DNA of 64,000 nucleotides, from NCBI RefSeq assembly GCF_004193175.1, contig NZ_SAUH01000001.1, positions 5,613,501-5,677,500 on the forward strand, read 5' to 3'. Each line of letters begins with the position of its first letter. Within the stretch, counting starts at the first letter, position 1. Below the pieces are notes generated by a model. It searched no databases. It saw only the letters and a program-made list of their open reading frames with translations, and was not told the origin of the DNA. This DNA is from Streptomyces sp. RFCAC02. Lineage in GTDB: Bacteria > Actinomycetota > Actinomycetes > Streptomycetales > Streptomycetaceae. Both the position numbers and the translations under genes were made by a program. Shown here piece by piece: positions 1 through 64,000 of the stretch.

Positions 1-797
1 CCGAGTTCGGCGCCGACGGCGTGACGACCGAGGTCACCGCGATCCAGCGGCGCGGCCTGCTGTGGGCCGGGCTCGTCCTGCTGGTCTACGCCGTGATCGT
101 CATCGGCGGCTGGCTGATCCCCGGCAGCCCGCTGCGCGGCGAGGGCGGCGCGCTCGTGCCCTCCCCGCTGCTGAGCGGCGTCATCCCGGTCCTGTTCGTG
201 GCGTTCCTGGTGTGCGGCGTCGTGTACGGCGCGGTCGTGAAGACCGTCGCGAAGCCCGAGGACGTGCCGCGGATGATGGGCGAGTCCGTCACCAGCATGT
301 CGTCCTACATCGTGCTGATCTTCGCGATCGCGCAGGTCATCGCCGTCTTCAACTGGTCGAACGTCGGCACCCTGCTGGCCGTGAAGTGCGCCGCGGGACT
401 GGAGTCCATCGGGCTCACCGGCTTCACCGGCATCGTCCTGTTCGTCCTGCTGGTGACCCTGCTGAACCTGTTCATCACCTCGGGCTCCGCCCTGTGGTCC
501 CTCATGGCGCCGGTCTTCGTGCCGACGTTCATGCTGCTCGGCATGGAGCCGGCGCTCACCCAGGCGGCGTTCCGCATCGGTGACTCGGCCACGCAGATGA
601 TCACCCCGATGAACCCGTACCTGTTCCTGACGCTCGCCCTGCTGCGGCGGTACGAGCCCTCGGCGCAGCTCGGCACCCTGCTGTCGCGGCTGTCGATCTT
701 CGTGGTGCCCTACCTCATCGCGTGGCTCGCGGTGCTCGGCATCTTCTACGGGTTCGACATCCCGCTCGGCCCGGGCGCGGACATCCACATGCCCTGA
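1..797 (+). CDS. AbgT-family transporter, C-terminal part (5' end outside window)
   Basis: This is the C-terminal part of a membrane transporter; the reading frame is already open at the left edge, so the true start lies outside the window. At least six long hydrophobic segments are visible. The stretches FITSGSALWSLMAPVFVP and GDSATQMITPMNPYL match the conserved re-entrant hairpin regions of AbgT-type transporters (p-aminobenzoyl-glutamate uptake, or sulfonamide efflux as in MtrF/YdaH). The frame ends with TGA at 795-797, and the MMPL gene starts 95 nt further on in the same direction. The family call rests on these signatures; the substrate is not shown by the sequence. Confidence 0.85.
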   Translation, partial: EFGADGVTTEVTAIQRRGLLWAGLVLLVYAVIVIGGWLIPGSPLRGEGGALVPSPLLSGVIPVLFVAFLVCGVVYGAVVKTVAKPEDVPRMMGESVTSMSSYIVLIFAIAQVIAVFNWSNVGTLLAVKCAAGLESIGLTGFTGIVLFVLLVTLLNLFITSGSALWSLMAPVFVPTFMLLGMEPALTQAAFRIGDSATQMITPMNPYLFLTLALLRRYEPSAQLGTLLSRLSIFVVPYLIAWLAVLGIFYGFDIPLGPGADIHMP

Positions 798-892
798 CCC
801 GCGCCCGCACGGTCCACCGCCCCAGCGTGTCGGAAATGTCGTGACCGGTCCTCCCCGGAGAAGATCACCAGTGGTCTGCGGGAAGGAACTCC

Positions 893-3085
893 ATGTCCGC
901 GTTTCTGTTCCGGCTGGGGCGGTGGGCGTTCCGGCGGCGCCGCCTGGTCCTCGGCATCTGGCTCGCCGCCGCCGTCGTGGCCGCCCTGACCTCCGTCCTG
1001 AGCGGCGGCACCACCACCGACGTGTTCACCATCCCCGGCACCGAGGCCCAGCGCACCACCGACCTGCTGGAGCGCAGGCTCCCCGCCTTCGGCGGCGGGC
1101 AGACGCAGGTCGTCCTCGCCGCCGAAGGATCGGCGAAGGTCACCGACCCCGGACCGCGCGCCGGGATCGAGGAGGCGTTCCGCGCGCTCGCGGACGTCCC
1201 GCAGGCCGCGTCCGCCACCGGCCCGTTCGACGGCGACAGCCCCCAGGTGTCGCGCGACGGCACGGTGGCCCTCGGCACCGTCCAGTTCCGCACCGACCCC
1301 GGCACCGTCGAGCAGAGCACCCTCGACGCGGTGGAACGGGCCGTGCGCCCCGCCGAGCGCGCCGGCCTGCGGGTCGAGTACTCCGGCAGCGTCTACCCCG
1401 GCTGGCAGACGGAGGTCTCCGAACTGCCGGAACTCGCCGGACTCGTCATCGCCCTCGTCATCCTGCTGATCACCTTCGGCGCGCTCGCCGCCGCCCTCCT
1501 GCCCGTCGTCACGGCCGTCATCGGCATCGCCATCACCATGACGGGCGTCACCGCCGCCGCGGCCCTGGTGGACATCGCGTCGGCCTCCACGACGGTCGCC
1601 CTCATGCTCGGCCTGTCCTGCGGCATCGACTACGGCCTGTTCATCCTCTTCCGCCACCGGGACAACCTGCTGAACGGCATCCCCGGCGAGCGGGCGGCCG
1701 GGCTCGCCACCGGCACGGCGGGCGGCTCCGTCGTCTTCGCCGCGCTCACCGTCGTCATCGCGCTGCTCGGCCTGTCCGTCGTCGGCATCCCCTTCCTCAC
1801 CGTCATGGGCGTGTGCGCGGCCGTGTCCGTGCTGATCGCCATGCTGATCGCCCTCACCCTGCTGCCGGCCTTCCTCGGCTTCGCGGGCGACCGCGTCGTG
1901 CGGTTCGTGCGCCCGCCGGGCCGCCCCGGCCGGCCCGAGCACGTCGCCCGCCGCTCGGCCACCGAGCCCGGGCACGGCGCCGGCGCCGCCTGGGCGCGGT
2001 TCGTCGTGCGCGCACGCGTCCCACTGCTCATCGGCGGCATCGTCCTCCTCGGGCTTCTCGCCCTGCCCGCCACGCAGATGCGGCTCGGCCTGCCGAGCGG
2101 CGCGTCCAAGCCCGAGTCCGACACGCAGCGCAGGGCCTACGACCTGGTCGCCGACGGGTTCGGCCCCGGGGCGAACGGCCCGCTGCTCGTCGTCGCCGAT
2201 GGCGTGGACGGCGAGGAGCCGGTCCGGCGCGTCACCGGCGCGCTCGGTGACCTGCCCGGCGTCGCCACGGCGCAGCCCCTCGCGCAGCGCGACGGCCTCG
2301 CCGTCATCCAGGTCGTCCCGCGCACCGGGCCGAGCGACCAGGGCACCGCCGACCTCGTCCACCGCATCCGCGACCGGCGCGACGACCTCGCCGCCGGCAC
2401 CGGCGCCCACCTCACGGTCGGCGGCAGCACCGCCTCCGACATCGACGTGTCCGCCAAGCTGTCCTCCGCCCTGCCCGTCTTCCTCGTCGTGGTCGTCGGC
2501 CTGGCGTTCATCCTGCTGACGTTCGCCTTCCGCACCTTCCTCGTGCCGCTGAAGTCCATCGCCGGGTTCCTGCTGTCGGTGTGCGCCGCCTTCGGCGCGC
2601 AGGTCGCCATGTTCCAGTGGGGCTGGGGGCGGCACCTGCTGGACATCACCCCCACCGAGACCGTCAGCTTCCTGCCGATCATCATGCTGGCGATCATCTT
2701 CGGCCTCTCCAGCGACTACGAGGTGTTCGTCGTCTCGCGGGTCAAGGAGGAGTACACGGCGACCGGTGACGCGCGGGCCGCGGTCGAGCACGGCACCGGA
2801 CGGGCCGCCCGCGTCGTCACGGCGGCGGCCCTCATCATGTTCTCGATCTTCGTCGCCTTCATGGTGACGGACGACCCGATCATCCGGTCGATCGGTTTCA
2901 GCTTCGCTGTGGGCGTGCTCCTGGACGCGTTCGTGGTGCGCCTGACGCTGGTGCCTGCCGTCATGGCGCTCGCGGGACGCCGCATCTGGTCGCACCCGCG
3001 CTGGTTCGACCGCTTCCTGCCCGACCCGGACATCGAGGGCCACCGGCTCACGGAGCCGCACGCGCGGCACGCCGGCGGGACGTGA
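893..3085 (+). CDS. MMPL family transporter (RND superfamily)
   Basis: This is a 730-residue inner-membrane transporter of the MMPL/RND type, a family that exports lipids or small hydrophobic molecules. An N-terminal helix follows an Arg-rich cytoplasmic stretch. An extracellular domain follows, then a block of helices (about residues 180-320), a second extracellular domain, and a second helix block near residues 525-700. The second block contains IFGLSSDYEVFVVSRVKEEY, the family's Asp-Tyr proton-relay signature; the first repeat has GLSCGIDYGLFILFRHR. The start ATG is preceded by GGAAGGA at 881-887. No dedicated regulator is adjacent, so the substrate is unknown. Confidence 0.9.
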   Translation: MSAFLFRLGRWAFRRRRLVLGIWLAAAVVAALTSVLSGGTTTDVFTIPGTEAQRTTDLLERRLPAFGGGQTQVVLAAEGSAKVTDPGPRAGIEEAFRALADVPQAASATGPFDGDSPQVSRDGTVALGTVQFRTDPGTVEQSTLDAVERAVRPAERAGLRVEYSGSVYPGWQTEVSELPELAGLVIALVILLITFGALAAALLPVVTAVIGIAITMTGVTAAAALVDIASASTTVALMLGLSCGIDYGLFILFRHRDNLLNGIPGERAAGLATGTAGGSVVFAALTVVIALLGLSVVGIPFLTVMGVCAAVSVLIAMLIALTLLPAFLGFAGDRVVRFVRPPGRPGRPEHVARRSATEPGHGAGAAWARFVVRARVPLLIGGIVLLGLLALPATQMRLGLPSGASKPESDTQRRAYDLVADGFGPGANGPLLVVADGVDGEEPVRRVTGALGDLPGVATAQPLAQRDGLAVIQVVPRTGPSDQGTADLVHRIRDRRDDLAAGTGAHLTVGGSTASDIDVSAKLSSALPVFLVVVVGLAFILLTFAFRTFLVPLKSIAGFLLSVCAAFGAQVAMFQWGWGRHLLDITPTETVSFLPIIMLAIIFGLSSDYEVFVVSRVKEEYTATGDARAAVEHGTGRAARVVTAAALIMFSIFVAFMVTDDPIIRSIGFSFAVGVLLDAFVVRLTLVPAVMALAGRRIWSHPRWFDRFLPDPDIEGHRLTEPHARHAGGT

Positions 3086-3179
3086 CGGGCGACGTGATAC
3101 GCGCCGCATTGCGGCTGCTCGTGCACGGCGGCTACCGTGAGTCCACGGTTCCACCCAACTCGTCGATACGGAGCGCCAG

Positions 3180-3845
3180 ATGATCCGGCCCGACAGCGCC
3201 GGATCACCCTCCTGCCCCAGTGATCCCGCGCCCGCGCGACCGGGCACCGGGGCGGTGACCGTCCACGATCTGCGGGGCACCGCCGGCATCGGGCCGCGCA
3301 CGCTCGCCTGGCCCGCCGGACACCGCGTCGTCGTCTCCGGACTCCCCGGCGCCGGCAAGTCCACCCTCATGGCGCGCCTCGACGACCCGGACGGCGCGGT
3401 GATCCGCGTGGACTCCCAGGACGCCCGCGACCGCTGGGCGCGCCGGCTGCCCGCGCGCCTGCCGTACGCCGTCTACCGGCCGCTGGTCCGCGCCGCCCAC
3501 CACCTGCGGCTGGCGCGCGCCGCCCGCACCGCCGGCAGCCTCGTCGTCCACGACTGCGGCCGGCGCGGCTGGGTGCGGCGCAGACTGGCCGCGACCGCGC
3601 GGCGGCGCGGCGTCGCACTGCACCTCGTCCTCATCGACGTGCCGCCCGACCTGGCCGTCGCGCGGCAGGAGGAGCGCGGCCGGTCCGTCTCGGCCCGGGC
3701 GTTCCGCCGGCACCGGGCCGCGATGGCCGAGCTGGTGGCCGACGTCGCGGCGGGCGGCCCCCCGCCCGGCTGCGCTTCGGCCACCCTGCTCGACGCGGAG
3801 GCCGCGGCGGCCATACGCCTGCTGTGCTTCACTCCCGACCGGTGA
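3180..3845 (+). CDS. P-loop ATP-binding protein (kinase/zeta-toxin-like fold), function unknown
   Basis: This 221-residue soluble protein has a clear Walker A motif, GLPGAGKST, at residues 54-62. About 30 residues later comes an acidic stretch (VIRVDSQDARDRW). The second half contains LVLIDVPPDLAVARQEERGR, which resembles the lid region of small-molecule kinases with paired arginines. The architecture fits the AAA_33/zeta-toxin/adenylate-kinase-like group, but no substrate can be read out. The 3' end overlaps the convergent gene at 3829-4203 by 17 nt. The first 25 residues are low-complexity and the real start could be further downstream. Confidence 0.65.
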   Translation: MIRPDSAGSPSCPSDPAPARPGTGAVTVHDLRGTAGIGPRTLAWPAGHRVVVSGLPGAGKSTLMARLDDPDGAVIRVDSQDARDRWARRLPARLPYAVYRPLVRAAHHLRLARAARTAGSLVVHDCGRRGWVRRRLAATARRRGVALHLVLIDVPPDLAVARQEERGRSVSARAFRRHRAAMAELVADVAAGGPPPGCASATLLDAEAAAAIRLLCFTPDR

Positions 3846-4203
3846 GCCGCACCCGCACCTCGCACTCGTGCTCGCCGGGCACCCGGCCGGTCTCCTCGGC
3901 GCGGAACGCGCCCGCCAGCACGCCGCCGACCTGCGTCACACCGTCCGGACTGCCCGTCAGGGTGGCGTCCACGGCCTCGCCGAGCGGCGCCCCCGCGGGC
4001 CGTGCCCCGTCGCGGTGCGCGTCGGTGGAGACGATCATGCTCCACACGACGGGCCGACCCGGCTGCCCGCCGGAGCCGAGGTCGGGCTCATGGCCGGGGT
4101 AGGCGGCCTCCAGCACGTCGAACACCGCGCGGGCCGCGTCACGGCCGCAGTCGGTGAGATGGACGCTGACACTGCTCTCGTCCTGAGAAGTACCCATGGT
4201 CAT
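3829..4203 (-). CDS. Small conserved-type hypothetical protein
   Basis: This is a 124-residue acidic soluble protein of unknown function, with no signal peptide or membrane segment. It begins MTMGTSQDESSVSVHL, contains a Gly/Pro-rich linker around residues 45-60, and ends in a predicted beta-strand-rich part (EHECEVRVRLTGRE). Two ATG codons (4203 and 4197) compete as start; the second would give 122 residues. The same frame stays open far upstream, but that is a shadow of the hpd region on the other strand. It lies just downstream of the Lrp/AsnC regulator and may be read with it, although 170 nt separate them. Confidence 0.6.
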   Translation of the reverse strand: MTMGTSQDESSVSVHLTDCGRDAARAVFDVLEAAYPGHEPDLGSGGQPGRPVVWSMIVSTDAHRDGARPAGAPLGEAVDATLTGSPDGVTQVGGVLAGAFRAEETGRVPGEHECEVRVRLTGRE

Positions 4204-4370
4204 CACAGCTTTCACGGCATCGCGGACTACGGATGGACGGCCGGCCGGGCCTGCCGGGCGGCCGGACCTGCGGGTACCCCGGGTCGGGGCGCGGCACCCG
4301 CTTCGCACTGTAGGTGACATCCGTCCGTCATGCCGGACATGTGACGCCATGTGCCCCGCGGTGCCGCCCG

Positions 4371-6282
<1,912 letters not shown>

Positions 6283-6345
6283 CGCTCCCCCGCATCCGCA
6301 CGCCCCGCACCGCACCGCCCCCGCCCGTACCGAAAGGCGCCCGCC

Positions 6346-7551
6346 GTGCCCCACTACCGCCGCGTCGGCGACGTCCCGCCGAAACGCCACACGCAGCACC
6401 GACGCCCCGACGGCTCCCTCCTCAGCGAGGAGCTGATGGGGGAGGAGGGCTTCTCCTCCGATTCCGCGCTGCTCTACCACACCGGCATCCCGTCGGCGAT
6501 CACCGCCGCGTCGCCGTGGCGGCCCGGCGACCTCGCGACGACCCCGAACACGCCGCTCCTGCCACGGCACTTCCGGCTGCACGACCTGTTCGACACCCGG
6601 CGGGCCGGGTCGTGGGACGTGGTGACCGGCCGCCGCCTCGTCCTCGGCAACGCGGACGTGCGGATCTCCTACGCCGTGGCCGCCGCGCCGAGCCCCCTGT
6701 ACCGCAACGCCATCGGGGACGAGTGCGTCTACACGGAGGCCGGGTCAGCCACCGTCGAGACGGTCTTCGGCAGCCTCGACGTGCGCCCCGGCGACTACCT
6801 CGTCCTGCCGCGCGGCACGACGCACCGCTGGGTGCCCACAGGACCCGACCCGGTGCGCTGCTACGTCATCGAGGCCAACTCCCACATCGCGCCGCCCGCC
6901 CGCCACCTGTCACGGCACGGCCAGCACCTCGAACACGCCCCGTACTGCGAGCGCGACCTGCGCGGCCCCGCCGAGCCGCTGACGGTGCCCGGCACCGACG
7001 TCGAGGTCCTGGTCAAGCACCGCTCCCCGCGGCCGGGGGACGGCGGGGTCACCGGGACGCGGTACGTGTACGCCACCCACCCGTTCGACGTCGTCGGGTG
7101 GGACGGCTGCCTGTACCCGTACACATTCAACATCGCCGACTTCGAGCCGATCACCGGGCGGGTGCACCAGCCGCCGCCCGTCCACCAGGTCTTCGAGGCG
7201 CGCAACCTGGTCATCTGCAACTTCGTGCCCCGCAAGGTCGACTACCACCCGCTGGCCGTCCCCGTGCCCTACTACCACTCGAACGTCGACTCGGACGAGG
7301 TGATGTTCTACTGCGGCGGCGACTACGAGGCGCGCCGCGGCTCGGGCATCGGCCAGGGCTCGGTGAGCCTGCATCCCGGCGGCCACGCGCACGGGCCGCA
7401 GCCGGGCGCCGTGGAACGCTCGCTCGGTGCCGCGTTCTTCGACGAACTCGCCGTCATGGTCGACACGTTCCACCCCCTCGAACTCGGCGAGGCGGGCTCG
7501 GCCGCCGACGACGGCCGGTACGCCTTCAGCTGGGCGGGCGGCACACGGTGA
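6346..7551 (+). CDS. hmgA: Homogentisate 1,2-dioxygenase
   Basis: This 401-residue cupin-type iron dioxygenase opens the homogentisate ring to maleylacetoacetate. The metal-site motifs are visible: YYHSNVDSDEVMFY (His about 310, Glu about 316) and SLHPGGHAHGPQPG (His about 347). An N-terminal cupin half includes GDYLVLPRGTTHRW. The gene follows hpd by 63 nt, with GAAAGGCGC a few bases before its ATG-proximal GTG/ATG, and its stop overlaps the start of fahA, so the three genes are translationally coupled. Confidence 0.95.
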   Translation: MPHYRRVGDVPPKRHTQHRRPDGSLLSEELMGEEGFSSDSALLYHTGIPSAITAASPWRPGDLATTPNTPLLPRHFRLHDLFDTRRAGSWDVVTGRRLVLGNADVRISYAVAAAPSPLYRNAIGDECVYTEAGSATVETVFGSLDVRPGDYLVLPRGTTHRWVPTGPDPVRCYVIEANSHIAPPARHLSRHGQHLEHAPYCERDLRGPAEPLTVPGTDVEVLVKHRSPRPGDGGVTGTRYVYATHPFDVVGWDGCLYPYTFNIADFEPITGRVHQPPPVHQVFEARNLVICNFVPRKVDYHPLAVPVPYYHSNVDSDEVMFYCGGDYEARRGSGIGQGSVSLHPGGHAHGPQPGAVERSLGAAFFDELAVMVDTFHPLELGEAGSAADDGRYAFSWAGGTR

Positions 7552-8789
7552 CGGCCGCACCGACCGCCACCACCTGGCTCGACGTACCCCCCGGCCACCC
7601 GTTCGGCGTCCACACCCTGCCGTACGGCAGCTTCCGCGCGGCCGGCCTGCCCGGGCCGCGGACGGGGGTCGCCATCGGCGACCTCGTCCTCGACCTGACG
7701 GCGGCGAGCGCGGCCCTGCTGCCCGGCCGCGCACCGCTGTTCGCGGCCGGGACGCTGGACGGACTGCTCGCCGCCGGGGCAGGAGCCTGGGCCGAGGTGC
7801 GCGCCGCGGTCACGGACTGGCTGACGGTCGAACGGTTCCGGCCGGTGATCGAGCCGCTGCTCCGCCCGGCCGTCACCACCGTCCCGGAACTGCCGTTCAC
7901 CGTGGCCGACTTCACGGACTTCTACGCCAGCGAGCACCACGCGGCGCGGATGGGCCGGCTGCTGCGGCCCGGCGGCGAGCCCCTGACCCCGAACTGGCGG
8001 CACATGCCGCTCGGCTACCACGGCCGCGCCGGCTCCGTCGTCGTCTCGGGGACACCGGTCACCCGGCCGTCCGGGCAGCGGCGCGACGGCGGGGGTGCGG
8101 TGACGTTCGGCCCGTCCCTGCGGCTCGACTTCGAGGCGGAGGTCGGCTTCGTCGTGGGCACGCCGGCGCCCCCCGGCCGCCCGGTGCCGCTCGCCGGCGC
8201 CGCCCGGCACCTCTTCGGCGTGTGCCTGGTGAACGACTGGTCGGCGCGCGACCTCCAGGCGTGGGAGTACGTGCCGCTCGGGCCGTTCCTCGGCAAGGCG
8301 TTCGCGACGTCCGTGTCCCCGTGGGTTGTGCCGCTCGCCGCCCTCGCGCACGCCAGGACCGCGCCGCCGCCGCGCGACCCGCGCCCGCTCCCGTACCTGG
8401 ACGACACGGCGGCCGAGCCGTGGGGCCTCGCCATCGACCTGACGGTCACGCTGAACGGCCACACCGTCGCCCGGCCGCCGTTCGCCGCCATGTACTGGAC
8501 GGCGGCGCAGCAGGTGGCGCACCTCACGGCGGGCGGCGCGCCGCTGCGGACCGGCGACCTGCTCGCCTCGGGCACCGTGAGCGGCCCCGGGGACGGCGAG
8601 TGCGGCTCGCTCGCCGAACTGACCGGGGGCGGCACGCGTCCCCTGACCCTGCCGGACGGCACGCGCCGGGCGTTCCTGCACGACGGCGACGAGGTCACCG
8701 TCACGGCGGACGCCCCGGGGCCGGCGGGCACCCGCGTCGGCCTCGGCGAGGTCCGCGGCCGCGTCACCCCCGCCGTCCCCGCCGTCTGA
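7548..8789 (+). CDS. fahA: Fumarylacetoacetase
   Basis: This enzyme hydrolyses fumarylacetoacetate to fumarate and acetoacetate, the last step of the homogentisate pathway. It is 413 residues long. The N-terminal domain leads into DFYASEHHAARMGRLL (about residue 125; the family's catalytic His region). The catalytic beta-roll carries VNDWSARDLQAWEYVPLG (about residue 227), the FAH signature, and later TVSGPGDGECGSLAEL. The GTG start at 7548 overlaps the hmgA stop by 4 nt. No separate maleylacetoacetate isomerase gene is adjacent; in actinobacteria a mycothiol-dependent enzyme may do that step. The gene ends 18 nt before a convergent oxidoreductase gene. Confidence 0.95.
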   Translation: MTAAPTATTWLDVPPGHPFGVHTLPYGSFRAAGLPGPRTGVAIGDLVLDLTAASAALLPGRAPLFAAGTLDGLLAAGAGAWAEVRAAVTDWLTVERFRPVIEPLLRPAVTTVPELPFTVADFTDFYASEHHAARMGRLLRPGGEPLTPNWRHMPLGYHGRAGSVVVSGTPVTRPSGQRRDGGGAVTFGPSLRLDFEAEVGFVVGTPAPPGRPVPLAGAARHLFGVCLVNDWSARDLQAWEYVPLGPFLGKAFATSVSPWVVPLAALAHARTAPPPRDPRPLPYLDDTAAEPWGLAIDLTVTLNGHTVARPPFAAMYWTAAQQVAHLTAGGAPLRTGDLLASGTVSGPGDGECGSLAELTGGGTRPLTLPDGTRRAFLHDGDEVTVTADAPGPAGTRVGLGEVRGRVTPAVPAV

Positions 8790-8807
8790 CGTCCGGCCGC
8801 GCCCGGC

Positions 8808-9896
8808 TCAGTCCGCCCAGGCCTCGCGGTCCGTGACCACCGGGCGGCCCGTGCGGGCCGACTCGTCGATCGCGAGGCTCAGCAGGTGGTCCTGGCAGCC
8901 CTCGGCCAGCGGGTACGGCGCGGGGCCGGCGCCGCGCACCCACGCGCCCATCCGGCACGTCAGGTCCACCACGGCGAGGTCGTCCTCCGAGAACGAGGCG
9001 CCCGTGTACCCGTTGCGGTGGATCACCCGCCCGTCGAAGCTGATGTGCCGCAGCTCGCGGCCCTCCAGGTTGAGGTCCGTGCCGGTGGCCCGCCGCACCA
9101 GCGGCGACTCCACGGGCGTGCGCGGGTCCGCCATCCGCACCACCGTGTCGTCCACGATCTCGCCGAGCGAGCCGCGCACCACCATCCGGCGGGCGCGCAG
9201 CGGGTTCCACCACTGGTTGTCGGTGAAGTCGTACAGGCCCGAGCGGCCCCCGCCGAAGTCGAGCGTCGCGATCGTCGTCCGCGCCTGCTTCGGCGTCAGG
9301 TCGTCCGACCAGCCGGCGGGGGAGAGGGGGTCGGCCAGCGGCGCGGTGAACGCGCTCGCCGACACCGTCGCCGGCTCGAAGCCGACCCCGAGCAGGTGCC
9401 GGATCAGCGACACGGCGTGGTACCCGTGCGTCGACGACAACTGGACGGACGTCACCTCGCCGATGACGCCCTCCCGCACCAGCGCGAGCCGCGCCGCGTG
9501 CCCCGGCATCAGCGGGTACTGCTCCGCCACCTGCACGAGCCCGCTCGCACCGGTCTCCCGCCACAGGTCGCGCAGCCCCTCCGCGTCGGGCGCGGGCGGC
9601 GTCTCCGCGAGCACCGGCACACCGAGCCGCACGAGCTGCTTCGTCACCTCGGGCGTCACCGGCCACGGCACGGAGGGGATGACGAACTCCGGCGCGTCCG
9701 CCGCGCCCACCAGCTCGTCCACCGACCGGTACGCCGGCACGCCCCACGCCGCCTCGATCTCGGCGCCGCGCTCACTGCCACGCGTCACCACGCCCGTCAC
9801 CGCCAGCCGGTCCGGCAGCGCCTTCGCCAGCCGGACGAAGAACTCCGACCGCCATCCGCTGCCGACCAGGCCGAACCGTACAGGTGCTTCACTCAC
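8808..9896 (-). CDS. Gfo/Idh/MocA family oxidoreductase
   Basis: This 362-residue NAD(P)-dependent dehydrogenase has an N-terminal Rossmann fold. Its nucleotide loop is FGLVGSGWRSEFFVRLAKAL, and the segment after the fold has the common sugar-dehydrogenase EKP-like position replaced by AETPPAPDAEG. The C-terminal domain is the usual GFO_IDH_MocA mixed sheet (STHGYHAVSLIRHLLGVGF). Such enzymes oxidise sugars, inositols or amino-sugar derivatives. It stands alone here, convergent with fahA, so no substrate can be assigned. An unusual point is the weakening of the catalytic EKP motif to ETP. Confidence 0.85.
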   Translation of the reverse strand: MSEAPVRFGLVGSGWRSEFFVRLAKALPDRLAVTGVVTRGSERGAEIEAAWGVPAYRSVDELVGAADAPEFVIPSVPWPVTPEVTKQLVRLGVPVLAETPPAPDAEGLRDLWRETGASGLVQVAEQYPLMPGHAARLALVREGVIGEVTSVQLSSTHGYHAVSLIRHLLGVGFEPATVSASAFTAPLADPLSPAGWSDDLTPKQARTTIATLDFGGGRSGLYDFTDNQWWNPLRARRMVVRGSLGEIVDDTVVRMADPRTPVESPLVRRATGTDLNLEGRELRHISFDGRVIHRNGYTGASFSEDDLAVVDLTCRMGAWVRGAGPAPYPLAEGCQDHLLSLAIDESARTGRPVVTDREAWAD

Positions 9897-10117
9897 GTGC
9901 CTTGCTCCTCACATCTGTCCACGGTGCCGGGCCGGCCGGCGCGGCCGCCCCGCCCGGACCCGGCGGGTCACAGTACGCCCACCTCTCCGCGCCCTGCGCC
10001 ACCACCTGTCGAAGACGTGACGCACACCACGTGCCGCTTGTCGGGCCGTCAAGGAAAGCCGCAGGTCAGAGCTGTCTCACCGGCTCATACGGAGTTGCCC
10101 GCCGGGGAGGTGCGGCG

Positions 10118-11914
10118 TTGACTTCTCCCATGCAGAAAGCGCATTCCCCCGCCGCGCAGGGCCACCCCCTCGACCACCGCTACCAGGGCGAGCACCCCGT
10201 CCGCACCCTGGCATACCTCTTCCGTCCCGACCGGGGCCGGCTCATCGCCGCCGTCGCGATCTTCTGCGTCCGGCACTGCCCGCTGTGGCTGCTCCCCCTC
10301 ATCACGGCGAACGTCATCGATGTCGTGGTGCAGCACCGTCCCCTTCACGAGCTGTGGGTCAACGCGGGCGTGCTCCTCGTCATGTTCGCCGTCAACTATC
10401 CCGCCGGCGTGACGTACGCGCGGCTCATCAGCACCAGCGTGCGCCGCATGGGCACCGTGCTCCGCTCGGCGATCTGCGGCCGCATGCAGCAGTTGTCCAT
10501 CGGCTACCACTCGAAGGTCAGCGCGGGCGTCCTGCAGGCCAAGGTCGTCCGGGACGTGGACGCGATCGAGGAGAGCGTGCGCCAGTCCGCCGAGATCGGC
10601 CTCGGCTCGACCACGACCATGATCGGCGGCCTCGTCGTCATCGGGTTCAAGGTGCCGCTGTTCCTGCCGGTGTTCCTGGTCGTGGTGCCCGCCGCCGCGC
10701 TGCTGATACGGGCGCTGCGCAGCCGGGTCCGCAGCCACAACGAGTCGTTCCGCCGCGAGGTGGAGCTCGTCTCCTCCCGTGTCACCGAGATGACGAGCCT
10801 CATCCAGGTGACGCGCGCCCACGGCCTGGAGCGCACCGCGATGGGCCGTGTCGACGGCGCCCTGACGCGCCTGCGCAGCGCGGGCAGCCGCCTCGACATC
10901 CTCAACGGCCGGATCGGCTCCCTCGCCTGGATCATGCTGAACTTCCTCGGCATGGTCTGCCTGTTCGGCGCGGCCCTGATCGCCTACAACGGCTGGCTGT
11001 CGGTGTCGGCCGGCGACATCGTCATGCTGAGCACCTTCTTCACCACGCTGACCGCATCCATGAACTCCCTGATGGGCCTCACGCCCGTCCTCAGCCGGGG
11101 CCTCGAGTCGGTGCGGTCCATCGGCGAGGTCCTCCAGGCGCCCGACCTGGAGACCAACGCGGGCAAGCGTGAGGTGACCGCGCTGCGCGGCCGGATCGAC
11201 TTCCAGGACGTCGAGTTCACCTACGAAGGCGCGGACTCCCCCTCGATCAGCGGCTTCGACCTGTCCGCGCGGCCCGGCGAGACCATCGCGTTCGTCGGCC
11301 CGTCCGGCGCGGGCAAGTCCACCGTGCTGAACCTCCTCATCGGCTTCATCCGCCCCACCCGCGGCCGCATCCTCCTGGACGGCACGGACGCCGCCGGCCT
11401 GGACCTGCGCACGTACCGCCGGTTCCTGTCCGTCGTCCCGCAGGAGTCGATCCTCTTCGAGGGCACCATCCGCGAGAACGTCGCCTACGGTCTGGACGAC
11501 GTGGACGACGCGGCGCTGGAGGAGGCCCTGCGGGCGGCGAACGCCTGGGAGTTCGTCCAACGCCTGCCGCACGGCACGGACACCGTGGTCGGCCAGCGGG
11601 GCGCGCTGCTGTCCGGGGGGCAGCGGCAGCGGCTCGCGATCGCACGGGCGCTGATCCGTGACCCGAAGGTCCTCATCCTGGACGAGGCGACCTCGGCGCT
11701 GGACGGCCGTTCCGAGAAGCTGGTCCAGGAGGCGCTGCGACGGCTGATGGAGGGCCGGACCGTCTTCGTCGTCGCGCACCGCCTCTCCACGATCCGCGAC
11801 GCCGACCGCATCGTGGTGATGGACCAGGGCCGTATCCGCGAGATCGGGGACCACGGCGAACTGATCGCCGCCGACGGTCTGTACGCCCAGCTCTCGCCCG
11901 GCAGCGGAGCCTGA
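10118..11914 (+). CDS. ABC transporter, fused permease-ATPase (exporter type)
   Basis: This half-size exporter of about 598 residues has six predicted transmembrane helices in the first 330 residues, followed by a nucleotide-binding domain. The ATPase motifs are complete: Walker A GPSGAGKST (about residue 395), Q-loop VVPQESILFEG, signature LSGGQRQRLAIARAL, Walker B VLILDEATSALD and the H-loop AHRLST. It probably works as a homodimer exporting a lipid, peptide or drug. TTG at 10118 is preferred as start because GGGGAGG ends 7 nt before it; ATG 10130 is the alternative (594 residues). No substrate clue is adjacent. Confidence 0.92.
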   Translation: MTSPMQKAHSPAAQGHPLDHRYQGEHPVRTLAYLFRPDRGRLIAAVAIFCVRHCPLWLLPLITANVIDVVVQHRPLHELWVNAGVLLVMFAVNYPAGVTYARLISTSVRRMGTVLRSAICGRMQQLSIGYHSKVSAGVLQAKVVRDVDAIEESVRQSAEIGLGSTTTMIGGLVVIGFKVPLFLPVFLVVVPAAALLIRALRSRVRSHNESFRREVELVSSRVTEMTSLIQVTRAHGLERTAMGRVDGALTRLRSAGSRLDILNGRIGSLAWIMLNFLGMVCLFGAALIAYNGWLSVSAGDIVMLSTFFTTLTASMNSLMGLTPVLSRGLESVRSIGEVLQAPDLETNAGKREVTALRGRIDFQDVEFTYEGADSPSISGFDLSARPGETIAFVGPSGAGKSTVLNLLIGFIRPTRGRILLDGTDAAGLDLRTYRRFLSVVPQESILFEGTIRENVAYGLDDVDDAALEEALRAANAWEFVQRLPHGTDTVVGQRGALLSGGQRQRLAIARALIRDPKVLILDEATSALDGRSEKLVQEALRRLMEGRTVFVVAHRLSTIRDADRIVVMDQGRIREIGDHGELIAADGLYAQLSPGSGA

Positions 11915-11937
11915 CCGCGCACGGCCCGTGCACGCAC

Positions 11938-11978
11938 GCGGGCGGGCCGCCGGGAACGCGTCCCGGCGGCCCGCCCGC
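11938..11978. terminator. Strong bidirectional hairpin terminator
   Basis: A perfect 18-bp inverted repeat (11938-11955 and 11961-11978) with the 5-nt loop ACGCG lies between the convergent exporter and permease genes. It is the strongest simple hairpin seen in the window and probably ends transcription from both sides. Confidence 0.8.
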
Positions 11979-11979
11979 C

Positions 11980-12035
11980 AGGGTTCGTCCGGCGGGTCCT
12001 GTCGCGAGACAGGCAGGGACCGCCGGACAGACCCT
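11980..12035. repeat. Short copy of a palindromic MITE-like element
   Basis: These 56 nt have imperfect terminal inverted repeats (11980-11999 and 12016-12035, about 16 of 20 positions paired). They closely match the two ends of the longer element at 22749-22907. The right 37 nt (11999-12035) match 22873-22909 with only about five differences, including the core CGCGAGACAGGCAGG. The copy looks like an internal-deletion derivative of the longer one. Confidence 0.6.
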
Positions 12036-12040
12036 GGGAC

Positions 12041-13648
12041 TCACGCCTTGGTGACCGCCGCCAGGATCTCCGGGAGCCGCGTCACCGTCCTGGGGGCGGC
12101 GAGCCGCAGCCCCGCCCAGGTGAGGAACAGCCCCCACACGATCCCGAACGGCAGGACGACGCCGATGGCCGCGCTGTCCGACGTGCCGAGCCAGACGGCG
12201 GACCCGATCACCGGCGCGCACAGGACGGCCGCCGCGACGGCACCGAAGAGGATGCTGCCCCAGGCCAGCCCCGCCTGGCCGGGGACGACGTTCTTCATGG
12301 CGCCGTCCTCGGGGATCGAGTACGGGAAGAGCACACTGCCCACCACGCCGACGGCGACCAGGGCGCCCAGGACGGCGAACGAGATGCCGAGCACCCCGGG
12401 GAGGGCCGCCCAGTCGCCCGACAGCGCCGCCGTGAACACCACGGCCAGCACGGTGTACGGCACCGCGATGACGGCGATCGCCCCGGTGCGGCCCCGCAGT
12501 TCGCGCAGGGCGTCGGCCGGTGTGCTGATCGTCTGCGCCACCAGCCAGAATCCGCTGTGGTCCAGCCCGAACTGGTTGAACATCTGGAGGCCGAGCAGCG
12601 CGGACGACCAGTACGCGGTGTGGATGCTCGGGCTGCCCTGCGCCGCCGAGACCACCGGCATGATCAGCCCCATGCCGAGCGCCATCGTCCAGCTCATCTT
12701 CGACTTCGGGTTCCGCCACGCGTACCGCAGCGTCCGCAGCGCGACGGTGCCGGTCACCGAGGCCGAGAGCCGCGCCGCGACGCCCGTCTCCCCCGTCCCC
12801 CTGCGCGCCCGGCCGGCGGACGCGTCCTGGTAGGTCGAGGCGTCCGGCCTGACCATCAGCCGGGTGAGCGCGCGGCGCCACCACTCCAGCAGCAGGAGCG
12901 CGGCCGCCGCCGTGGCGGCGAGCGCGCCGAGCGCCACGCCCCACGAGCCGTCGCCGGCCGCCCGTACGGCCTCGACGGCCGTGGCCGGCGGGATCCAGCG
13001 CACGACATCGGCCGTCGAGTGCAGCGGTCCCGCGGACTCGCTCTCGCCCAGCCGGGACAGCACGACGTTCAGGAACTGCGCGCCGAGCACCACCACGATG
13101 CCGCTGAGCACGGCCAGGTCGCGGCCCTTGCGGCTGGTGAGGAGCCGCGCGTTGACCGTGGCGATCGTCCGCGACAGGGCGGTGCACACGAGCAGGGTCA
13201 ACGGGACGGCCACCACCGCGACGACCGTGCCGCCGACACCGTGCGCCGTCGCGACGGCGCTGCCCACGAGCAGCAGCAGCGTGAAGAGCGGGCCGGGGCC
13301 GACGACGGAGGCGGTGAGCTGACCGGTCATCATGGCGACCGGGCTCAGCGGCAGCATCGCGAGCCGCCCGGGGTCGAGCGTCTCGTCCGCCGCGCCCACG
13401 AACATGGGCAGGAACGCCCAGCCGAGGGCGATCACCGCGACGAGCACCGTACAGCCGGCGGCGGCGTGCTCGTTGCCGCGCAGGGCGGAGACACCGAGCG
13501 CGCCGAGGGCGCCCAGCAGCACCGCGAGGACCACGGAGCCGATGAACGCGGCCGACCTGCCGGTGGACTGGCGCGCGCCGTTGCGCAGCAGGCTGAGCTT
13601 CAGGCGGGCGAAGGTACCCGCGACGGCGGTGAGGGAGATCCGGTTCAC
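12041..13648 (-). CDS. ABC transporter membrane protein (ABC-2-like permease)
   Basis: This 535-residue integral membrane protein has about 10-12 hydrophobic helices in two halves, around residues 40-260 and 370-520. A cytoplasmic linker rich in Arg, Gly and Asp lies between them (STYQDASAGRARRGTGETG). It has no ATPase motif. The GTG start overlaps the stop of the ATPase gene upstream by 4 nt, so the two form one transporter. The substrate is unknown; such pairs in actinobacteria often export or act on the cell envelope. Confidence 0.8.
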   Translation of the reverse strand: MNRISLTAVAGTFARLKLSLLRNGARQSTGRSAAFIGSVVLAVLLGALGALGVSALRGNEHAAAGCTVLVAVIALGWAFLPMFVGAADETLDPGRLAMLPLSPVAMMTGQLTASVVGPGPLFTLLLLVGSAVATAHGVGGTVVAVVAVPLTLLVCTALSRTIATVNARLLTSRKGRDLAVLSGIVVVLGAQFLNVVLSRLGESESAGPLHSTADVVRWIPPATAVEAVRAAGDGSWGVALGALAATAAAALLLLEWWRRALTRLMVRPDASTYQDASAGRARRGTGETGVAARLSASVTGTVALRTLRYAWRNPKSKMSWTMALGMGLIMPVVSAAQGSPSIHTAYWSSALLGLQMFNQFGLDHSGFWLVAQTISTPADALRELRGRTGAIAVIAVPYTVLAVVFTAALSGDWAALPGVLGISFAVLGALVAVGVVGSVLFPYSIPEDGAMKNVVPGQAGLAWGSILFGAVAAAVLCAPVIGSAVWLGTSDSAAIGVVLPFGIVWGLFLTWAGLRLAAPRTVTRLPEILAAVTKA

Positions 13649-14469
13649 CGCGCACCCCGCAGCCAGTCGAGATCCTGGGCGCCGGCCGTGTCGGAGGCGC
13701 CGACGAGGTCGAGGAACGCGGCGTGCAGCGACGCGGCGTCCCCGCGGACCTCGGCGACCGGTCCGGCCGCCCGTATCCGCCCGCCCGCCATGACGGCGAC
13801 CCAGTCGCACAGCGACTCGACCAGCTCCATCACGTGGCTGGAGAGCACGACGGTCGCGCCGGAGGCCGTGTAGCGCTCCAGCACCTCCCGGATGGCCTGC
13901 GCCGACACCGGGTCCACGCCCTCGAACGGCTCGTCGAGGAACAGCACGTCGGGGTTGTGGATCAGCGCGGCGGCCAGGCCGGTCTTCTTCCGCATGCCGG
14001 TCGAGTAGTCCACGACCATGGCGTGCTGGGCGCCGGTCAGGTCGAGGACGCCGAGGAGCTGGTCGGTGCGGCGGCGCGTCTCGTCGGGGGACAGGCCGCG
14101 CATCCGGCCCAGGTAGGTGAGCAGTTCGCGGGCCGACAGGCGCTCGAACAGCTTCAGGCCCTCGGGCAGGACGCCGATCCGCGGCTTGACGCGTTCGGGT
14201 TCGCGCCACACGTCGGCCCCGGCCACCTCGACGGTCCCGCTGTCCGGGCGCACCAGCCCGGTGATCATCGACAGGGTGGTCGACTTGCCCGCGCCGTTCG
14301 GACCGACCAGTCCCGCGAACCGCCCGGCGGGGAGGTCGAGATCCACCCCGCTGACGGCGAGCCGTTCGCCGTATTTCTTCCACAGCCCGCGCACGCGCAC
14401 GGCTGGATGATGTCCGGTGGGATGGTCGTCACGCATGCCGGTCAGCATACGGACCTCTGTCCTGCTCAT
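13645..14469 (-). CDS. ABC transporter ATP-binding protein (ABC-2 type)
   Basis: This 274-residue ATPase subunit carries Walker A GPNGAGKST, signature STGMRKKTGLAAALI (a TGM variant in place of LSGGQ, common in ABC-2 systems), Walker B DVLFLDEPFEGVD and the H-loop SSHVMELVE. It energises the permease encoded directly downstream with a 4-nt overlap. Two starts are possible: ATG 14469, and ATG 14448, which has AGAGGT 4-5 nt upstream and would give 267 residues. The second is slightly favoured by its ribosome-binding site, but the first is kept as the longer form. Confidence 0.92.
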   Translation of the reverse strand: MSRTEVRMLTGMRDDHPTGHHPAVRVRGLWKKYGERLAVSGVDLDLPAGRFAGLVGPNGAGKSTTLSMITGLVRPDSGTVEVAGADVWREPERVKPRIGVLPEGLKLFERLSARELLTYLGRMRGLSPDETRRRTDQLLGVLDLTGAQHAMVVDYSTGMRKKTGLAAALIHNPDVLFLDEPFEGVDPVSAQAIREVLERYTASGATVVLSSHVMELVESLCDWVAVMAGGRIRAAGPVAEVRGDAASLHAAFLDLVGASDTAGAQDLDWLRGAR

Positions 14470-14515
14470 GACCTGCCGCCCCGGGGGTGGTGACGCGTCG
14501 GGAACGCCGTGCGGC

Positions 14516-15562
14516 TCAGGTGCCGGAGCGGTCCGCTTCCTCGCGTTCCGCGAGCCGTTCGCGCTGGGGCAGCACCGTGTACTTCGGGTCGCGCGCGGAG
14601 GCGACGCCCGCGTGGAAGATCCCGAAGCGTGTGCACGCCGACGCCGCGAGCAGCGCCGCCCCGCTCAGCGCCGCCGCGACCCGGCTGCGTCCGCCCAGCA
14701 GCGCCGCTCCCGCAGCCCCCGCCGCGCTCAGCCCCTCCGCCGCGCGCAGGAGGCGGCCGGCCCGCCCCCGCGCGTACGTCTCGGCGATCACGCCGGTGCG
14801 CCGGCGCAGCGCGCGCAGCGCCACGGTCTCGGCCGCCACCCCGAGGACGGCCGCCCGCCGTGCCGGCCCGTTCTCCGCGCGCGGACCCGCGAGCAGCGCC
14901 ATGCCGGACGCGGCGACCGCCGCCGACGCGGTGAAGAGGTACGGCATCTCCCGGTGCCCCTCGTGCCACGCCGGCACCGCCGTGTCGGCCAGCAGGACGC
15001 CCGTGTACGCCGCCACCGCCGGGCCGGTGACGGCCGCGCCCAGCGCCGCCGCGCGGCCCGCGCGCGGCACGAGACCCGTCACGTCGGCGGCGGCCGCCGC
15101 GCCCGCCAGCGGCCCGTACCCCGCCAGCAGCCACGACCCCACGCTCATCGGCGAGGTCGGCTTGAGGACGCGCAGCATGTTCGCGAACCGCTCGGGCCGC
15201 CCGAGGTCGTGGATCAGCGCGGCCGCCGACAGGGACACGGCGCCGAGCGAACTCAGCTTCATGGCCCGCGCCGTGCGCCGCCGGCCCGACAGGTCGGCGC
15301 CCGCCGCCAGTACCGAGCCCGCGCCCGCGAGGCCGCCGAGGAACAGGTAGCCGGCGATGTCGCGGGCCTCCCACGACGGCGCCTTGACCACCGGCCGGCC
15401 GTAGTAGGAGGTGAAACCGGCGGGCGGCACCATCCGTGTCTCCCCGCCGCCGCCCCGCCGCCGCCGGGGCGCCGGCTCCCCGTCCATGCCATTGCCGAAC
15501 AGTGCGTCGCGGCCGGGCCGTTCACCGGCCAGGCCCTCCCGCGTCACTCTCGCCTCGCTCAC
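14516..15562 (-). CDS. NrfD/PsrC-type membrane subunit of formate dehydrogenase
   Basis: This 348-residue membrane protein has eight or nine predicted helices, a polar N-terminus of about 65 residues and the NrfD/PsrC motif SYYGRPVVKAPSWEARDI before the first helix. NrfD-type proteins anchor the electron-transfer subunits and pass electrons to quinone. Further family-like features are LIHDLGRPERFANMLRV and PTSPMSVGSWLL. It is the last gene of the formate dehydrogenase operon, 64 nt after the iron-sulfur subunit. It replaces the cytochrome b subunit found in E. coli FDH-N. Confidence 0.85.
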   Translation of the reverse strand: MSEARVTREGLAGERPGRDALFGNGMDGEPAPRRRRGGGGETRMVPPAGFTSYYGRPVVKAPSWEARDIAGYLFLGGLAGAGSVLAAGADLSGRRRTARAMKLSSLGAVSLSAAALIHDLGRPERFANMLRVLKPTSPMSVGSWLLAGYGPLAGAAAAADVTGLVPRAGRAAALGAAVTGPAVAAYTGVLLADTAVPAWHEGHREMPYLFTASAAVAASGMALLAGPRAENGPARRAAVLGVAAETVALRALRRRTGVIAETYARGRAGRLLRAAEGLSAAGAAGAALLGGRSRVAAALSGAALLAASACTRFGIFHAGVASARDPKYTVLPQRERLAEREEADRSGT

Positions 15563-15626
15563 GCCGTCCGCCCTTCCCGCCGCACGCGGCGCGCATCCCG
15601 TCCGTCCCGTCCGTGCCCCGCGCCCG

Positions 15627-16616
15627 TCACCCGCGGGTCCTTCCGCGCCGCCCGGCGAACACCGCCGCGAGCCCGCCGAGCAGGGCGAGCGCCGCGCCGC
15701 CCGCGTGCCGCCACATCGCCGGCAGGTCCCGCGTCGTCACCACCGGGTCCGGCGGCAGCCCGTACACCTCCGGCTCGTCCAGCAGCAGGAAGAACGCGCC
15801 GTCGCCGCCCACCCCGTCGTCCGGGTCGGCGCCGTACAGCCGGGCGTCCGGCACACCGTCCTCCCGCAGCCGCTCGACCCGCGCCGCCGCCCGCTCCCGC
15901 AGCTCGTCCAGCGGCCCGAACTGGATCGAGTCGGTCGGACACGCCTTCGCGCAGGCCGGCTCCATGCCCGCGCCGAGACGGTCGTAGCACAGCGTGCACT
16001 TCCACGCGCGGCCGTCGCCCGGCCGCTGCTCGATGACGCCGTACGGGCACGCGGGCACGCAGTACCCGCAGCCGTTGCAGATGTCCTCCTGCACCACGAC
16101 CGTGCCGAACTCCGTGCGGAACAGCGAGCCCGTCGGGCACACGTCGAGGCACGCCGCGTGCGTGCAGTGCTTGCACACGTCCGACGCCATCAGCCAGCGC
16201 AGCTCCGTACGGCCGTCCGGCGAGGGCGGTCCGGGCGTGGTCGGCGTGACGGCCGCCTCGGCCACCGGCGTTCCCGAGCCGCGCGCCGCCAGCGCCAGGA
16301 CGTCGATGTGCGAGTGGTCCACCTCGGCGCGCTGCCCGCCCAGCGGCTTGGTCTGCTCGACGAACGCGACGTGCCGCCACGTCGAGGCGCCGAGGCCGCC
16401 GGTGTTGTCGTAGCTCATGCCGGTCAGGGCGATGCCGTCCTCGGGGACGGCGTTCCACTCCTTGCACGCCACCTCGCACGCCTTGCAGCCGATGCACACG
16501 GAGGTGTCGGTGAAGAACCCGACGCGCGGCGGCGGACTCCCGTGGCCGGCGTCGGCCGCCACGTCGGGTTCGGGGCCGGCGATGCGGTTCCCGGGCCGGT
16601 GCTCCTGGATCGTCAT
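15627..16616 (-). CDS. Formate dehydrogenase iron-sulfur (beta) subunit
   Basis: This 329-residue electron-transfer protein has four ferredoxin-like cysteine clusters: CIGCKACEVACKEWN, CKHCTHAACLDVCP, CNGCGYCVPACP, and CTLC followed by ACAKACP. These should hold four [4Fe-4S] clusters that carry electrons from the molybdopterin subunit to the membrane subunit. The C-terminus has one hydrophobic segment (about residues 300-320, GGAALALLGGLAAVFAG) followed by Arg residues, consistent with a membrane anchor as in FdnH. The start lies only 3 nt after the stop of the catalytic subunit. Confidence 0.93.
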   Translation of the reverse strand: MTIQEHRPGNRIAGPEPDVAADAGHGSPPPRVGFFTDTSVCIGCKACEVACKEWNAVPEDGIALTGMSYDNTGGLGASTWRHVAFVEQTKPLGGQRAEVDHSHIDVLALAARGSGTPVAEAAVTPTTPGPPSPDGRTELRWLMASDVCKHCTHAACLDVCPTGSLFRTEFGTVVVQEDICNGCGYCVPACPYGVIEQRPGDGRAWKCTLCYDRLGAGMEPACAKACPTDSIQFGPLDELRERAAARVERLREDGVPDARLYGADPDDGVGGDGAFFLLLDEPEVYGLPPDPVVTTRDLPAMWRHAGGAALALLGGLAAVFAGRRGRTRG

Positions 16617-16619
16617 CGG

Positions 16620-19600
16620 TCAGACCTCCGTGCCCGTGCGTTCGTCGATGCCGGCCCGCCGCCGGTAGTTCGCCACCAGGTCGTTCAGCATCGGGCCGCG
16701 CGGCCGCCGGCCCGGGACGATGTCGGCCGACAGCGCCTTGACCTCCTGGATGTGCACGTTCGGGTCGAGCGCGATGGCGGACAGCTCGTTCGCCGCGTCG
16801 CCGCGCGTGCAGCCGTTGCCGCCCCAGTGGTACGGCAGCCCGATCTGGTGCACCGTGTGCCCGTCCGCGCGCAGCGGCGCCATCCGGGTCGTGACGAGGA
16901 CCCGCGCCTCGATCGCGCCGCGCGCCGTGACGAGGGTCGCCCAGCCAGCGTGTTCGAGACCGCGCTCCGCCGCCAGCTCCGGCGACACCTCGCAGAACAT
17001 CTCCGGCTGCAGTTCCGCCAGGTACGGCAGCCACCGCGTCATCCCGCCCGCCGTGAAGTGCTCGGTGAGCCGGTACGTGGTGACGACGTACGGGAACACC
17101 TCGTGCCCGCGCTCCCCGCCCGAGGGGTGGTACGCGTTGCCCTCGCGCGGGTAGAGCTGCCGCACCGGCGACCTGGGCCGGTCCGGGTGCAGCGCGTTCG
17201 CGAACGGCGAGTCCTGCGGCTCGTAGTGCGTCGGCAGCGGGCCGTCCGCCAGCCCGGCCGGCGCGTACAGCCAGCCCTTGCCGTCGCCCTGCATGATGAA
17301 CGGGTCGTCGCCGCGCAGCGCCGCCGCGCCCCGCGCGTCGTCCGGCGGCACATGGCCGGGTGCGAGATCGGCAGGGAAGTCCGCGACGTCGTGTCCGGTC
17401 CACCGCCCGCGGCCGGCGTCCCACCACACGTACGCCTTCCGCTCGCTCCACGGGGTCCCGTCCGGCGCCGCCGAGGCCCGGTTGTAGAGGATGCGGCGGT
17501 TCGCCGGCCAGGCCCACGCCCACTGCGACGCCACCCAGTCCTGCTCCGTGTGCGGCACGCGGCGGGCCGCCTGGTTCACGCCGTCCGCGCGGACCCCGCA
17601 GTAGATCCAGCAGCCGCAGGACGTGGAACCGTCGTCCCTGAGCTGCGTGTACGCCGACAGCGGTGAGCCGTCGGCGGCGCGGCCGTTGATCTCCGCGAGC
17701 ACCGCCTCGGCGTCCGGCTCGTCGTGCGGGCCCTCCACCGGGTAGTCCCACGCCAGGTCGAGGAACAGGCGGTCCGCGGGGTCGTCCGAGCCGTCGAGCC
17801 GCTCCCTGATCCGCCGCTGCAGGTGGTGCGCGAACCACAGTTCGCTGCGTGCGTCGCCCTCGGGCTCGACGGCCTTGTGGTGCCACTGGAGCCAGCGGTT
17901 CGTGTTGGTGAACGAGCCGGACTTCTCGGTGTGCGAGGCCGCTGGGAAGAAGAACACCTCCGTCGCGATGTCCTCGGTGCGCAGTTCACCGGTGCGGATC
18001 TCCGGCCCGTCCCGCCACCAGGTCGCCGACTCGATCAGCGAGAAGTCCCGCACCACCAGCCAGTCCAGACTGGCCATCCCGAGGCGCTGCAGGCGGGCGT
18101 TCGCCGAACCGACCGCCGGGTTCTCGCCGAGCAGGAAGTAGCCCTTGCAGGTGCCGTCGATCTGCCCGAGCACCGTGTCGTACGTGCTGTGCGAGCCGGT
18201 GACGCGCGGCAGGTGGTCGAAGCAGAAGTCGTTCTCCGCCGTCGCCGCGTCCCCGTAGTACGCCTTCAGCAGGCTCACGGTGTAGGCGCGCATCTCGCCC
18301 CAGAAGCCCTTGCGCGTGCCGGCGGCCCGGATGAACGTGTCGAGGTCGGGGTGCCCGGGCGCGTGCGGCATCGGGATGTAGCCGGGCAGCAGGTTGTACA
18401 GCGTCGGGATGTCGCTGGACCCCTGGATGCTGGCGTGCCCGCGCAGCGCCTGGATGCCGCCGCCGGGCCGGCCGATGTTCCCCAGCAGCAGTTGCAGGAC
18501 GCTCGCGGCGCGGATGTACTGCGCGCCCACCGTGTGCTGCGTCCAGCCCACGGCGTAACAGAACGCGCTGGTGCGCTCGGGACCCGAGTTCCGTGTCAGC
18601 GCGTCGCAGACCCGCGCGAACGTGTCCGCCGGGATGCCGCAGACCTTCTCCACCATCTCCGGCGTGTAGCGCGCGTAGTGCCGCTTCAGCACCTGGAACA
18701 CGCACCGCGGGTGCTCCAGCGTCTCGTCACGCTCCGGCCGGGGCGGGACGCTCTGGCCGCCCGAACCGTGCGACTCCGAGCCGCCGGCCCGGTGCTCCAC
18801 CTCGACCCGGTCCGCCGCCGACGGCTGCGCCTCTTGCGAACCGGCGGGCGAGCGCAGGTCCGCGCCCTCGTACGCCCAGCTCGCGGGGTCGTAGTGCCGC
18901 CGCTCCTCGTCGAGACCCGAGAACACGCCGTCCAGGTCCTCGGTGTCACGGAAGTCCTCGCTCACCAGCGTCGCCGCGTTCGTGTAGGCGACGACGTACT
19001 CGCGGAACTCCTTGCCCTCCGTCAGCACATGGTTGATCAGCCCGCCGAGGAACGCGATGTCGCTGCCCGCCCGGATCGGCACGTGCAGGTCGGCCAGCGC
19101 GCTGGTGCGGGTGAACCGCGGGTCGACATGGATGACCGTCGCGCCCCGCGCCTTCGCCTCCATCACCCACTGGAAGCCCACCGGGTGCGCCTCCGCGTAG
19201 TTCGAGCCCTGGATCACGATGCAGTCGGAGTTCTGCAGGTCCTGCATGAACGTCGTCGCCCCGCCCCGGCCGAACGACGTGCCGAGCCCGGCCACCGTCG
19301 AGCTGTGGCACACCCGCGCCTGGTTCTCGACCTGGAGGATGCCGAGGCCCGTGAACAGCTTCTTCAGCAGGTAGTTCTCCTCGTTGTCGAGGACCGCGCC
19401 GCCCAGGCTCGCGATGCCGAGCGTCCGCGCCACCCGCGCGCCGTCGTGCTCCCACTGCCAGGTCGCCCGCCGCGTCGCCACGACCCGGTCGGCCACCATG
19501 TTCATGGCCGTCTCCAGGTCAAGCGGCTCCCACTCGGTGCCGTGCGGGCGGCGGTACAGCACCTGGTGCCGGCGCGCCCCGCCGGTGACGAGCTGGAGCG

Positions 19601-19874
19601 TCGCCGACCCCTTGGGGCACAGCCGCCCCCGGCTCACCGGCGACGCCGGATCGCCCTCCACCTGCACGATCCGCTCGTCCTTCACGTACACCTGCTGGCC
19701 GCAGCCCACCGCGCAGAACGGGCACACCGAGGCGACGACCCGGTCCGCCGTCTCCGTGCGCGCCCGCAGGCCGGCCGTACGGTGCGACATGACGGCGGAC
19801 CCGCGGCCCAGCGGGTCGGAGCCGGTGAGCTGCCGGTACACGGGCCAGTCCCGCATCCAGGTCCGCACGCCCAT
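16620..19874 (-). CDS. Formate dehydrogenase, molybdopterin catalytic (alpha) subunit, Cys variant
   Basis: This large oxidoreductase of 1084 residues oxidises formate with a molybdenum bis-MGD cofactor and one [4Fe-4S] cluster. The cluster ligands are in CPFCAVGC (about residue 51) and LCPKGSA. The active-site stretch NQARVCHSSTVAGLGTSFG (about residue 187) aligns with the FDH-N region where E. coli has selenocysteine; here it is cysteine, encoded by an ordinary codon. The C-terminal dinucleotide-binding domain ends with NDLVANYRRRAGIDERTG. The N-terminus MGVRTWMRDWPVYRQLTG shows no twin-arginine signal, so the enzyme probably faces the cytoplasm. ATG 19874 is chosen; the upstream open frame has no coding character. 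Confidence 0.93.
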   Translation of the reverse strand: MGVRTWMRDWPVYRQLTGSDPLGRGSAVMSHRTAGLRARTETADRVVASVCPFCAVGCGQQVYVKDERIVQVEGDPASPVSRGRLCPKGSATLQLVTGGARRHQVLYRRPHGTEWEPLDLETAMNMVADRVVATRRATWQWEHDGARVARTLGIASLGGAVLDNEENYLLKKLFTGLGILQVENQARVCHSSTVAGLGTSFGRGGATTFMQDLQNSDCIVIQGSNYAEAHPVGFQWVMEAKARGATVIHVDPRFTRTSALADLHVPIRAGSDIAFLGGLINHVLTEGKEFREYVVAYTNAATLVSEDFRDTEDLDGVFSGLDEERRHYDPASWAYEGADLRSPAGSQEAQPSAADRVEVEHRAGGSESHGSGGQSVPPRPERDETLEHPRCVFQVLKRHYARYTPEMVEKVCGIPADTFARVCDALTRNSGPERTSAFCYAVGWTQHTVGAQYIRAASVLQLLLGNIGRPGGGIQALRGHASIQGSSDIPTLYNLLPGYIPMPHAPGHPDLDTFIRAAGTRKGFWGEMRAYTVSLLKAYYGDAATAENDFCFDHLPRVTGSHSTYDTVLGQIDGTCKGYFLLGENPAVGSANARLQRLGMASLDWLVVRDFSLIESATWWRDGPEIRTGELRTEDIATEVFFFPAASHTEKSGSFTNTNRWLQWHHKAVEPEGDARSELWFAHHLQRRIRERLDGSDDPADRLFLDLAWDYPVEGPHDEPDAEAVLAEINGRAADGSPLSAYTQLRDDGSTSCGCWIYCGVRADGVNQAARRVPHTEQDWVASQWAWAWPANRRILYNRASAAPDGTPWSERKAYVWWDAGRGRWTGHDVADFPADLAPGHVPPDDARGAAALRGDDPFIMQGDGKGWLYAPAGLADGPLPTHYEPQDSPFANALHPDRPRSPVRQLYPREGNAYHPSGGERGHEVFPYVVTTYRLTEHFTAGGMTRWLPYLAELQPEMFCEVSPELAAERGLEHAGWATLVTARGAIEARVLVTTRMAPLRADGHTVHQIGLPYHWGGNGCTRGDAANELSAIALDPNVHIQEVKALSADIVPGRRPRGPMLNDLVANYRRRAGIDERTGTEV

Positions 19875-20085
19875 GCTGTGTCCCGTCTCTCGCCGTTGGT
19901 TGCCCGACCGCCGGTTCCCCGCCACGGCCGCCCGTACCGCCGCGGAGCGCGCGATCACCCGAACGCGCCGCCGCGCGACGGCCGTGTCACCCGACCGCAC
20001 CAGCCGCTCCGCCACGCCGCGAACCACCGCCGCCACACGGCGTCACCGCCCCGGGCCACCCCTCCGGCGCACTGTGCGACGGGCG

Positions 20086-20091
20086 TAGATT
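20086..20091 (+). promoter_or_regulatory. Candidate -10 element of a leaderless promoter for the aldo/keto reductase gene
   Basis: TAGATT ends 8 nt before the ATG at 20100. No Shine-Dalgarno sequence precedes that ATG. The spacing matches the TANNNT-to-start distance typical of leaderless actinobacterial mRNAs. Confidence 0.45.
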
Positions 20092-20099
20092 TGTCCCCC

Positions 20100-21104
20100 A
20101 TGGAACACCGTCACCTCGGCCGCAGCGGCCTGCTCATCAGCGAGATCGCCTACGGAAACTGGCTCACCCACGGGTCGCAGGTGGAGGAGGAGGCCGCCCT
20201 CGCGTGCGTGCGCGCCGCGCTCGACGAGGGCATCACGACCTTCGACACCGCAGACGTCTACGCCCAGACCCGCGCCGAGTCCGTCCTCGGCCGCGCGCTC
20301 AAGGGTGAGCGCCGCGAGGGCCTTGAGATCTTCACCAAGGTCTTCTGGCCCACCGGCCCCGGCCGCAACGACCGCGGCCTGTCCCGCAAGCACATCATGG
20401 AGTCCATCGACGCGTCCCTGCGCCGCCTCCAGACCGACTACGTGGACCTCTACCAGGCCCACCGCTTCGACCGGTTCACCCCGCTCGAGGAGACGATGTC
20501 CGCGTTCGCCGACATCGTCCACGCCGGCAAGGCCCACTACATCGGCGTCTCCGAGTGGAGCGCCGAGAACATCAGGGCCGCCCACGCCCTCGCCCGCGAG
20601 ATGCACGTACCGCTGGTCTCCAGCCAGCCGCAGTACTCCATGCTCTGGCGCGTCATCGAGCAGGACGTCGTGCCGACGAGCGAGGAGCTGGGCATCGGGC
20701 AGATCGTCTGGTCGCCCATCGCGCAGGGCGTGCTCACCGGCAAGTACCTGCCGGGCGAGCAGCCGCCCGCCGGGTCCCGCGCCACCGACGAGAAGGGCGG
20801 CGCCCGCACCATGGGCGACTTCCTCCGCGACGAGGTGCTGGAGGCCGTCCAGCGGCTGCGCCCCCTCGCCGACGAGGTCGGCCTCAGCCTCGCGCAGCTC
20901 GCCGTCGCCTGGGTCCTGCAGAACCCGAACGTCTCGGCCGCCATCGTCGGCGCCTCCCGGCCCGAGCAGGTCACCGAGAACGTGAAGGCCGCCGGCGTGA
21001 AGCTGGAGGCCGACCTGATGGCCCGCATCGACGAGGTGATCCTCCCGGTCGCGGTCACCGACCCGTACCGCGTGCACCAGAGCACGCCGCGCAAGCGTCC
21101 CTGA
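20100..21104 (+). CDS. Aldo/keto reductase (voltage-gated channel beta-subunit-like)
   Basis: This 334-residue NADPH-dependent reductase has a TIM-barrel fold. The family features follow in order: GRSGLLISEIAYGNWLTHG at the N-terminus, TFDTADVYAQTRAESVLGRA with the catalytic Asp and Tyr, LEIFTKVFW with Lys, and YQAHRFD with His. The cofactor end is ITSEN-like: NPNVSAAIVGASRPEQVTEN. It most resembles the AKR group of Kv-channel beta subunits. It is a single gene followed by a strong hairpin terminator. A leaderless promoter probably drives it. Confidence 0.92.
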   Translation: MEHRHLGRSGLLISEIAYGNWLTHGSQVEEEAALACVRAALDEGITTFDTADVYAQTRAESVLGRALKGERREGLEIFTKVFWPTGPGRNDRGLSRKHIMESIDASLRRLQTDYVDLYQAHRFDRFTPLEETMSAFADIVHAGKAHYIGVSEWSAENIRAAHALAREMHVPLVSSQPQYSMLWRVIEQDVVPTSEELGIGQIVWSPIAQGVLTGKYLPGEQPPAGSRATDEKGGARTMGDFLRDEVLEAVQRLRPLADEVGLSLAQLAVAWVLQNPNVSAAIVGASRPEQVTENVKAAGVKLEADLMARIDEVILPVAVTDPYRVHQSTPRKRP

Positions 21105-21122
21105 ACCGGGACGCCCCCCACG

Positions 21123-21164
21123 AGGGCGGCGGCCGGCGCGGAACTCCGCGTCGGCCGCCGCCCT
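21123..21164 (+). terminator. Hairpin terminator after the aldo/keto reductase gene
   Basis: A 19-bp stem (21123-21141 with 21146-21164, one G-U pair, loop AACT) is followed by TTT. It starts 19 nt after the aldo/keto reductase stop codon. Confidence 0.8.
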
Positions 21165-21218
21165 TTGGCGTATGCGCGACGGAGTGCCGCACCCGGGCCG
21201 CGCCCCGTCCGAAATGCC

Positions 21219-21243
21219 GGTTGCCCAGGCCACCGGCGGGTAT
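21219..21243 (+). promoter_or_regulatory. Possible sigma-B-type promoter upstream of the flavoprotein gene
   Basis: GGTT (21219-21222), a 15-nt spacer and GGGTAT (21238-21243) fit the Streptomyces sigma-B pattern GNNT-N14-16-GGGTAY. The -35 part is loosely defined, so chance matches are likely. It lies 129 nt before the GTG start. Confidence 0.35.
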
Positions 21244-21371
21244 CTTGTCCCAGTCTGTACCGGCCCGCCGTGGACCCGCACGCCGGCGCACCGGCGCACC
21301 GACTGCCCCCGCCAGCAGGGGAGTCGACCGTTCCTCCCCGCCGCGCCCGTCTTCCCGAGAGGACCGCAACC

Positions 21372-22748
21372 GTGACCGACACCACGCCCCCCGCCGTCAC
21401 CGCGCCCGCCCCGCCCGAGCCCGGCACGGCTTCCGGCGGCGGCTCCGACGCCCAGGTCATCGTCGTCGGCGCGGGGCCGGCCGGCTCGTCCGCCGCCTAC
21501 CACCTGGCCCGGCACGGCGTGGACGTCCTGCTGCTGGAGAAGTCGGAGTTCCCCCGCGACAAGGTGTGCGGCGACGGCCTGACGCCGCGCGCCGTGCGGC
21601 AGCTCATCAGGATGGGCATCGACACCGCCGGCGAGGGCTGGCACCGCAACAAGGGCGTCCGCTTCTTCTCCGACCGCGCGCACCTGGAGATCGACTGGCC
21701 GGAGAACACCAGTTACCCCGGCTACGGACTCACCCGCACCCGCCACGACTTCGACGACATCCTGGCCCGCCAGGCCGTCCGTGCCGGCGCCCGGCTGTGG
21801 ACCGGGGCGCGCGTCACCGACCCGGTGGTGGACCGGACCGGGCGCGTGTCCGGCGTCCACGTGCTCATCGGCCCGGACAAGCGGCAGGTCACCTGCACCG
21901 CGCCGGTCGTGATCGCGGCCGACGGCGTCTCCGCCCGTCTCGCGCTCGCCCTCGGTGTCGAACGCGACCCGGCCCGCCCCATGGCCACGGCCGTCCGCCG
22001 CTACTACCGCAGCCCCGCCAAACAGGCCGACCCGTACCTCGACATCTTCTCCGACCTGCGCACCCGCCCCGGCGCGCCCGCGCTGCCCGGCTACGGCTGG
22101 GTCTTCCCCATGGGCGACGGCCGGGTCAACGTCGGCCTCGGCCTGATCACCACCCCGAGCACCGAAGGCGGCGACCTGCGCCGCCTCCTCGGCACCTGGC
22201 TCACCGGCACCCCCGCCGCCTGGGGCCTGCGCGACGAGGCGAACGCGGAGGGACCGATCCGTGGCGCCGCCCTCCCGATGGGCCACAACCGCAGGCCCCA
22301 CTACACGCGCGGCCTCCTCCTCACCGGCGACTCGGGCGGCATGGTGAGCCCGTGGAACGGCGAGGGCATCCCGTACGCGATGGAGTCGGGGGAACTGGCC
22401 GCCGAGATCGTCAGCGACGCCTTCGCCCGCCGCGACCCGGCCTGGCGCGAACGCGTACTGCGTCAGTACCCGCGCGAGATCCAGCGCAGGGACGGCCGGT
22501 ACTACCGGCTCGGCACGGCGTGGGCGGCGATGCTGACCCGCCCGGCCGCCGCGTCGTTCGTCAGCCGCCAGGTCATGCGCTCGCCCGCCGCGATGCGGAC
22601 GCTGCTCCGGCTCCTCACCAACCTGACGGACGAGCGGGGCGGCGACATGGTGGACCGCCTGCTCGCGACGGCGATCCGCGTCGTCCCGGTGCGCCGCCCC
22701 CGCGGCCCGGTGCCCCCGGCGCCCCCGAAGGCCCGTTCTCCGCACTAG
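21372..22748 (+). CDS. Geranylgeranyl reductase family FAD-dependent oxidoreductase
   Basis: This 458-residue flavoprotein has an N-terminal FAD dinucleotide loop (VIVVGAGPAGSSAAYHLARH) and then LLEKSEFPRDKVCGDGLTPR, typical of the geranylgeranyl-reductase/digeranylgeranylglycerophospholipid-reductase family. The second FAD motif is LLLTGDSGGMVSPWNGEG. Relatives reduce isoprenoid side chains, for example of menaquinone, but no quinone or isoprenoid gene is adjacent, so the substrate remains open. The GTG start follows GAGAGGA by about 8 nt. The TAG stop lies inside the CTAG that flanks a palindromic repeat. Confidence 0.88.
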   Translation: MTDTTPPAVTAPAPPEPGTASGGGSDAQVIVVGAGPAGSSAAYHLARHGVDVLLLEKSEFPRDKVCGDGLTPRAVRQLIRMGIDTAGEGWHRNKGVRFFSDRAHLEIDWPENTSYPGYGLTRTRHDFDDILARQAVRAGARLWTGARVTDPVVDRTGRVSGVHVLIGPDKRQVTCTAPVVIAADGVSARLALALGVERDPARPMATAVRRYYRSPAKQADPYLDIFSDLRTRPGAPALPGYGWVFPMGDGRVNVGLGLITTPSTEGGDLRRLLGTWLTGTPAAWGLRDEANAEGPIRGAALPMGHNRRPHYTRGLLLTGDSGGMVSPWNGEGIPYAMESGELAAEIVSDAFARRDPAWRERVLRQYPREIQRRDGRYYRLGTAWAAMLTRPAAASFVSRQVMRSPAAMRTLLRLLTNLTDERGGDMVDRLLATAIRVVPVRRPRGPVPPAPPKARSPH

Positions 22749-22907
22749 GGTCTGTCCGGCGGGTCTTGGCGCGGCTCGCGGCGTCGGATGCGGTGCATCG
22801 CAAGGCGCCGGATCGCAGCTCATACCCGTTCGTATTCGCGCGATACGGCAACGCAGCGAGGTGCCGTGGCCAGCGTCGCGAGACAGGCAGGATCCGCCGG
22901 GCAGACC
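22749..22907. repeat. Long copy of a palindromic MITE-like element with CTAG flanks
   Basis: This 159-nt non-coding element has terminal inverted repeats that pair at about 17 of 20 positions (22749-22768 with 22888-22907; outer sequence GGTCTG...CAGACC). It is flanked on both sides by CTAG (22745-22748, 22908-22911), a target-duplication size used by IS5-group transposases. It encodes no protein. A smaller hairpin (GATGC-GGT-GCATC) lies inside. A deleted relative sits at 11980-12035. It directly precedes the ankyrin gene by 15 nt. Confidence 0.65.
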
Positions 22908-22922
22908 CTAGCCTTGACCGGC

Positions 22923-23365
22923 ATGAACCGGAGACGTGCCAAGAAGCTGTCGCACCGCCTGGTCGGCGCCGCGATGACCGGGGACACGGCGCTCGTCCGC
23001 CGCCTCCTGCGCGCCGGCGCCGACCCGGGGGCGGCCGATCCCGCAGGCACGACGCCCCTGTACGCGGCGTCGGTCCACGGGGCCGCCGACATCGCCGGCC
23101 TCCTCCTGCGCGCCGGCGCCGACCCGGACACCGAGAGCGGCCACGGCGACGAGGGCACGCCGCTGTGCGCGGCGGCGTCCTGGGGCCACACGGAGACCGT
23201 GCGCGTACTCCTCGCGGCCGGGGCCGACCCCGACCTCCGCGAGGACCACGGCACGGGCCTGTCCCCCTCGACTGGGCGGAGAAGGGCACCCACACGGAAA
23301 CACTCGCAGCCCTGCACTCCGCCGGCGCCCGCCCGACGGACGAACCCGGGACCTCGCACACCTGA
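22923..23365 (+). pseudogene. Ankyrin-repeat protein with a frameshift near its 3' end
   Basis: The product is a small protein with three to four ankyrin repeats (LVRRLLRAGADPGAADPAG, TPLYAASVHG, IAGLLLRAGADPDTESG, TPLCAAASWG, VRVLLAAGADP). The reading frame leaves the ankyrin pattern at the C5 tract 23263-23267. The last half-repeat, PLDWAEKGTHTETLAALHSA, continues in another frame and ends at TGA 23363-23365. Adding one C would restore a protein of about 147 residues. Without it the frame runs on to 23840 and overlaps a convergent gene. It could be a real mutation or a homopolymer sequencing error. The ATG at 22923 lies 15 nt from the palindromic element. Confidence 0.75.
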
Positions 23366-23446
23366 CGACGCGACCATCGGCCGGGGCACAGCGCCGACCC
23401 GCTTCGGAAAGGCGCGACGTGCCCGTCCCGGTGCATGCGGAAGTGT

Positions 23447-23477
23447 GCCCCGCCACGGGTGGCGTCCGTGGCGGGGC
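23447..23477. terminator. Bidirectional hairpin terminator
   Basis: A perfect 12-bp inverted repeat (23447-23458 with 23466-23477, 7-nt loop) lies between the ankyrin gene and the convergent small secreted-protein gene. Confidence 0.75.
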
Positions 23478-23492
23478 GGTGCCGTCCGCCGG

Positions 23493-23777
23493 TCAGTACC
23501 AGCGCTGGAGTTCGTAGTAGCTGACCAGGCTGCCCCCGTAGCACCGGACGATCCACCCCTTGTCCCTTTCGAGACGGATGGCGGCGGCCTCGCACTCCCA
23601 GCCCCAGAAGTACTCATCGATGGTGTGCCAGCTCGCGGCTGCTCGATAGTCGCCGGTCCACGAGTCGGTCGCGGGAGCGGCGCCTGCGGCGGCCTGCGCC
23701 GGAGCGGCGGCCAGGCCGGTGCCGATGACGATCGCGGCGGTTGCGCCGACGAGTGCGTGTCGGATGCGCATGTGCAC
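23493..23777 (-). CDS. Small secreted protein with two cysteines, function unknown
   Basis: This is a 94-residue precursor. Its signal peptide has an RIR-positive start, a hydrophobic core (VGATAAIVIGTGLAA) and a likely cleavage after AQA. The mature part of about 62 residues is rich in Trp and Tyr and has exactly two cysteines (WECEAAA and VRCYGG), which could form one disulfide. ATG 23771 (MRIRH) is an alternative start two codons downstream. No partner gene is evident; it is bordered by terminator hairpins and reads as a single transcription unit. Confidence 0.7.
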   Translation of the reverse strand: MHMRIRHALVGATAAIVIGTGLAAAPAQAAAGAAPATDSWTGDYRAAASWHTIDEYFWGWECEAAAIRLERDKGWIVRCYGGSLVSYYELQRWY

Positions 23778-23966
23778 GTCCTTTCCCCTGGTGGGCTGTG
23801 CCCGGTCCGAAGTCGGGTCAACAGTGGCTTCCGGAGCTGAACCGCGGAAGGGGAACCGGCTGTCCGGGACAGTCCCGGACAGCGTTACGGCCGTGGCCTG
23901 CGGTGTCCGGCCGGGGGCGGAGGCACCGCGCTCCGCCGGCCGCGACCGCCACGCCCGGGGAACGGG

Positions 23967-24824
23967 TCAGGACGAGTGGGCCAGGCGGGACAGGGAGAGG
24001 GTGCGGTGTGCCGCGGACACCACCGCCGCGTCCACGAAGCGGCCGTCCGGCAGTGCCAGCGCGCCCGCGTCCGTCTCCCTCGCCGCACGGACGATCTCCG
24101 CCGCCTCGGCCACTTCGGCGTCGGTCGGCAGGTACGCGTCCCTGATGACCGGCAGTTGGCGCGGGTGGATCGCCGCCCGGCCGAGGAACCCGAGCGCCCG
24201 GCCCTCCGCGCACGACCGGGCGAGACCCGCCGTGTCCCGCACGTCGGGGAAGACCGACTGCGGCGGCGGCGCCAGGCCCGCCGCCCGCGCCGCCACCACC
24301 GCCCGGCCGCGCGACCAGGCGAGACCCGCCGCGTCGCGCACCCCGAGGTCGGCCCGCAGGTCCGCCTCGCCCAGCGCGATGCCCGCGACCGCCGGGTGCG
24401 CCGTCGCCACGGCGTACGCCCGCTCCACGCCGAGCGCGCTCTCCAGCAGCGCGTACAGCGGCGGCACGGCACCGCCCGCGTCCGCCGCCCACGCCGCCAC
24501 CCGGCCGACCAGGGACGGGCACTCGACCTTCGGCAGCCGCAGCCCGGAAAGGCCCGGCAGCGGCGCCAGCCGCCGCACCTCCGCCTCGGCGAGCGGGCCG
24601 TCCAGGGCGTTCACCCGCACGTGGACCGGCACGGCGGGCCGCTCCGCCAGGAGGTCGGCCGCGGCGTCCAGCGCGTACGCCTTGCGGCCGGCGGTGACCG
24701 CGTCCTCCAGGTCCACGACCACCACGTCGGCGCCCGACCGCAGCGCCTTCGCGACGACCTCGGGACGGTCCCCGGGGACGTACAGCCACGTCAGGCGCAC
24801 CTCCTGCGCCGGCGCGCCCGTCAC
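23967..24824 (-). CDS. CoA ester lyase (CitE/HpcH aldolase family)
   Basis: This 285-residue TIM-barrel lyase of the CitE/HpcH type cleaves or forms acyl-CoA thioesters such as malyl-, citramalyl- or beta-methylmalyl-CoA. Visible features are LYVPGDRPEVVAKAL, the Mg/CoA region DVVVVDLEDAV, the arginine segment HVRVNALDG, LRLPKVECPS, and YALLESALGV with the catalytic Glu. It is the last gene of the eleven-gene minus-strand operon, and its GTG start overlaps the CoA transferase stop by 4 nt. The pair could activate and then split a hydroxy-acid released by the upstream enzymes; the acid is unknown. Confidence 0.9.
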   Translation of the reverse strand: MTGAPAQEVRLTWLYVPGDRPEVVAKALRSGADVVVVDLEDAVTAGRKAYALDAAADLLAERPAVPVHVRVNALDGPLAEAEVRRLAPLPGLSGLRLPKVECPSLVGRVAAWAADAGGAVPPLYALLESALGVERAYAVATAHPAVAGIALGEADLRADLGVRDAAGLAWSRGRAVVAARAAGLAPPPQSVFPDVRDTAGLARSCAEGRALGFLGRAAIHPRQLPVIRDAYLPTDAEVAEAAEIVRAARETDAGALALPDGRFVDAAVVSAAHRTLSLSRLAHSS

Positions 24825-26014
24825 AGCGCCCCCTGGTCCCGCAGCGCGCCGATCTCCTCGCCGCTCAGCCCGAGACCGGTGAGCACCTCGTCGGTGTCGG
24901 CGCCGTGCGGCCGGCCCGCCCAGCGCACCGCGCCCGGCGTGCCGGAGAGGCGGAAGAGGACGTTCTGCATGGTGAGGGTCCCCAGCTCCTCGTCCTCCAC
25001 CCGCGTGAACGAGCCGAGCGCGCGGTACTGCTCGTCGGCCATCGCGTCGCGGATGTCGTACACCGGCGCGATGGCCGCCTCCGCCTTCTCGAACGCCGAC
25101 AGCACCTCGGCCCGCGTCCGCTCCCCGATCCAGGCGGCGACGGCGGCGTCCAGCTCGTCCGCGTGCCGGGCGCGGCCCGCGCCGGTCGCGAACCACTCCT
25201 GCGTGACGACGTCGGGGCGGCCCACCAGGCGCATCACGCGCTCCGCCACGGACTGCGCCGACGTGGAGACCGCGACCCACGTGCCGTCGGCCGTGCGGTA
25301 GGTGTTGCGGGGCGCGTTGTTGGCGGACCGGTTGCCGGTGCGCTGCTGGAGGTAGCCGAGCTGGTCGTACCACAGGGCCTGCGGGCCGAGGACCGTCAGC
25401 ATCGGCTCGATGATGGCGAGGTCCACGACCTGGCCCGCGCCGGTGCGGTCCCGCCCGGCGAGGGCCGTGAGCACGGCGTACGCGGTGGACAGCGCGGCGA
25501 TGGAGTCGGCCAGGCCGAACGGCGGCAGGGTCGGCGGCCCGTCCGGCTCGCCGGTGACCGCGGCGAACCCGCTCATCGCCTCGGCGAGGGTGCCGAACCC
25601 CGGCCGCCGCGCCGACGGGCCGAACTGCCCGAAGCCGGTCACCCTGGCCAGCACCAGGCGCGGGTTGACCGCCGACAGCTCGTCCCAGCCGAGCCGCCAC
25701 CGCTCCAGCGTGCCGGGGCGGAAGTTCTCGACGACGACGTCCGACTCCGCGACGAGCCGCAGCAGGACGTCCCGCCCGCCGTCCGTCGACAGGTCGAGGG
25801 TGATGGTGCGCTTGTTGCGGCCGAGCAGCTTCCACCACAGGCCGACGCCGTCCTTGCTCGGCCCGTGGCCGCGCGACGGGTCGGGGCGGCGCGGATGCTC
25901 CACCTTGATCACCTCGGCGCCGAAGTCGCCGAGCAGGGTCGCGGCCAGCGGCCCCGCGAACAGCGTCGCGAGGTCGAGGACGCGCAGACCGTCCAGGGCT
26001 CCCGGGTGCGTCAT
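24821..26014 (-). CDS. CaiB/BaiF family (class III) CoA transferase
   Basis: This 397-residue enzyme moves CoA between carboxylic acids through an aspartyl-CoA intermediate. It begins with the family pattern LDGLRVLDLATLFAGPLAAT and VIKVEHPRR. It has the nucleotide-like loop GHGPSKDGVGLWWKLLGRNK and RTGNRSANNAPRNTYRTADG downstream of the catalytic Asp region VVDLAIIEPML. It overlaps the ribokinase gene upstream and the lyase gene downstream by 4 nt each. Succinyl-CoA:malate or citramalate CoA transferases paired with lyases are the closest pathway precedent, but this substrate is inferred only from the pairing. Confidence 0.92.
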   Translation of the reverse strand: MTHPGALDGLRVLDLATLFAGPLAATLLGDFGAEVIKVEHPRRPDPSRGHGPSKDGVGLWWKLLGRNKRTITLDLSTDGGRDVLLRLVAESDVVVENFRPGTLERWRLGWDELSAVNPRLVLARVTGFGQFGPSARRPGFGTLAEAMSGFAAVTGEPDGPPTLPPFGLADSIAALSTAYAVLTALAGRDRTGAGQVVDLAIIEPMLTVLGPQALWYDQLGYLQQRTGNRSANNAPRNTYRTADGTWVAVSTSAQSVAERVMRLVGRPDVVTQEWFATGAGRARHADELDAAVAAWIGERTRAEVLSAFEKAEAAIAPVYDIRDAMADEQYRALGSFTRVEDEELGTLTMQNVLFRLSGTPGAVRWAGRPHGADTDEVLTGLGLSGEEIGALRDQGAL

Positions 26015-26991
26015 CGCGGTACCTCCCCGGTCTGCCGCGCGTCCTGTTCCCGGTGCGCGCGGAACCGTTCGTCGATCTCGGCGCGCCCCGGCATGGAGCA
26101 CGAGGCGCCGGGCCGCGCCACCGACAGCGCGGCGGAGGCGGCGGCCCAGGCCATGGCCTCCGGCATCGGCCGCCCCTCGCAGCGCGCCACCGCCAGCGCG
26201 CCGGTGAACGTGTCGCCGGCCGCCGTCGAGTCCACCGCGTGCGCCGGTACGGCCGGTACGGCGACGGGCTCGGCGCCGCGCGCCGCCCACAGGCTGCCGT
26301 GCGCGCCGAGCGTCACGACGACCTCGGGGACCCGTTCCAGCAGCGCGACGGCGGCGGCGTGCGGGTCGGCGCGGCCGGTCAGCGTCTCGGCCTCGTGCTC
26401 GTTCGGCACCACCAGGTCGACGGCGGCGAGGAGTTCGTCGGGCAGCGGCCGGGCGGGCGCGGGCGTGAGCACGGTCAGCACACCGTGCGCGCGGGCGGCG
26501 CGCGCGGCGGCGAGCACGCCGTCCAGGGGCAGTTCGAGCTGGAGCAGCAGCGCGTCGGCCGCGGCCAGCACCGGTTCGTCGCCCGGTGCCAGGCCGGTGA
26601 CCGAGGCGTTGGCGCCCGGGACGACGACGATCGCGTTGCCGCCGTCGTCGTCCACGACGATGTGCGCCGTCCCGCTCGGCCCCGGCACCGTCCGCAGCGG
26701 CCCGGTCGCCACACCGGCGCCGGCCAGCGCCTCGCGCAGCCGCGCGCCGAACGCGTCGTCGCCGACGGCACCGATCATCGTGACCCGGCCGCCGGCGCGG
26801 GCCGCCGCGACCGCCTGGTTCACGCCCTTGCCGCCGGGCACCGTACGGAACTCCCGGCCCGCCACGGTCTCCCCGCGCCGGGGGGCGGTGGGGACGTAGG
26901 CGACCAGGTCCATGTTGGCCGACCCGAAGACGACCACGGACGGCGCGGACGACGGCGGTGGTGGCGGCCCGCCGGTCGTGGGGGGTGTCAT
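26011..26991 (-). CDS. rbsK: Ribokinase (PfkB family carbohydrate kinase)
   Basis: This 326-residue sugar kinase has the ribokinase features GSANMDLVAYVPTAPRRGET, the first PfkB signature GGKGVNQAVAAARAGG, the substrate loop and the second signature DSTAAGDTFTGALAVA with the catalytic Asp in the GAGD-like motif. It should phosphorylate D-ribose, or a closely related pentose, at O5. The gene is coupled to the ADP-ribosylglycohydrolase gene upstream (ATGA overlap). In this operon it would act on a pentose freed by those hydrolases, which is the strongest clue to the pathway's substrate. Confidence 0.9.
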   Translation of the reverse strand: MTPPTTGGPPPPPSSAPSVVVFGSANMDLVAYVPTAPRRGETVAGREFRTVPGGKGVNQAVAAARAGGRVTMIGAVGDDAFGARLREALAGAGVATGPLRTVPGPSGTAHIVVDDDGGNAIVVVPGANASVTGLAPGDEPVLAAADALLLQLELPLDGVLAAARAARAHGVLTVLTPAPARPLPDELLAAVDLVVPNEHEAETLTGRADPHAAAVALLERVPEVVVTLGAHGSLWAARGAEPVAVPAVPAHAVDSTAAGDTFTGALAVARCEGRPMPEAMAWAAASAALSVARPGASCSMPGRAEIDERFRAHREQDARQTGEVPR

Positions 26992-28409
26992 GCGGATGCC
27001 TCCTGGGTGAGGGCGGCCAGCTCGTCGAAGCCGATGCCGTCGAAGCCCGCGACGGTCGTCGCGAGCCGGTTCTTCAGGGGCGCCGTCCAGTGGGCGCCCA
27101 GCGCCTCGGGGGAGCCGGCCAGCAGTCCCGCGACCGAGCCGGCCGTCGCGCCGTTCGAGTCCGTGTCCCAGCCGCCGGCGACCGCCCGGCACACCGAGCC
27201 GGAGAAGTCGCCGTCCGCGTGGGTGAGGGCGGCGGTGAGCAGCGCGGCGTTCGGCAGGACGTGCACCCAGTGGTGGTCGCCGTACCGCGCGTGCAGCCGG
27301 TCCACGACGGGGTCGAAACCGCCGCCGCGCCCCTCCCGCGCGACCCGCACGCCGAACCGCACCGCCGCCGCGAGCCGCGAGGCGGGCGGCACGACCGACA
27401 GGCCGGTCCGCAGGCACGCGTGCACGTCGCCGTCGCCGGCCGCCGCGCGGGCGACCATGGCGGCGGCGAACATCGCGCCGTACACGCCGTTCGCCGTGTG
27501 GGTGAGCCGCGCGTCCCGGTGCGCGAGCGCGGCGGCCGTGGCCGGGTCGCCGGGATTCGTCCAGCCGTAGACGTCCGCCCTGATGACCGCGCCGATCCAC
27601 TCACGGAACGGGTTGCGGTGGCAGGCCGTCAGCGGCGGTTCGAGGCCGGACAGCAGGTTGCGGTAGGCGACGCGCTCGGCGGTGAACGTCCGCCCCGCGG
27701 GCAGCACGTCGAGCCACAGCCGCGCCACGTCCGCCGTGGTGAAGTCGCGCCCGTGCCGGCGCAGCACGAGCAGGCCGAGGAGCGGGTAGTTCAGGTCGTC
27801 GTCCTCCGGGGCGCCGTCGATCGTCTCGGCGAGGGACGTGGCGCGCGACCTGCGGTTCCACGGGTGTGCCGCCGCCACGTCGGCGGGCAGGCCCCGCGCG
27901 GTGAACCAGGTGCGCGGCGGCCAGTTGCCCGTGGCGCGGCCGATCGCGCGGATGCCCTCGAGCGGCAGCTTCTCCACCGGCTTGCCGAGGACGCAGCCCA
28001 CCGCGCGGCCGAGCCAGCCCGCGTGCAGCCTGGCCCGTGACGCGGGGGCGGCGGCGCCCGGCCGGGGCGCCGGCCACTCCGGGCAGGCCGCCCGGATCGC
28101 GTCCAGGCCGCTCGGCTCCCGGTCGGCCAGCGCCGAGGGGAACGCGGCCAGTTCGTCCAGCAGCGCCTCGGCGAGCGCCCGCAGCGCCGGATCGGCGGGG
28201 CCCGGCGACGCCCCGGCACGCTCCGGCGCGGCACGGCCGCCCGCCGCGCGCCAGCGCCGCTCCACCGCCGTGGTGTCCCGCCCGTCCTGCGCGGCCTGCC
28301 GCAGCTCGTGGCCGAGCAGGTCCTCCGGCTGCGCCCAGGTGAGCCGCAGCTCGTCCGGCGCGCTCGCCGTGCCCACCGCGCCCGCGCCCATGTCCATGTC
28401 CATGCTCAT
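26988..28409 (-). CDS. ADP-ribosylglycohydrolase family protein (variant A)
   Basis: This 473-residue member of the ADP-ribosylglycohydrolase (DraG/ARH) fold is the longest of four consecutive paralogues. About 100 extra N-terminal residues precede the domain. The usual GDALG-type loop is GCVLGKPVEK here, the first Mg site is EDDDLNYPLLGLL (TDDT in canonical members), and the C-terminal metal motif is GWDTDSNGATAGSVAGLLAG. Most metal-binding Asp are therefore present but the first loop is altered. The start ATG is 8 nt after the previous stop and follows GAGGGG. The 3' end overlaps the ribokinase gene. The substrate is probably an N- or O-riboside; this is inferred. Confidence 0.85.
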   Translation of the reverse strand: MSMDMDMGAGAVGTASAPDELRLTWAQPEDLLGHELRQAAQDGRDTTAVERRWRAAGGRAAPERAGASPGPADPALRALAEALLDELAAFPSALADREPSGLDAIRAACPEWPAPRPGAAAPASRARLHAGWLGRAVGCVLGKPVEKLPLEGIRAIGRATGNWPPRTWFTARGLPADVAAAHPWNRRSRATSLAETIDGAPEDDDLNYPLLGLLVLRRHGRDFTTADVARLWLDVLPAGRTFTAERVAYRNLLSGLEPPLTACHRNPFREWIGAVIRADVYGWTNPGDPATAAALAHRDARLTHTANGVYGAMFAAAMVARAAAGDGDVHACLRTGLSVVPPASRLAAAVRFGVRVAREGRGGGFDPVVDRLHARYGDHHWVHVLPNAALLTAALTHADGDFSGSVCRAVAGGWDTDSNGATAGSVAGLLAGSPEALGAHWTAPLKNRLATTVAGFDGIGFDELAALTQEASA

Positions 28410-28417
28410 CAGTCCCC

Positions 28418-29581
28418 TCACACCCCCGCGATCGCACCGAACAGGGCCTCGTGCGCCCGGCGTCGCCCGACGTCCCGGGCGAACACCTCGCGCGCCACCG
28501 CCGCGAGCGCCGCCCCCGGCGCCCGCAGATCGAGGCGGCTGGCCCGTGCCACCTCCGCGCTCCACTCGTCGGGCACCACGGACTCCCCGCCCAGCGCGCC
28601 GGCGAGCGCGCCGCCCATCGTGGCGATCGAGTCGCAGTCGCGGCCGTAGTTGACCGCGCCGAGGACGGTCTCCCGGTAGTCGCCGCCGGCGACCAGCAGC
28701 ATGCCGAGCGCGATGGGCAGCTCCTCGATGGCGTGCAGCCGCGACGGACGCCGCGCGCCGAGGGACGGCTCCCGGTAGACGGGGCCGACCGTGTCGAACG
28801 GCTCGACGGCCGCCCGCAGCGGCCCGATCGCCGCCGCCACGTCACCGATGCCAGCCGCCGCCCCGGCCACCGCCTCGATCGCGGCCCGCGTGCCGTCCTT
28901 GGCCAGGGCGATGGCCTGCTCCGTCACCGACTCCGGTGTGGCGCCCGGCGCGCACGCGGCCGCCACCGCCGCCGCGAACACGCCCGCCGCCTCCCGCCCG
29001 TAGCTCGACTGGTGCGCGCCCGCGACGTCCAGCGCCTCGGCGTACGCGCCGGCGGGGTGGCCGGCGTTCACCAGGCCCACCGGAGCCATGTACATGGCCG
29101 CACCGCAGTTGACGATGTTGCCGACGCCCGCCTCGCGCGGATCCGTGTGCCCGTAGTGGATGCGGGCGACGATCCACTTCTCCGCGAGGAAGACGCGCTG
29201 CAACGGCAGGGCCTCAGCCCCGAGTTCGGGGATCCAGCGGGGCGTCGTGATCAGGTCGGGCACCAGGTGGTCGGCGACGGCGTACGCGTCGAGGTGGTCG
29301 CGGACCTTCTCGTAGACCCGCACCAGGGCGTGCGTCATCAGGGTGTCGTCGGTGACGTGCCCGTCGCCCTTGTGGTACGGGGCGATCGGCCGCGCCGTCC
29401 GCCACGCGTCGCGGTGGAACGGCCCCACGATCCCGGTGACCCGGCCACCGTGCCGCCGCACGATGTCCTCGGGACTCCAGCCCTCCACCGCGCCGCCCAG
29501 CGCGTCACCCACGGCCGCGCCCACCAGGGCGCCGATGACGCGGGAGTCGAGGGACGGCGGGGGAGTGGTCGGCGTGCTCAT
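28418..29581 (-). CDS. ADP-ribosylglycohydrolase family protein (canonical B)
   Basis: This 387-residue protein keeps all the family's metal-site motifs: GALVGAAVGDALGGAVEG at the N-terminus, VTDDTLMTHAL (about residue 77), and GRDCDSIATMGGALAGALGG near residue 310. These residues hold the dinuclear Mg centre that cleaves the ribose-linked bond of ADP-ribosyl or ribosyl substrates. It is the clearest catalytic candidate of the four paralogues, together with copy D. Its ATG overlaps the stop of copy C by 4 nt. Confidence 0.9.
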   Translation of the reverse strand: MSTPTTPPPSLDSRVIGALVGAAVGDALGGAVEGWSPEDIVRRHGGRVTGIVGPFHRDAWRTARPIAPYHKGDGHVTDDTLMTHALVRVYEKVRDHLDAYAVADHLVPDLITTPRWIPELGAEALPLQRVFLAEKWIVARIHYGHTDPREAGVGNIVNCGAAMYMAPVGLVNAGHPAGAYAEALDVAGAHQSSYGREAAGVFAAAVAAACAPGATPESVTEQAIALAKDGTRAAIEAVAGAAAGIGDVAAAIGPLRAAVEPFDTVGPVYREPSLGARRPSRLHAIEELPIALGMLLVAGGDYRETVLGAVNYGRDCDSIATMGGALAGALGGESVVPDEWSAEVARASRLDLRAPGAALAAVAREVFARDVGRRRAHEALFGAIAGV

Positions 29582-30873
29582 GCGGAAGGTCCTTCTCTGC
29601 TGTCGCTCGATGGGTGCTCCCCGGCGGGACCGCCGGGGCGGGGGTGCTCACCGGACGGCCGCCCGCCGGGCGGCCACGTGCCGAACGGCGCGCCGGCCAG
29701 CCTGCGGGCCAGCGGCACGAGATCGGTCCCGGCGAGCTGCGGCAGCGCGCAGCCCGCGAGGACGCGACAGCTCTCCCGCCAGGTCCCCGGCAGCCCCCCG
29801 GCGCCCGACACCGCGCCGGTCAGCGCCCCGGCGAGGGCCGGCGCCGAGTCGGCGACCCGGGAGAGGCACGCCGCGCTCGGCACCGCCTCGGTCACCGCGC
29901 CGGCGGCCGCCGTCGCCACCGCGAGGGCCACCGGCACCGTCTCGGCGGCCGCGATGCCGTAGCTGTAGACGTGGTCGACGATCTCGTGCTCCAGCACCGG
30001 GACGAGCGCGAACGCGTTCCCCGGCAGGCCGGGCCGCGCCGCGACCGCCGCACGGCCGAGGCCCACGGCGCGCAGCGCGTTGCGCCGGATCTCGGTGCCC
30101 TCCGGCAGGCACGCGAGGGCCGCGTCCACGCACGCGTCCAGCGGGTCGCCGCCGAGCGCGGCGGCGACCGCCGCCGCCATGGCGCACGCGCCGTGCACGC
30201 CGTCCCCGTCCTGGGTGAAGCGCGCGTCGAACTCGGCCAGCCCGGCCGCCGCCCCCGGATCACCCGGGTGGACGGCGGCCAGCACGGTGGCCCGTACGCA
30301 GGCGGCGTCGTCGAAGTAGTGCGGGTTGTCGTGGCCGGTGGCCGGCGGGCGCAGGCCGGCCGCCAGGTTGCCGAGGCCGGCGCGCACGGAGATCCGGGCG
30401 CGCAGCGGGACCTGCGCCGACTCGATCTCGTCCGCGCGGTCCGTCGCCGCCGCGATCTCCCCGGCCAGCCCGTGCCACGCGCCCGACAGCGCCGCAGGCA
30501 CGTCCACGGGCGGCGCGACCCCGGCCCCCGCCCCGGCGCGCGCGGCGGCGTCCACCGCCGACAGGACCGCGAGCGCGGTGAACGCCGCCCACTCCGCGTC
30601 GTCGGACGGGCCGAGCCGCAACGGTTCGGGCGGCTGGTTGAGCGCTATCGGCACGGGCAGGGTCGTCGTCGCGTTGTCCTCGGCGAAGGTGTCCAGCTCA
30701 CGGGTCAGCCGCCGGGTCCACTCGGGGAGCCGCGCCGCGCGGTGCCGGCCCGACGGCCAGCCGGCGGCGTCACCCGCGGCGATGCCGAGCAGCAGGCCCT
30801 CGACACGCCGCGCCAGGTCGTCGGCGGGCCGGGCAGGACCCGCGGGCGCGCCCGTCACCGTCCGCGCCGTCAC
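29578..30873 (-). CDS. ADP-ribosylglycohydrolase family protein, degenerate metal site (C)
   Basis: This 431-residue paralogue keeps the first loop (GLLLGIAAGDAAGWPSG), but the TDDT site is only PSDDAEWAAF. The C-terminal metal motif reads SRVADSAPALAGALTG, with Val where canonical members have the first Asp (GRDADT in copy D). It may be a weakened or non-catalytic partner, or may bind a different substrate. A Pro/Gly-rich tail of about 35 residues follows the domain. The GTG start overlaps the stop of copy D, and its stop overlaps the start of copy B. Confidence 0.85.
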   Translation of the reverse strand: MTARTVTGAPAGPARPADDLARRVEGLLLGIAAGDAAGWPSGRHRAARLPEWTRRLTRELDTFAEDNATTTLPVPIALNQPPEPLRLGPSDDAEWAAFTALAVLSAVDAAARAGAGAGVAPPVDVPAALSGAWHGLAGEIAAATDRADEIESAQVPLRARISVRAGLGNLAAGLRPPATGHDNPHYFDDAACVRATVLAAVHPGDPGAAAGLAEFDARFTQDGDGVHGACAMAAAVAAALGGDPLDACVDAALACLPEGTEIRRNALRAVGLGRAAVAARPGLPGNAFALVPVLEHEIVDHVYSYGIAAAETVPVALAVATAAAGAVTEAVPSAACLSRVADSAPALAGALTGAVSGAGGLPGTWRESCRVLAGCALPQLAGTDLVPLARRLAGAPFGTWPPGGRPSGEHPRPGGPAGEHPSSDSREGPSA

Positions 30874-32003
30874 GCGCCCGGCTCCGCTGCCGCGCCCGGC
30901 CGGCGGGCGAGCCGCGCGGCCGTCAGCAGGTCGGCGATCTCCAGCACATGGCGCCCCGCCATGGACGGCAGGCAGCTCCCGCGCACCGGTCCGATGCCGC
31001 GCGCCCACTCCGGCGGGATCGCGCCCTCGCCGCGCAGCGCGCCGGCGAGCGCCCCCGCGACGGCGGCCGTCGTGTCGGCGTCGCGCCCCATGTTGACGGC
31101 CATCCGCACCGCCCCGGCGAACGACCCGGCCGCCGCCGTGAACGCGCCGAACGCGAGACCGACCGCCTCCGGCGCGAGATCCGTCCACGGGTAGCCGCCG
31201 ATGACGGTCGCGGAGCGGACCGTCCGCTCCATCGCCGGCTCGCTGTCCGCCGCCTCCTCGCGCGCCCGCCGCGCGGCGGCCACCGCGCGGCGCAGCGACC
31301 GCGCCGTCCACGAGTCGTCGGGAACGACGGCGAGGGCCGCCGCCACCACGGCGCCGGGCCCGTCGGCCACCATCGCGGCGGCCACGCCGGCCGCCACGGC
31401 CTGCCCGCCGTAGATGCCCTCCCCGTCGTGCGACACCGTGCCGTCCACCGCGACCAGCCGCGCGGCCTCCCGCGGGCGCCCCGCGGCGAACACCCCGAAC
31501 GGCGCGGCCCGCATCGCGAGCCCGTCGCTCCAGGCGTGCCGGTGCTGGGCGGTGATCGGGGCGGCGAGACCGCGCCGCAGGTTCTCCAGCGTGCCGCGCT
31601 CGCTGAACCCGGCCCCCCGGAACGGCCCCTCGTCGAGGTCGGCGATCCACTGGTGCCACGCCGACTCGACGTGGGCGACCGTCAGGTCCGAGCCGTGTTC
31701 GGCGAGCAGCAGACCCGACAGGATCGCGTACTCGGTGTCGTCGGTGCCGGCCGGGTCGTCCTGCACGAAGCCCTCGATCCGCCCCCACCTGGCGCGGATC
31801 TGGGAGGGCTTCATGTTCTCGGCCGGGGCGCCCATCGCGTCGCCCACGGCCAGGCCGAGGAGCGCGCCCCGCGCCCGCGCGGCGCACGCCGGCGCCGGTG
31901 CGGGCGCCCCGCGCGCCGCGGAGGGGAGCCGCGACGCGGGGGGCCGTGGGGGTGGGGGCTGTTCGGGCGAGGCCAGGACGCGCTGCGGGCCGGCGCTCAT
32001 CAT
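30870..32003 (-). CDS. ADP-ribosylglycohydrolase family protein (canonical D)
   Basis: This 377-residue paralogue is the first of the four. After a low-complexity Pro/Ala-rich N-terminus of about 40 residues come GALLGLAVGDAMGAPAENM, GTDDTEYAILSGLLL and, near residue 310, NMGRDADTTAAVAGALAGAL. All expected Mg-binding Asp/Thr are present. The gene lies 76 nt downstream of the sugar-binding lipoprotein gene, the only sizeable gap in the operon, so a second promoter or a processing site could sit there. Confidence 0.9.
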   Translation of the reverse strand: MMSAGPQRVLASPEQPPPPRPPASRLPSAARGAPAPAPACAARARGALLGLAVGDAMGAPAENMKPSQIRARWGRIEGFVQDDPAGTDDTEYAILSGLLLAEHGSDLTVAHVESAWHQWIADLDEGPFRGAGFSERGTLENLRRGLAAPITAQHRHAWSDGLAMRAAPFGVFAAGRPREAARLVAVDGTVSHDGEGIYGGQAVAAGVAAAMVADGPGAVVAAALAVVPDDSWTARSLRRAVAAARRAREEAADSEPAMERTVRSATVIGGYPWTDLAPEAVGLAFGAFTAAAGSFAGAVRMAVNMGRDADTTAAVAGALAGALRGEGAIPPEWARGIGPVRGSCLPSMAGRHVLEIADLLTAARLARRPGAAAEPGA

Positions 32004-32079
32004 GGGTCGTTCTCGTTTCCGCGCCCCCGCGGGGGCGCTGCGTGCGGGCGGTACGGGTGGTGGGGGGACGGGGCCATGA

Positions 32080-33417
32080 TCAGCGCTGGTACCGGTCCAG
32101 GACGCGATTGCCGTCCTCGGTGAGCTGTTCGCGCAGCTCGCCGAGGTCGTAGTCGCCGTCGTAGAAACGCTGGAAAGCGGGGGCCGCGATCTTGTCCTTC
32201 CACTCCGGGTAGCCCCGCACCCCGAGCACCGGCGACGGCCGCAGGTGCGCCGCCACCGCGACGCCCGTCGACCAGCCGAGCTCCGCCGTGTTCAACGACG
32301 GATCGGCCAGGGCCGCACGGCTTGTCGGCAGCATCCAGTCCCCGCGCGCCAGTTCCACCGCGTGGTCCGCGCGGGTGAGGAACGCGATGAAGTCGACCGC
32401 CGCCTGCCGGTGGTCGCTGTCCTCCGCGACCGAGAGGGTCTGCGGTGACACGCCCTGCGCGAGCCCGTCGGGGCCGTCCCCGGACGGCATCGGCAGCACG
32501 CTCCACCCGAAGCCGTCCGGCGCCTGCTGCGCGACCTGCTGCCGGAAGGAGAAGTTCAGCGGCAGCATGGCGTAGCGCCCGGCGAAGAAGCCGGGCAGCG
32601 TGTCGGAGCCGGACATGCCGAGGCTGCTGGAGGGCGCGGACCCGTCCTCGGTGACCTGCCGCCTGATCAGCTCGGCGACGGCCGCGTCGTCGTCGCCGAA
32701 CCTGACCTCGTTGCGGCCGTCCCCGTCGCGGTGGAAGACCCGCCCGCCGGTGGACAGCGACAGGTTCACCGACTGGCTGACCGGCTCGCGCATCGACCAG
32801 GCGACGCCGTAGGTGTCCGTGTCGCCGTCGCCGTCCGTGTCGCGGGTGAGGGCGCGGCTCGCGTCCTCGAACTCCGCCCAGGTCCAGGGCTGCTCCGGGG
32901 TCGGCACGCGCACGCCGGACTCCTCGACCAGGCGCGTGTTGACGACCAGGACGCGCGGTTCCTGGAGGAACGGCACCCCGTACACGCCGCCGTCGAACGT
33001 GGTCGTGCCCCAGGATTCCTCGGGTATGTCGGCGCGCAGGTCGTCGGGCAGGAGGCCGCCGATGTCGGCGAGGTAGCCGCCGTACGCGAAGTCGGTCAGG
33101 TCGGCGGCGTCGTCGTGGATGATGTCGGGCGCCTCGCCGCCCATGAACGACGTGAGGAGCTGGTCGTGGACCGAGTCCCAGGACCCCTGCACGTACCGCA
33201 CCTGCACGTCGGGGTGGGCGGCGTTCCACTCGTCCACGAGGGCCTTGTTGGCCTCGACGGACTCCTGCTGCCAGGCCAGGCTGAGGAAGTCGAGGGTGAC
33301 CCGGCCGTCGTCGTCCGCGCCGCCGCCACCGCAGCCGGCCAGCAGCGCGGCGGCGAGGACGGCGGCAGCGGCGGCGCGGAGCGCGGGGCGCACGCGGGCG
33401 CGGGTGTCGGCGCGCAT
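32080..33417 (-). CDS. Extracellular solute-binding lipoprotein of a sugar ABC importer
   Basis: This 445-residue family-1 sugar-binding protein has a lipoprotein signal (Arg-rich start, VLAAALLAGC lipobox, Cys at about residue 29) that would tether it to the outer face of the membrane. The mature protein has typical binding-protein pieces: LVDEWNAAHPDVQVRYV near the N-terminus, WTWAEFEDASRALTRDTDGD, and a C-terminal YPEWKDKIAAPAFQRFYDGD. An Asp/Gly-rich DTDGDGDTD stretch near residue 175 could bind calcium. Its ATG overlaps the permease stop by one base (TGATG). It follows its permeases instead of preceding them. Confidence 0.92.
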   Translation of the reverse strand: MRADTRARVRPALRAAAAAVLAAALLAGCGGGGADDDGRVTLDFLSLAWQQESVEANKALVDEWNAAHPDVQVRYVQGSWDSVHDQLLTSFMGGEAPDIIHDDAADLTDFAYGGYLADIGGLLPDDLRADIPEESWGTTTFDGGVYGVPFLQEPRVLVVNTRLVEESGVRVPTPEQPWTWAEFEDASRALTRDTDGDGDTDTYGVAWSMREPVSQSVNLSLSTGGRVFHRDGDGRNEVRFGDDDAAVAELIRRQVTEDGSAPSSSLGMSGSDTLPGFFAGRYAMLPLNFSFRQQVAQQAPDGFGWSVLPMPSGDGPDGLAQGVSPQTLSVAEDSDHRQAAVDFIAFLTRADHAVELARGDWMLPTSRAALADPSLNTAELGWSTGVAVAAHLRPSPVLGVRGYPEWKDKIAAPAFQRFYDGDYDLGELREQLTEDGNRVLDRYQR

Positions 33418-34298
33418 CAGCCCTTCACCGCCCCGGCGAGCATGCCGCCCGCGAGCCGCCGCTGGAGCAGCCCGAACAGCAGGAGGCTCGGCAGTGTGGC
33501 CAGGACGGCGGCGGCGGCCAGCGGCCCGAGGTCCGCGGCTCCCTCGGCGCCGATGAAGCGGTTCAGGATCACGGACATGGTCTGGTTCTCCGGTGACTTG
33601 AGCAGGACCAGGGCGAAGAAGAACTCGTTCCAGGCGGTGACGAACGAGAACATCAGCGTCGCCACCACCCCCGGCACCAGCAGCGGCAGCACGACGCCCG
33701 TCAGCGTCCGCAGCCTGCCGGCGCCGTCGACGGCCGCGGCCTCCTCAAGCGACGGCGGCACCGCCTTCACGAAGCCCCGCAGCATCCACAGGGCGAACGG
33801 CAGGTTCCACACGACGTAGACGAGGACGAGGCCCGCCTGTGAGTCGATGAGGCGGAGGTCCCGCAGCACGAGGAACAGCGGGATGATCACCAGCACGAAC
33901 GGGAACATCTGGCTGACCAGCACCCAGCCGGTGCCCGCCCGCCCGATCCGCGACCGGTGGCGCGCCATCACGTACGCGGCCGGCACGGCGATCGCCACGG
34001 ATATCAGCGCCGCGCTGCCCGCGACGACGAGGCTGTTGAGCGCGGACCGCAGCAGCGGCTGCGCGTCGAACGCCGCACGGTAGTTGTCGAGCCCGGGTTC
34101 GCGCGGGATCCACGCGGGGTCGATCGAGCCCAGCTCCTGCGGCGACTTGAACGACGTGGAGAGCAGCCACAGCAGCGGGAAGGCGAGGAAGACGAGGTAG
34201 CACAGCAGCGCCGCGTACTGGCCGGTGCGGCCTGCGGCGGCGAGCGCGCGCCGGCGCCCGCGGGGACGTGCGCGCCGGGTGGTTTCCAGGGTGGTCAT
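33417..34298 (-). CDS. Carbohydrate ABC importer permease (MalG-like)
   Basis: This 293-residue permease has six predicted transmembrane helices and the cytoplasmic EAA loop EAAAVDGAGRLRTLTGVVLP (about residue 190) that docks the ATPase. A positively charged N-terminus (RRARPRGRRRALAAAG) precedes helix 1. It pairs with the permease encoded upstream (4-nt overlap) and the binding lipoprotein downstream. No importer ATPase is encoded in the cluster. In Streptomyces several sugar importers share the ATPase MsiK, which probably applies here. Confidence 0.93.
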   Translation of the reverse strand: MTTLETTRRARPRGRRRALAAAGRTGQYAALLCYLVFLAFPLLWLLSTSFKSPQELGSIDPAWIPREPGLDNYRAAFDAQPLLRSALNSLVVAGSAALISVAIAVPAAYVMARHRSRIGRAGTGWVLVSQMFPFVLVIIPLFLVLRDLRLIDSQAGLVLVYVVWNLPFALWMLRGFVKAVPPSLEEAAAVDGAGRLRTLTGVVLPLLVPGVVATLMFSFVTAWNEFFFALVLLKSPENQTMSVILNRFIGAEGAADLGPLAAAAVLATLPSLLLFGLLQRRLAGGMLAGAVKG

Positions 34299-35260
34299 CG
34301 GACGGCCTCCTCGTCCTTCAGCCGGTTGCGCAGGAAGACGGTGAGCAGGACCGCCATCACCGCGACCATCACGAGCCCCATGGCGGCGGCGTAGCCGAAC
34401 TGCCCGTACACGAACGCCTCCTCGTACACGAACAGGCTCGGCAGCCGCGTCTCGCCGCCCGGCCCGCCCTGCGTGAGCACGTACACCAGGCCGAAGGAGT
34501 TGAAGTTCCAGATGAAGTTGAGGGCGGTGATGGCGAGGACGACCGGGCGCAGCGCCGGCCAGGTCACGGTCGTGAACCGCCGCCACATCCCGGCGCCGTC
34601 GAGCTGGGCCGCCTCCCGCAGTTCGTGCGGGACGTTCTGGAGCCCGGCGAGCAGGACGACCGTCGTCTGCGGCATGCCCGACCACACGCCGACCACGATG
34701 ACGGCGGGCAGCGCGAGGGACAGGTCGGTGAGCCAGTCGATGTTGTGGTCGAGGATGCCGAGATCGGTGAGCGCCTTGTTGAGCACGCCCGCGTCCTGGT
34801 GGTAGACGAGGCGCCACATCACGCCGACGACGACCTCGGGCATCGCCCACGGCACCAGGGCGAGCGTGCGGGCCAGCCAGCGGAACCGCAGGTTCTGGTC
34901 CAGCAGCAGCGCGAGCCCCGTGGACAGCAGCAGTTGCAGCGCGGTGACGGCCACCGCCCACACCAGCCCGATGCGGAAGGACTCCCAGAAGAGCCGGTCG
35001 AGCCGGAGGTCGGCGAAGTTGGCGAGGCCCACGAACTGCGTGGGGTCGGTACGGCCCGACTGCGCGTCGGTGAAGGCGAGGGACATGCCGTACAGCAGCG
35101 GCCCGACGCTGAGCAGCAGGATCGGGACGAGCGCGGGGAGCAGCAGGAACCACGCTCCGCGGTCGAGGCCGAACGCGCGTCTGCGCTGGGCCGGTGTCCT
35201 CGGCGGCGGTGTGCCGCGGCTGCCCGGGGCGGCGTCGGCCCGGGGGGCGGTGAGACTCAT
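34295..35260 (-). CDS. Carbohydrate ABC importer permease (MalF-like)
   Basis: This 321-residue permease with six predicted helices is the partner of the next gene. The EAA loop is REAAQLDGAGMWRRFTTVTW. ATG 35260 is chosen because GAGGTG lies 4-6 nt upstream, within the end of the lacI gene. GTG 35266 would add two residues and sits one base after the lacI stop. The gene is directly coupled to the regulator upstream and to the MalG-like permease downstream. Confidence 0.92.
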   Translation of the reverse strand: MSLTAPRADAAPGSRGTPPPRTPAQRRRAFGLDRGAWFLLLPALVPILLLSVGPLLYGMSLAFTDAQSGRTDPTQFVGLANFADLRLDRLFWESFRIGLVWAVAVTALQLLLSTGLALLLDQNLRFRWLARTLALVPWAMPEVVVGVMWRLVYHQDAGVLNKALTDLGILDHNIDWLTDLSLALPAVIVVGVWSGMPQTTVVLLAGLQNVPHELREAAQLDGAGMWRRFTTVTWPALRPVVLAITALNFIWNFNSFGLVYVLTQGGPGGETRLPSLFVYEEAFVYGQFGYAAAMGLVMVAVMAVLLTVFLRNRLKDEEAVR

Positions 35261-35267
35261 GCGCACC

Positions 35268-36317
35268 TCATGCGGGTGGGTCGGTCGCCGGCGCGGTCGA
35301 GGCGCGCACGACGAGACGGGGCGGGACTGTGGTGGAGCGAAACGGTACGGCCGCGCGCGCCCCCGCGGAACGCCCCGCGGCCAGCCGGTCCACCAACAGC
35401 CGCGCGGCCAGCCGCCCGCGCTCCGACGACCCCAGGTCCACGCTGGTCAGCGGCGGCCACGCCGCCTGCGCGAGCGCGCTGTCGTCCATCCCCGCCACCG
35501 CCACGTCCTCCGGTACGCGCACGCCCCGCGAGAGCAGGGCGCGCAGCGCGCCGAGGGCGAGCTGGTCGTTCGCGCAGAACAGGGCGTCCGGGCGGGCGGC
35601 CAGCAGCCCGCCCGCGGCGGCCGTGCCCGCGTCGATGCCGAACTCCGTGTGCACGACGAGGCGTTCGTCGTAGCGCAGACCGCAGGCCGCGAGCCCGGCG
35701 CGGTAGCCCTCGGCGCGGTTGCGCCCCGGCACGGTGTCCGCCGGTCCGTTGACGAACGCGATGCGCCGCCGCCCCGTGCCGTGCAGGTGCCGTACGGCGT
35801 CCGCGGCGCCCGCGACCGAGTCGGCCCGCACGCTGTCCACCGGCGTCCCCGGCGGCAGCGACCCGATGACGACGACCGGACCCGCCGCCCGCGCCAGGGC
35901 GCGCAGGTGGCCGTCGCCTATCCGGATCGGGCACAGGATCAGGCCGTCGCTCGTGCGGTCGCCGAGGCTGCGCACCACGGCCAGCTCGTCCTCGGCGACG
36001 GCGTCGGTCGAGTGCAGCAGCAGCCGGTACCCGGCGGCCTTGGCGACGGCCTGGATGGCGCGGACCATGGCGACGTACACGGGGTTGCCGATGTCCGGCA
36101 TGGCGAACGTGAGCTGCCGGGTGCGGCCGTCCTTGAGGGAGCGGGCGACGGCGTTGGGGACGTAGCCCAGTTCGTCGGCGGCCCGGCGCACCCGCTCCAC
36201 GGTGTCACGGCGGGCCGCCTGCCCGTTCAGGACGCGGGAGACGGAGGCGATGGAGACGCCCGCGCGCTCCGCGATCGCGACGATGGTCGGCCGGCCGCCG
36301 TTCGGCATCTGGAACAT
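35268..36317 (-). CDS. LacI family transcriptional regulator of the riboside operon
   Basis: This 349-residue LacI/GalR repressor has a helix-turn-helix at the N-terminus (TIVAIAERAGVSIASVSRVL), the hinge region DELGYVPNAVARSLKDGRTR and a periplasmic-binding-protein-like sugar sensor domain ending in PPLTSVDLGSSERGRLAARL. It heads the eleven-gene operon and presumably represses it until the imported compound, or a product, binds. ATG 36317 and ATG 36308 are both possible starts. A perfect palindrome typical of LacI sites lies 24 nt upstream. Confidence 0.93.
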   Translation of the reverse strand: MFQMPNGGRPTIVAIAERAGVSIASVSRVLNGQAARRDTVERVRRAADELGYVPNAVARSLKDGRTRQLTFAMPDIGNPVYVAMVRAIQAVAKAAGYRLLLHSTDAVAEDELAVVRSLGDRTSDGLILCPIRIGDGHLRALARAAGPVVVIGSLPPGTPVDSVRADSVAGAADAVRHLHGTGRRRIAFVNGPADTVPGRNRAEGYRAGLAACGLRYDERLVVHTEFGIDAGTAAAGGLLAARPDALFCANDQLALGALRALLSRGVRVPEDVAVAGMDDSALAQAAWPPLTSVDLGSSERGRLAARLLVDRLAAGRSAGARAAVPFRSTTVPPRLVVRASTAPATDPPA

Positions 36318-36340
36318 CCCCCGGAGTCGCAGGCGTTGTC

Positions 36341-36371
36341 GTAAACGTTTACAGGCACGGAAATCGTTTAC
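36341..36371. promoter_or_regulatory. LacI-type operator region
   Basis: A perfect 12-bp palindrome, GTAAACGTTTAC (36341-36352), has the central CG and flanks typical of LacI/GalR sites. The related half-site CGTTTAC follows at 36365-36371, 24 nt away. They lie directly upstream of the lacI start and probably serve autoregulation and control of the whole operon. Confidence 0.7.
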
Positions 36372-36565
36372 AGATGGTGCGACCATATGGCCTCTCCGTC
36401 AAGAGGGCGTCAACGGAGTGATGACGACGGCGCGCGCGTTCGATGACGCACCGTCAGTTCGCGCGGGGCGGGGCGGACGCCGCCCGCCCGCCGGGAAGAC
36501 ATCACCGTGGCGGCGCGCGGTGGTGCGCCGCCCGCGTGACGCGTCGACGAAGGAGCTGACACGGC

Positions 36566-37039
36566 ATGAACGCGAACGAGGCACGGAAGCGTCTGAACGA
36601 ACTGCGATCCGCCCGTGAGGGGGTGTCGAGCGACGAACTCGACCGGATATGGGCCTGCCTCGAACCCGTCCCGGCCGCCGAGATCCTCGGCCGGTGGCGC
36701 GGCGAGGTGTTCGCGACCGGCCACGGTCTGCACCGCGAGCTGGTCGGCCGCCGGTGGTACGGCAAGTCGTTCAACTCACTCCACGACGCCAAGCCCCTGA
36801 TCTGCTACGACGAGAAGGGCCGGCTCTTCTCCGACGTCGAACTGGGCCGGGGCGAGGCCAGTCTGTGGAACATCGAGTTCCGCGGCGAGGTGACCGCCAC
36901 CATGGTCTACGACGGGCGCGCGGCGTTCGACCACTTCAAACGGGTCGACGACGTCACCCTCATGGGCATCATGAACGGCAAGGCCGAATTTGTCCTCCAC
37001 AATGGTCAGCATTTCTACTTCCTCCTGGAGAGAGTCTGA
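36566..37039 (+). CDS. DUF4334 (GXWXG) protein
   Basis: This 157-residue soluble protein contains LGRWRGEVFATGHG (about residue 40), the GXWXG motif, followed by a DUF4334 region (WYGKSFNSLHDAKPLIC, then VYDGRAAFDHFKRVDD and MNGKAEFVLHNGQHFYF). Its biochemical role is unknown. Related genes often stand next to alcohol dehydrogenases, as here (34 nt before the zinc enzyme). GAAGGAG precedes the ATG by 9 nt. Confidence 0.85.
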   Translation: MNANEARKRLNELRSAREGVSSDELDRIWACLEPVPAAEILGRWRGEVFATGHGLHRELVGRRWYGKSFNSLHDAKPLICYDEKGRLFSDVELGRGEASLWNIEFRGEVTATMVYDGRAAFDHFKRVDDVTLMGIMNGKAEFVLHNGQHFYFLLERV

Positions 37040-37073
37040 CCCCGAGCACCCTCGCGCGACGGAGGAACTGGCC

Positions 37074-38165
37074 ATGCGGATGACCGCCGCGGTATCGCGC
37101 GCCCCGGAAGCGCCCTTCACCCTGGAGCCGGTCGACCTGGACGACCCGCGCCCCGACGAGATCCTCGTACGGATCACGGCGGGCGGGCTGTGCCACACCG
37201 ACCTGGTGACGAAGGCTGCGCCGCCGGCGGGCCGCTGTCCCGTGGTCCTCGGCCACGAGGGCGCCGGCGTCGTGGAACGCGTCGGCCGCGCGGTCCTCGG
37301 CGTACGGCCCGGCGACCAGGTCGTCCTCAGCTACCGGAGCTGCCGCGCGTGCCGCCTGTGCCACGCGGGGCGGCCCGCGTACTGCGAACGCACCGCGCTG
37401 CTGAACAACTCGGGGCGCCGCGCGGACGGTTCCGCCACCATGTGGCAGGACGGCAGGCCGCTGGCCGGCTCGTTCTTCGGCCAGTCCAGCTTCGCCACGC
37501 ACGCCCTCGCCAGCGCGGACAACGCGGTCGTCGTCGGCCCCGGCACCGACCTGACCACGCTCGCGCCCCTCGGCTGCGGCTTCCAGACGGGCGCCGGCGC
37601 CGTCCTGAACGTGCTGCGCCCGGGACCCGGCGCCCGCCTCGTCGTGTACGGGGCGGGCGCGGTCGGCCTGGCCGCGCTGCTCGCGGCCCGCGCGGTCGGG
37701 GTGCGGTCCGTGGTGGCGGTCGACGTGCATCCCGAACGGCGCGCCCACGCCGCGCGGCTCGGCGCCGGCGCGGCGCTCGACCCGGCCGGCGCCGACCTCG
37801 TGGCGGCCGTCCGGGAGGCGACGGGCGGCGGCGCCACGCACGCCCTGGACACCACGGGCGTGCCGGCGGTCGTGGCGCACGCGGCGAAGGCCCTGGCGCC
37901 CACCGGCACCCTCGTGGTCGTCGGCCTCGGCGAGGCGGAGCTGACCGTCGACCTGATGGACATCCTGCTCAACGGGAAGACGGTGCGCGGCTGCATCGAG
38001 GGCGACGCGGTGCCGGAGCGCTTCATCCCGCGCCTGCTCGACCTGCACGCCACGGGCCGCTTCCCGGTGGAGGAGCTGATCACGACGTACCCGTTCGAGG
38101 ACATCAACCGGGCCGTCGCGGACCACCGGTCGGGCGCGGTGGTGAAGCCCGTCCTCGTGTGGTGA
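37074..38165 (+). CDS. Zinc-dependent alcohol dehydrogenase (aryl/allyl-alcohol type)
   Basis: This 363-residue medium-chain dehydrogenase has the zinc-binding features GGLCHTDLVT, VLGHEGAGVVERVG, and the four structural-zinc cysteines in CRACRLCHAGRPAYC. The Rossmann loop is VVYGAGAVGLAALLAARAVG. It oxidises a primary or aryl alcohol with NAD(P), or reduces the aldehyde. ATG 37074 is chosen because GGAGG ends 8 nt before it. The DUF4334 gene upstream is probably co-transcribed. The next gene is convergent and 13 nt away. Confidence 0.92.
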   Translation: MRMTAAVSRAPEAPFTLEPVDLDDPRPDEILVRITAGGLCHTDLVTKAAPPAGRCPVVLGHEGAGVVERVGRAVLGVRPGDQVVLSYRSCRACRLCHAGRPAYCERTALLNNSGRRADGSATMWQDGRPLAGSFFGQSSFATHALASADNAVVVGPGTDLTTLAPLGCGFQTGAGAVLNVLRPGPGARLVVYGAGAVGLAALLAARAVGVRSVVAVDVHPERRAHAARLGAGAALDPAGADLVAAVREATGGGATHALDTTGVPAVVAHAAKALAPTGTLVVVGLGEAELTVDLMDILLNGKTVRGCIEGDAVPERFIPRLLDLHATGRFPVEELITTYPFEDINRAVADHRSGAVVKPVLVW

Positions 38166-38178
38166 GGGCGCGCGCGGA

Positions 38179-38709
38179 TCAGGCCGGCCCGGCGCCCATC
38201 ACCCGCGGGAACTCGGCCGGGTCGGCGTCGAACCCGCGCAGCCCGGTCCGCAGCCGCCAGGCGCCCGCCTCGTCGCGGACGAACGCGGCGATCACCGCCG
38301 ACGTCGCCCCCGCCACCGCCGCGAAGTCCCCGGCGGCCAGCTCGTCGTACCCCTCGGCGATGCGGAACCGGGTGCTCGGGATGGCGCCGAACGTCTTCGG
38401 GCCGCCGCGCTGCTGCACGGTCACGCCGACGACGACACGGCCGAACGTGGGGGCGAGACGCTCGAGTTCGAACGTCATCGCCTCGTCGAAACCGAAGCCC
38501 TGGCCGGTGCGGCTGTCCCGGCTGAGGGTGATCGTGCCGTCGGGAGAGCGGCTGTCGAAGTGCACCAGGTACACCGGCGCGCCGCCCGGATCGTCGGCCG
38601 CGTAGGTGGCCGCGACGATGTCCACGTCGTTGTCCGGTTCACCCATGGGGCTGGCATCCCATTTGACAGCGACCTCGACCTTGCCCAGACCTTTGGTAAG
38701 ACCGCTCAT
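38179..38709 (-). CDS. TerD family protein
   Basis: This 176-residue protein of the TerD/CABP family carries the calcium-binding pattern VKWDASPMGEPDNDVDIVA, followed by VYLVHFDSRSPDGTITLSRD and AMTFELERLAPTFGRVVVGV. TerD-like proteins are tied to tellurite resistance and stress responses, and several copies occur per Streptomyces genome. It is monocistronic here. Its start is set by the conserved MSGLTKG beginning. It is convergent with the alcohol dehydrogenase gene. Confidence 0.88.
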   Translation of the reverse strand: MSGLTKGLGKVEVAVKWDASPMGEPDNDVDIVAATYAADDPGGAPVYLVHFDSRSPDGTITLSRDSRTGQGFGFDEAMTFELERLAPTFGRVVVGVTVQQRGGPKTFGAIPSTRFRIAEGYDELAAGDFAAVAGATSAVIAAFVRDEAGAWRLRTGLRGFDADPAEFPRVMGAGPA

Positions 38710-38774
38710 GGCCTCATCCTCTCCCGCCGCCGGGGCGCTCCCGCACCCGGCGCGCAACGACCGGATCGCGCACC

Positions 38775-39701
38775 TCAGTTGCTCATAGTGCCATGATCCC
38801 CGCCCGTGCCGCCCGGCCGTCGCGGCGGCGCGACGGGGCACGCGGTCCCGCCCGCCGCGCGCCGTCCTGGCCACGCGCCGATCGGCACGGTGTCCGGCGC
38901 GCAGGCCGCCGAGTCGAGCGCCATCAGGTAGTGCCGCACCTCCTTGGTCCGCAGGCTGACGGACGCCCCCGCGGCGGTGTGCAGGACCAGCCGGTCGGGC
39001 AGGTGCGGGCCGGGGAAACGGAGCAGCTCCACCGGTCCGCTCATCAGCGCGCGGTGCGTCGTGTGCATCGGCATGACCTGGATCGTGATCCCGGGGAGCG
39101 CGGAGAGATGCCGCAGATGCGCCAGTTGCCGTTCCATCACGCCGGCGTCGCCGACGCGCCGGTGCAGGACGGACTCCTCGATCAGCGCCCACACGGCCGG
39201 CGGCCGGGGCTCGCGGCGGTCCAGCACGCACTGGCGGCGGGCCAGCAGGTCGAGGCGGCGGGCCGTGGTGGCCTCGTCGTCCGTGGGCCGCTGGAGGCGC
39301 AGCAGCGCGGCGGCGTACTCGGCGGTCTGGAGCAGGTCGGGGACGAGGAGCGGCGCGTAGTAGCGGATGGCCTCGGCGCGCTCCTCGGCCCGCAGGTGGT
39401 CGGCGAGCCAGCGGGGGAGCAGGTCGCGGTAGGCCGTCCACCAGGGGGTCCGGCCGGCGTGGCGCAGCTCGGCGAGCACGGACTCCGTCTCGGCGGCGCG
39501 GTCGTAGAACGCGAGGAGCGGGCGGAGCTGGGCCGGTTCGGGGACGAGGCGGCCGGTCTCCAGGCCGTGCAGGCGGACGGCGGGGACGCCGATGGCCGCG
39601 GCGGTCTCGGGCAGCGACCGGCCGGCACCGGCCCGCATGGTGCGCAGCCGCAGGCCGAGCTGTTTGAGGGCCGACGCCGACCCCCCGCATTCCACCCGCA
39701 T
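38775..39701 (-). CDS. XRE-type helix-turn-helix regulator with DUF5753 domain
   Basis: This 308-residue DNA-binding protein has an N-terminal helix-turn-helix (LGLRLRTMRAGAGRSLPETA then GVPAVRLHGLETGR) and a C-terminal DUF5753-like part (RYYAPLLVPDLLQTAEYAAA, LPGITIQVMPMHTTHRALMS). Such regulators are very abundant in Streptomyces, often paired with a DUF397 gene; none follows here. GAGAGGAG precedes the ATG. The palindrome TCTGC-N5-GCAGA at 39734-39748, just upstream, could be its own operator. Confidence 0.88.
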   Translation of the reverse strand: MRVECGGSASALKQLGLRLRTMRAGAGRSLPETAAAIGVPAVRLHGLETGRLVPEPAQLRPLLAFYDRAAETESVLAELRHAGRTPWWTAYRDLLPRWLADHLRAEERAEAIRYYAPLLVPDLLQTAEYAAALLRLQRPTDDEATTARRLDLLARRQCVLDRREPRPPAVWALIEESVLHRRVGDAGVMERQLAHLRHLSALPGITIQVMPMHTTHRALMSGPVELLRFPGPHLPDRLVLHTAAGASVSLRTKEVRHYLMALDSAACAPDTVPIGAWPGRRAAGGTACPVAPPRRPGGTGGDHGTMSN

Positions 39702-39903
39702 CCGTGCTCCTCTCCCGCGCATGCGAGTGACATTCTGCCAGTTGCAGAGTGATCGCGCGAGGGTGTGCTCCGCGGTACACCGGGTGACGAACTGGCGCCC
39801 CGTCAGTTGTCGCACCTGCGCCGTGAGTTGGACGTTCCCGGGTTCCCGGGCCGGTGCGGGATCAGGACGTGTGCGACCGGCCGCCGCGGGCATACGGAAG
39901 CGT

Positions 39904-40167
39904 ATGTTTTCGGACACGGTACGAGACGCACTGGCGGCCGGCCCGAGCGGCGGCGCGGAGCAGGTCGGGTTCTTCGTCGTGGCGGGCGTGATCATGGTGG
40001 TCGCGCTGGTCCAGCTCATCCGGCCGCAGCTCCTCTGGAAGGCCAACCGCCCCTTCTACCGCGACCCCGACGCCAACGAGCCGTCCCGCGCCGGCTACGT
40101 GATGATGCGCGTCATGGCCGTGGGCGTCCTCGCGATGGGCGCGTTCATCATCACCCGGGCCTTGTGA
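39904..40167 (+). CDS. Small two-helix membrane protein, unknown function
   Basis: This 87-residue protein has two hydrophobic segments: GFFVVAGVIMVVALVQLI and VMAVGVLAMGAFIITRAL. A conserved-looking loop with WKANRPFYRDPDANEPS lies between them. No catalytic motif is visible. GGAAG stands 3 nt before the ATG. It is divergent from the XRE regulator. The long open frame upstream of this ATG is not needed and looks non-coding. Confidence 0.6.
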   Translation: MFSDTVRDALAAGPSGGAEQVGFFVVAGVIMVVALVQLIRPQLLWKANRPFYRDPDANEPSRAGYVMMRVMAVGVLAMGAFIITRAL

Positions 40168-40333
40168 CACCCTCGAAATCGCCCCCACCAGCGTCGAACG
40201 AACTTGCGTCGCAAGCGACTTGGGGAAAGGATGACCCCCGCCGCGCAGGATGGGCGCACCACGGCCGCCACGTGCGCCGGCCCCCGCCCTCCTCCGCCCG
40301 GCGCGGAGGCCCTGACCCCAGGAGACGCAGCCC

Positions 40334-41131
40334 ATGACGCACGACCCGGACGCCGCACGGACCGGCGCGGTCATCGACACCACCCAGCCGCACTCGGCCC
40401 GCTTCTGGAACTACCTGCTGGGCGGCAAGGACCACTACGAGGTCGATCAGCAGCTCGGCGACTACATCAAGGCCCACCACCCCGTCGTCGTGGAAGCGGC
40501 CCGCGCCAGCCGGGCGTTCCTCGGCCGCGCCGTCAAGTACCTCGTGGAGGAGGCGGGCGTCCGCCAGTTCCTCGACATCGGCACCGGCCTGCCGACCGCC
40601 GACAACACGCACGAGGTCGCCCAGCGCCACGCCCCCGAGTCCCGCGTCGTCTACGTGGACAACGACCCGGTCGTCCTGCTGCACGCGCGGGCGCTCCTCA
40701 CCTCCACCCCGGAGGGCGCCACCGCGTACATCGAGGCCGACGTGCACGACCCCGACACGATCATCGCGCAGGCCGGCGAGACCCTCGACCTGTCGCAGCC
40801 GGTCGCCCTGTTCTTCCTGTCGATGCTCGGGCACATCGCCGATCCGGCGGAGGCCGCGGCCCTCGTGCGCCGCTACACCGACCGCCTCGCGCCCGGCAGC
40901 CACCTCGTCGTCTGCGACTCGATCGACTCCCCGGCCATGCTCAAGGCCCAGGAGGGCTACCGGGACTCCGGCGCCGTGCCGTACATCGTGCGCACCGCCG
41001 ACCAGATCGCCGCGGTCGCCGCCGGCCTCGACCTGCTGCCGCCCGGCCTCGGCCCGGTCGACCTGTGGCGCCCGGCGGGCGAGGTGGAGCGGCCCGCCGA
41101 CCAGTGGGGCTTCGTGGCGCGCAAGCCCTGA
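40334..41131 (+). CDS. SAM-dependent methyltransferase (Methyltransf_19/DUF574 type)
   Basis: This 265-residue protein begins with SARFWNYLLGGKDHYEVDQ, the signature of the Streptomyces-abundant Methyltransf_19 family. The SAM-binding loop is FLDIGTGLPTADNTHE and a later acidic motif is YVDNDPVVLLHARALL. The targets of this family are mostly unknown. It lies 166 nt after the small membrane protein, upstream of the HATPase/sigma pair, and has no clear operon partner. Confidence 0.9.
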   Translation: MTHDPDAARTGAVIDTTQPHSARFWNYLLGGKDHYEVDQQLGDYIKAHHPVVVEAARASRAFLGRAVKYLVEEAGVRQFLDIGTGLPTADNTHEVAQRHAPESRVVYVDNDPVVLLHARALLTSTPEGATAYIEADVHDPDTIIAQAGETLDLSQPVALFFLSMLGHIADPAEAAALVRRYTDRLAPGSHLVVCDSIDSPAMLKAQEGYRDSGAVPYIVRTADQIAAVAAGLDLLPPGLGPVDLWRPAGEVERPADQWGFVARKP

Positions 41132-41421
41132 CGGCCGCCCGCCCCCGTCCGCCGCGCGGCGGCCTCCCGTCGCGCGGCGCAGCCCCGTGCGTGCCCCCCG
41201 ACCCGTATGGGACGATTCCGGCGTAGAGTGGACGGCCGACCGGGCGTGTCCGCCGTCTCCCGGGCCATCGGTCCGGCCCGTGCCCCCCTCGGCGCCGGAC
41301 CGCACGGGCGCATACCGGTCGCATCTCAGGCAATCCGGGAAGGAACCGGACGGCGTGGACGTGCGTCCGTGTGCGCGAGCCGTGCGTGGGCATGCGGTGA
41401 GTGAAGAGCAGGGGGAGAACC

Positions 41422-41859
41422 ATGGAGCGTATCGGCGTGGCGGCGGAAGACGTGGCGGCCCGGCACCCCGGGCCACGCGTACCGACGAGCGCGGCCGCGG
41501 CCCGCGGCCGCGTCCAGTACCTCCTGGCGGGCCGGCACCCGGCCCCCGGTGTGGACCCCCGGGACGATCTCACCCTGGCCGACATCCTGCTGGTCACCTC
41601 CGAGCTGGTCACCAACGCCATCCGGCACGGCGGCGGCGTCACCGGCTTCTCGGCCGCCGTCAGCGGGAACGACCTCCTCCTTTCGGTGAGCGACGACAGC
41701 GACGAGCTGCCCCGCACGGTCACCCACTCCGACGCCGCCGGGCGCCCCGCGGTCGGCGGCTACGGCTGGCCGCTCATCAACCGGCTGAGCAGCGACGTCT
41801 CCGTCGTTCCCGGGGCCGGCGGCGGCAAGACCATCCACGTCGTCGTCCCCCTGGGCTGA
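41422..41859 (+). CDS. HATPase-domain anti-sigma-like regulator (RsbW/SpoIIAB type)
   Basis: This 145-residue protein has a GHKL/HATPase_c_2 fold. The N-box is LLVTSELVTNAIRHGGG, the G1-like box LLSVSDDSDELPR and the G2-like box GGYGWPLINRLSSD. In Streptomyces such proteins usually act as anti-sigma factors or serine kinases of sigma-regulatory networks. It stands 134 nt upstream of a group-IV sigma gene in the same direction and is a natural candidate to bind it. GGGGGAG precedes the ATG. Confidence 0.85.
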   Translation: MERIGVAAEDVAARHPGPRVPTSAAAARGRVQYLLAGRHPAPGVDPRDDLTLADILLVTSELVTNAIRHGGGVTGFSAAVSGNDLLLSVSDDSDELPRTVTHSDAAGRPAVGGYGWPLINRLSSDVSVVPGAGGGKTIHVVVPLG

Positions 41860-41924
41860 CCCCTCCCGCGCGGGCGTCCCCGGTCTCCTCACGGGGCCTC
41901 CGCGAACACTCACGAAAAAAGTTG

Positions 41925-41949
41925 GCATGCCGCCGGACTGCCCGGGTAC
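41925..41949 (+). promoter_or_regulatory. Sigma-B-type promoter upstream of the sigma factor gene
   Basis: GCAT (41925-41928), a 15-nt spacer and GGGTAC (41944-41949) match the Streptomyces sigma-B family pattern GNNT-N14-16-GGGTAY. It ends 44 nt before the sigma gene's ATG, so the sigma factor probably drives its own transcription. Confidence 0.6.
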
Positions 41950-41993
41950 GTGCCCCTCAGACACACAAGACGAGAAAGTTTGGGGTGGACGCC

Positions 41994-42866
41994 ATGGCAG
42001 CCGTGACGGCGACGACAGCGCACTCGGCGACGGAGACCGCGCAGGACACCTCGGCGGCCCCCCTGCCGCACATCGGCGCCCCGCAGAAGGTCGCCCCCAA
42101 GGACGCGAGGGAGCTGTCCCGCGTCTTCTTCGCCCGCCTCGCCGAACTGGAGGAGGGCACCCGGGAGTACCAGTACGCCCGCAACACGCTCATCGAGATG
42201 AACCTCTCCCTCGTCCGCTACGCGGCCACCCGCTTCCGGGGCCGCGGCGACCAGATGGAGGACATCGTCCAGGTCGGCACCATCGGCCTCATCAAGGCCA
42301 TCGACCGCTTCGAGCTGTCCCGCGAGGTCGAGTTCACCTCCTTCGCCGTGCCGTACATCGTGGGCGAGATCAAGCGGTTCTTCCGCGACACGAGCTGGGC
42401 CGTCCACGTTCCGCGCCGCCTCCAGGAGGCCCGCGTGGAGCTGGCGAAGGCCACCGAGGAACTGCGCACCCGCCTCGGCCGCACCCCCACCGTCGCGGAG
42501 CTGTCGGCGCTGATGAGCCTGCCCGAGTCGGAGGTCATCGAGGCCCGCAAGGCGTCCAACGGTTACCACTCCACCTCCCTGGACGCCACCCTCACCGGCG
42601 AGTCCGGCCAGGACGGCGAGGCGGTCCTCGCCGACTTCATCGGCCAGGAGGACCCGGGCATGCAGTTGGTCGAGGACGTCAGCGCCCTCGCGCCCATGGT
42701 CGGCAAGCTGGGCGAGCGCGACCGGCAGATCCTGCACATGCGGTTCGTGGACGAGATGACCCAGGCGCAGATCGGGGAGCGGCTCGGCATCTCCCAGATG
42801 CACGTCTCGCGGCTCCTGAACCGCATCCTCACCCGCCTGCGCAAGGGCATGCTGGCCTCCAACTGA
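41994..42866 (+). CDS. SigB/SigF/SigG family RNA polymerase sigma factor
   Basis: This 290-residue group-IV sigma factor has region 2 (LVRYAATRFRGRGDQMEDIV, VGTIGLIKAIDRFELSREVE), region 3 (FRDTSWAVHVPRRLQEA, TPTVAELSALM) and region 4 with its helix-turn-helix (MTQAQIGERLGISQMHVSRL). This class handles stress and developmental genes. It is downstream of an HATPase anti-sigma-like gene and has a promoter of its own class, consistent with a feedback-controlled stress module. The gene is followed by a hairpin terminator. Confidence 0.95.
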   Translation: MAAVTATTAHSATETAQDTSAAPLPHIGAPQKVAPKDARELSRVFFARLAELEEGTREYQYARNTLIEMNLSLVRYAATRFRGRGDQMEDIVQVGTIGLIKAIDRFELSREVEFTSFAVPYIVGEIKRFFRDTSWAVHVPRRLQEARVELAKATEELRTRLGRTPTVAELSALMSLPESEVIEARKASNGYHSTSLDATLTGESGQDGEAVLADFIGQEDPGMQLVEDVSALAPMVGKLGERDRQILHMRFVDEMTQAQIGERLGISQMHVSRLLNRILTRLRKGMLASN

Positions 42867-42924
42867 CCGGCCACCGCACCCACCCCACCCCGCCCGCCCC
42901 GGAGCGCCGCACCACAGCCGGCCC

Positions 42925-42947
42925 CGGGGCGGCCGCACGCCGCCCCG
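42925..42947. terminator. Hairpin terminator between sigma and immunity genes
   Basis: A perfect 9-bp stem (CGGGGCGGC with GCCGCCCCG, 5-nt loop) sits between the stop codons of the convergent sigma and SUKH-type genes. Confidence 0.6.
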
Positions 42948-42950
42948 CGG

Positions 42951-43517
42951 TCAGCCGCCGCTCGGCCCGCCCGCCCCCGTCGGCAGCGGGTCGAAGCGGT
43001 GCTCCCCGGGAAGGTCCGACGCCAGCACCTCCGAACGCCGCTCACCGGTGAGCAGCGACACCAGGAACTCCGCGCACCCCACGTCGTGGTGTTCCCAGTA
43101 CGGGCCGCGCCCCTCGTTGACGAGTACCGTCCACTCCGCCGGGGCGCGCCCCGGCCCGACCAGCCAGTACAGGACCTCGCCGTCCTCCGTGACCGCCCAC
43201 GGGACGGCCCGCGTCCCCGGGGCTTCGAGCTGCGGCGGCCTGGCCTCGAACGCCCACAGCTGCGGCAGCGCCTCGGCCTGCCGCCGTGCGACGGTGAACA
43301 GGTTGTAGTCGGGCACCTCACACGCCGGGTGCAGCAGGCACAGGTACTGGTCGAAGTGACCGCCGCCGTAGCGATCGGCGAGCGCCGTGTAGTCGGGCGG
43401 CAACGCCTCGATCGCCAGCGAGGCGGCCACACCCGACCAGTCCGAGCCGGCCGGAGCCTGCCCGGGAGGCGCGACGCGGACGAGCCGTGTCAGTGCGTCG
43501 TTCATGAGAGGGATCAC
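42951..43517 (-). CDS. SUKH-type (SMI1/KNR4) immunity protein for the RHS toxin
   Basis: This 188-residue acidic protein has features of the SMI1/KNR4 (SUKH) immunity fold: IEALPPDYTALADRYGGGHF, DYNLFTVARRQAEALPQLWA, AVTEDGEVLYWLVGP and CAEFLVSLLTGE. SUKH proteins neutralise many nuclease toxins. It begins 5 nt downstream of the RHS toxin stop, the usual place for a cognate immunity gene. GTG/ATG starts at 43517 and ATG 43505 (MNDALTRLV) are both possible. Confidence 0.8.
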   Translation of the reverse strand: MIPLMNDALTRLVRVAPPGQAPAGSDWSGVAASLAIEALPPDYTALADRYGGGHFDQYLCLLHPACEVPDYNLFTVARRQAEALPQLWAFEARPPQLEAPGTRAVPWAVTEDGEVLYWLVGPGRAPAEWTVLVNEGRGPYWEHHDVGCAEFLVSLLTGERRSEVLASDLPGEHRFDPLPTGAGGPSGG

Positions 43518-43522
43518 CTGGG

Positions 43523-46500
43523 CTAGATGTTGAGGATGCTGATGGAGTTGGCGGGGTTCGTGCCGTTGTAGGGAGTGAACTGGAAGCCGTTCGTCCCGAA
43601 CGCCTCGATGGTGATACCCACAGGTACCACGTCGGTGCCGTTCCGGTAGATCGGCGTGACCGTGTAAGTGATGTCCTCACCGGCCCGCACGGCGGCCGCC
43701 ACCTGGTTCTCGATGTGCCGCATCACGGGGGAGTTGGCGAAGGACCGGAAGGTCACGAAGTTCTCCCGCATCCGGTTCGAGCCGCCCAGTTGCGCTCCGA
43801 GCAGGTGTGTCCGGTTGTTCCCCGAGCGCCAGGTGAATCCGGCGGGCATCCCCTGCGGGCGGGTGCGTCCGCCGAGCATGTCGCTCTGGATGTACGCCCG
43901 GACGCCGGTCGCCCGGCCCCCCGGTCCCGTCGGGCCGTACTGAACCCGGCCGCCCCAGGTCGGGTCGGCCGGCTCGTACGCCGAGAGCCCTTCGGGGTCC
44001 ACCCAGACGTGGGGGTTCCGCACATAGCCGACCGGGTTCAGGCCGCCGCCGAGCCCGAGCGGATCGAGGCTGACGTAGCGGGCCGCCCGGGGGTCGTAGT
44101 AGCGGTGGTGGTTGTAGTGGAGTCCCGTCTCCGGGTCGAAGTACTGACCGGCGAAGCGCAACGGCGTGGACACGGCGGGATCCGGCCCGCGTCCGGTGAC
44201 ACCCCACAGCGTGGCCCGGGAGTGCCACACGACGTCGCCCGACGCGTCGAGGAGTTCGGCGGGCGTGCCGGCGATGTCGGTGACGATCGCGAAGAACCGG
44301 GTGTCGATCTCCTCCTGCGTCGCCGGGTCCGTCCGCCGCTCGGTCTGGGACAGCGGGCGCAGCCCGTTGTACTCCCAGGTGAGCGTCGTGCGGTGGGACG
44401 TGCCGCCGTCGCCCGCGACGTGCTCGGTCTCGGTGATGAGCTGGCCGTCCCAGGTGAAGCGGGTCTCCTCGGCCACAGTGACGCCATCGGCCGCCATCCG
44501 CAGTTTGGCGACACGGCGACCGAACGGGTCGTACCGGTAGCGCCACAGCGTGCCGTCCGGCGTGGTGACGGCGGTCAGCCGGTCCTCCGCGTCCCAGGTG
44601 CAGCGCCAGACGTCGGGCTTGCGGGACAGGCGGGTCCGGCGGCGCTCCACGACGCGGCCGGCGGCGTCGTACCGGTATCGGACGTCACCGGCCCGCGTCA
44701 GCCGCATTCCCGCGTGCTCCCACTCCCCCCTGGCCTCGCCGCCCGGGAGGGAGTCCGGCCAGGTCGCGCGGGTGAGCGTGCCCGTGGCGTCGTACGCGTA
44801 CCGCTCGGTCCCCTCGGGCCGGGTGACGCCCAGGATCTGCCCCATGGAATCGAGTTCGAAGCGGCTGGGGCCGCGCAGCGGATCGTCCGAGCCCAGGAGG
44901 TACCCGTCCACGCTGTGCCGGTAGGAGCGGCGGTAACCCGGCCCCTGCCCGGTGCTGACCGTCTGGCCGGTCAACTGGTCGGCCGCGTCCCACTCCTGGT
45001 GGAGGGCGAACACGCCGTCGAGCCGCCGGCCGGTCTCCCGGCCCGCGGCGTCGAGGCCCAGGCGGAACGGGCGGTCCGGCCGGCCGATGGTGACAAGGCG
45101 GCCCGCCGCGTCGAAGCCGAAGCCCGTGCGCACACCCGAGGGCGTGACGCGCTCCAGGGGCTGACCGCTCCGGTCGTAGCGGTAGGTGAGGGTGTGCCCG
45201 TCGACGGTCTCGGCGAGGATCCTGCCGAGCGCGTCCCGTTCCCACTCGATGGAGCAGTCGGGGCCGGTCGCGCGGATCAGCACGCCGTTGCGGTCGCGTT
45301 CGAAGGTGGTCACGGCGCCGTCGACGGACTTGGCGACCGGGTCGCCGAGCATGTCGTAGGTGTAGGTGACCGTCTGCCCGAGGGGGTTGGTGCGGGCCGC
45401 CACGCGCCCGGCCGCGTCCAGCAGGTAGGAGAACCGGTTCCCGTCGAAGTCGGTCTCGCCCACCAGGCGTCCGGCGTCGTCGTAGGTGTACCGCCATACC
45501 CGGCCGAGCGGGTCGCCGACCTCCGTCAGCCGCAGCGACGCGTCGTACGAGAACGTGTGTCGCGCGCCGTCCGGATCGGTGCGGGCGGCCAGGAGATCGA
45601 AGTGGGTGTACTCGAACGTGGTCACGCCCCCGCCGGGCGCCGTGTGGGAGAGACGGTTGCCCTCGCCGTCGTAGGTCCACCGCTGGCGGCTGCCGTCCGG
45701 TTCGACGCGCTCGGCCAGCCGTCCCTCGGCGGTCCAGACGCTCCGGGTGACGCGCCCCAGCGGATCGCACTCGGTCACCGGACGGCCCAGCCGGTCGAGG
45801 ACACGGGTCGACCGGTTGCCGAGCGGGTCGGTGATCTCGACGGGCAACCCGGCCGGGTCGCAGCGCAGCCGTGTCACAGCTCCCAGCGCGTCCGTGACCT
45901 CGGTCGGACCGCCGTGCTCGTCGTAGGCGAACCGTGTGACGGCCCCGGCCGGGTCGATCTCGGCGATGCGGTTGCCGCGGGAGTCGTAGCGGTACTCCCA
46001 GGACGTCCCGTCCGGCAGGGTGAGCGACACCGGACCGCCCCCGCCCCGGTAGGCGAACCTGATCTCCGCTCCGTCGGGGCGGGTGACCGTGAGCGGGCGG
46101 CCGAGGGCGTCGACCCGGTAGCGGGTGGTGTGCCCGAGCTGATCGGTGTGCGCGACGAGATGGTGGCGGCTGTCGTAGGCGTTGCGCACCGTGTTGCCGA
46201 GGGGATCGGTCTCGGTGACGACATTCGCCGCCGCGTCCACGGAGAGCCGCGACACGGCCCCTGCGGCGGTGGTGACGGTCGTGACGCGCAGGTCCGGATC
46301 GTCGGGGTCGGTGCCGTCGTAGGACAGCCGGAGCGTGATGTGCCCGGCATCACCGCCCTCGGCGACACAGCGGTCCAGCTCGTCGTAGCGGTAGGTGTAG
46401 CGGCTGTCGTTGCTGTCCGTCCAGGAGGTGATCCGCAGGCGGTCGTCGCAGGTGAAGCGCAGGGCGCCGCCGTCCGCGTCGACCACCTCGACCAGATTGC

Positions 46501-48142
46501 CGGCCCCGTCGTAGTCGTACCGGCGCAGCACGGTGTCCTTCTCCCGCGCTCCGTCTCCGGCGAGGACGAGGCGGGTGACGCGCCCGGCCTCGGTGGTCAG
46601 CCGGAGGTGGTGGCCGCCGGAGTGACGGATGTCGGTCGGCGTGCCGTCGGCGTCGTAGTGGAAGGTGATGCGGTTGTCGTTGCGGTCGTGCAGCGCGGTC
46701 AGCAGAGCGAACCCGGCGGCGTCCGGGCTGGTGAACCGCCGGGTGTGGCCGATGACGGGGTCGGTGAGCACGTACCCGTCGGCGGTGCGGACGAGCGGCC
46801 GGCGCGGACCGGCGAGCGGCAGCACCGGCTGTCCTTCCGGACCGTGCGGGTACGCCAGCAGCATGCCGTCGTCCGAGACGAGGACGACGCCCTCGTCGTC
46901 CACTTCGAGCCGCTGGTCGATGGTGGACGACCAGCGGGGGCCGAACCAGCGGCCCGTCGTGTAGCCGGAGTCCGCGCGCCGGGTGAAGGCGAGCGGCAGG
47001 ACGCCGGGCAGGACGACGTCGGTCTGCGGCAGGTACATCCGGCCGGTGGCGAGGTCGATGGGGTCCGTGCCCCGGTTGCGGATGAGATTGCGCATGCGGC
47101 TGTAGACGCCCTGGGCGGCGTCGTTCAGCGTCCCGCGGGCACTGCGGGCCAGCCCGCGCAACCCTTGCGCCATGCCACGGAGGCCCATCGTGCCGAGGCT
47201 TCGGAGACCTTTGGCGAGGCCGCCGAGGGTGGTGAGGCCCTTCATCCCCGGAATGCAGTCGAGTGCGGCGAACGCGACGTCCCACAGGGATGCCTCGCCG
47301 TTGGCGTATTTGATGAGGGTGTCGGCGAGGACGACGAGGGCTGCGGCGAGGACGACCCAGGCCAACGGCCCGCCGATGATCATGACGACGATGCCGAGGA
47401 CCGCGACGATCGCTTTGCAGACGTCGACGATGGTGTCCCAGTTCTCGGTCACCCAGTGGATGGCGTCTTCCCACCACTTGCGGTTCTGGATACCGGCGTC
47501 GGACGCCTCGTCGATGTCACGTGCGGCCTCGCGGGCGGCGTCCTCCCGCATCTCCCGCGCCTGCTCGGCCAACTGGCGGGCGGCGTCGAGACGGCCCTGC
47601 GCGTCGTCCACCCGCCCCTGCGCCGACTCCTGCGCCTGCTGCGCCGCCTGCCGATCACGCGTCGCTGCACGCACCTCCGAGTCGTCCGGCGGCTGTGCAC
47701 CCTCGCCCTCGCGCTCCAGACGGTCGGCCTCGTCCCCGGCGCGCGACACCCAATCCTGTGCGTCACCCAGGGCGTTCTGCGCGGCCGTGAGATCCGCCTG
47801 CGCGGCGATGGCACGTTCCAGCGCGCGGTCCGCGTCCCCCTGCGCGGTCTCCAGCTTCGGCCAGTACGTCTGCAACGCCTGCGCGCATAAGTCGTAGCTG
47901 TTCTGGAGTTTGGTCAGATTTTCGGGGACGCCGTCGAACTCGTCCCGGAAGGCGTCCGCCGATAATCCCGACCAGTCCTGGACGGCGCTGTCCCCGGCAA
48001 GCCCCCGGATCTTCCCCAGCGCCTCACCGACATCATCGGCGAACGTCTGCAACTCGTCCGCCAACGTGCGGACCTCGTCCGGATTCCCCGGAGTCGGATC
48101 CGACTCCATCCCCACCGGCGACCAATCAGACGCACGAGCCAT
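43523..48142 (-). CDS. RHS-repeat polymorphic toxin with a nuclease-like C-terminal domain
   Basis: This 1539-residue protein is probably exported. The N-terminal 200 residues form a coiled, WXG100-like helical domain (VQDWSGLSADAFRDEF near residue 58, then a long Ala/Gln/Arg coiled coil). A hydrophobic pair of helices follows at about residues 235-285. Next comes a DUF6531-like strand (DPIDLATGRMYLPQTDVVLP) and many YD/RHS repeats (YDGAGNLVEVVDADGG, YDSRGNRIAEID, and others). The RHS core end is LHYNHHRYYDPRAARYVSLD and ends GYVRNPHVWVDPEGL near residue 1385. The tip of about 150 residues has RTHLLGAQLGGSNRMRENFV and DITYTVTPIYRNGTDVVPVG, like DNA/RNA non-specific nucleases. Two TTA codons lie near the N-terminus. 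Confidence 0.9.
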   Translation of the reverse strand: MARASDWSPVGMESDPTPGNPDEVRTLADELQTFADDVGEALGKIRGLAGDSAVQDWSGLSADAFRDEFDGVPENLTKLQNSYDLCAQALQTYWPKLETAQGDADRALERAIAAQADLTAAQNALGDAQDWVSRAGDEADRLEREGEGAQPPDDSEVRAATRDRQAAQQAQESAQGRVDDAQGRLDAARQLAEQAREMREDAAREAARDIDEASDAGIQNRKWWEDAIHWVTENWDTIVDVCKAIVAVLGIVVMIIGGPLAWVVLAAALVVLADTLIKYANGEASLWDVAFAALDCIPGMKGLTTLGGLAKGLRSLGTMGLRGMAQGLRGLARSARGTLNDAAQGVYSRMRNLIRNRGTDPIDLATGRMYLPQTDVVLPGVLPLAFTRRADSGYTTGRWFGPRWSSTIDQRLEVDDEGVVLVSDDGMLLAYPHGPEGQPVLPLAGPRRPLVRTADGYVLTDPVIGHTRRFTSPDAAGFALLTALHDRNDNRITFHYDADGTPTDIRHSGGHHLRLTTEAGRVTRLVLAGDGAREKDTVLRRYDYDGAGNLVEVVDADGGALRFTCDDRLRITSWTDSNDSRYTYRYDELDRCVAEGGDAGHITLRLSYDGTDPDDPDLRVTTVTTAAGAVSRLSVDAAANVVTETDPLGNTVRNAYDSRHHLVAHTDQLGHTTRYRVDALGRPLTVTRPDGAEIRFAYRGGGGPVSLTLPDGTSWEYRYDSRGNRIAEIDPAGAVTRFAYDEHGGPTEVTDALGAVTRLRCDPAGLPVEITDPLGNRSTRVLDRLGRPVTECDPLGRVTRSVWTAEGRLAERVEPDGSRQRWTYDGEGNRLSHTAPGGGVTTFEYTHFDLLAARTDPDGARHTFSYDASLRLTEVGDPLGRVWRYTYDDAGRLVGETDFDGNRFSYLLDAAGRVAARTNPLGQTVTYTYDMLGDPVAKSVDGAVTTFERDRNGVLIRATGPDCSIEWERDALGRILAETVDGHTLTYRYDRSGQPLERVTPSGVRTGFGFDAAGRLVTIGRPDRPFRLGLDAAGRETGRRLDGVFALHQEWDAADQLTGQTVSTGQGPGYRRSYRHSVDGYLLGSDDPLRGPSRFELDSMGQILGVTRPEGTERYAYDATGTLTRATWPDSLPGGEARGEWEHAGMRLTRAGDVRYRYDAAGRVVERRRTRLSRKPDVWRCTWDAEDRLTAVTTPDGTLWRYRYDPFGRRVAKLRMAADGVTVAEETRFTWDGQLITETEHVAGDGGTSHRTTLTWEYNGLRPLSQTERRTDPATQEEIDTRFFAIVTDIAGTPAELLDASGDVVWHSRATLWGVTGRGPDPAVSTPLRFAGQYFDPETGLHYNHHRYYDPRAARYVSLDPLGLGGGLNPVGYVRNPHVWVDPEGLSAYEPADPTWGGRVQYGPTGPGGRATGVRAYIQSDMLGGRTRPQGMPAGFTWRSGNNRTHLLGAQLGGSNRMRENFVTFRSFANSPVMRHIENQVAAAVRAGEDITYTVTPIYRNGTDVVPVGITIEAFGTNGFQFTPYNGTNPANSISILNI

Positions 48143-48290
48143 CGCCAACACCCCCCGTGTTGTGACGATCTTCAAGTGATCAACCGTCAATCGACGGTAG
48201 CCGTGGGGGCGGACCGTAGGCAATCGTGCGTGTGTAGCGAAATCGTCCGCGCCGTGTCACCGGAACATGACCCGGCGACAGCAGGACGGG

Positions 48291-49520
48291 TCAGTTGCCG
48301 AGGGCCAGGTCGTACGCGATCTGCGGTGAGAACGTCCCCGCGTCGGCGGCGCAGCCGTCCGCCTCGCCGGGCGGTTTCACCCACAGGTAGGCGCCGATGT
48401 CCGGGTCGCCGGTGTCGGTCGTGGGCGCGTGCCCGACGCGGCGCCCCGGCGGGTCGCACCACTCTTCGCCCACCGGGCCGTTGCCGTTGCGGCTGGTGTC
48501 GATGACGGCGTGCAGACCGCCGCCGAGCGCGTCGAGGACGGCCTTGGCGTACGCCGTCTCCTGGTCGGTGGCGCGGAAGTTCGCCACGTTGGTGAAGATG
48601 CCGTCGGCGCCGTCCAGCGCGCCGGCGGCCTCCAGACGGTCGGCCATCTCGGCCGGGTCGTGCCACTGGGAGTGACCCGCGTCGAGGTACACGCGGGCCT
48701 GCGGAGCGGCGTCGTGCAGGGTGTCGACGGCCCGCGCCAGGGAGGCTCGGCGCGCGTCGCGGTCGACGCCTGACAGGCAGTCGTCGAGGGCGAGCGAGTC
48801 CGGTTCGAGGATGACGATGGCGGGACCGGCGCCGATACCGGCGGCGAAACGATCCATCCACGCGTCGTAGGCGTCGGTGCCCGGCGCGCCGCCGGACGAG
48901 GCGCCGCCGCAGTCGCGGTTCGGCAGCATGTAGCTGACCAGGACGGGCACCGTGCCGGACGCCTCGGCGGCCGAGGTGATGGCGCGCACGTCGCCGGTGA
49001 TGGACGACGGGTCGTACTGGGTGAACCACACGCCCTGCGGACGGTTCGCGATGCTGTCGGCGATCACGTCGCGGCGGCCGTCGTCCGGGTGGTCGTCGAG
49101 CCACCGGCGCACCTGTGCGTCGGGGTTCACGAACAGCGCGGCCCGCACCGGGGCGGCGGCACCGTCCCCGCCGCCCGCGCCCTCGTCCTGCGCGCCGGCC
49201 GCATCGCCGTCGCCGCCCGCGTCGTCCCGGTCCCCGCCCGCCGTCTCCTCCTCCGTCGTGGGGGAGGCGGGCACGAGCGCGGCCTCCGGGGACGGCGCGA
49301 GGAGCGACGCCTGGGCCGACGGCGCGGTCAGGGCCTCCTCCGCCTCGGCGGCGGACGGCGCCCCGGCGGCGGCCCCCGGCCGGTCGTCGCCGCCGGACCG
49401 GGTGACGAGCACCGCCGTCACACCGCCAGCCGCCAGCAGGCCGGCCAGACCGGCCGCGGCCAGCGCCTTCCCCCGGGGCGTCCGGGGCACGCGGAAATCG
49501 GGAGCTCTCCGGGACAGCAC
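48291..49520 (-). CDS. Glycoside hydrolase family 6 (cellulase-like), membrane-anchored or secreted
   Basis: This 409-residue endo-type glucanase has an Arg-rich start, one hydrophobic helix (AAAGLAGLLAAGGVTAVLV, residues about 20-40) and a long Ala/Glu/Gly linker of about 75 residues. The GH6 catalytic domain shows FVNPDAQVRRWLDDHP, PVLVSYMLPNRDCGG, IVILEPDSLALDDCL with the catalytic Asp region, YLDAGHSQWHDPAEMADRL and NGNGPVGEEWCDPPGRRVG. GTG 49520 is chosen because GAGAGGA stands 9 nt upstream. It is divergent from a GH15 gene, hinting at polysaccharide processing. Confidence 0.93.
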   Translation of the reverse strand: MLSRRAPDFRVPRTPRGKALAAAGLAGLLAAGGVTAVLVTRSGGDDRPGAAAGAPSAAEAEEALTAPSAQASLLAPSPEAALVPASPTTEEETAGGDRDDAGGDGDAAGAQDEGAGGGDGAAAPVRAALFVNPDAQVRRWLDDHPDDGRRDVIADSIANRPQGVWFTQYDPSSITGDVRAITSAAEASGTVPVLVSYMLPNRDCGGASSGGAPGTDAYDAWMDRFAAGIGAGPAIVILEPDSLALDDCLSGVDRDARRASLARAVDTLHDAAPQARVYLDAGHSQWHDPAEMADRLEAAGALDGADGIFTNVANFRATDQETAYAKAVLDALGGGLHAVIDTSRNGNGPVGEEWCDPPGRRVGHAPTTDTGDPDIGAYLWVKPPGEADGCAADAGTFSPQIAYDLALGN

Positions 49521-49765
49521 GGCGGCATTCCTCTCGCCCGGCCCGCACGCGCGTACGAGCCCCCTGCGGAACGTGGCGCCGATCATTCCGCGCGCCCACC
49601 CGGCCGTCAATCCCGGCCCGGCCGCCGCCGAGGCGGTGCGCGTACCGGTGGGAAAGGCGCGCCCGTCGGGCGGGGCGAGGCCGCCACCGGCCGCCGAGGC
49701 ACTACGTTGACCCCCGTCCTCGTCCCCGGTACGCCGCTGCTCCCCACCCTCCCGGAGGCTCCCCC

Positions 49766-50863
49766 TTGTCCGCTCCCGACCACGCGCGTCTCCTCCGCCG
49801 CAGCCTCGCCGTCATCACCGGCCACCAGGACACGGGCGGCGCCTACCCGGCGTGCCCCGCGTACCCGGTGTACCGCTACGCGTGGTTCCGCGACGGCTCC
49901 TTCATCGCCGACGCCGCGTCCCGTGCGGGCGCCGCGGACTCCGCGACCGCGTTCCACGACTGGTGTGCGCGGGTCGTCACCGACCGGGCCGACCGGATCG
50001 GCCGCGTCACCGCGGCGCTCGGGCGCGGTGAGATGCCGGACGAGGCCGAGTTCCTGCCGACGCGCTACGAACTGGACGGGGGAGACACCGGCGACTCCGG
50101 CTGGGCCGACTTCCAGACCGACGGCTACGGCACCTGGCTGTGGGCACTGTCGGGCCACCTCGGCCGGCACCGCGTCGACCCCGCGCCGTACCGCGAGGCC
50201 GCCGCCCTGGTCGTGGACTACATCGCCGCCACGTGGAACATCCCCTGCTACGACTGGTGGGAGGAGACGCAGGAGGAGCGCCACGGCGCGACGCTCGGCG
50301 CCCTGTACGGCGGTATGGCGGCCGCGGCCCGCGCCGGACTCGCCGACCCGGCCACCGCCGCGCGCGTCACCGGCGGCATCGAACGTCTCGTCGCCGAGCG
50401 CGGCATCCCGGGCGGGCACCTCACGCGCTCCCTCGGCAGCGGCGCCGTGGACGCGAGCCTCCTCGCCTGCATGGCGCCGTTCTCGTTCGTCGATCCGACG
50501 GACCCGGTCGGCGCCGCCACGCTCGCGGCGGTCGAACGCGACCTGGTGGAGCCGGAGGGCGGCGTCCACCGGCACCTGGCGGACGTGTTCTACGGCGGCG
50601 GGCAGTGGCCCGTCCTCGCCGGGTTCCTCGGTTCGGTCCACGTCCGCGCGGGACGGACGGCGGACGCGCGCCGCGAACTCGACTGGATCGCCGCACAGGC
50701 CGACGACGACGGCCTCCTGCCCGAACAGGCCCCCGGCGTACGGCTCCTGCACCCCGAGCACCTGGAGCATTGGGAGACGAAGTGGGGGCCGGTGGCGAAA
50801 CCCCTGCTGTGGTCCCACGCGATGTACCTGACCCTCGCCGACGATCTGGGCATACTCCCGTGA
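49766..50863 (+). CDS. Glycoside hydrolase family 15 (glucoamylase-like)
   Basis: This 365-residue (alpha/alpha)6-barrel enzyme has YRYAWFRDGSFIADAASRAG near the N-terminus, DFQTDGYGTWLWALSGHLGR in the middle and YDWWEETQEERHGATLGALY with the acid residues of GH15. The C-terminal LLPEQAPGVRLLHPEHLEHW is also family-like. It is shorter than fungal glucoamylases and has no signal peptide, so it is likely cytoplasmic. The TTG start follows GGAGG by 7 nt. Its last 38 nt are duplicated at 52347-52384. Confidence 0.88.
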   Translation: MSAPDHARLLRRSLAVITGHQDTGGAYPACPAYPVYRYAWFRDGSFIADAASRAGAADSATAFHDWCARVVTDRADRIGRVTAALGRGEMPDEAEFLPTRYELDGGDTGDSGWADFQTDGYGTWLWALSGHLGRHRVDPAPYREAAALVVDYIAATWNIPCYDWWEETQEERHGATLGALYGGMAAAARAGLADPATAARVTGGIERLVAERGIPGGHLTRSLGSGAVDASLLACMAPFSFVDPTDPVGAATLAAVERDLVEPEGGVHRHLADVFYGGGQWPVLAGFLGSVHVRAGRTADARRELDWIAAQADDDGLLPEQAPGVRLLHPEHLEHWETKWGPVAKPLLWSHAMYLTLADDLGILP

Positions 50864-50864
50864 C
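50827..50864 (+). repeat. Direct repeat copy 1 (3' end of the GH15 gene)
   Basis: These 38 nt are identical to 52347-52384 except at one position (A at 50852 versus G at 52372). The two copies bracket the AKR-HxlR gene pair and are exactly 1520 nt apart. Confidence 0.9.
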
Positions 50865-50903
50865 GAACCCGCGCTGTCCGGGAGCCTTCCGGTTCCGGCC
50901 CGT

Positions 50904-51776
50904 TCAGCGGCCGATGCCGTCCAGTTCGGTCAGATCCTCGTCCGAGAGGGGGAGCCCCGCGCCGGCGATGTTCTCGCGCAGGTGCGCCGTCGATGACGTG
51001 CCCGGGATGAGCAGGATGTTCGGTGACCGCTGCAACAGCCAGGCCAGTGCGACGGACATCGGCGTCGCTCCCGAGCGAGCGGCGACCGCCGTGAGCGCCG
51101 AGGACTGAAGCGGGGTGAAGCCGCCGAGGGGGAAGAAGGGCACGTACGCGATCCCGTCGCCGGCGAGCCGGTCGATGAGTTCGTCGTCATGGCGGTGGGC
51201 GAGGTTGTACATGTTCTGCACGCACACGACCGGTGCGATGCTCCGCGCCTCGGCGACCTGATCCTCAGTGGCGTTGCTGACTCCGAGGTGGCGGATCAGG
51301 CCCTGCCGCCGCAGTTCGGCGAGCGTGCCGAACGCCTCGGCGAGCGAGTCGGGCCGGCGGCCCTCGGCGTCGCCGAGCCGGAGGTTGACCAGGTCGAGAG
51401 CGTCGAGCCGCAACGATGTGAGGTTGTCGTGGACCTGGCGCCGCAGATCCTCGGGCCGCCGGGCCGGTGGCCAGCCGCCCTGTGCGTCGCGGACCGCGCC
51501 CACCTTGGTGACGATGCGCAGCGACTCGGGATACGGGTGCAGAGCCTCGCGGATCAACTCGTTGGTGATGCGCGGCCCGTAGGCGTCACTGGTGTCGATG
51601 TGGGTGATACCGAGGCCGACGGCCTCACGCAGCACGGCCAGGGCGCCCTTGCGATCGGCGGGCGGCCCCATGACCCACGGGCCGGCCAGTTGCATGGCGC
51701 CGTAGCCGAACCGGGTGACGGTCATGTCCCCCAGAGCCCAGGTGCCGCCCGGAAGGGAGTGGGAAGGTGTGCTCAT
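50904..51776 (-). CDS. Aldo/keto reductase
   Basis: This 290-residue NADPH-dependent reductase has TRFGYGAMQLAGPWVMGPP, the catalytic segment THIDTSDAYGPRITNELIRE, LRIVTKVGAVRD, LVNLRLGDAEGR and the cofactor end NILLIPGTSSTAHLRENI. It is divergent from an HxlR-type regulator, a common arrangement in which the regulator controls the reductase in response to an electrophile or quinone stress. The pair lies between two copies of a 38-nt repeat, which suggests it was inserted as a unit. Confidence 0.93.
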   Translation of the reverse strand: MSTPSHSLPGGTWALGDMTVTRFGYGAMQLAGPWVMGPPADRKGALAVLREAVGLGITHIDTSDAYGPRITNELIREALHPYPESLRIVTKVGAVRDAQGGWPPARRPEDLRRQVHDNLTSLRLDALDLVNLRLGDAEGRRPDSLAEAFGTLAELRRQGLIRHLGVSNATEDQVAEARSIAPVVCVQNMYNLAHRHDDELIDRLAGDGIAYVPFFPLGGFTPLQSSALTAVAARSGATPMSVALAWLLQRSPNILLIPGTSSTAHLRENIAGAGLPLSDEDLTELDGIGR

Positions 51777-51840
51777 CGTGTTGCCTTTCGTCGTGCACGG
51801 GGTGGCGCCTGCCGCCTTTGTGCATCAGCATGGGAGAGCA

Positions 51841-51873
51841 ACTTCCTGTCGGGAAGTAGGCACTCAGGAGTGC
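51841..51873. promoter_or_regulatory. HxlR operator candidates (two dyads)
   Basis: Two adjacent dyads lie between the divergent AKR and HxlR genes: ACTTCC-N5-GGAAGT (51841-51857) and GCACT-CAGG-AGTGC (51860-51873). The second fits the short palindromes bound by HxlR/YodB-type regulators. Confidence 0.45.
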
Positions 51874-51904
51874 GTAACCCACCCATCGGTGAGAGGTGTG
51901 ATCG

Positions 51905-52351
51905 GTGACGACGTCCACGGCGGCCCAGAAGAGGGCTCGGGCGAAAGCGGAGTACAACGCGTTCCTGGCGGGGTGCCCCAGCCGGCAGTTGCTCGACCGG
52001 ATCTCCGACAAGTGGGTCGTCCTGATCCTGTGTGCGCTGGGCGGCGACAACCGCCCCGGCCGGTCCGGCGCAGCCCACGACGATGCGCCGAAGGCGATGC
52101 GCTACTCCGAGATCTCCCGGCTCCTGGCCGGGGTCAGCCAGAAGATGCTGACCCAGACGCTGCGGTCGCTGGAGCGCGATGGTCTGCTCACCCGTACGGT
52201 GACACCGACTGTTCCCGTCACCGTCTCCTACGAGCTGACCGATCTCGGTCTCTCGCTGCACCACATGACGCGCGGACTCAGGGAATGGGCGCAGACGCAC
52301 ATGGCCGAGGTTCTCGAGAACCGTGAGAACCACGACGCCCGCACCTCCTGA
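51905..52351 (+). CDS. HxlR family transcriptional regulator
   Basis: This 148-residue winged-helix regulator has the HxlR pattern: GCPSRQLLDRISDKWVVLIL near the N-terminus, RYSEISRLLAGVSQKMLTQT as the recognition helix, and SLERDGLLTRTVTPTVPVTV as the wing. The single Cys in AGCPSRQ (residue 24) is at the position often used for redox or electrophile sensing in this family. The GTG start follows AGAGG by about 8 nt. Its stop codon lies inside the second copy of the 38-nt repeat. Confidence 0.92.
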   Translation: MTTSTAAQKRARAKAEYNAFLAGCPSRQLLDRISDKWVVLILCALGGDNRPGRSGAAHDDAPKAMRYSEISRLLAGVSQKMLTQTLRSLERDGLLTRTVTPTVPVTVSYELTDLGLSLHHMTRGLREWAQTHMAEVLENRENHDARTS

Positions 52352-52384
52352 CCCTCGCCGACGATCTGGGCGTACTCCCGTGAC
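52347..52384 (+). repeat. Direct repeat copy 2 (right border of the AKR-HxlR cassette)
   Basis: This segment repeats the last 38 nt of the GH15 gene (50827-50864) with one mismatch and contains the HxlR stop codon near its left end. A strong terminator hairpin follows directly, as expected for the original GH15 gene end. Confidence 0.9.
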
Positions 52385-52387
52385 CCG

Positions 52388-52427
52388 CTGCCGCCCGGAC
52401 CGGGACCTGTCCGGTCCGGGGCGGCAG
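52388..52427. terminator. Strong hairpin terminator
   Basis: A 16-bp stem with one bulged G (52388-52403 with 52411-52427, 7-nt loop) lies between the convergent HxlR gene and the small minus-strand operon. It may originally have served the GH15 gene. Confidence 0.75.
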
Positions 52428-52430
52428 TAC

Positions 52431-52661
52431 TTATACGGGTCGTTGAGCGCGGAGCAGTTCGTGCGCCTCCGCCCGGGACCGGACGCGCACGCCCCAGGTC
52501 ACCAACTGGGCGCGCATCCAGTGGGCGTCCACCTCCCAGTCACGGCAGATCCGGTTGAGGCTGGTGCCGTTCCGGTAGGCGGTGACGATCTCGGCCGCGT
52601 GCCGGACGACGTCGGCACGCCGCGCGTCCCGCAGGTCTCGCGCCATTCGGGGTGTGGTCAC
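52431..52661 (-). CDS. Small putative DNA-binding protein
   Basis: This 76-residue protein contains AAEIVTAYRNGTSLNRICRD followed by EVDAHWMRAQLVTWGVRVRS, which looks like a helix-turn-helix of the resolvase/Hin type. No further domain is present. The GTG start overlaps the stop of the 120-residue gene upstream by 4 nt, so it is the last gene of a small coupled operon. ATG 52646 is an alternative start (71 residues). Confidence 0.65.
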   Translation of the reverse strand: MTTPRMARDLRDARRADVVRHAAEIVTAYRNGTSLNRICRDWEVDAHWMRAQLVTWGVRVRSRAEAHELLRAQRPV

Positions 52662-53020
52662 CGCTCGAACTCCGCCATCAGCGCGTCGACTTCCCGGTGC
52701 AGGCAGATCATGGCCCAGGAACACGGAGCCGGGTGCGCCTCGAACAGGGTGCAGTAGTGTTCCTCGGCTCCTTCCTGCCCGTTGCCGGTGTCGCAGTCGG
52801 CCAGGACGTGGAACCGGACGGTCGGGTCGCGGTCGGACCAGACGGCCCAGACGGCTTCGGGGAGCGCGTCGGGGCGGTCGGCCGCGTAGGCGAAGTGGGG
52901 CTGGAACGGCGGGTGTTCTGCCAGTTCGCACCGCACGAGCGTGGTCTCGACGCGCAACCGGACGGTGAGGAACGAGGGCGGGACGAACGCACGCCGCCCG
53001 CACACGAAGACAGGGTTCAT
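52658..53020 (-). CDS. Hypothetical protein, 120 residues
   Basis: No family is recognised. The protein is soluble, with strand-rich beginnings (VFVCGRRAFVPPSFLTVRLR, VETTLVRCELAEH). It has four or five cysteines including ADCDTGNG and EEHYCTLFEAHPAPCSWAMI, and an acidic end (EVDALMAEFER). It starts 5 nt after a predicted 47-residue membrane peptide and overlaps the small DNA-binding gene downstream, so all are probably translated together. The context is divergent from an XRE/DUF397 set. Confidence 0.6.
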   Translation of the reverse strand: MNPVFVCGRRAFVPPSFLTVRLRVETTLVRCELAEHPPFQPHFAYAADRPDALPEAVWAVWSDRDPTVRFHVLADCDTGNGQEGAEEHYCTLFEAHPAPCSWAMICLHREVDALMAEFER

Positions 53021-53025
53021 GGCAC

Positions 53026-53169
53026 TCAGGGGTGGACGAGGACGGACAGGAGCACACCGAGCGCGACGCCGACGAGTCCGCACAGGACCGGGACGGCGGC
53101 CCTGCTCGCGGCGGACCACAGCACACCGGCCACCGACGGGCGACGGCGCGCGTGACGGCCATCAGGCAC
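53026..53169 (-). CDS. Predicted 47-residue single-span membrane peptide
   Basis: This short open frame starts at GTG 53169 and ends at TGA 53026-53028. It begins with Arg/His-rich residues (VPDGRHARRRPS) and continues with one hydrophobic segment (VPVLCGLVGVALGVLLSVLV). It fills the gap between the 87- and 120-residue genes (18 nt after the first stop, 5 nt before the next ATG). The fit to the operon and the membrane segment argue for a real gene, but no ribosome-binding site is clear and internal GTG codons could be the start. Confidence 0.45.
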   Translation of the reverse strand: MPDGRHARRRPSVAGVLWSAASRAAVPVLCGLVGVALGVLLSVLVHP

Positions 53170-53187
53170 GGCGGGACGCGGGACGTG

Positions 53188-53451
53188 TCACGGACGACCG
53201 CGCCGGCTGCGGGCACCGGCCTCCGCGCCACCGATAGGCCGTACGGCCTCCACCCGCGCGTCCCACTCCAGCCCGCCGCTCAACGGCCGCAGGTAGACGA
53301 ACCCGTTGATGAGGTCCATGACACGCCCGACACGCGCCGTCGCGGAGTCCCGCACCACACCCCCGATCACCACACCCGTCGTGAACTCCACACCCGTCAC
53401 CGCATCCACCGTTCGGGTGGACACCGACTCCTCGGTCGTACTCTGGTCCAT
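53188..53451 (-). CDS. Hypothetical protein, 87 residues
   Basis: This small soluble protein has a beta-rich centre (GVEFTTGVVIGGVVRDSATA, then RVGRVMDLINGFVYLRPLSG) and an Arg-rich tail. No family is recognised, but its size and position opposite an XRE regulator are common in Streptomyces. It is the first gene of a coupled four-gene minus-strand operon and is transcribed divergently from the XRE/DUF397 genes over 145 nt. Confidence 0.65.
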   Translation of the reverse strand: MDQSTTEESVSTRTVDAVTGVEFTTGVVIGGVVRDSATARVGRVMDLINGFVYLRPLSGGLEWDARVEAVRPIGGAEAGARSRRGRP

Positions 53452-53596
53452 GGCTGCCTGCTTCCTCTTCCACTGGTAGGGCGGTCCACACCCCCGGGCC
53501 GGTGGCTCGGTCGCGGGGGCTCGACTCCTTTGCGGGACCGGTATATCGGGTATCCAGTGCGGTAGTGACGGCTTCAGCGCTCGCAGTGAAAGCCAC

Positions 53597-54496
53597 ATGA
53601 TCGACTTCTCCGCGCTCCGGACAGACAAAGGGGAGATCAGCGCATTGCAAGAGGTGCCAGAACGGGACGACTTCAGTGAACCCCCACAGCGGCCGACGGC
53701 GGTGGAACGCCTCGGCGCCAACGTGCGGCGGGTGCGAGTGGGTCGGCGGATGACGCAGAAGGGGCTGTCCAGCGCCACCGGATACTCCGAGAGCTACATC
53801 AGCCAGGTGGAGTCAGGACAGTTGGTCCCGAGCCTGAAATTCGTACAGGGCTGCGACACGGCCTTCGAGACGCACGGGCTGTTCGCCGACCTGCTCAAGC
53901 AGTTGGAGGAGGGCGACGCCCCCTCGTGGTTCCTGCCCTACCTGCAACTGGAACGCCGCGCGTCACGGATACTGGACTACTCGCCCAACTTGATCATGGG
54001 CGTGCTCCAGACTGAGGCGTACGCCCGAGCGGTGTTCGAGGCGGCGCACCCACGGGAAGAGCCCCAAGTGATCGACGGCAAGGTCGAAGCCAGACTTCGC
54101 CGACGTGTGGTGTTTCAACGGGCGAAGCCACCAGAGCTGTGGGTCATCCTTCACGAAGGGTGCCTTCGCACTGTGGTTGGGGGGCCGACCGTGATGGCCG
54201 AGCAGTTGGCCTATCTGTTGGAAGCGTCGATCTCCCCGTGGATCGATTTGCAGGTGCTGCCCTTCTCGGCTGGAGTCGTCGCTGAGCACCTGATGCCATA
54301 CACACTGCTCGCGCTGAGTGACCGACCTGCAGTGATGTATTCGGACGGGCCGCGCGGTGGCCGGGTCTACGACTCTGCTGAGACGGTTGCATGGAGTTTC
54401 GATAACTATGATCGTCTGCGGGCCAACGCCTTGTCTCTGAACCGGTCGCGGTCCCTGATCGAATCCCTGTTGAAGGAGCTGCACGATGCACGCTGA
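53597..54496 (+). CDS. XRE-type helix-turn-helix regulator with DUF5753 domain
   Basis: This 299-residue regulator has an N-terminal helix-turn-helix at about residues 38-75 (NVRRVRVGRRMTQKGLSSAT, then GYSESYISQVESGQLVPSLK) and a DUF5753 sensor-like domain (DYSPNLIMGVLQTEAYARAV, SPWIDLQVLPFSAGVVAEHL). It overlaps the DUF397 gene by 11 nt. In Streptomyces such pairs act as switch modules in development or antibiotic control. Base composition is lower in GC than that of the neighbours. The first 30 residues are acidic and the real start may be slightly downstream. Confidence 0.92.
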   Translation: MIDFSALRTDKGEISALQEVPERDDFSEPPQRPTAVERLGANVRRVRVGRRMTQKGLSSATGYSESYISQVESGQLVPSLKFVQGCDTAFETHGLFADLLKQLEEGDAPSWFLPYLQLERRASRILDYSPNLIMGVLQTEAYARAVFEAAHPREEPQVIDGKVEARLRRRVVFQRAKPPELWVILHEGCLRTVVGGPTVMAEQLAYLLEASISPWIDLQVLPFSAGVVAEHLMPYTLLALSDRPAVMYSDGPRGGRVYDSAETVAWSFDNYDRLRANALSLNRSRSLIESLLKELHDAR

Positions 54497-54704
54497 CTTG
54501 CAGATTGGTGACGCCGAGTGGATCAAGTCGTCCTACAGCCAGGGGGACGGCGGTCAGTGCGTTGAGTTCAGCCGTTCGTTCGCCGAGTTGGGTGCGGTGC
54601 CTGTTCGGGACAGCAAGGACCCGGGCGGCTCGGCCCTCACGTTCTCTGCCGGTGGGTGGCAGGGCTTCGTCCGCGCGGTGAAGCGCGGCGAGGTGCGAGC
54701 CTGA
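54486..54704 (+). CDS. DUF397 protein (copy 1)
   Basis: This 72-residue partner protein has the DUF397 signature AEWIKSSYSQGDGGQCVEFS, then VPVRDSKDPGGSALTFSAGG and WQGFVRAVKRGEV. DUF397 proteins typically act with the adjacent XRE regulator. Its start lies inside the XRE gene (11-nt overlap). A second copy of the gene follows 147 nt downstream and is about 75% identical in protein sequence. Confidence 0.92.
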   Translation: MHADLQIGDAEWIKSSYSQGDGGQCVEFSRSFAELGAVPVRDSKDPGGSALTFSAGGWQGFVRAVKRGEVRA

Positions 54705-54851
54705 TCGGCTCCTCCAACCACAGCGGCCTCGTCGCTCATCCTTACGGAGGAGCGGTGGGGCCGTGAGCCGCACGACGACTGAGCAAGCCTCTGCCGCTTC
54801 TGGCGGGGGAGAAGCCGCCAACCCATCGGGACTACTCGAAGGAGTCACGGA

Positions 54852-55070
54852 ATGCGCGTTCACCTCAATCTTGCTGGCGCCGAGTGGATCAAGTCGTCCT
54901 ACAGCGAGGCCACTGGAGGGCAGTGCGTTGAGTTCAGCCGTTCGTTCGCCGAGTTGGGGGCGGTGCCCGTGCGGGACAGCAAGGTCCCGCACGGCTCCGC
55001 CCTCATCTTCTCTACCGGTGGGTGGCAGGGCTTCATCCGCGCGGTGAAGCACAGTGACGTGCGAGCCTGA
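54852..55070 (+). CDS. DUF397 protein (copy 2)
   Basis: This 72-residue paralogue of the preceding DUF397 gene (AEWIKSSYSEATGGQCVEFS, SFAELGAVPVRDSK, WQGFIRAVKHSDV) differs mainly in the N-terminus and in DSKVPHGSALIFSTG. The duplicated unit is about 366 nt and includes the downstream hairpin region, so it arose by a local tandem duplication. The two copies may have different partners. Confidence 0.92.
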   Translation: MRVHLNLAGAEWIKSSYSEATGGQCVEFSRSFAELGAVPVRDSKVPHGSALIFSTGGWQGFIRAVKHSDVRA

Positions 55071-55088
55071 CCGGCTCCTCTGACCACA

Positions 55089-55130
55089 GCGGCCCCGCCC
55101 GCCTTCCTCACGGAGGAGCGGCGGGGCCGC
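55089..55130 (+). terminator. Hairpin after the second DUF397 gene
   Basis: A perfect 11-bp inverted repeat (GCGGCCCCGCC at 55089-55099, GGCGGGGCCGC at 55120-55130) with a 20-nt loop. A decayed equivalent follows the first DUF397 gene. It may attenuate transcription into the cyclo-ligase-like gene. Confidence 0.5.
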
Positions 55131-55161
55131 GGAGCCGGGTGGCGACATGAGAGGGCTGCGC

Positions 55162-55896
55162 ATGTCGGAGATCACCGAGTCGAAGAGCCGCCTGCGGAAC
55201 CGCGTGTGGGATGTGCTGGAGCGTGAGCGGATCGCGCCCCATGGCGGGCGGGGACGTATCCCGGCGTTCGTCGGGGCGGAACTCGCTGCTGATCGTCTTG
55301 CCGAGCTGCCTGCGTGGCGGGCCGCCTCTGTCATCAAGGCCGTGCCGGATCGCGCGCAACAGCCCGTACGCGCGAGGGCTCTCCGCGAGCGCAAGATCGT
55401 GTGCATGGCCGCCCCCCGGCTTGCTGCTCCCCAGCCGTTCTGCCTCCTGGACCCGGAACGTCTGGCCGGGGAACCCGCCGCGATCGCGGAGCGGCATGCG
55501 GCCGTCGAAGCGGGGCGTCCGGTCTCGACAGCGGAGATGCAGCCCGTGGACATGGTGGTCTGCGGCAGTGTCGCCGTCGGGTACACGGGTGCCCGGCTCG
55601 GGAAGGGCGCTGGTTACACCGATATCGAGGCGGCGCTTCTGCAGGAGGCGGGGCTGATCGGTGAACAGACGCTCATGGTCACGACAGTCCATGACGCACA
55701 GGTCCTCGACCAGGAGATTCCCGAGGGGGAACACGACTTCCGTGTCGATGTAATCGTCACTCCGACCCGTACGATCCACGCCACCGCACCCCGCAGATCC
55801 AGGGGAATCCTCTGGCACCTCCTGAGTGAGGAGGCGATCATGTCCATCCCCGCTCTGGGGAACCGGCAGGACAGGCCACGGCACGGCGCTCGCTGA
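55162..55896 (+). CDS. 5-formyltetrahydrofolate cyclo-ligase family protein
   Basis: This 244-residue protein has the family's ATP-binding signature GARLGKGAGYTDIEAALLQE (about residues 150-170) and a C-terminal part VTTVHDAQVLDQEIPEGEHD, as in 5-formyltetrahydrofolate cyclo-ligases, which convert 5-formyl-THF to methenyl-THF. The N-terminal half is unlike classic YgfA/MTHFS and ends in a Met-Ala-Ala-Pro-Arg-Leu segment. ATG 55162 is favoured by GAGAGGG 6 nt upstream; ATG 55147 is possible. The pathway role here is uncertain because it follows a DUF397 module, not folate genes. Confidence 0.75.
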   Translation: MSEITESKSRLRNRVWDVLERERIAPHGGRGRIPAFVGAELAADRLAELPAWRAASVIKAVPDRAQQPVRARALRERKIVCMAAPRLAAPQPFCLLDPERLAGEPAAIAERHAAVEAGRPVSTAEMQPVDMVVCGSVAVGYTGARLGKGAGYTDIEAALLQEAGLIGEQTLMVTTVHDAQVLDQEIPEGEHDFRVDVIVTPTRTIHATAPRRSRGILWHLLSEEAIMSIPALGNRQDRPRHGAR

Positions 55897-55912
55897 ACCT
55901 GCCGGGTTCCGC

Positions 55913-56605
55913 TCAGGGGACCAGAGGGCCTGCCAGGATCTTCCGTGCCGTCCGCTCGTCGCCGGTCCAGGTGAGTGCCGGGCCGGTGGCGGGGAGGCGG
56001 CCCCAGAGTGTCAGCAGCAGGTCCGCCGCCGTTCCGGCCACTGTCGCGACGGGCTCACCGGGGCCGTACGTCCAGGTCGTCCCCGTGTCGGTGGCGATCA
56101 CGTGCAGCGCGTGCGCGGGCGGTGTGGCCCGGCCCCGGGTGATCTGGCGGGGGGCCATCATGGCGAACACCTCGGACACGCCGTCGTCGGCGAGGTCCGT
56201 GTCCGGCGGGGTGGGTGTGCCGACGGCGTTCTCGGCGTCCCAGCGGTGCACCACGGTCTCCAGTGCCCGCCGCCGCTGCCAGAAGCCACGCGTCGCGGGC
56301 GGGAAGAACGTCCACGCCGGGGTGGCGGGGTCGCCGTCCAGCGCGTCGAGCAGGACGGCGCAGGCGTCGCCGAACCAGGCGTCCAGCTCCGCCGGGTCGC
56401 GGGGGGCGTCCGGCGGCCGGTGGTCGCCGTGCCCTTCGGTGACGGCGCGGGCGGCCCAGTGATTGCCCGAACCGAGGTGGTTGGCGAGGTCGTAGAGGGT
56501 CCAGTCGCCGCAGTGGGCCACCGGGGCCGAGAGATCGCCGGCGAGCGTGGCCCGGAACGCGTCGAGTTCCCGGCGGAGATGCGTGAGATAGGCGTTGTGA
56601 TCCAC
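55913..56605 (-). CDS. Maleylpyruvate isomerase-like mycothiol-dependent protein
   Basis: This 230-residue protein has the DinB/maleylpyruvate-isomerase N-terminal fold: HCGDWTLYDLANHLGSGNHW with the metal-binding His, and VVHRWDAENAVGTPTPPDTD with a further His. A C-terminal domain follows (GTAADLLLTLWGRLPATGPA). Relatives use mycothiol to isomerise or detoxify small molecules. The GTG start has no clear Shine-Dalgarno sequence, but TAGCGT lies 7 nt upstream, so a leaderless mRNA is possible. It is convergent with the cyclo-ligase-like gene and divergent from a paralogue. Confidence 0.82.
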   Translation of the reverse strand: MDHNAYLTHLRRELDAFRATLAGDLSAPVAHCGDWTLYDLANHLGSGNHWAARAVTEGHGDHRPPDAPRDPAELDAWFGDACAVLLDALDGDPATPAWTFFPPATRGFWQRRRALETVVHRWDAENAVGTPTPPDTDLADDGVSEVFAMMAPRQITRGRATPPAHALHVIATDTGTTWTYGPGEPVATVAGTAADLLLTLWGRLPATGPALTWTGDERTARKILAGPLVP

Positions 56606-56612
56606 GGGCAGC

Positions 56613-56618
56613 ACGCTA
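56613..56618 (-). promoter_or_regulatory. Candidate leaderless -10 element (TAGCGT)
   Basis: TAGCGT on the minus strand ends 7 nt before the GTG at 56605, which has no Shine-Dalgarno sequence. The spacing fits a leaderless transcript. Confidence 0.35.
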
Positions 56619-56718
56619 CGTCGCCCGTCCGGGGGACGACAGGTCGTTTTCCCGCGCGAGGGGACGCACCGATGTATTCGTTGGCGGGCGCGGAGTCCGG
56701 CTGTCACGCTTCGGCGGT

Positions 56719-57570
56719 ATGAGTCATGAATCCCCCGGCCTGCCCGGTACTTCCTGGCTGGGCGCCCCGATCGACGCCCGTCCGTTGTTCGGCCCGGAAC
56801 TGGCGACCCTTGTCGCGACCCTGCGCGACCTGCGTCCGGCCGACTGGCGCAGGAAGGCGGTCCCGCGGTGGACCGTGCACGATGTCGCCGCCCACATCCT
56901 CGGGGACTGTCTCGCACGCCTCGACGACACCCCCGGCGGCCTGCGGGGCGGCCCGCGCCCCGGGGAGACACTTGAGGCGTTCATCCACCGCACCAACCAG
57001 GAGTGGGTCGATCTCCACGCCGGCGACGAACCCGCCGCGCTCATCGGGGAACTGGAGGCGGCGGGGACCCGGCTCGCCGGACGGTTCGCCACCGCCGACC
57101 CCGAGGCGCCCGCCATGGGCGTCTCGTGGGCGGGGGCCGATCCGGCGCCGGCGTGGCTGGACATCGCCCGGGAGTTCACCGAGTACTGGACGCACCGGCA
57201 GCAGATCCGTCATGCCGTCGGGCACGGCACCGACCCGGAGCCGGGCGCCCTGTCCGTGGTCCTCGACACCTCCATGCGGGCGCTGCCGCACACCCTGCGG
57301 CACACGGCGGCACCCGCCGGGACCCGCGTCGAGGTGATCGCCGAGGGTGCGGGCGGCGGCCGGTGGACCGCAACCGCCACCCCGGACCGCTGGTCCCTGG
57401 CCGAACCGCCCGGCGGAGCGCCGGACGCCTCGGTGGTCGTGGACACGGAGACGCTCTGGCTGCTGTGCACACGAGGCATCGAGCCCGCCACCGCGCTGGG
57501 CCGGGCCGAGGTCCGGGGCGAACGCAGGCTCGCCGAAGCGGCCTGCGGGATCATATCCATCGTCCGCTGA
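56719..57570 (+). CDS. Maleylpyruvate isomerase N-terminal domain protein
   Basis: This 283-residue paralogue of the previous gene begins with a DinB-like domain (WRRKAVPRWTVHDVAAHILG with the conserved His, EYWTHRQQIRHAVGHGTDPE with the second metal region). It ends with an SCP2/MDMPI-like C-terminal domain (SVVVDTETLWLLCTRGIEPA). The substrate is unknown; a role in mycothiol-based detoxification is inferred from the family. The ATG has no obvious ribosome-binding site. Confidence 0.82.
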   Translation: MSHESPGLPGTSWLGAPIDARPLFGPELATLVATLRDLRPADWRRKAVPRWTVHDVAAHILGDCLARLDDTPGGLRGGPRPGETLEAFIHRTNQEWVDLHAGDEPAALIGELEAAGTRLAGRFATADPEAPAMGVSWAGADPAPAWLDIAREFTEYWTHRQQIRHAVGHGTDPEPGALSVVLDTSMRALPHTLRHTAAPAGTRVEVIAEGAGGGRWTATATPDRWSLAEPPGGAPDASVVVDTETLWLLCTRGIEPATALGRAEVRGERRLAEAACGIISIVR

Positions 57571-57590
57571 CGCCGCTCGCCGGGCCGACG

Positions 57591-58429
57591 TCAGGCGAGC
57601 ACGGCGAGGAGCCGTTCCGCGAACTCCGCCGGACGTTCCACCGCCCCCAGGTGCCCGCCGGGGAACTCGGCGAGCGGCGTCCCGAGCAACTCGGCGAGCC
57701 GGGCGGCCGGCCCGTACAGCGGTTCGATGCCGCGCGACTCGGCACCGGCCGCCGGCACGAGCTTCCCCGCCGCCGCCCGCAGCGCCGCCGCGTCCGGGAC
57801 GGTCGAGGAGAACGGGACCAGCATGTGGCCGAGGAAGACAGGCATGTTGGCGTGCATGCGGGGCGCCATCTCCACGATCGCGGGCGGGAGTTCGCCGGAG
57901 CGCTCCGCCTGTTCCGCCGTGCCGCCCAGCCCTTCGGCGAACCGCGCCGACGCGGCGGCGACCCCCTCGGCCCGGAAGACGTCCCGCACATCGGCGAACA
58001 GCGCCCGGTGGGGCGCCGGATCCGGCAGGAGGCCGAGCAGCGGCGGCTCGTGGGCGACGACCCGCCGCAGCCGGTCCGCATGGCGGGCCAGCAGATCGAC
58101 GGCGACGATCGCGCCCGAACTGCACCCCAGCACCGACGCGTCACCGTCCGGCGCGAGCGCGTCCAGCAGCCTGCGGGCGTCGTCGCTCCACTCGGACACC
58201 CGCTGGTCGGCGAGGGGTCCGTCGAGGGGACTGCGCGACAGGCCGCGCGGATCGTACGAGATGACGGTGTACCGCTCGGCGAGCCGTGGCGCCATGCCCG
58301 CGTACAGGCCCGCGTCGGCGGCGCCGCCGGGTATCAGCAGGAGGGCCGGGCCGCTGCCGCGCACCTCGTAGCGGAGGGTGGCGCCGGGCACCGCGAGCGT
58401 GCCGGTACGGGGGTGGCGGCCGTGGTCAT
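57591..58429 (-). CDS. Alpha/beta hydrolase with an apparent start-proximal frameshift
   Basis: The protein of about 278 residues has an alpha/beta-hydrolase fold: oxyanion HG-like loop LLLIPGGAADAGLYAG, nucleophile elbow LGCSSGAIVAVDLLARH (Ser about residue 110) and a C-terminal EFPGGHLGAVERPAEF with the catalytic His. The start that fits the neighbour is ATG 58429, which overlaps the tetR stop as ATGA, but the frame is lost at the G5 tract 58409-58413 on the plus strand. One extra C on the coding strand would give MTTAATPRTGTLAVPGAT and restore the fold's N-terminus. Otherwise GTG 58391 would be the start (266 residues). Confidence 0.8.
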
Positions 58430-59013
58430 GACGTGCTCCGTTCAGACGTGGACGGCCAGTTCCGCAGGGCACCGTGCAGCGCGGCGAGGGCCTGCGACCA
58501 GGACTCCTCCACGGCACGTGGGTGGGCGAAACCGCCGCCGAGTTCGAGATGGATGAAGCCGTGGAAGGTGGCGCGCAGCAGCCGGGCGGCGTCGGTCGTG
58601 TCCGGCTCGGTCAGGCCGTAGGCGCGCAGCATGCCGTAGGTCAGCTCGACGTTGCGGCGCAGGACCGGCGAATCCCCCAGCTCCCCGGGGTCCATCCGCA
58701 TCTGGGTGGCGGCGTAGCGGCCGGGGTGGTCGAGGGCGTAGCGGCGGTAGGCGCCGGCGAACGCGACGAGCGCCTCCTCGCCGGCCCGGCCCGCGATGGC
58801 GTCGGCGATGCGGTCGTTCATCTCGGCACCGCCGAGCAGGGCGATCCGTACGCGGATGTCGCGGAGGTTCCGGACGTGCGCGTACAGGCTCGCGTCCTTC
58901 ACGCCGAAGTGCCGCGCGAGGGCCGAGACGGTGACCCGGTCGAGCCCCGCCTCGTCCGCCAGCCGCGCCGCGGCCTCCGTGATCCGGGCCGCGCTCAGAC
59001 CGGCACGGGCCAT
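58426..59013 (-). CDS. TetR/AcrR family transcriptional regulator
   Basis: This 195-residue repressor has an N-terminal helix-turn-helix (ITEAAARLADEAGLDRVTVS, ALARHFGVKDASLYAHVRNL) and a C-terminal domain of the WHG/TetR_C_33 type (LLRATFHGFIHLELGGGFAH). It is coupled to the hydrolase gene downstream (4-nt overlap), so it probably controls its own operon, sensing a small molecule the hydrolase acts on. A CCTAGG-based palindrome lies 56 nt upstream. Confidence 0.92.
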   Translation of the reverse strand: MARAGLSAARITEAAARLADEAGLDRVTVSALARHFGVKDASLYAHVRNLRDIRVRIALLGGAEMNDRIADAIAGRAGEEALVAFAGAYRRYALDHPGRYAATQMRMDPGELGDSPVLRRNVELTYGMLRAYGLTEPDTTDAARLLRATFHGFIHLELGGGFAHPRAVEESWSQALAALHGALRNWPSTSERSTS

Positions 59014-59068
59014 GCGTCACCTCCACGGCTCCCGGGCTCCAGGGTTTCCGAAGCCAGCAAGGCAGTAA

Positions 59069-59083
59069 CCTAGGCCCCCTAGG
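59069..59083. promoter_or_regulatory. TetR operator candidate
   Basis: Two CCTAGG hexamers separated by CCC form a 15-bp near-palindrome upstream of the tetR gene. TetR-type repressors commonly bind dyads of this size. Confidence 0.45.
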
Positions 59084-59250
59084 AAAGCCTGCGCAACCGT
59101 TTATCTCCGAGCCGGACGCACCGCGCTGCCGGTCCCGGCCGTTCCGCCCGGTTGAGGCCCATCCCCACGACGCGATGACGCCCGCGGATTCGGATGCCCC
59201 ACCGTGAGTTCGAGACGAACCCACCGATCGATCTCCCGGAGCACACCATC

Positions 59251-59277
59251 CGACCCTCGAATCCCCACCGAGGGTCG
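59251..59277. promoter_or_regulatory. Perfect 9-bp inverted repeat of unknown role
   Basis: CGACCCTCG and CGAGGGTCG flank a 9-nt loop. No T-tract follows, so it is more likely a protein-binding dyad than a terminator. Confidence 0.35.
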
Positions 59278-59296
59278 ATACTGGCGGACTCGCCTA

Positions 59297-59356
59297 TTCA
59301 ACTGTCGCCAGTTCGCCGAGGAGTCCAACCGGCTGGTGACCTTGTGTGGTCACCAG
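59297..59356 (+). repeat. Imperfect direct repeat, left copy
   Basis: These 60 nt match 60095-60154 at about 46 positions in the same orientation. The two copies bracket the nucleotidyltransferase gene; the right copy joins an integrase remnant. Confidence 0.55.
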
Positions 59357-59417
59357 CGGCGTGCGGCTCCAGGCCGTCTCTTTCATCGACCACGGCCAGG
59401 GGCCTTGAGTCCGCTGA

Positions 59418-59423
59418 TAGATT
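59418..59423 (+). promoter_or_regulatory. Candidate leaderless -10 element for the nucleotidyltransferase gene
   Basis: TAGATT ends 6 nt before GTG 59430, which has no Shine-Dalgarno sequence. This spacing fits a leaderless mRNA, as also proposed at 20086. Confidence 0.45.
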
Positions 59424-59429
59424 CCTGCG

Positions 59430-60071
59430 GTGAGCGAGCAACTGCCCAGCGGCGGCATGGAGCTGTCACCCGACCAGATCGAAGCCCTCCACGCCAGGTG
59501 GTCTTCCTGCTGGACCCCGAGTGAGGTCGCGCAGCAGTTGGCCGGGATCGGCACGCCCTGGTACGTGGCCGCGGGCTGGGCGCTGGACCTGTTCCGCGGC
59601 AGGCAGACGCGCGCTCATGGGGACATCGAGATCGCGATTCCGACCGCGGGCTTCCCCGAGGTCCACCACCGATTCCCCGGATATGTCTTCGACGCGGCAG
59701 GCAGTGGCCGGATCTGGGAGGACGCCACACCGGAGGTGCTCGCCGCCGTACATCAGACTTGGCTCCGCGATCCGGCCACCGGCAACTACCTGCTCGACGT
59801 GTTCCGCGAACCGCACGACGGCGACACCTGGATCTGCCGACGCGATGAGAGGATCCGGCTTCCCTACAGCGACATCATCCATCACACCCAAGACGGCATC
59901 CCGTATCTGGCGCCCGAACTGGTCCTGCTGTTCAAGGCCGAGCATGCCCGCCGAAAAGATCAATCCGACTTCGACGCGACCGTCCCACACATGTCCCCGG
60001 CTCAGCGCGAGATCCTGGCCGAACTACTCGACCGCGTACACCCGGGGCATCCCTGGATTGCGGTTCTGTAG
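59430..60071 (+). CDS. Nucleotidyltransferase-domain protein (ANT(2'')-like)
   Basis: This 213-residue protein has the small nucleotidyltransferase core GTPWYVAAGWALDLFRGRQT followed by RAHGDIEIAIPTAG, with the paired acidic residues (DIEI) that bind metal, and a later Asp (YLLDVFREPHDGDTW). The layout resembles aminoglycoside-2''-nucleotidyltransferases and their unknown relatives, but actual resistance is unproven. The C-terminal half has YLAPELVLLFKAEHARRKDQ, also seen in such enzymes. It sits between imperfect direct repeats beside an integrase remnant, which points to acquisition by transfer. Confidence 0.75.
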   Translation: MSEQLPSGGMELSPDQIEALHARWSSCWTPSEVAQQLAGIGTPWYVAAGWALDLFRGRQTRAHGDIEIAIPTAGFPEVHHRFPGYVFDAAGSGRIWEDATPEVLAAVHQTWLRDPATGNYLLDVFREPHDGDTWICRRDERIRLPYSDIIHHTQDGIPYLAPELVLLFKAEHARRKDQSDFDATVPHMSPAQREILAELLDRVHPGHPWIAVL

Positions 60072-60094
60072 CCGGCTACTGGTGCGCTCGCGTG

Positions 60095-60154
60095 TTCCAC
60101 CGTCGCCGGCTCCCCGAGGAAGCCAGCCTGTTGATGACCTTGCGTGATCTCCAG
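60095..60154 (+). repeat. Imperfect direct repeat, right copy
   Basis: This is the second copy of the 60-nt repeat at 59297-59356, about 77% identical. On the minus strand it directly follows the last recognisable integrase residues. Confidence 0.55.
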
Positions 60155-60451
60155 GACGTCCGGGGGCCAGTCGAACACGGTCAGCACCCCGCGGCGCTCG
60201 GGCGGCGAGCCCTTCTTGGCCTTGCCGAACCGAACCTGGCACCGGCCGTACTCGCCGGACTCGCCTCCGTGCGGGTTGCGGCCGAAGTCGGCGGCGTCCA
60301 GCGTTCGCGTCTCGTTGCGCCGCAGGCCGTAGGCGTACGCGGTCTTGAACAGGGTCGCGTCACGGAAGGCGGGCAGCCATCCCTTGCGGCCGAAGGCCCG
60401 GGTGAATGTGCGGTGCCGCCGAGACCCGAGCGTATCCGCGTCCGCGTCCAC
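60149..60451 (-). pseudogene. Tyrosine recombinase (integrase) remnant
   Basis: About 100 residues of a tyrosine-recombinase catalytic domain remain: RDATLFKTAYAYGLRRNETR, containing the first catalytic Arg, then LDAADFGRNPHGG and QVRFGKAKKGSPPERRGVLT. The rest of the active site (the second Arg, His and Tyr) is missing, because the sequence turns into unrelated repeat DNA after FDWPPDVLE. It is a dead piece of a mobile element and explains the repeats and the transferred look of this area. Confidence 0.75.
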
Positions 60452-60470
60452 CCCGGCCCGATGCGGGCCT

Positions 60471-60479
60471 TGCTATGAT
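60471..60479 (+). promoter_or_regulatory. Extended -10 promoter for the MFS gene
   Basis: TGCTATGAT matches the extended -10 form TGnTATNAT. It lies 52 nt before the MFS start, and no good -35 is seen. Confidence 0.5.
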
Positions 60480-60531
60480 CCACCGGTCGGCCTTCGGTGC
60501 CCCAACTCGAGTGCGCGCGAAGGCTTTTTTC

Positions 60532-61752
60532 ATGCCTTCTGACACACCTGCCTCCGGCAAACCTCCCACCACCTACCGTGACCTGCTCCGCAACCGTGAA
60601 TTCGTCGGCCTGTACGCCAGCTTCACACTGACGGTCGCCGCGAGCACCTTGTCGGGCTTCTCGCTCGGCACGCTGGTCAACCAGCAGACCAAGTCCCCGT
60701 TCCTGACCGCTGTGAGCATGTACGGCGCCACCTTCGCGACGGTGCTCGGTGCGCTGACGCTGATGTCGGTCGCGGACGGAAGCCGTCCTCGCCGGACCCT
60801 CGTCGGGCTTCAGTGCGTCTCGCTCGTAGGTGTTGCCGCACAGGCGGTTCCAGGGCTGCCGCTCGCCGCCCGGTTCGGTCTGCTCCTTGTGCTGGGGTTC
60901 TTCCAGTCCCTGGGAACGGGCGCACGGATGGGGCTGCTCGCCGAGGTGGTGCCGACATCCGCCTATGCACTGGCACGTTCGCTGACGAACATCACCTCGG
61001 GAGGCATGGCCATCCTCGGCTACGCCACCGGCGCCGTGATGTCGCGGTACCTGAGCCCGCAGGAGGTATTCGGCGTCGCGACAGCCCTGACCGGCGGTGG
61101 GTTGATCATTGTGGCGGTGACGGTCCGGGAACGTTCGATCCGCCTGACCCGTCGCCCAGGACTGCGCCAGACCTGGACGACCAACATCGAGCTTTTCTCC
61201 CACTCCGGCCAGCGCGCGCTGCTGCTGAACCTGTGGGTCCCCAATGGCCTGATCGTCGGCTGCGAGGCCCTGTTCATCTCCTACGCCCCCCACCACGCCG
61301 GCGTCTTCCTCGCCGCCGGATCGGCAGGCATGCTCCTCGGTGACCTTGCGGTCGGGCGGCTGTTCACCGCCGACCAGCGACGCCGCTGCGCATTCGCCCT
61401 GCGACTGCTGCTCGCCGCGCCCTACCTGCTGTTCGCCGTCCACCCGCCCGTGCTGGTCGCGACAGCCGCGGTGTTCATCGCCAGTGCCGGCTTCGCTGCC
61501 ACGCTGCCGCTCCAGGAGCAGCTTCTGGAGCTGACCCCTGACCCGGTCCGTGGCCAGGTCCAGGGAGTCGAGTCTGCCGGCCGGATGACCTGGCAAGGCA
61601 TCGGAGCTGCGATCGCCGGCGGCATCGCCCAGCACTTCACCGCCGGCACGGCCATCACCTTGGTGGCTGCCGTCTCCATCGCCATCACCGTCTTCTCCCG
61701 GCCCTTCGTGGTCCGCGCCCGAGCCGTCCGCGTTCAGGCGGCCAACGCATAG
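60532..61752 (+). CDS. Major facilitator superfamily transporter
   Basis: This 406-residue membrane protein has about 12 helices and a polar, Pro/Thr-rich start (TYRDLLRNREFVGLYASFTL). The loop between helices 2 and 3 is SVADGSRPRRTLVGLQ, a variant of the MFS GXXXDRXGRR motif, and a central cytoplasmic loop is RSIRLTRRPGLRQTWTTNIE. The protein is likely an efflux carrier. GAAGG stands 8 nt before the ATG. The gene is less GC-rich than its neighbours, and its location next to an integrase remnant suggests it may be part of the same transferred segment. Confidence 0.9.
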   Translation: MPSDTPASGKPPTTYRDLLRNREFVGLYASFTLTVAASTLSGFSLGTLVNQQTKSPFLTAVSMYGATFATVLGALTLMSVADGSRPRRTLVGLQCVSLVGVAAQAVPGLPLAARFGLLLVLGFFQSLGTGARMGLLAEVVPTSAYALARSLTNITSGGMAILGYATGAVMSRYLSPQEVFGVATALTGGGLIIVAVTVRERSIRLTRRPGLRQTWTTNIELFSHSGQRALLLNLWVPNGLIVGCEALFISYAPHHAGVFLAAGSAGMLLGDLAVGRLFTADQRRRCAFALRLLLAAPYLLFAVHPPVLVATAAVFIASAGFAATLPLQEQLLELTPDPVRGQVQGVESAGRMTWQGIGAAIAGGIAQHFTAGTAITLVAAVSIAITVFSRPFVVRARAVRVQAANA

Positions 61753-61816
61753 AGACCCCCGCGGCGGCCGGCGTCGGACGCGGCAGCAAGGCGCGCTGTA
61801 AGACATACGGTCCCGT

Positions 61817-62434
61817 TCACCCGTCCCCGGAACCCCGGCCTTCCCCGGTGCGCACCGAGCGGGCGCGGACGTGCACCCGTTCGCCCTGCGGACCGAAGAT
61901 CGCCAGGAACTCGACCGGCTGCGGCCCCGCGTTCCCGAAACCGTGCGGCACCCGCGTGTCGAACTCCGCCGCCTCCCCGGGCGTGAGGACGAGGTCCTGG
62001 CCCCCGAGGGCCAGCCGCAGCCGCCCCGCGAGGACGTACAGCCACTCGTAGCCCTCGTGCGTGCGCTGCCCCGGCTTCGGATCGTCGGGGGAGCCGGGCG
62101 GAAGGATGTGCTTGTATGCGTGCATCCCGCCGAAGTAGCGGGTCAGCGGGATGTACGTCCGCCCGTCGCGGACGAACGGCCGGGGGTGCACGCGAGGGTC
62201 CCCCGTCTCCGGCGCGCCCACCAGCTCGTCCAGCCGCACCCCGTACGCCTTGGCCAGCGGGAGCAGCAGCTCCAGGGTGGGGCGGCGCCCGCCCGACTCC
62301 AGCCGTGACAGGGTGCTCAGCGATATGCCGGTCGATTCGCTGAGGGCCGCCAGCGTCGTGCCGCGCTCGCGCCGCAGCGCCCGCAGCCGGGGGCCGACCG
62401 CGTCCAACACGCTCGTCAGATCGTCGTCACTCAC
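61817..62434 (-). CDS. XRE-type regulator with cupin sensor domain
   Basis: This 205-residue protein has an N-terminal helix-turn-helix (LRALRRERGTTLAALSESTG, then ISLSTLSRLESGGRRPTLEL) and a C-terminal cupin (GYEWLYVLAGRLRLALGGQD, LTPGEAAEFDTRVPHGFGNA). Proteins of this type often repress a divergent enzyme gene. It is divergent from the flavoprotein-methyltransferase fusion over 85 nt, which holds a clear dyad. GTG 62434 is chosen as start although GGAAGG stands immediately beside it, closer than usual. Confidence 0.9.
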   Translation of the reverse strand: MSDDDLTSVLDAVGPRLRALRRERGTTLAALSESTGISLSTLSRLESGGRRPTLELLLPLAKAYGVRLDELVGAPETGDPRVHPRPFVRDGRTYIPLTRYFGGMHAYKHILPPGSPDDPKPGQRTHEGYEWLYVLAGRLRLALGGQDLVLTPGEAAEFDTRVPHGFGNAGPQPVEFLAIFGPQGERVHVRARSVRTGEGRGSGDG

Positions 62435-62442
62435 CCTTCCAT

Positions 62443-62457
62443 TTGCCGCCTCGGCAA
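62443..62457. promoter_or_regulatory. Operator dyad in the XRE-cupin/fusion gene intergenic region
   Basis: TTGCCG-CCT-CGGCAA is a perfect 6-bp dyad. It lies between the two divergent genes and overlaps the region where the minus-strand promoter should be, so it is a likely XRE-cupin binding site. Confidence 0.5.
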
Positions 62458-62519
62458 CAATGTTTGTCAAATCGCGCGGATCCGCCCCACCATCGGCGGC
62501 AGAAGAGAGGTGAGGCCCG

Positions 62520-64000
62520 ATGAGCCTTGTGGAGTACGACGTCGTGGTGGTCGGCGGGGGAGCGGCCGGGCTGAGCGGCGCGCTCACCCTGGGGCGGGCG
62601 CGGCGTTCCGTCGTGGTGATCGACTCCGGCACGCCGCGCAACGCGCCCGCGTCCGGCGTGCACACCTACCTGACGAGCGAGGGCATGCCGCCGGCCGAAC
62701 TGCTGGCCACCGGGCGCGACGAGGTCACCCGCTATGGCGGGCGGGTCGTCGACGGGACCGTGACGGGGGCCGAGCGGGTGGACGGCGGGTTCCGCCTCAC
62801 CCTGGACGACGGGAGCACCGTCACGGCGGCCCGGCTGCTGCTCGCCACCGGCCTCGCGGACGGCCTGCCCGAGGTGCCGGGGCTCGCCGACCGGTGGGGG
62901 CGCGAGGTCCTGCACTGCCCGTACTGTCACGGCTGGGAGTTCCGCGACAGCGCGCTCGGGGTCCTCGGCACGGGGCCGCTGTCCGTGGCGCAGGCGCTGC
63001 TGTGGCGGCAGTGGAGCGACGACGTGACGTACTTCCGCCACACGGCGCCGGAGCTGACCGCCGAGCAGAAGGAGCAGTTCGCGGCGCGTGGCATCCGTGT
63101 GGTGCACGGACGGGTGACGGAGGTCGTGGCCAAGGACGGGCGGCTCAGTGGCGTCGCCCTGGAGGACGGGCGTGTGGTGCCGTGCGACGGACTGGCCGTC
63201 GCCCCGTACGCCACCGCGCGTGTCGGCGTCTTCGCCGGCCTCGGCCTCGAACCGGTCGTGCAGGAGCGTGACGGCCACCCCATCGGCAGCCTCCTGCCGG
63301 CCGACACCACCGGCGCGACACCCGTGCCGGGCATCTGGGCGGCCGGGAACGTCACGAACCCGGCCCAGCAGGTGATCGGCGCCGCCACCGCCGGCGTCCT
63401 GGCCGGGGCGGCGATCAACGCCGACCTGATCGCCGAGGAGACCCGGCGGGCCGTGGCGGCCCACCGGGCGGGAAACCATGGAGGGGACAGCACGATGACG
63501 AAGCACACGCACGAGCACCGGGGGCGTGGGCCCTGGGGCGGCCTGGACGTCGAGGGTCTCTCCGAGGCCGAGACGTGGGACGCCTTCTACACGTCCATGC
63601 CGTCGATCTGGAGCGGCAACCCGAACGACGCCCTGGTCCGCGAGGTCTCCGACCTCCCGCCGGGCCGCGCGCTCGACCTGGGCTGCGGCGAGGGCGCGGA
63701 CACGGTGTGGCTCGCGCGGCGCGGCTGGCGCGTGACGGGCGTCGACATCTCCCGCGTCGCCCTGGAGCGGGCGGCACGCCACGCGGCCGACGCGGGGGTG
63801 ACCGACCGGATCGAGTGGCAGCAGCACGACCTCGGCGAGTCGTTCCCCGAGGGCTCGTTCGACCTGGTGTCGGCGCAGTTCCTCCACTCGTGGAGCGACA
63901 TGCCGCGCGACCGCATCCTGCGCGCGGCGGCGGCCGCCGTGGCACCGGGCGGGACTCTGCTGATCGAGGGCCACTCGACGGGACCGTCGTGGGAGGAGGA
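62520..64000 (+). CDS. Thioredoxin-reductase-like/methyltransferase fusion protein (3' end outside window)
   Basis: One open frame runs from ATG 62520 to the window edge (at least 493 residues). The first 305 residues are an NAD(P)/FAD oxidoreductase of the thioredoxin-reductase type (DVVVVGGGAAGLSGALTLGR, redox pair CPYCHGW, and VPGIWAAGNVTNPAQQVIGA). After a linker (residues about 310-340, HRAGNHGGDSTMTKHTHEHR) comes a class-I SAM methyltransferase (ALDLGCGEGADTVWLARRGW, RVTGVDISRVALERAARHAA). No stop codon separates the two parts, so they form one polypeptide. AGGTGAGG precedes the ATG. The two activities may act on the same electrophile, such as a thiol or metalloid; this is inferred. Confidence 0.88.
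   Translation, partial: MSLVEYDVVVVGGGAAGLSGALTLGRARRSVVVIDSGTPRNAPASGVHTYLTSEGMPPAELLATGRDEVTRYGGRVVDGTVTGAERVDGGFRLTLDDGSTVTAARLLLATGLADGLPEVPGLADRWGREVLHCPYCHGWEFRDSALGVLGTGPLSVAQALLWRQWSDDVTYFRHTAPELTAEQKEQFAARGIRVVHGRVTEVVAKDGRLSGVALEDGRVVPCDGLAVAPYATARVGVFAGLGLEPVVQERDGHPIGSLLPADTTGATPVPGIWAAGNVTNPAQQVIGAATAGVLAGAAINADLIAEETRRAVAAHRAGNHGGDSTMTKHTHEHRGRGPWGGLDVEGLSEAETWDAFYTSMPSIWSGNPNDALVREVSDLPPGRALDLGCGEGADTVWLARRGWRVTGVDISRVALERAARHAADAGVTDRIEWQQHDLGESFPEGSFDLVSAQFLHSWSDMPRDRILRAAAAAVAPGGTLLIEGHSTGPSWEE

What the first reader, a model, noticed from the sequence alone, without database searches (positions are those of the whole stretch)
23967..36317. Eleven-gene LacI-controlled operon with four consecutive ADP-ribosylglycohydrolase paralogues
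One strand encodes, with mostly 1-4-nt overlaps, a LacI regulator, two sugar permeases, a sugar-binding lipoprotein, four ADP-ribosylglycohydrolase-family proteins in a row, a ribokinase, a CaiB CoA transferase and a CitE CoA lyase. Such hydrolases are usually single genes acting on protein ADP-ribosylation. Here they sit between an importer and a ribokinase, which suggests a catabolic pathway: take up a riboside or ADP-ribose-like compound, split it, phosphorylate the ribose, and send an acid part through CoA activation and cleavage. I know of no described pathway with this gene set.
Basis: partly seen in the sequence, partly recalled or inferred. Interest (0 to 1): 0.85.

Follow-up and report, generated by a model that had tools for sequence, protein, structure and literature searches.

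The report
Four-hydrolase operon for an unknown riboside
A soil Streptomyces carries a widespread gene set, apparently undescribed, that probably imports a ribose-containing compound, splits it with a team of ADP-ribosylglycohydrolase-like enzymes, and burns both the ribose and a small acid, most likely citramalate.

Summary
In detail: eleven co-directional minus-strand genes (36308-23967), 7 of 10 junctions overlapping by 1-4 nt, with four consecutive ADP-ribosylglycohydrolase (ARH) genes. These are four old, distinct subfamilies. The set, or parts of it, recurs in Actinomycetota, Proteobacteria and Bacillota, mostly with a LacI/GntR regulator (90 of 110 loci) and an importer (91), half the time with a ribokinase (55). 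ARH1 and ARH2 travel as an adjacent pair (40 loci, one doubtful exception). ARH2 lacks the catalytic Glu and a metal-site Asp in 43 of 43 sequences: probably a pseudoenzyme partner.

The clue to the substrate is a module swap. CaiB(+CitE) occurs in 75 of 110 loci, AtuA/DUF1446+DUF4387 in 22, never both. In E. coli AtuA-DUF4387 sits in the methylaspartate operon, where the fate of (S)-citramalate is unexplained (PMC4682846). CaiB+CitE could activate and cleave citramalate. I infer degradation of a ribose conjugate of citramalate or a close hydroxy-diacid. Substrate and activities are untested. My searches of the open-access library found no description of this operon.

The parts
36340..36353 (-). 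LacI-type operator palindrome (TGTAAACGTTTACG) upstream of the LacI gene, with a weaker partner at 36359-36372
   Evidence: Exact match, 3 matches at up to 3 mismatches versus 0.23 expected in shuffles; the only site in the genome at up to 1 mismatch; an AACGTT-centred palindrome lies upstream of LacI in 72 of 85 related loci versus 191 of 4250 random slices of the same loci
35268..36308 (-). LacI-family regulator
   Evidence: PF00356, PF13377
34295..35260 (-). carbohydrate ABC importer permease A
   Evidence: PF00528; UgpA/MalF-like
33417..34298 (-). carbohydrate ABC importer permease B
   Evidence: PF00528; GlcU/MalG-like
32080..33417 (-). sugar-binding lipoprotein
   Evidence: PF01547
30870..32003 (-). 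ARH1: ADP-ribosylglycohydrolase-family protein with intact catalytic Glu and both metal motifs
   Evidence: PF03747 192.3 bits; motifs intact in 43 of 43 ARH1 sequences
29578..30873 (-). ARH2: probable pseudoenzyme partner of ARH1
   Evidence: PF03747 104.0 bits; catalytic Glu and first Asp of D-x-D absent in 43 of 43; adjacent to ARH1 in 40 loci
28418..29581 (-). ARH3: the subfamily shared by all phyla seen
   Evidence: PF03747 165.6 bits; about 40-43% identical to rhizobial ARH3; intact motifs in 116 of 117 gap-free sequences
26988..28409 (-). ARH4: ARH domain with an N-terminal extension
   Evidence: PF03747 161.9 bits; intact motifs in 49 of 49 ARH4-clade sequences
26011..26991 (-). ribokinase-like PfkB kinase
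   Evidence: PF00294; TIGR02152 292.6 bits, cut-off 299.65; N-x-D, GGKGxNQ, Glu and AGDxF kept in all gap-free rows of 58
24821..26014 (-). CaiB-type (class III) CoA-transferase
   Evidence: PF02515; best NCBIfam succinate-glutarate CoA-transferase, 231.7 bits, below its cut-off of 750
23967..24824 (-). CitE-type CoA-ester lyase
   Evidence: PF03328; best NCBIfam RipC_Ccl 142.1 bits, below its cut-off of 375

Best explanation
The operon is a catabolic pathway for a small ribose conjugate of a branched hydroxy-diacid. LacI represses it from one palindromic operator and is relieved by the imported compound or a product (inferred). The sugar ABC importer brings the compound in, with an ATPase encoded elsewhere (inferred). 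The ARH proteins act not on protein ADP-ribosylation but as metal-dependent glycosidases: ARH3 cleaves the main ribosidic bond, ARH4 (or its 700-residue counterpart ARH7 in other phyla) and the ARH1-ARH2 pair, a catalytic and a regulatory or structural subunit, handle further linkages or decorated forms (inferred). Free D-ribose is phosphorylated by the ribokinase. The acid is taken as citramalate: CaiB makes citramalyl-CoA with succinyl-CoA as donor, and CitE cleaves it to acetyl-CoA and pyruvate. Bacillota do the acid step with AtuA/DUF1446 + DUF4387, which I predict to be a CoA-independent citramalate lyase. Shown by sequence: gene set, conservation, motifs, operator, module swap. Inferred: every reaction and the substrate.
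For: Conserved neighbourhoods: 28 of 30 actinomycete regions with ARH1-2-3-4 in order; CaiB and CitE in 29 of 30, the one miss cut at a contig end. Across 110 loci (30 plus 80 named): regulator in 90, importer in 91, ribokinase in 55. Ribokinase sugar-site motifs kept (aligned to solved ribokinases). Loci with only importer, ARH3 and ribokinase exist, e.g. L103 and L127. Module swap: CaiB(+CitE) only in 75, AtuA+DUF4387 only in 22, both in 0, neither in 13 of 110. AtuA 48-49% and DUF4387 51-56% identical to copies in the methylaspartate operons of E. coli, Salmonella and Prevotella; a fumarase-type gene lies nearby in 5 of 6 AtuA neighbourhoods viewed. 1080 of 5426 E. coli genomes hold the mal-AtuA-DUF4387 stretch. 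PMC4682846 (passages) names that DUF1446 gene as of unknown function and says the fate of citramalate there is unclear; it also gives succinyl-CoA:citramalate CoA-transferase plus citramalyl-CoA lyase as the CoA route. The window CitE scores best with the citramalyl-CoA lyase model RipC_Ccl.
Against: No activity or substrate is known, and one search for citramalic acid with ribofuranosyl and glycoside gave three papers, none of which by title and abstract start reports such a compound. CitE, CaiB and ribokinase all score below the NCBIfam equivalog cut-offs. The rhizobial CitE scores better with citE (147.8) than RipC_Ccl (109.5). Ribokinase is in only 3 of 47 alphaproteobacterial loci and missing in 5 of 30 actinomycete regions, so ribose as product is less sure there. 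CitE is not seen beside CaiB in 6 loci. The module swap follows phylum lines, so it may be one or few events. One of six AtuA neighbourhoods has no fumarase. Malate or another 2-hydroxy-diacid would fit nearly as well. In 13 of 110 loci neither acid module is present, several of them cut by contig ends.
Confidence: 0.48

Rival explanations
1. Same architecture, but the acid is not citramalate: malate, 3-hydroxy-3-methylglutarate or a 2-alkylmalate, cleaved to acetyl-CoA and the matching keto acid.
For: CaiB scores with several dicarboxylate CoA-transferase models; CitE-family lyases take malyl-, citryl- and citramalyl-CoA (family names; substrate range recalled).
Against: AtuA-DUF4387 lies in the methylaspartate operon, whose intermediate is citramalate; malate needs no special route (established metabolism).
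Confidence: 0.25
2. The ARHs attack a non-ribose glycoside or oligosaccharide, and the ribokinase-like kinase uses another pentose or furanose. The CoA genes handle an acid substituent of the sugar.
For: CUT1-type importer; an extra protein with an FGE-sulfatase domain and an unassigned N-terminal part lies in 11 of 30 actinomycete regions and beside two alphaproteobacterial operons; ribokinase absent from 44 of 47 alphaproteobacterial loci.
Against: The ribokinase sugar-site motifs do not vary in gap-free rows of 58 sequences.
Confidence: 0.2
3. The operon salvages ADP-ribose or NAD breakdown products, or reverses protein ADP-ribosylation.
For: Family name and fold; DraG, ARH3 and related structures are the nearest solved relatives of ARH1 and ARH3.
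Against: Far below the DraG (TIGR02662) and Tri1 (NF041672) cut-offs; carbohydrate importer; no ADP-ribosyltransferase, Nudix or phosphatase among the recurrent gene families by my labels.
Confidence: 0.05

Closest known systems
E. coli yegTUV operon (regulator GgaR/YegW)
   Same: A transporter, an ARH-family protein and a PfkB kinase in one operon (gene products recalled; abstract of PMC10819704 seen: functions unclear, regulator senses ADP-glucose).
   Different: One ARH, other regulator family; CoA-transferase/lyase genes not part of the yegTUV operon as named in that abstract; proposed link to glycogen.
Itaconate/methylsuccinate degradation cluster (Ict/Rip, Ich, Ccl)
   Same: CoA-transferase plus CitE-family citramalyl-CoA lyase giving acetyl-CoA and pyruvate (PMC12290011 passages).
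   Different: Itaconyl-CoA hydratase is absent here; importer, LacI and ARH genes are absent there. The same paper mentions a C. necator CoA-transferase/lyase pair without hydratase of unknown role.
Methylaspartate pathway operon of glutamate fermentation (glm-mal-DUF1446-DUF4387-fumD)
   Same: Shares the AtuA/DUF1446-DUF4387 pair with the Bacillota form of the ARH operon.
   Different: Citramalate comes from glutamate; no ARH, ribokinase or sugar importer in the three operons viewed.
DraG / ARH1-ARH3 ADP-ribosyl hydrolases
   Same: Same Pfam family and, for ARH1, ARH3 and ARH4, the catalytic Glu and metal motifs.
   Different: Metabolic operon context; equivalog models not reached; ARH2 degenerate; ARH4 and ARH7 carry extra regions without a Pfam match.

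Membership tests
ADP-ribosylglycohydrolase family (PF03747) | score above Pfam cut-off 26.2 | tested here: met
   192.3, 104.0, 165.6, 161.9 bits
ADP-ribosylglycohydrolase family (PF03747) | catalytic Glu, T/S/D-D-D and D-x-D metal motifs (roles recalled) in ARH1, ARH3, ARH4 | tested here: met
   ARH1 43 of 43; ARH3 116 of 117 without gaps; ARH4 49 of 49
ADP-ribosylglycohydrolase family (PF03747) | the same motifs in ARH2 | tested here: not met
   Glu 0 of 43, first Asp of D-x-D 0 of 43
DraG (TIGR02662) or Tri1 (NF041672) equivalogs | score above the equivalog cut-off | tested here: not met
   Best 66.2 versus 337.05 and 47.4 versus 490
D-ribokinase (TIGR02152) | score above the equivalog cut-off 299.65 | tested here: not met
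   292.6 bits, just below
D-ribokinase (TIGR02152) | sugar- and catalysis-site motifs (roles recalled) | tested here: met
   N-x-D and GGKGxNQ in 58 of 58; Glu and AGDxF in 57 of 57 without gaps
Itaconate degradation cluster | citramalyl-CoA lyase model RipC_Ccl above cut-off 375 | tested here: not met
   142.1 bits, though the best of the three models hit
Itaconate degradation cluster | itaconyl-CoA hydratase in the cluster | tested here: not met
   None among the eleven genes
Citrate lyase complex | CitD and CitF subunits with CitE | tested here: not met
   Not among the operon's eleven genes
Riboside catabolic pathway | release of ribose from an imported riboside | not testable with these tools
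   needs assay

The most novel reading that the evidence does not exclude
A cross-phylum pathway for an unrecognised, probably common soil metabolite, a ribose-citramalate conjugate, in which the ADP-ribosylglycohydrolase family has become a team of dedicated catabolic glycosidases including an obligate catalytic/pseudoenzyme pair; and AtuA/DUF1446 + DUF4387 is a CoA-independent citramalate lyase that also closes the open last step of the enterobacterial methylaspartate pathway.
Probability: 0.3. Interest if true: 0.9.

Novelty: new variant of a known kind. Interest (0 to 1): 0.72.

Why it matters
If true, it gives a metabolic role to a protein family known for reversing ADP-ribosylation, points to an unknown and apparently common soil compound, and explains a frequent gene cluster of soil bacteria that is annotated piecemeal. 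It also makes a stated open question testable: how enterobacteria with the methylaspartate operon dispose of (S)-citramalate (PMC4682846, passages), with DUF1446-DUF4387 as candidate. The conserved ARH1-ARH2 pair would be a clear case of an ARH-family pseudoenzyme.

Tried and rejected
Recent tandem duplication of the four ARH genes: rejected. The best matches between them are about 27-33% identical over longer alignments, and each groups with its counterpart from other genomes in a 118-sequence FastTree tree (clade supports ARH1 0.91, ARH2 1.0, ARH3 0.99, ARH4 1.0, ARH7 0.70). The tree was midpoint-rooted and the groups were read off its order.

Methylaspartate ammonia-lyase in Bacillota as the reason for AtuA-DUF4387: genomes of 15 of the 22 AtuA loci searched; 13 have weak PF07476 matches, 2 over the cut-off (best about 30 bits), like the weak matches in 11 of 14 control genomes, so no convincing enzyme.

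Structured RNA in 23000-37500: no Rfam match at gathering threshold. PDB sequence matches for ARH4: none to E 0.1; ARH2: only weak, E 0.024 or worse. A sampling of AtuA/DUF4387 in Bacillota at large could not be run.

Papers: ten searches. For prior art on the operon; for AtuA/DUF4387 and citramalate: 57, 58, 61, 89, 90. Open-access library only. DUF4387 was found in 0 papers.

Dropped rows: L147 was left out of the motif counts (one short ARH1-like piece). L112 and L161 were counted apart as other phyla. The 80 named loci are the best of more than 594 matched stretches, ranked against a rhizobial ARH3, so the sample leans to Alphaproteobacteria. In the ortholog search only up to 6 candidates per genome were scored.

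Confidence: after the recount I lowered the best explanation and the novel case slightly, because ribokinase is in only 3 of 47 alphaproteobacterial loci.
Full report
What is there. The minus strand of 36308-23967 holds eleven genes in the order LacI, permease A, permease B, sugar-binding lipoprotein, ARH1, ARH2, ARH3, ARH4, ribokinase, CaiB, CitE. Seven of ten junctions overlap by 1-4 nt; the gaps are 7, 76 and 8 nt. An exact palindrome TGTAAACGTTTACG lies just upstream of LacI at 36340-36353 and is the only such site in the genome at up to one mismatch. The genome has five PF03747 matches, four of them here. The host is a Streptomyces by its nearest protein relatives.

How conserved it is. 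In a sample of 246 genomes of the class, ARH4 gives a match (E up to 1e-10) in 50; I count 42 with an orthologue of at least 55% identity, plus one contig-edge fragment. Of the 22 sampled genomes of the window's genus, 18 have it. I fetched 20-kb regions around 30 of the 41 orthologues outside the window's own genome. ARH1-2-3-4 stand in order in 28 of 30; CaiB and CitE in 29 of 30 (L046 is cut by its contig end); ribokinase in 25 of 30; LacI, both permeases and binding protein in 18 of 30. The eleven regions of the window's genus among them lack importer and LacI; in 7 of those 11 genomes permease A, permease B and binding protein at 61-75% identity stand together elsewhere, with no LacI match in the fetched stretch; in 4 of 11 no close binding protein was found. 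So in the window's strain enzymes and importer form one operon, while in most sampled relatives they are split.

Beyond actinomycetes. Plasmid searches led to Rhizobiales. In Sinorhizobium sp. B11: LacI, two permeases, binding protein, ARH3, a 700-residue ARH, UgpC-type ATPase, CoA-transferase, CoA-ester lyase. A profile scan of 84,980 species' genomes with the ARH3 alignment kept the 80 best loci of over 594 matched stretches: by record titles 47 alphaproteobacterial, 22 Bacillota-type including MAGs, 6 actinomycete, 3 Burkholderiales, 2 MAGs of other phyla. Over the 30 plus 80 loci, a LacI or GntR gene is in 90, an ABC or MFS importer in 91 and ribokinase in 55 of 110. An AACGTT-centred palindrome lies upstream of LacI in 72 of 85 loci that have LacI and ARH3, versus 191 of 4250 random slices of the same loci. 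Burkholderiales have LacI, an MFS transporter and ARH3, in one of three with a ribokinase, so ARH3 with importer looks like the smallest form.

The four ARH proteins. In a tree of 118 representatives they fall into five groups: ARH1, ARH2, ARH3, ARH4, and ARH7, the 700-residue form of non-actinomycetes. ARH1 and ARH2 groups include Bacillus members, so the pair is older than the phyla or was transferred long ago. In 110 loci, both are present in 40, neither in 69, and one (L147) shows a doubtful single piece; all 40 pairs are adjacent. Catalytic Glu and both metal motifs are intact in 43 of 43 ARH1, 116 of 117 gap-free ARH3, 49 of 49 ARH4 sequences and nearly all ARH7; ARH2 has the Glu in 0 of 43 and the first Asp of D-x-D in 0 of 43 while mostly keeping the first D-D (42 of 43). 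The sequences are related, so these are not independent events. The motif roles are recalled from DraG and human ARH3. The plain reading is a catalytic subunit and a pseudoenzyme partner.

The sugar. The kinase scores 292.6 bits on the ribokinase model (cut-off 299.65), is most like solved ribokinases, and all 58 related kinases keep N-x-D and GGKGxNQ, with Glu and AGDxF in every row without a gap. Against this, ribokinase is missing from 44 of 47 alphaproteobacterial loci; ribose could be phosphorylated by a kinase elsewhere.

The acid. Of 110 loci, 75 have CaiB (69 with CitE, 6 without), 22 have AtuA and DUF4387, none has both, 13 have neither, some of them cut by contig ends. All 22 AtuA loci are Bacillota-type. 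The window CitE scores best with the citramalyl-CoA lyase model RipC_Ccl (142.1; citE 130.5; both below cut-off), and its best solved relatives are acyl-CoA lyases and citrate-lyase-like proteins; the rhizobial CitE prefers citE. CaiB scores best with succinate-glutarate CoA-transferase. The AtuA protein of the ARH operon is 48-49% identical to that in the methylaspartate operons of E. coli, Salmonella and Prevotella, between methylaspartate ammonia-lyase and a fumarase-type gene; 1080 of 5426 E. coli genomes hold at least 80% of the mal-AtuA-DUF4387 stretch. Passages of PMC4682846 say this DUF1446 gene is of unknown function, that no citramalate lyase activity was found in the E. coli tested, that the fate of (S)-citramalate is unclear, and that the CoA route is succinyl-CoA:citramalate CoA-transferase plus citramalyl-CoA lyase. 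Fifteen of the 22 Bacillota-type genomes show no convincing methylaspartate ammonia-lyase, so there the pair must get its substrate another way. Two unrelated modules in the same slot that both point to citramalate are my main reason to name it. Malate and similar acids are not excluded.

Further parts. A protein of about 650 residues with a C-terminal FGE-sulfatase domain lies between ribokinase and CaiB in 11 of 30 actinomycete regions and beside the operons of two of the 80 named loci, Devosia L095 and Paracoccaceae L119, at 57-59% identity. A distant relative (33%) sits in Sphingopyxis FD7 beside a ribokinase, an arabinofuranosidase-like gene and a CoA-transferase, without an ARH in the 13 kb shown. 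This again joins a pentose kinase, a CoA-transferase and a putative glycosidase.

Verdict. The cluster is real, conserved and, in the ten searches of an open-access library listed above, undescribed. No reaction has been tested.

Noticed in passing
L167:8001-9685, L164, L172: AtuA/DUF1446 + DUF4387 in the methylaspartate operons of E. coli, Salmonella and Prevotella is a candidate for the missing citramalate-cleaving step.
   Followed up: partly
L063:4270-6243, L095:15262-17187, L119:16435-18423: A protein with a C-terminal FGE-sulfatase domain and an N-terminal part without Pfam match recurs in or beside the operon across phyla.
   Followed up: partly
L170 (Sphingopyxis sp. FD7 plasmid): TonB receptor, ribokinase, FGE-domain protein, arabinofuranosidase-like protein and CoA-transferase in a row: a possible parallel pathway without an ARH.
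   Followed up: partly
L175-L181: In 7 of 11 sampled genomes of the window's genus the importer genes stand apart from the ARH operon.
   Followed up: yes
G000:C1:2389330-2390238 (L001): The fifth ARH gene of the genome, outside this operon, with the strongest PF03747 score.
   Followed up: no
L066-L073, L080, L081: ARH4-like paralogues in other settings; several (e.g. L066, L068, L071, L072, L080, L081) lie beside LacI, ABC or ribokinase genes, suggesting more ARH-based sugar pathways.
   Followed up: partly
L168 (Enterobacter hormaechei plasmid): An ARH7-like gene with LacI and a solute-binding protein lies between chiP and glnS-nag genes.
   Followed up: no
window 22788-23840 (+), 36566-37039 (+), 38179-39780 (-): Flanking ORFs match ankyrin repeats, GXWXG/DUF4334 and TerD; not part of the operon.
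   Followed up: no
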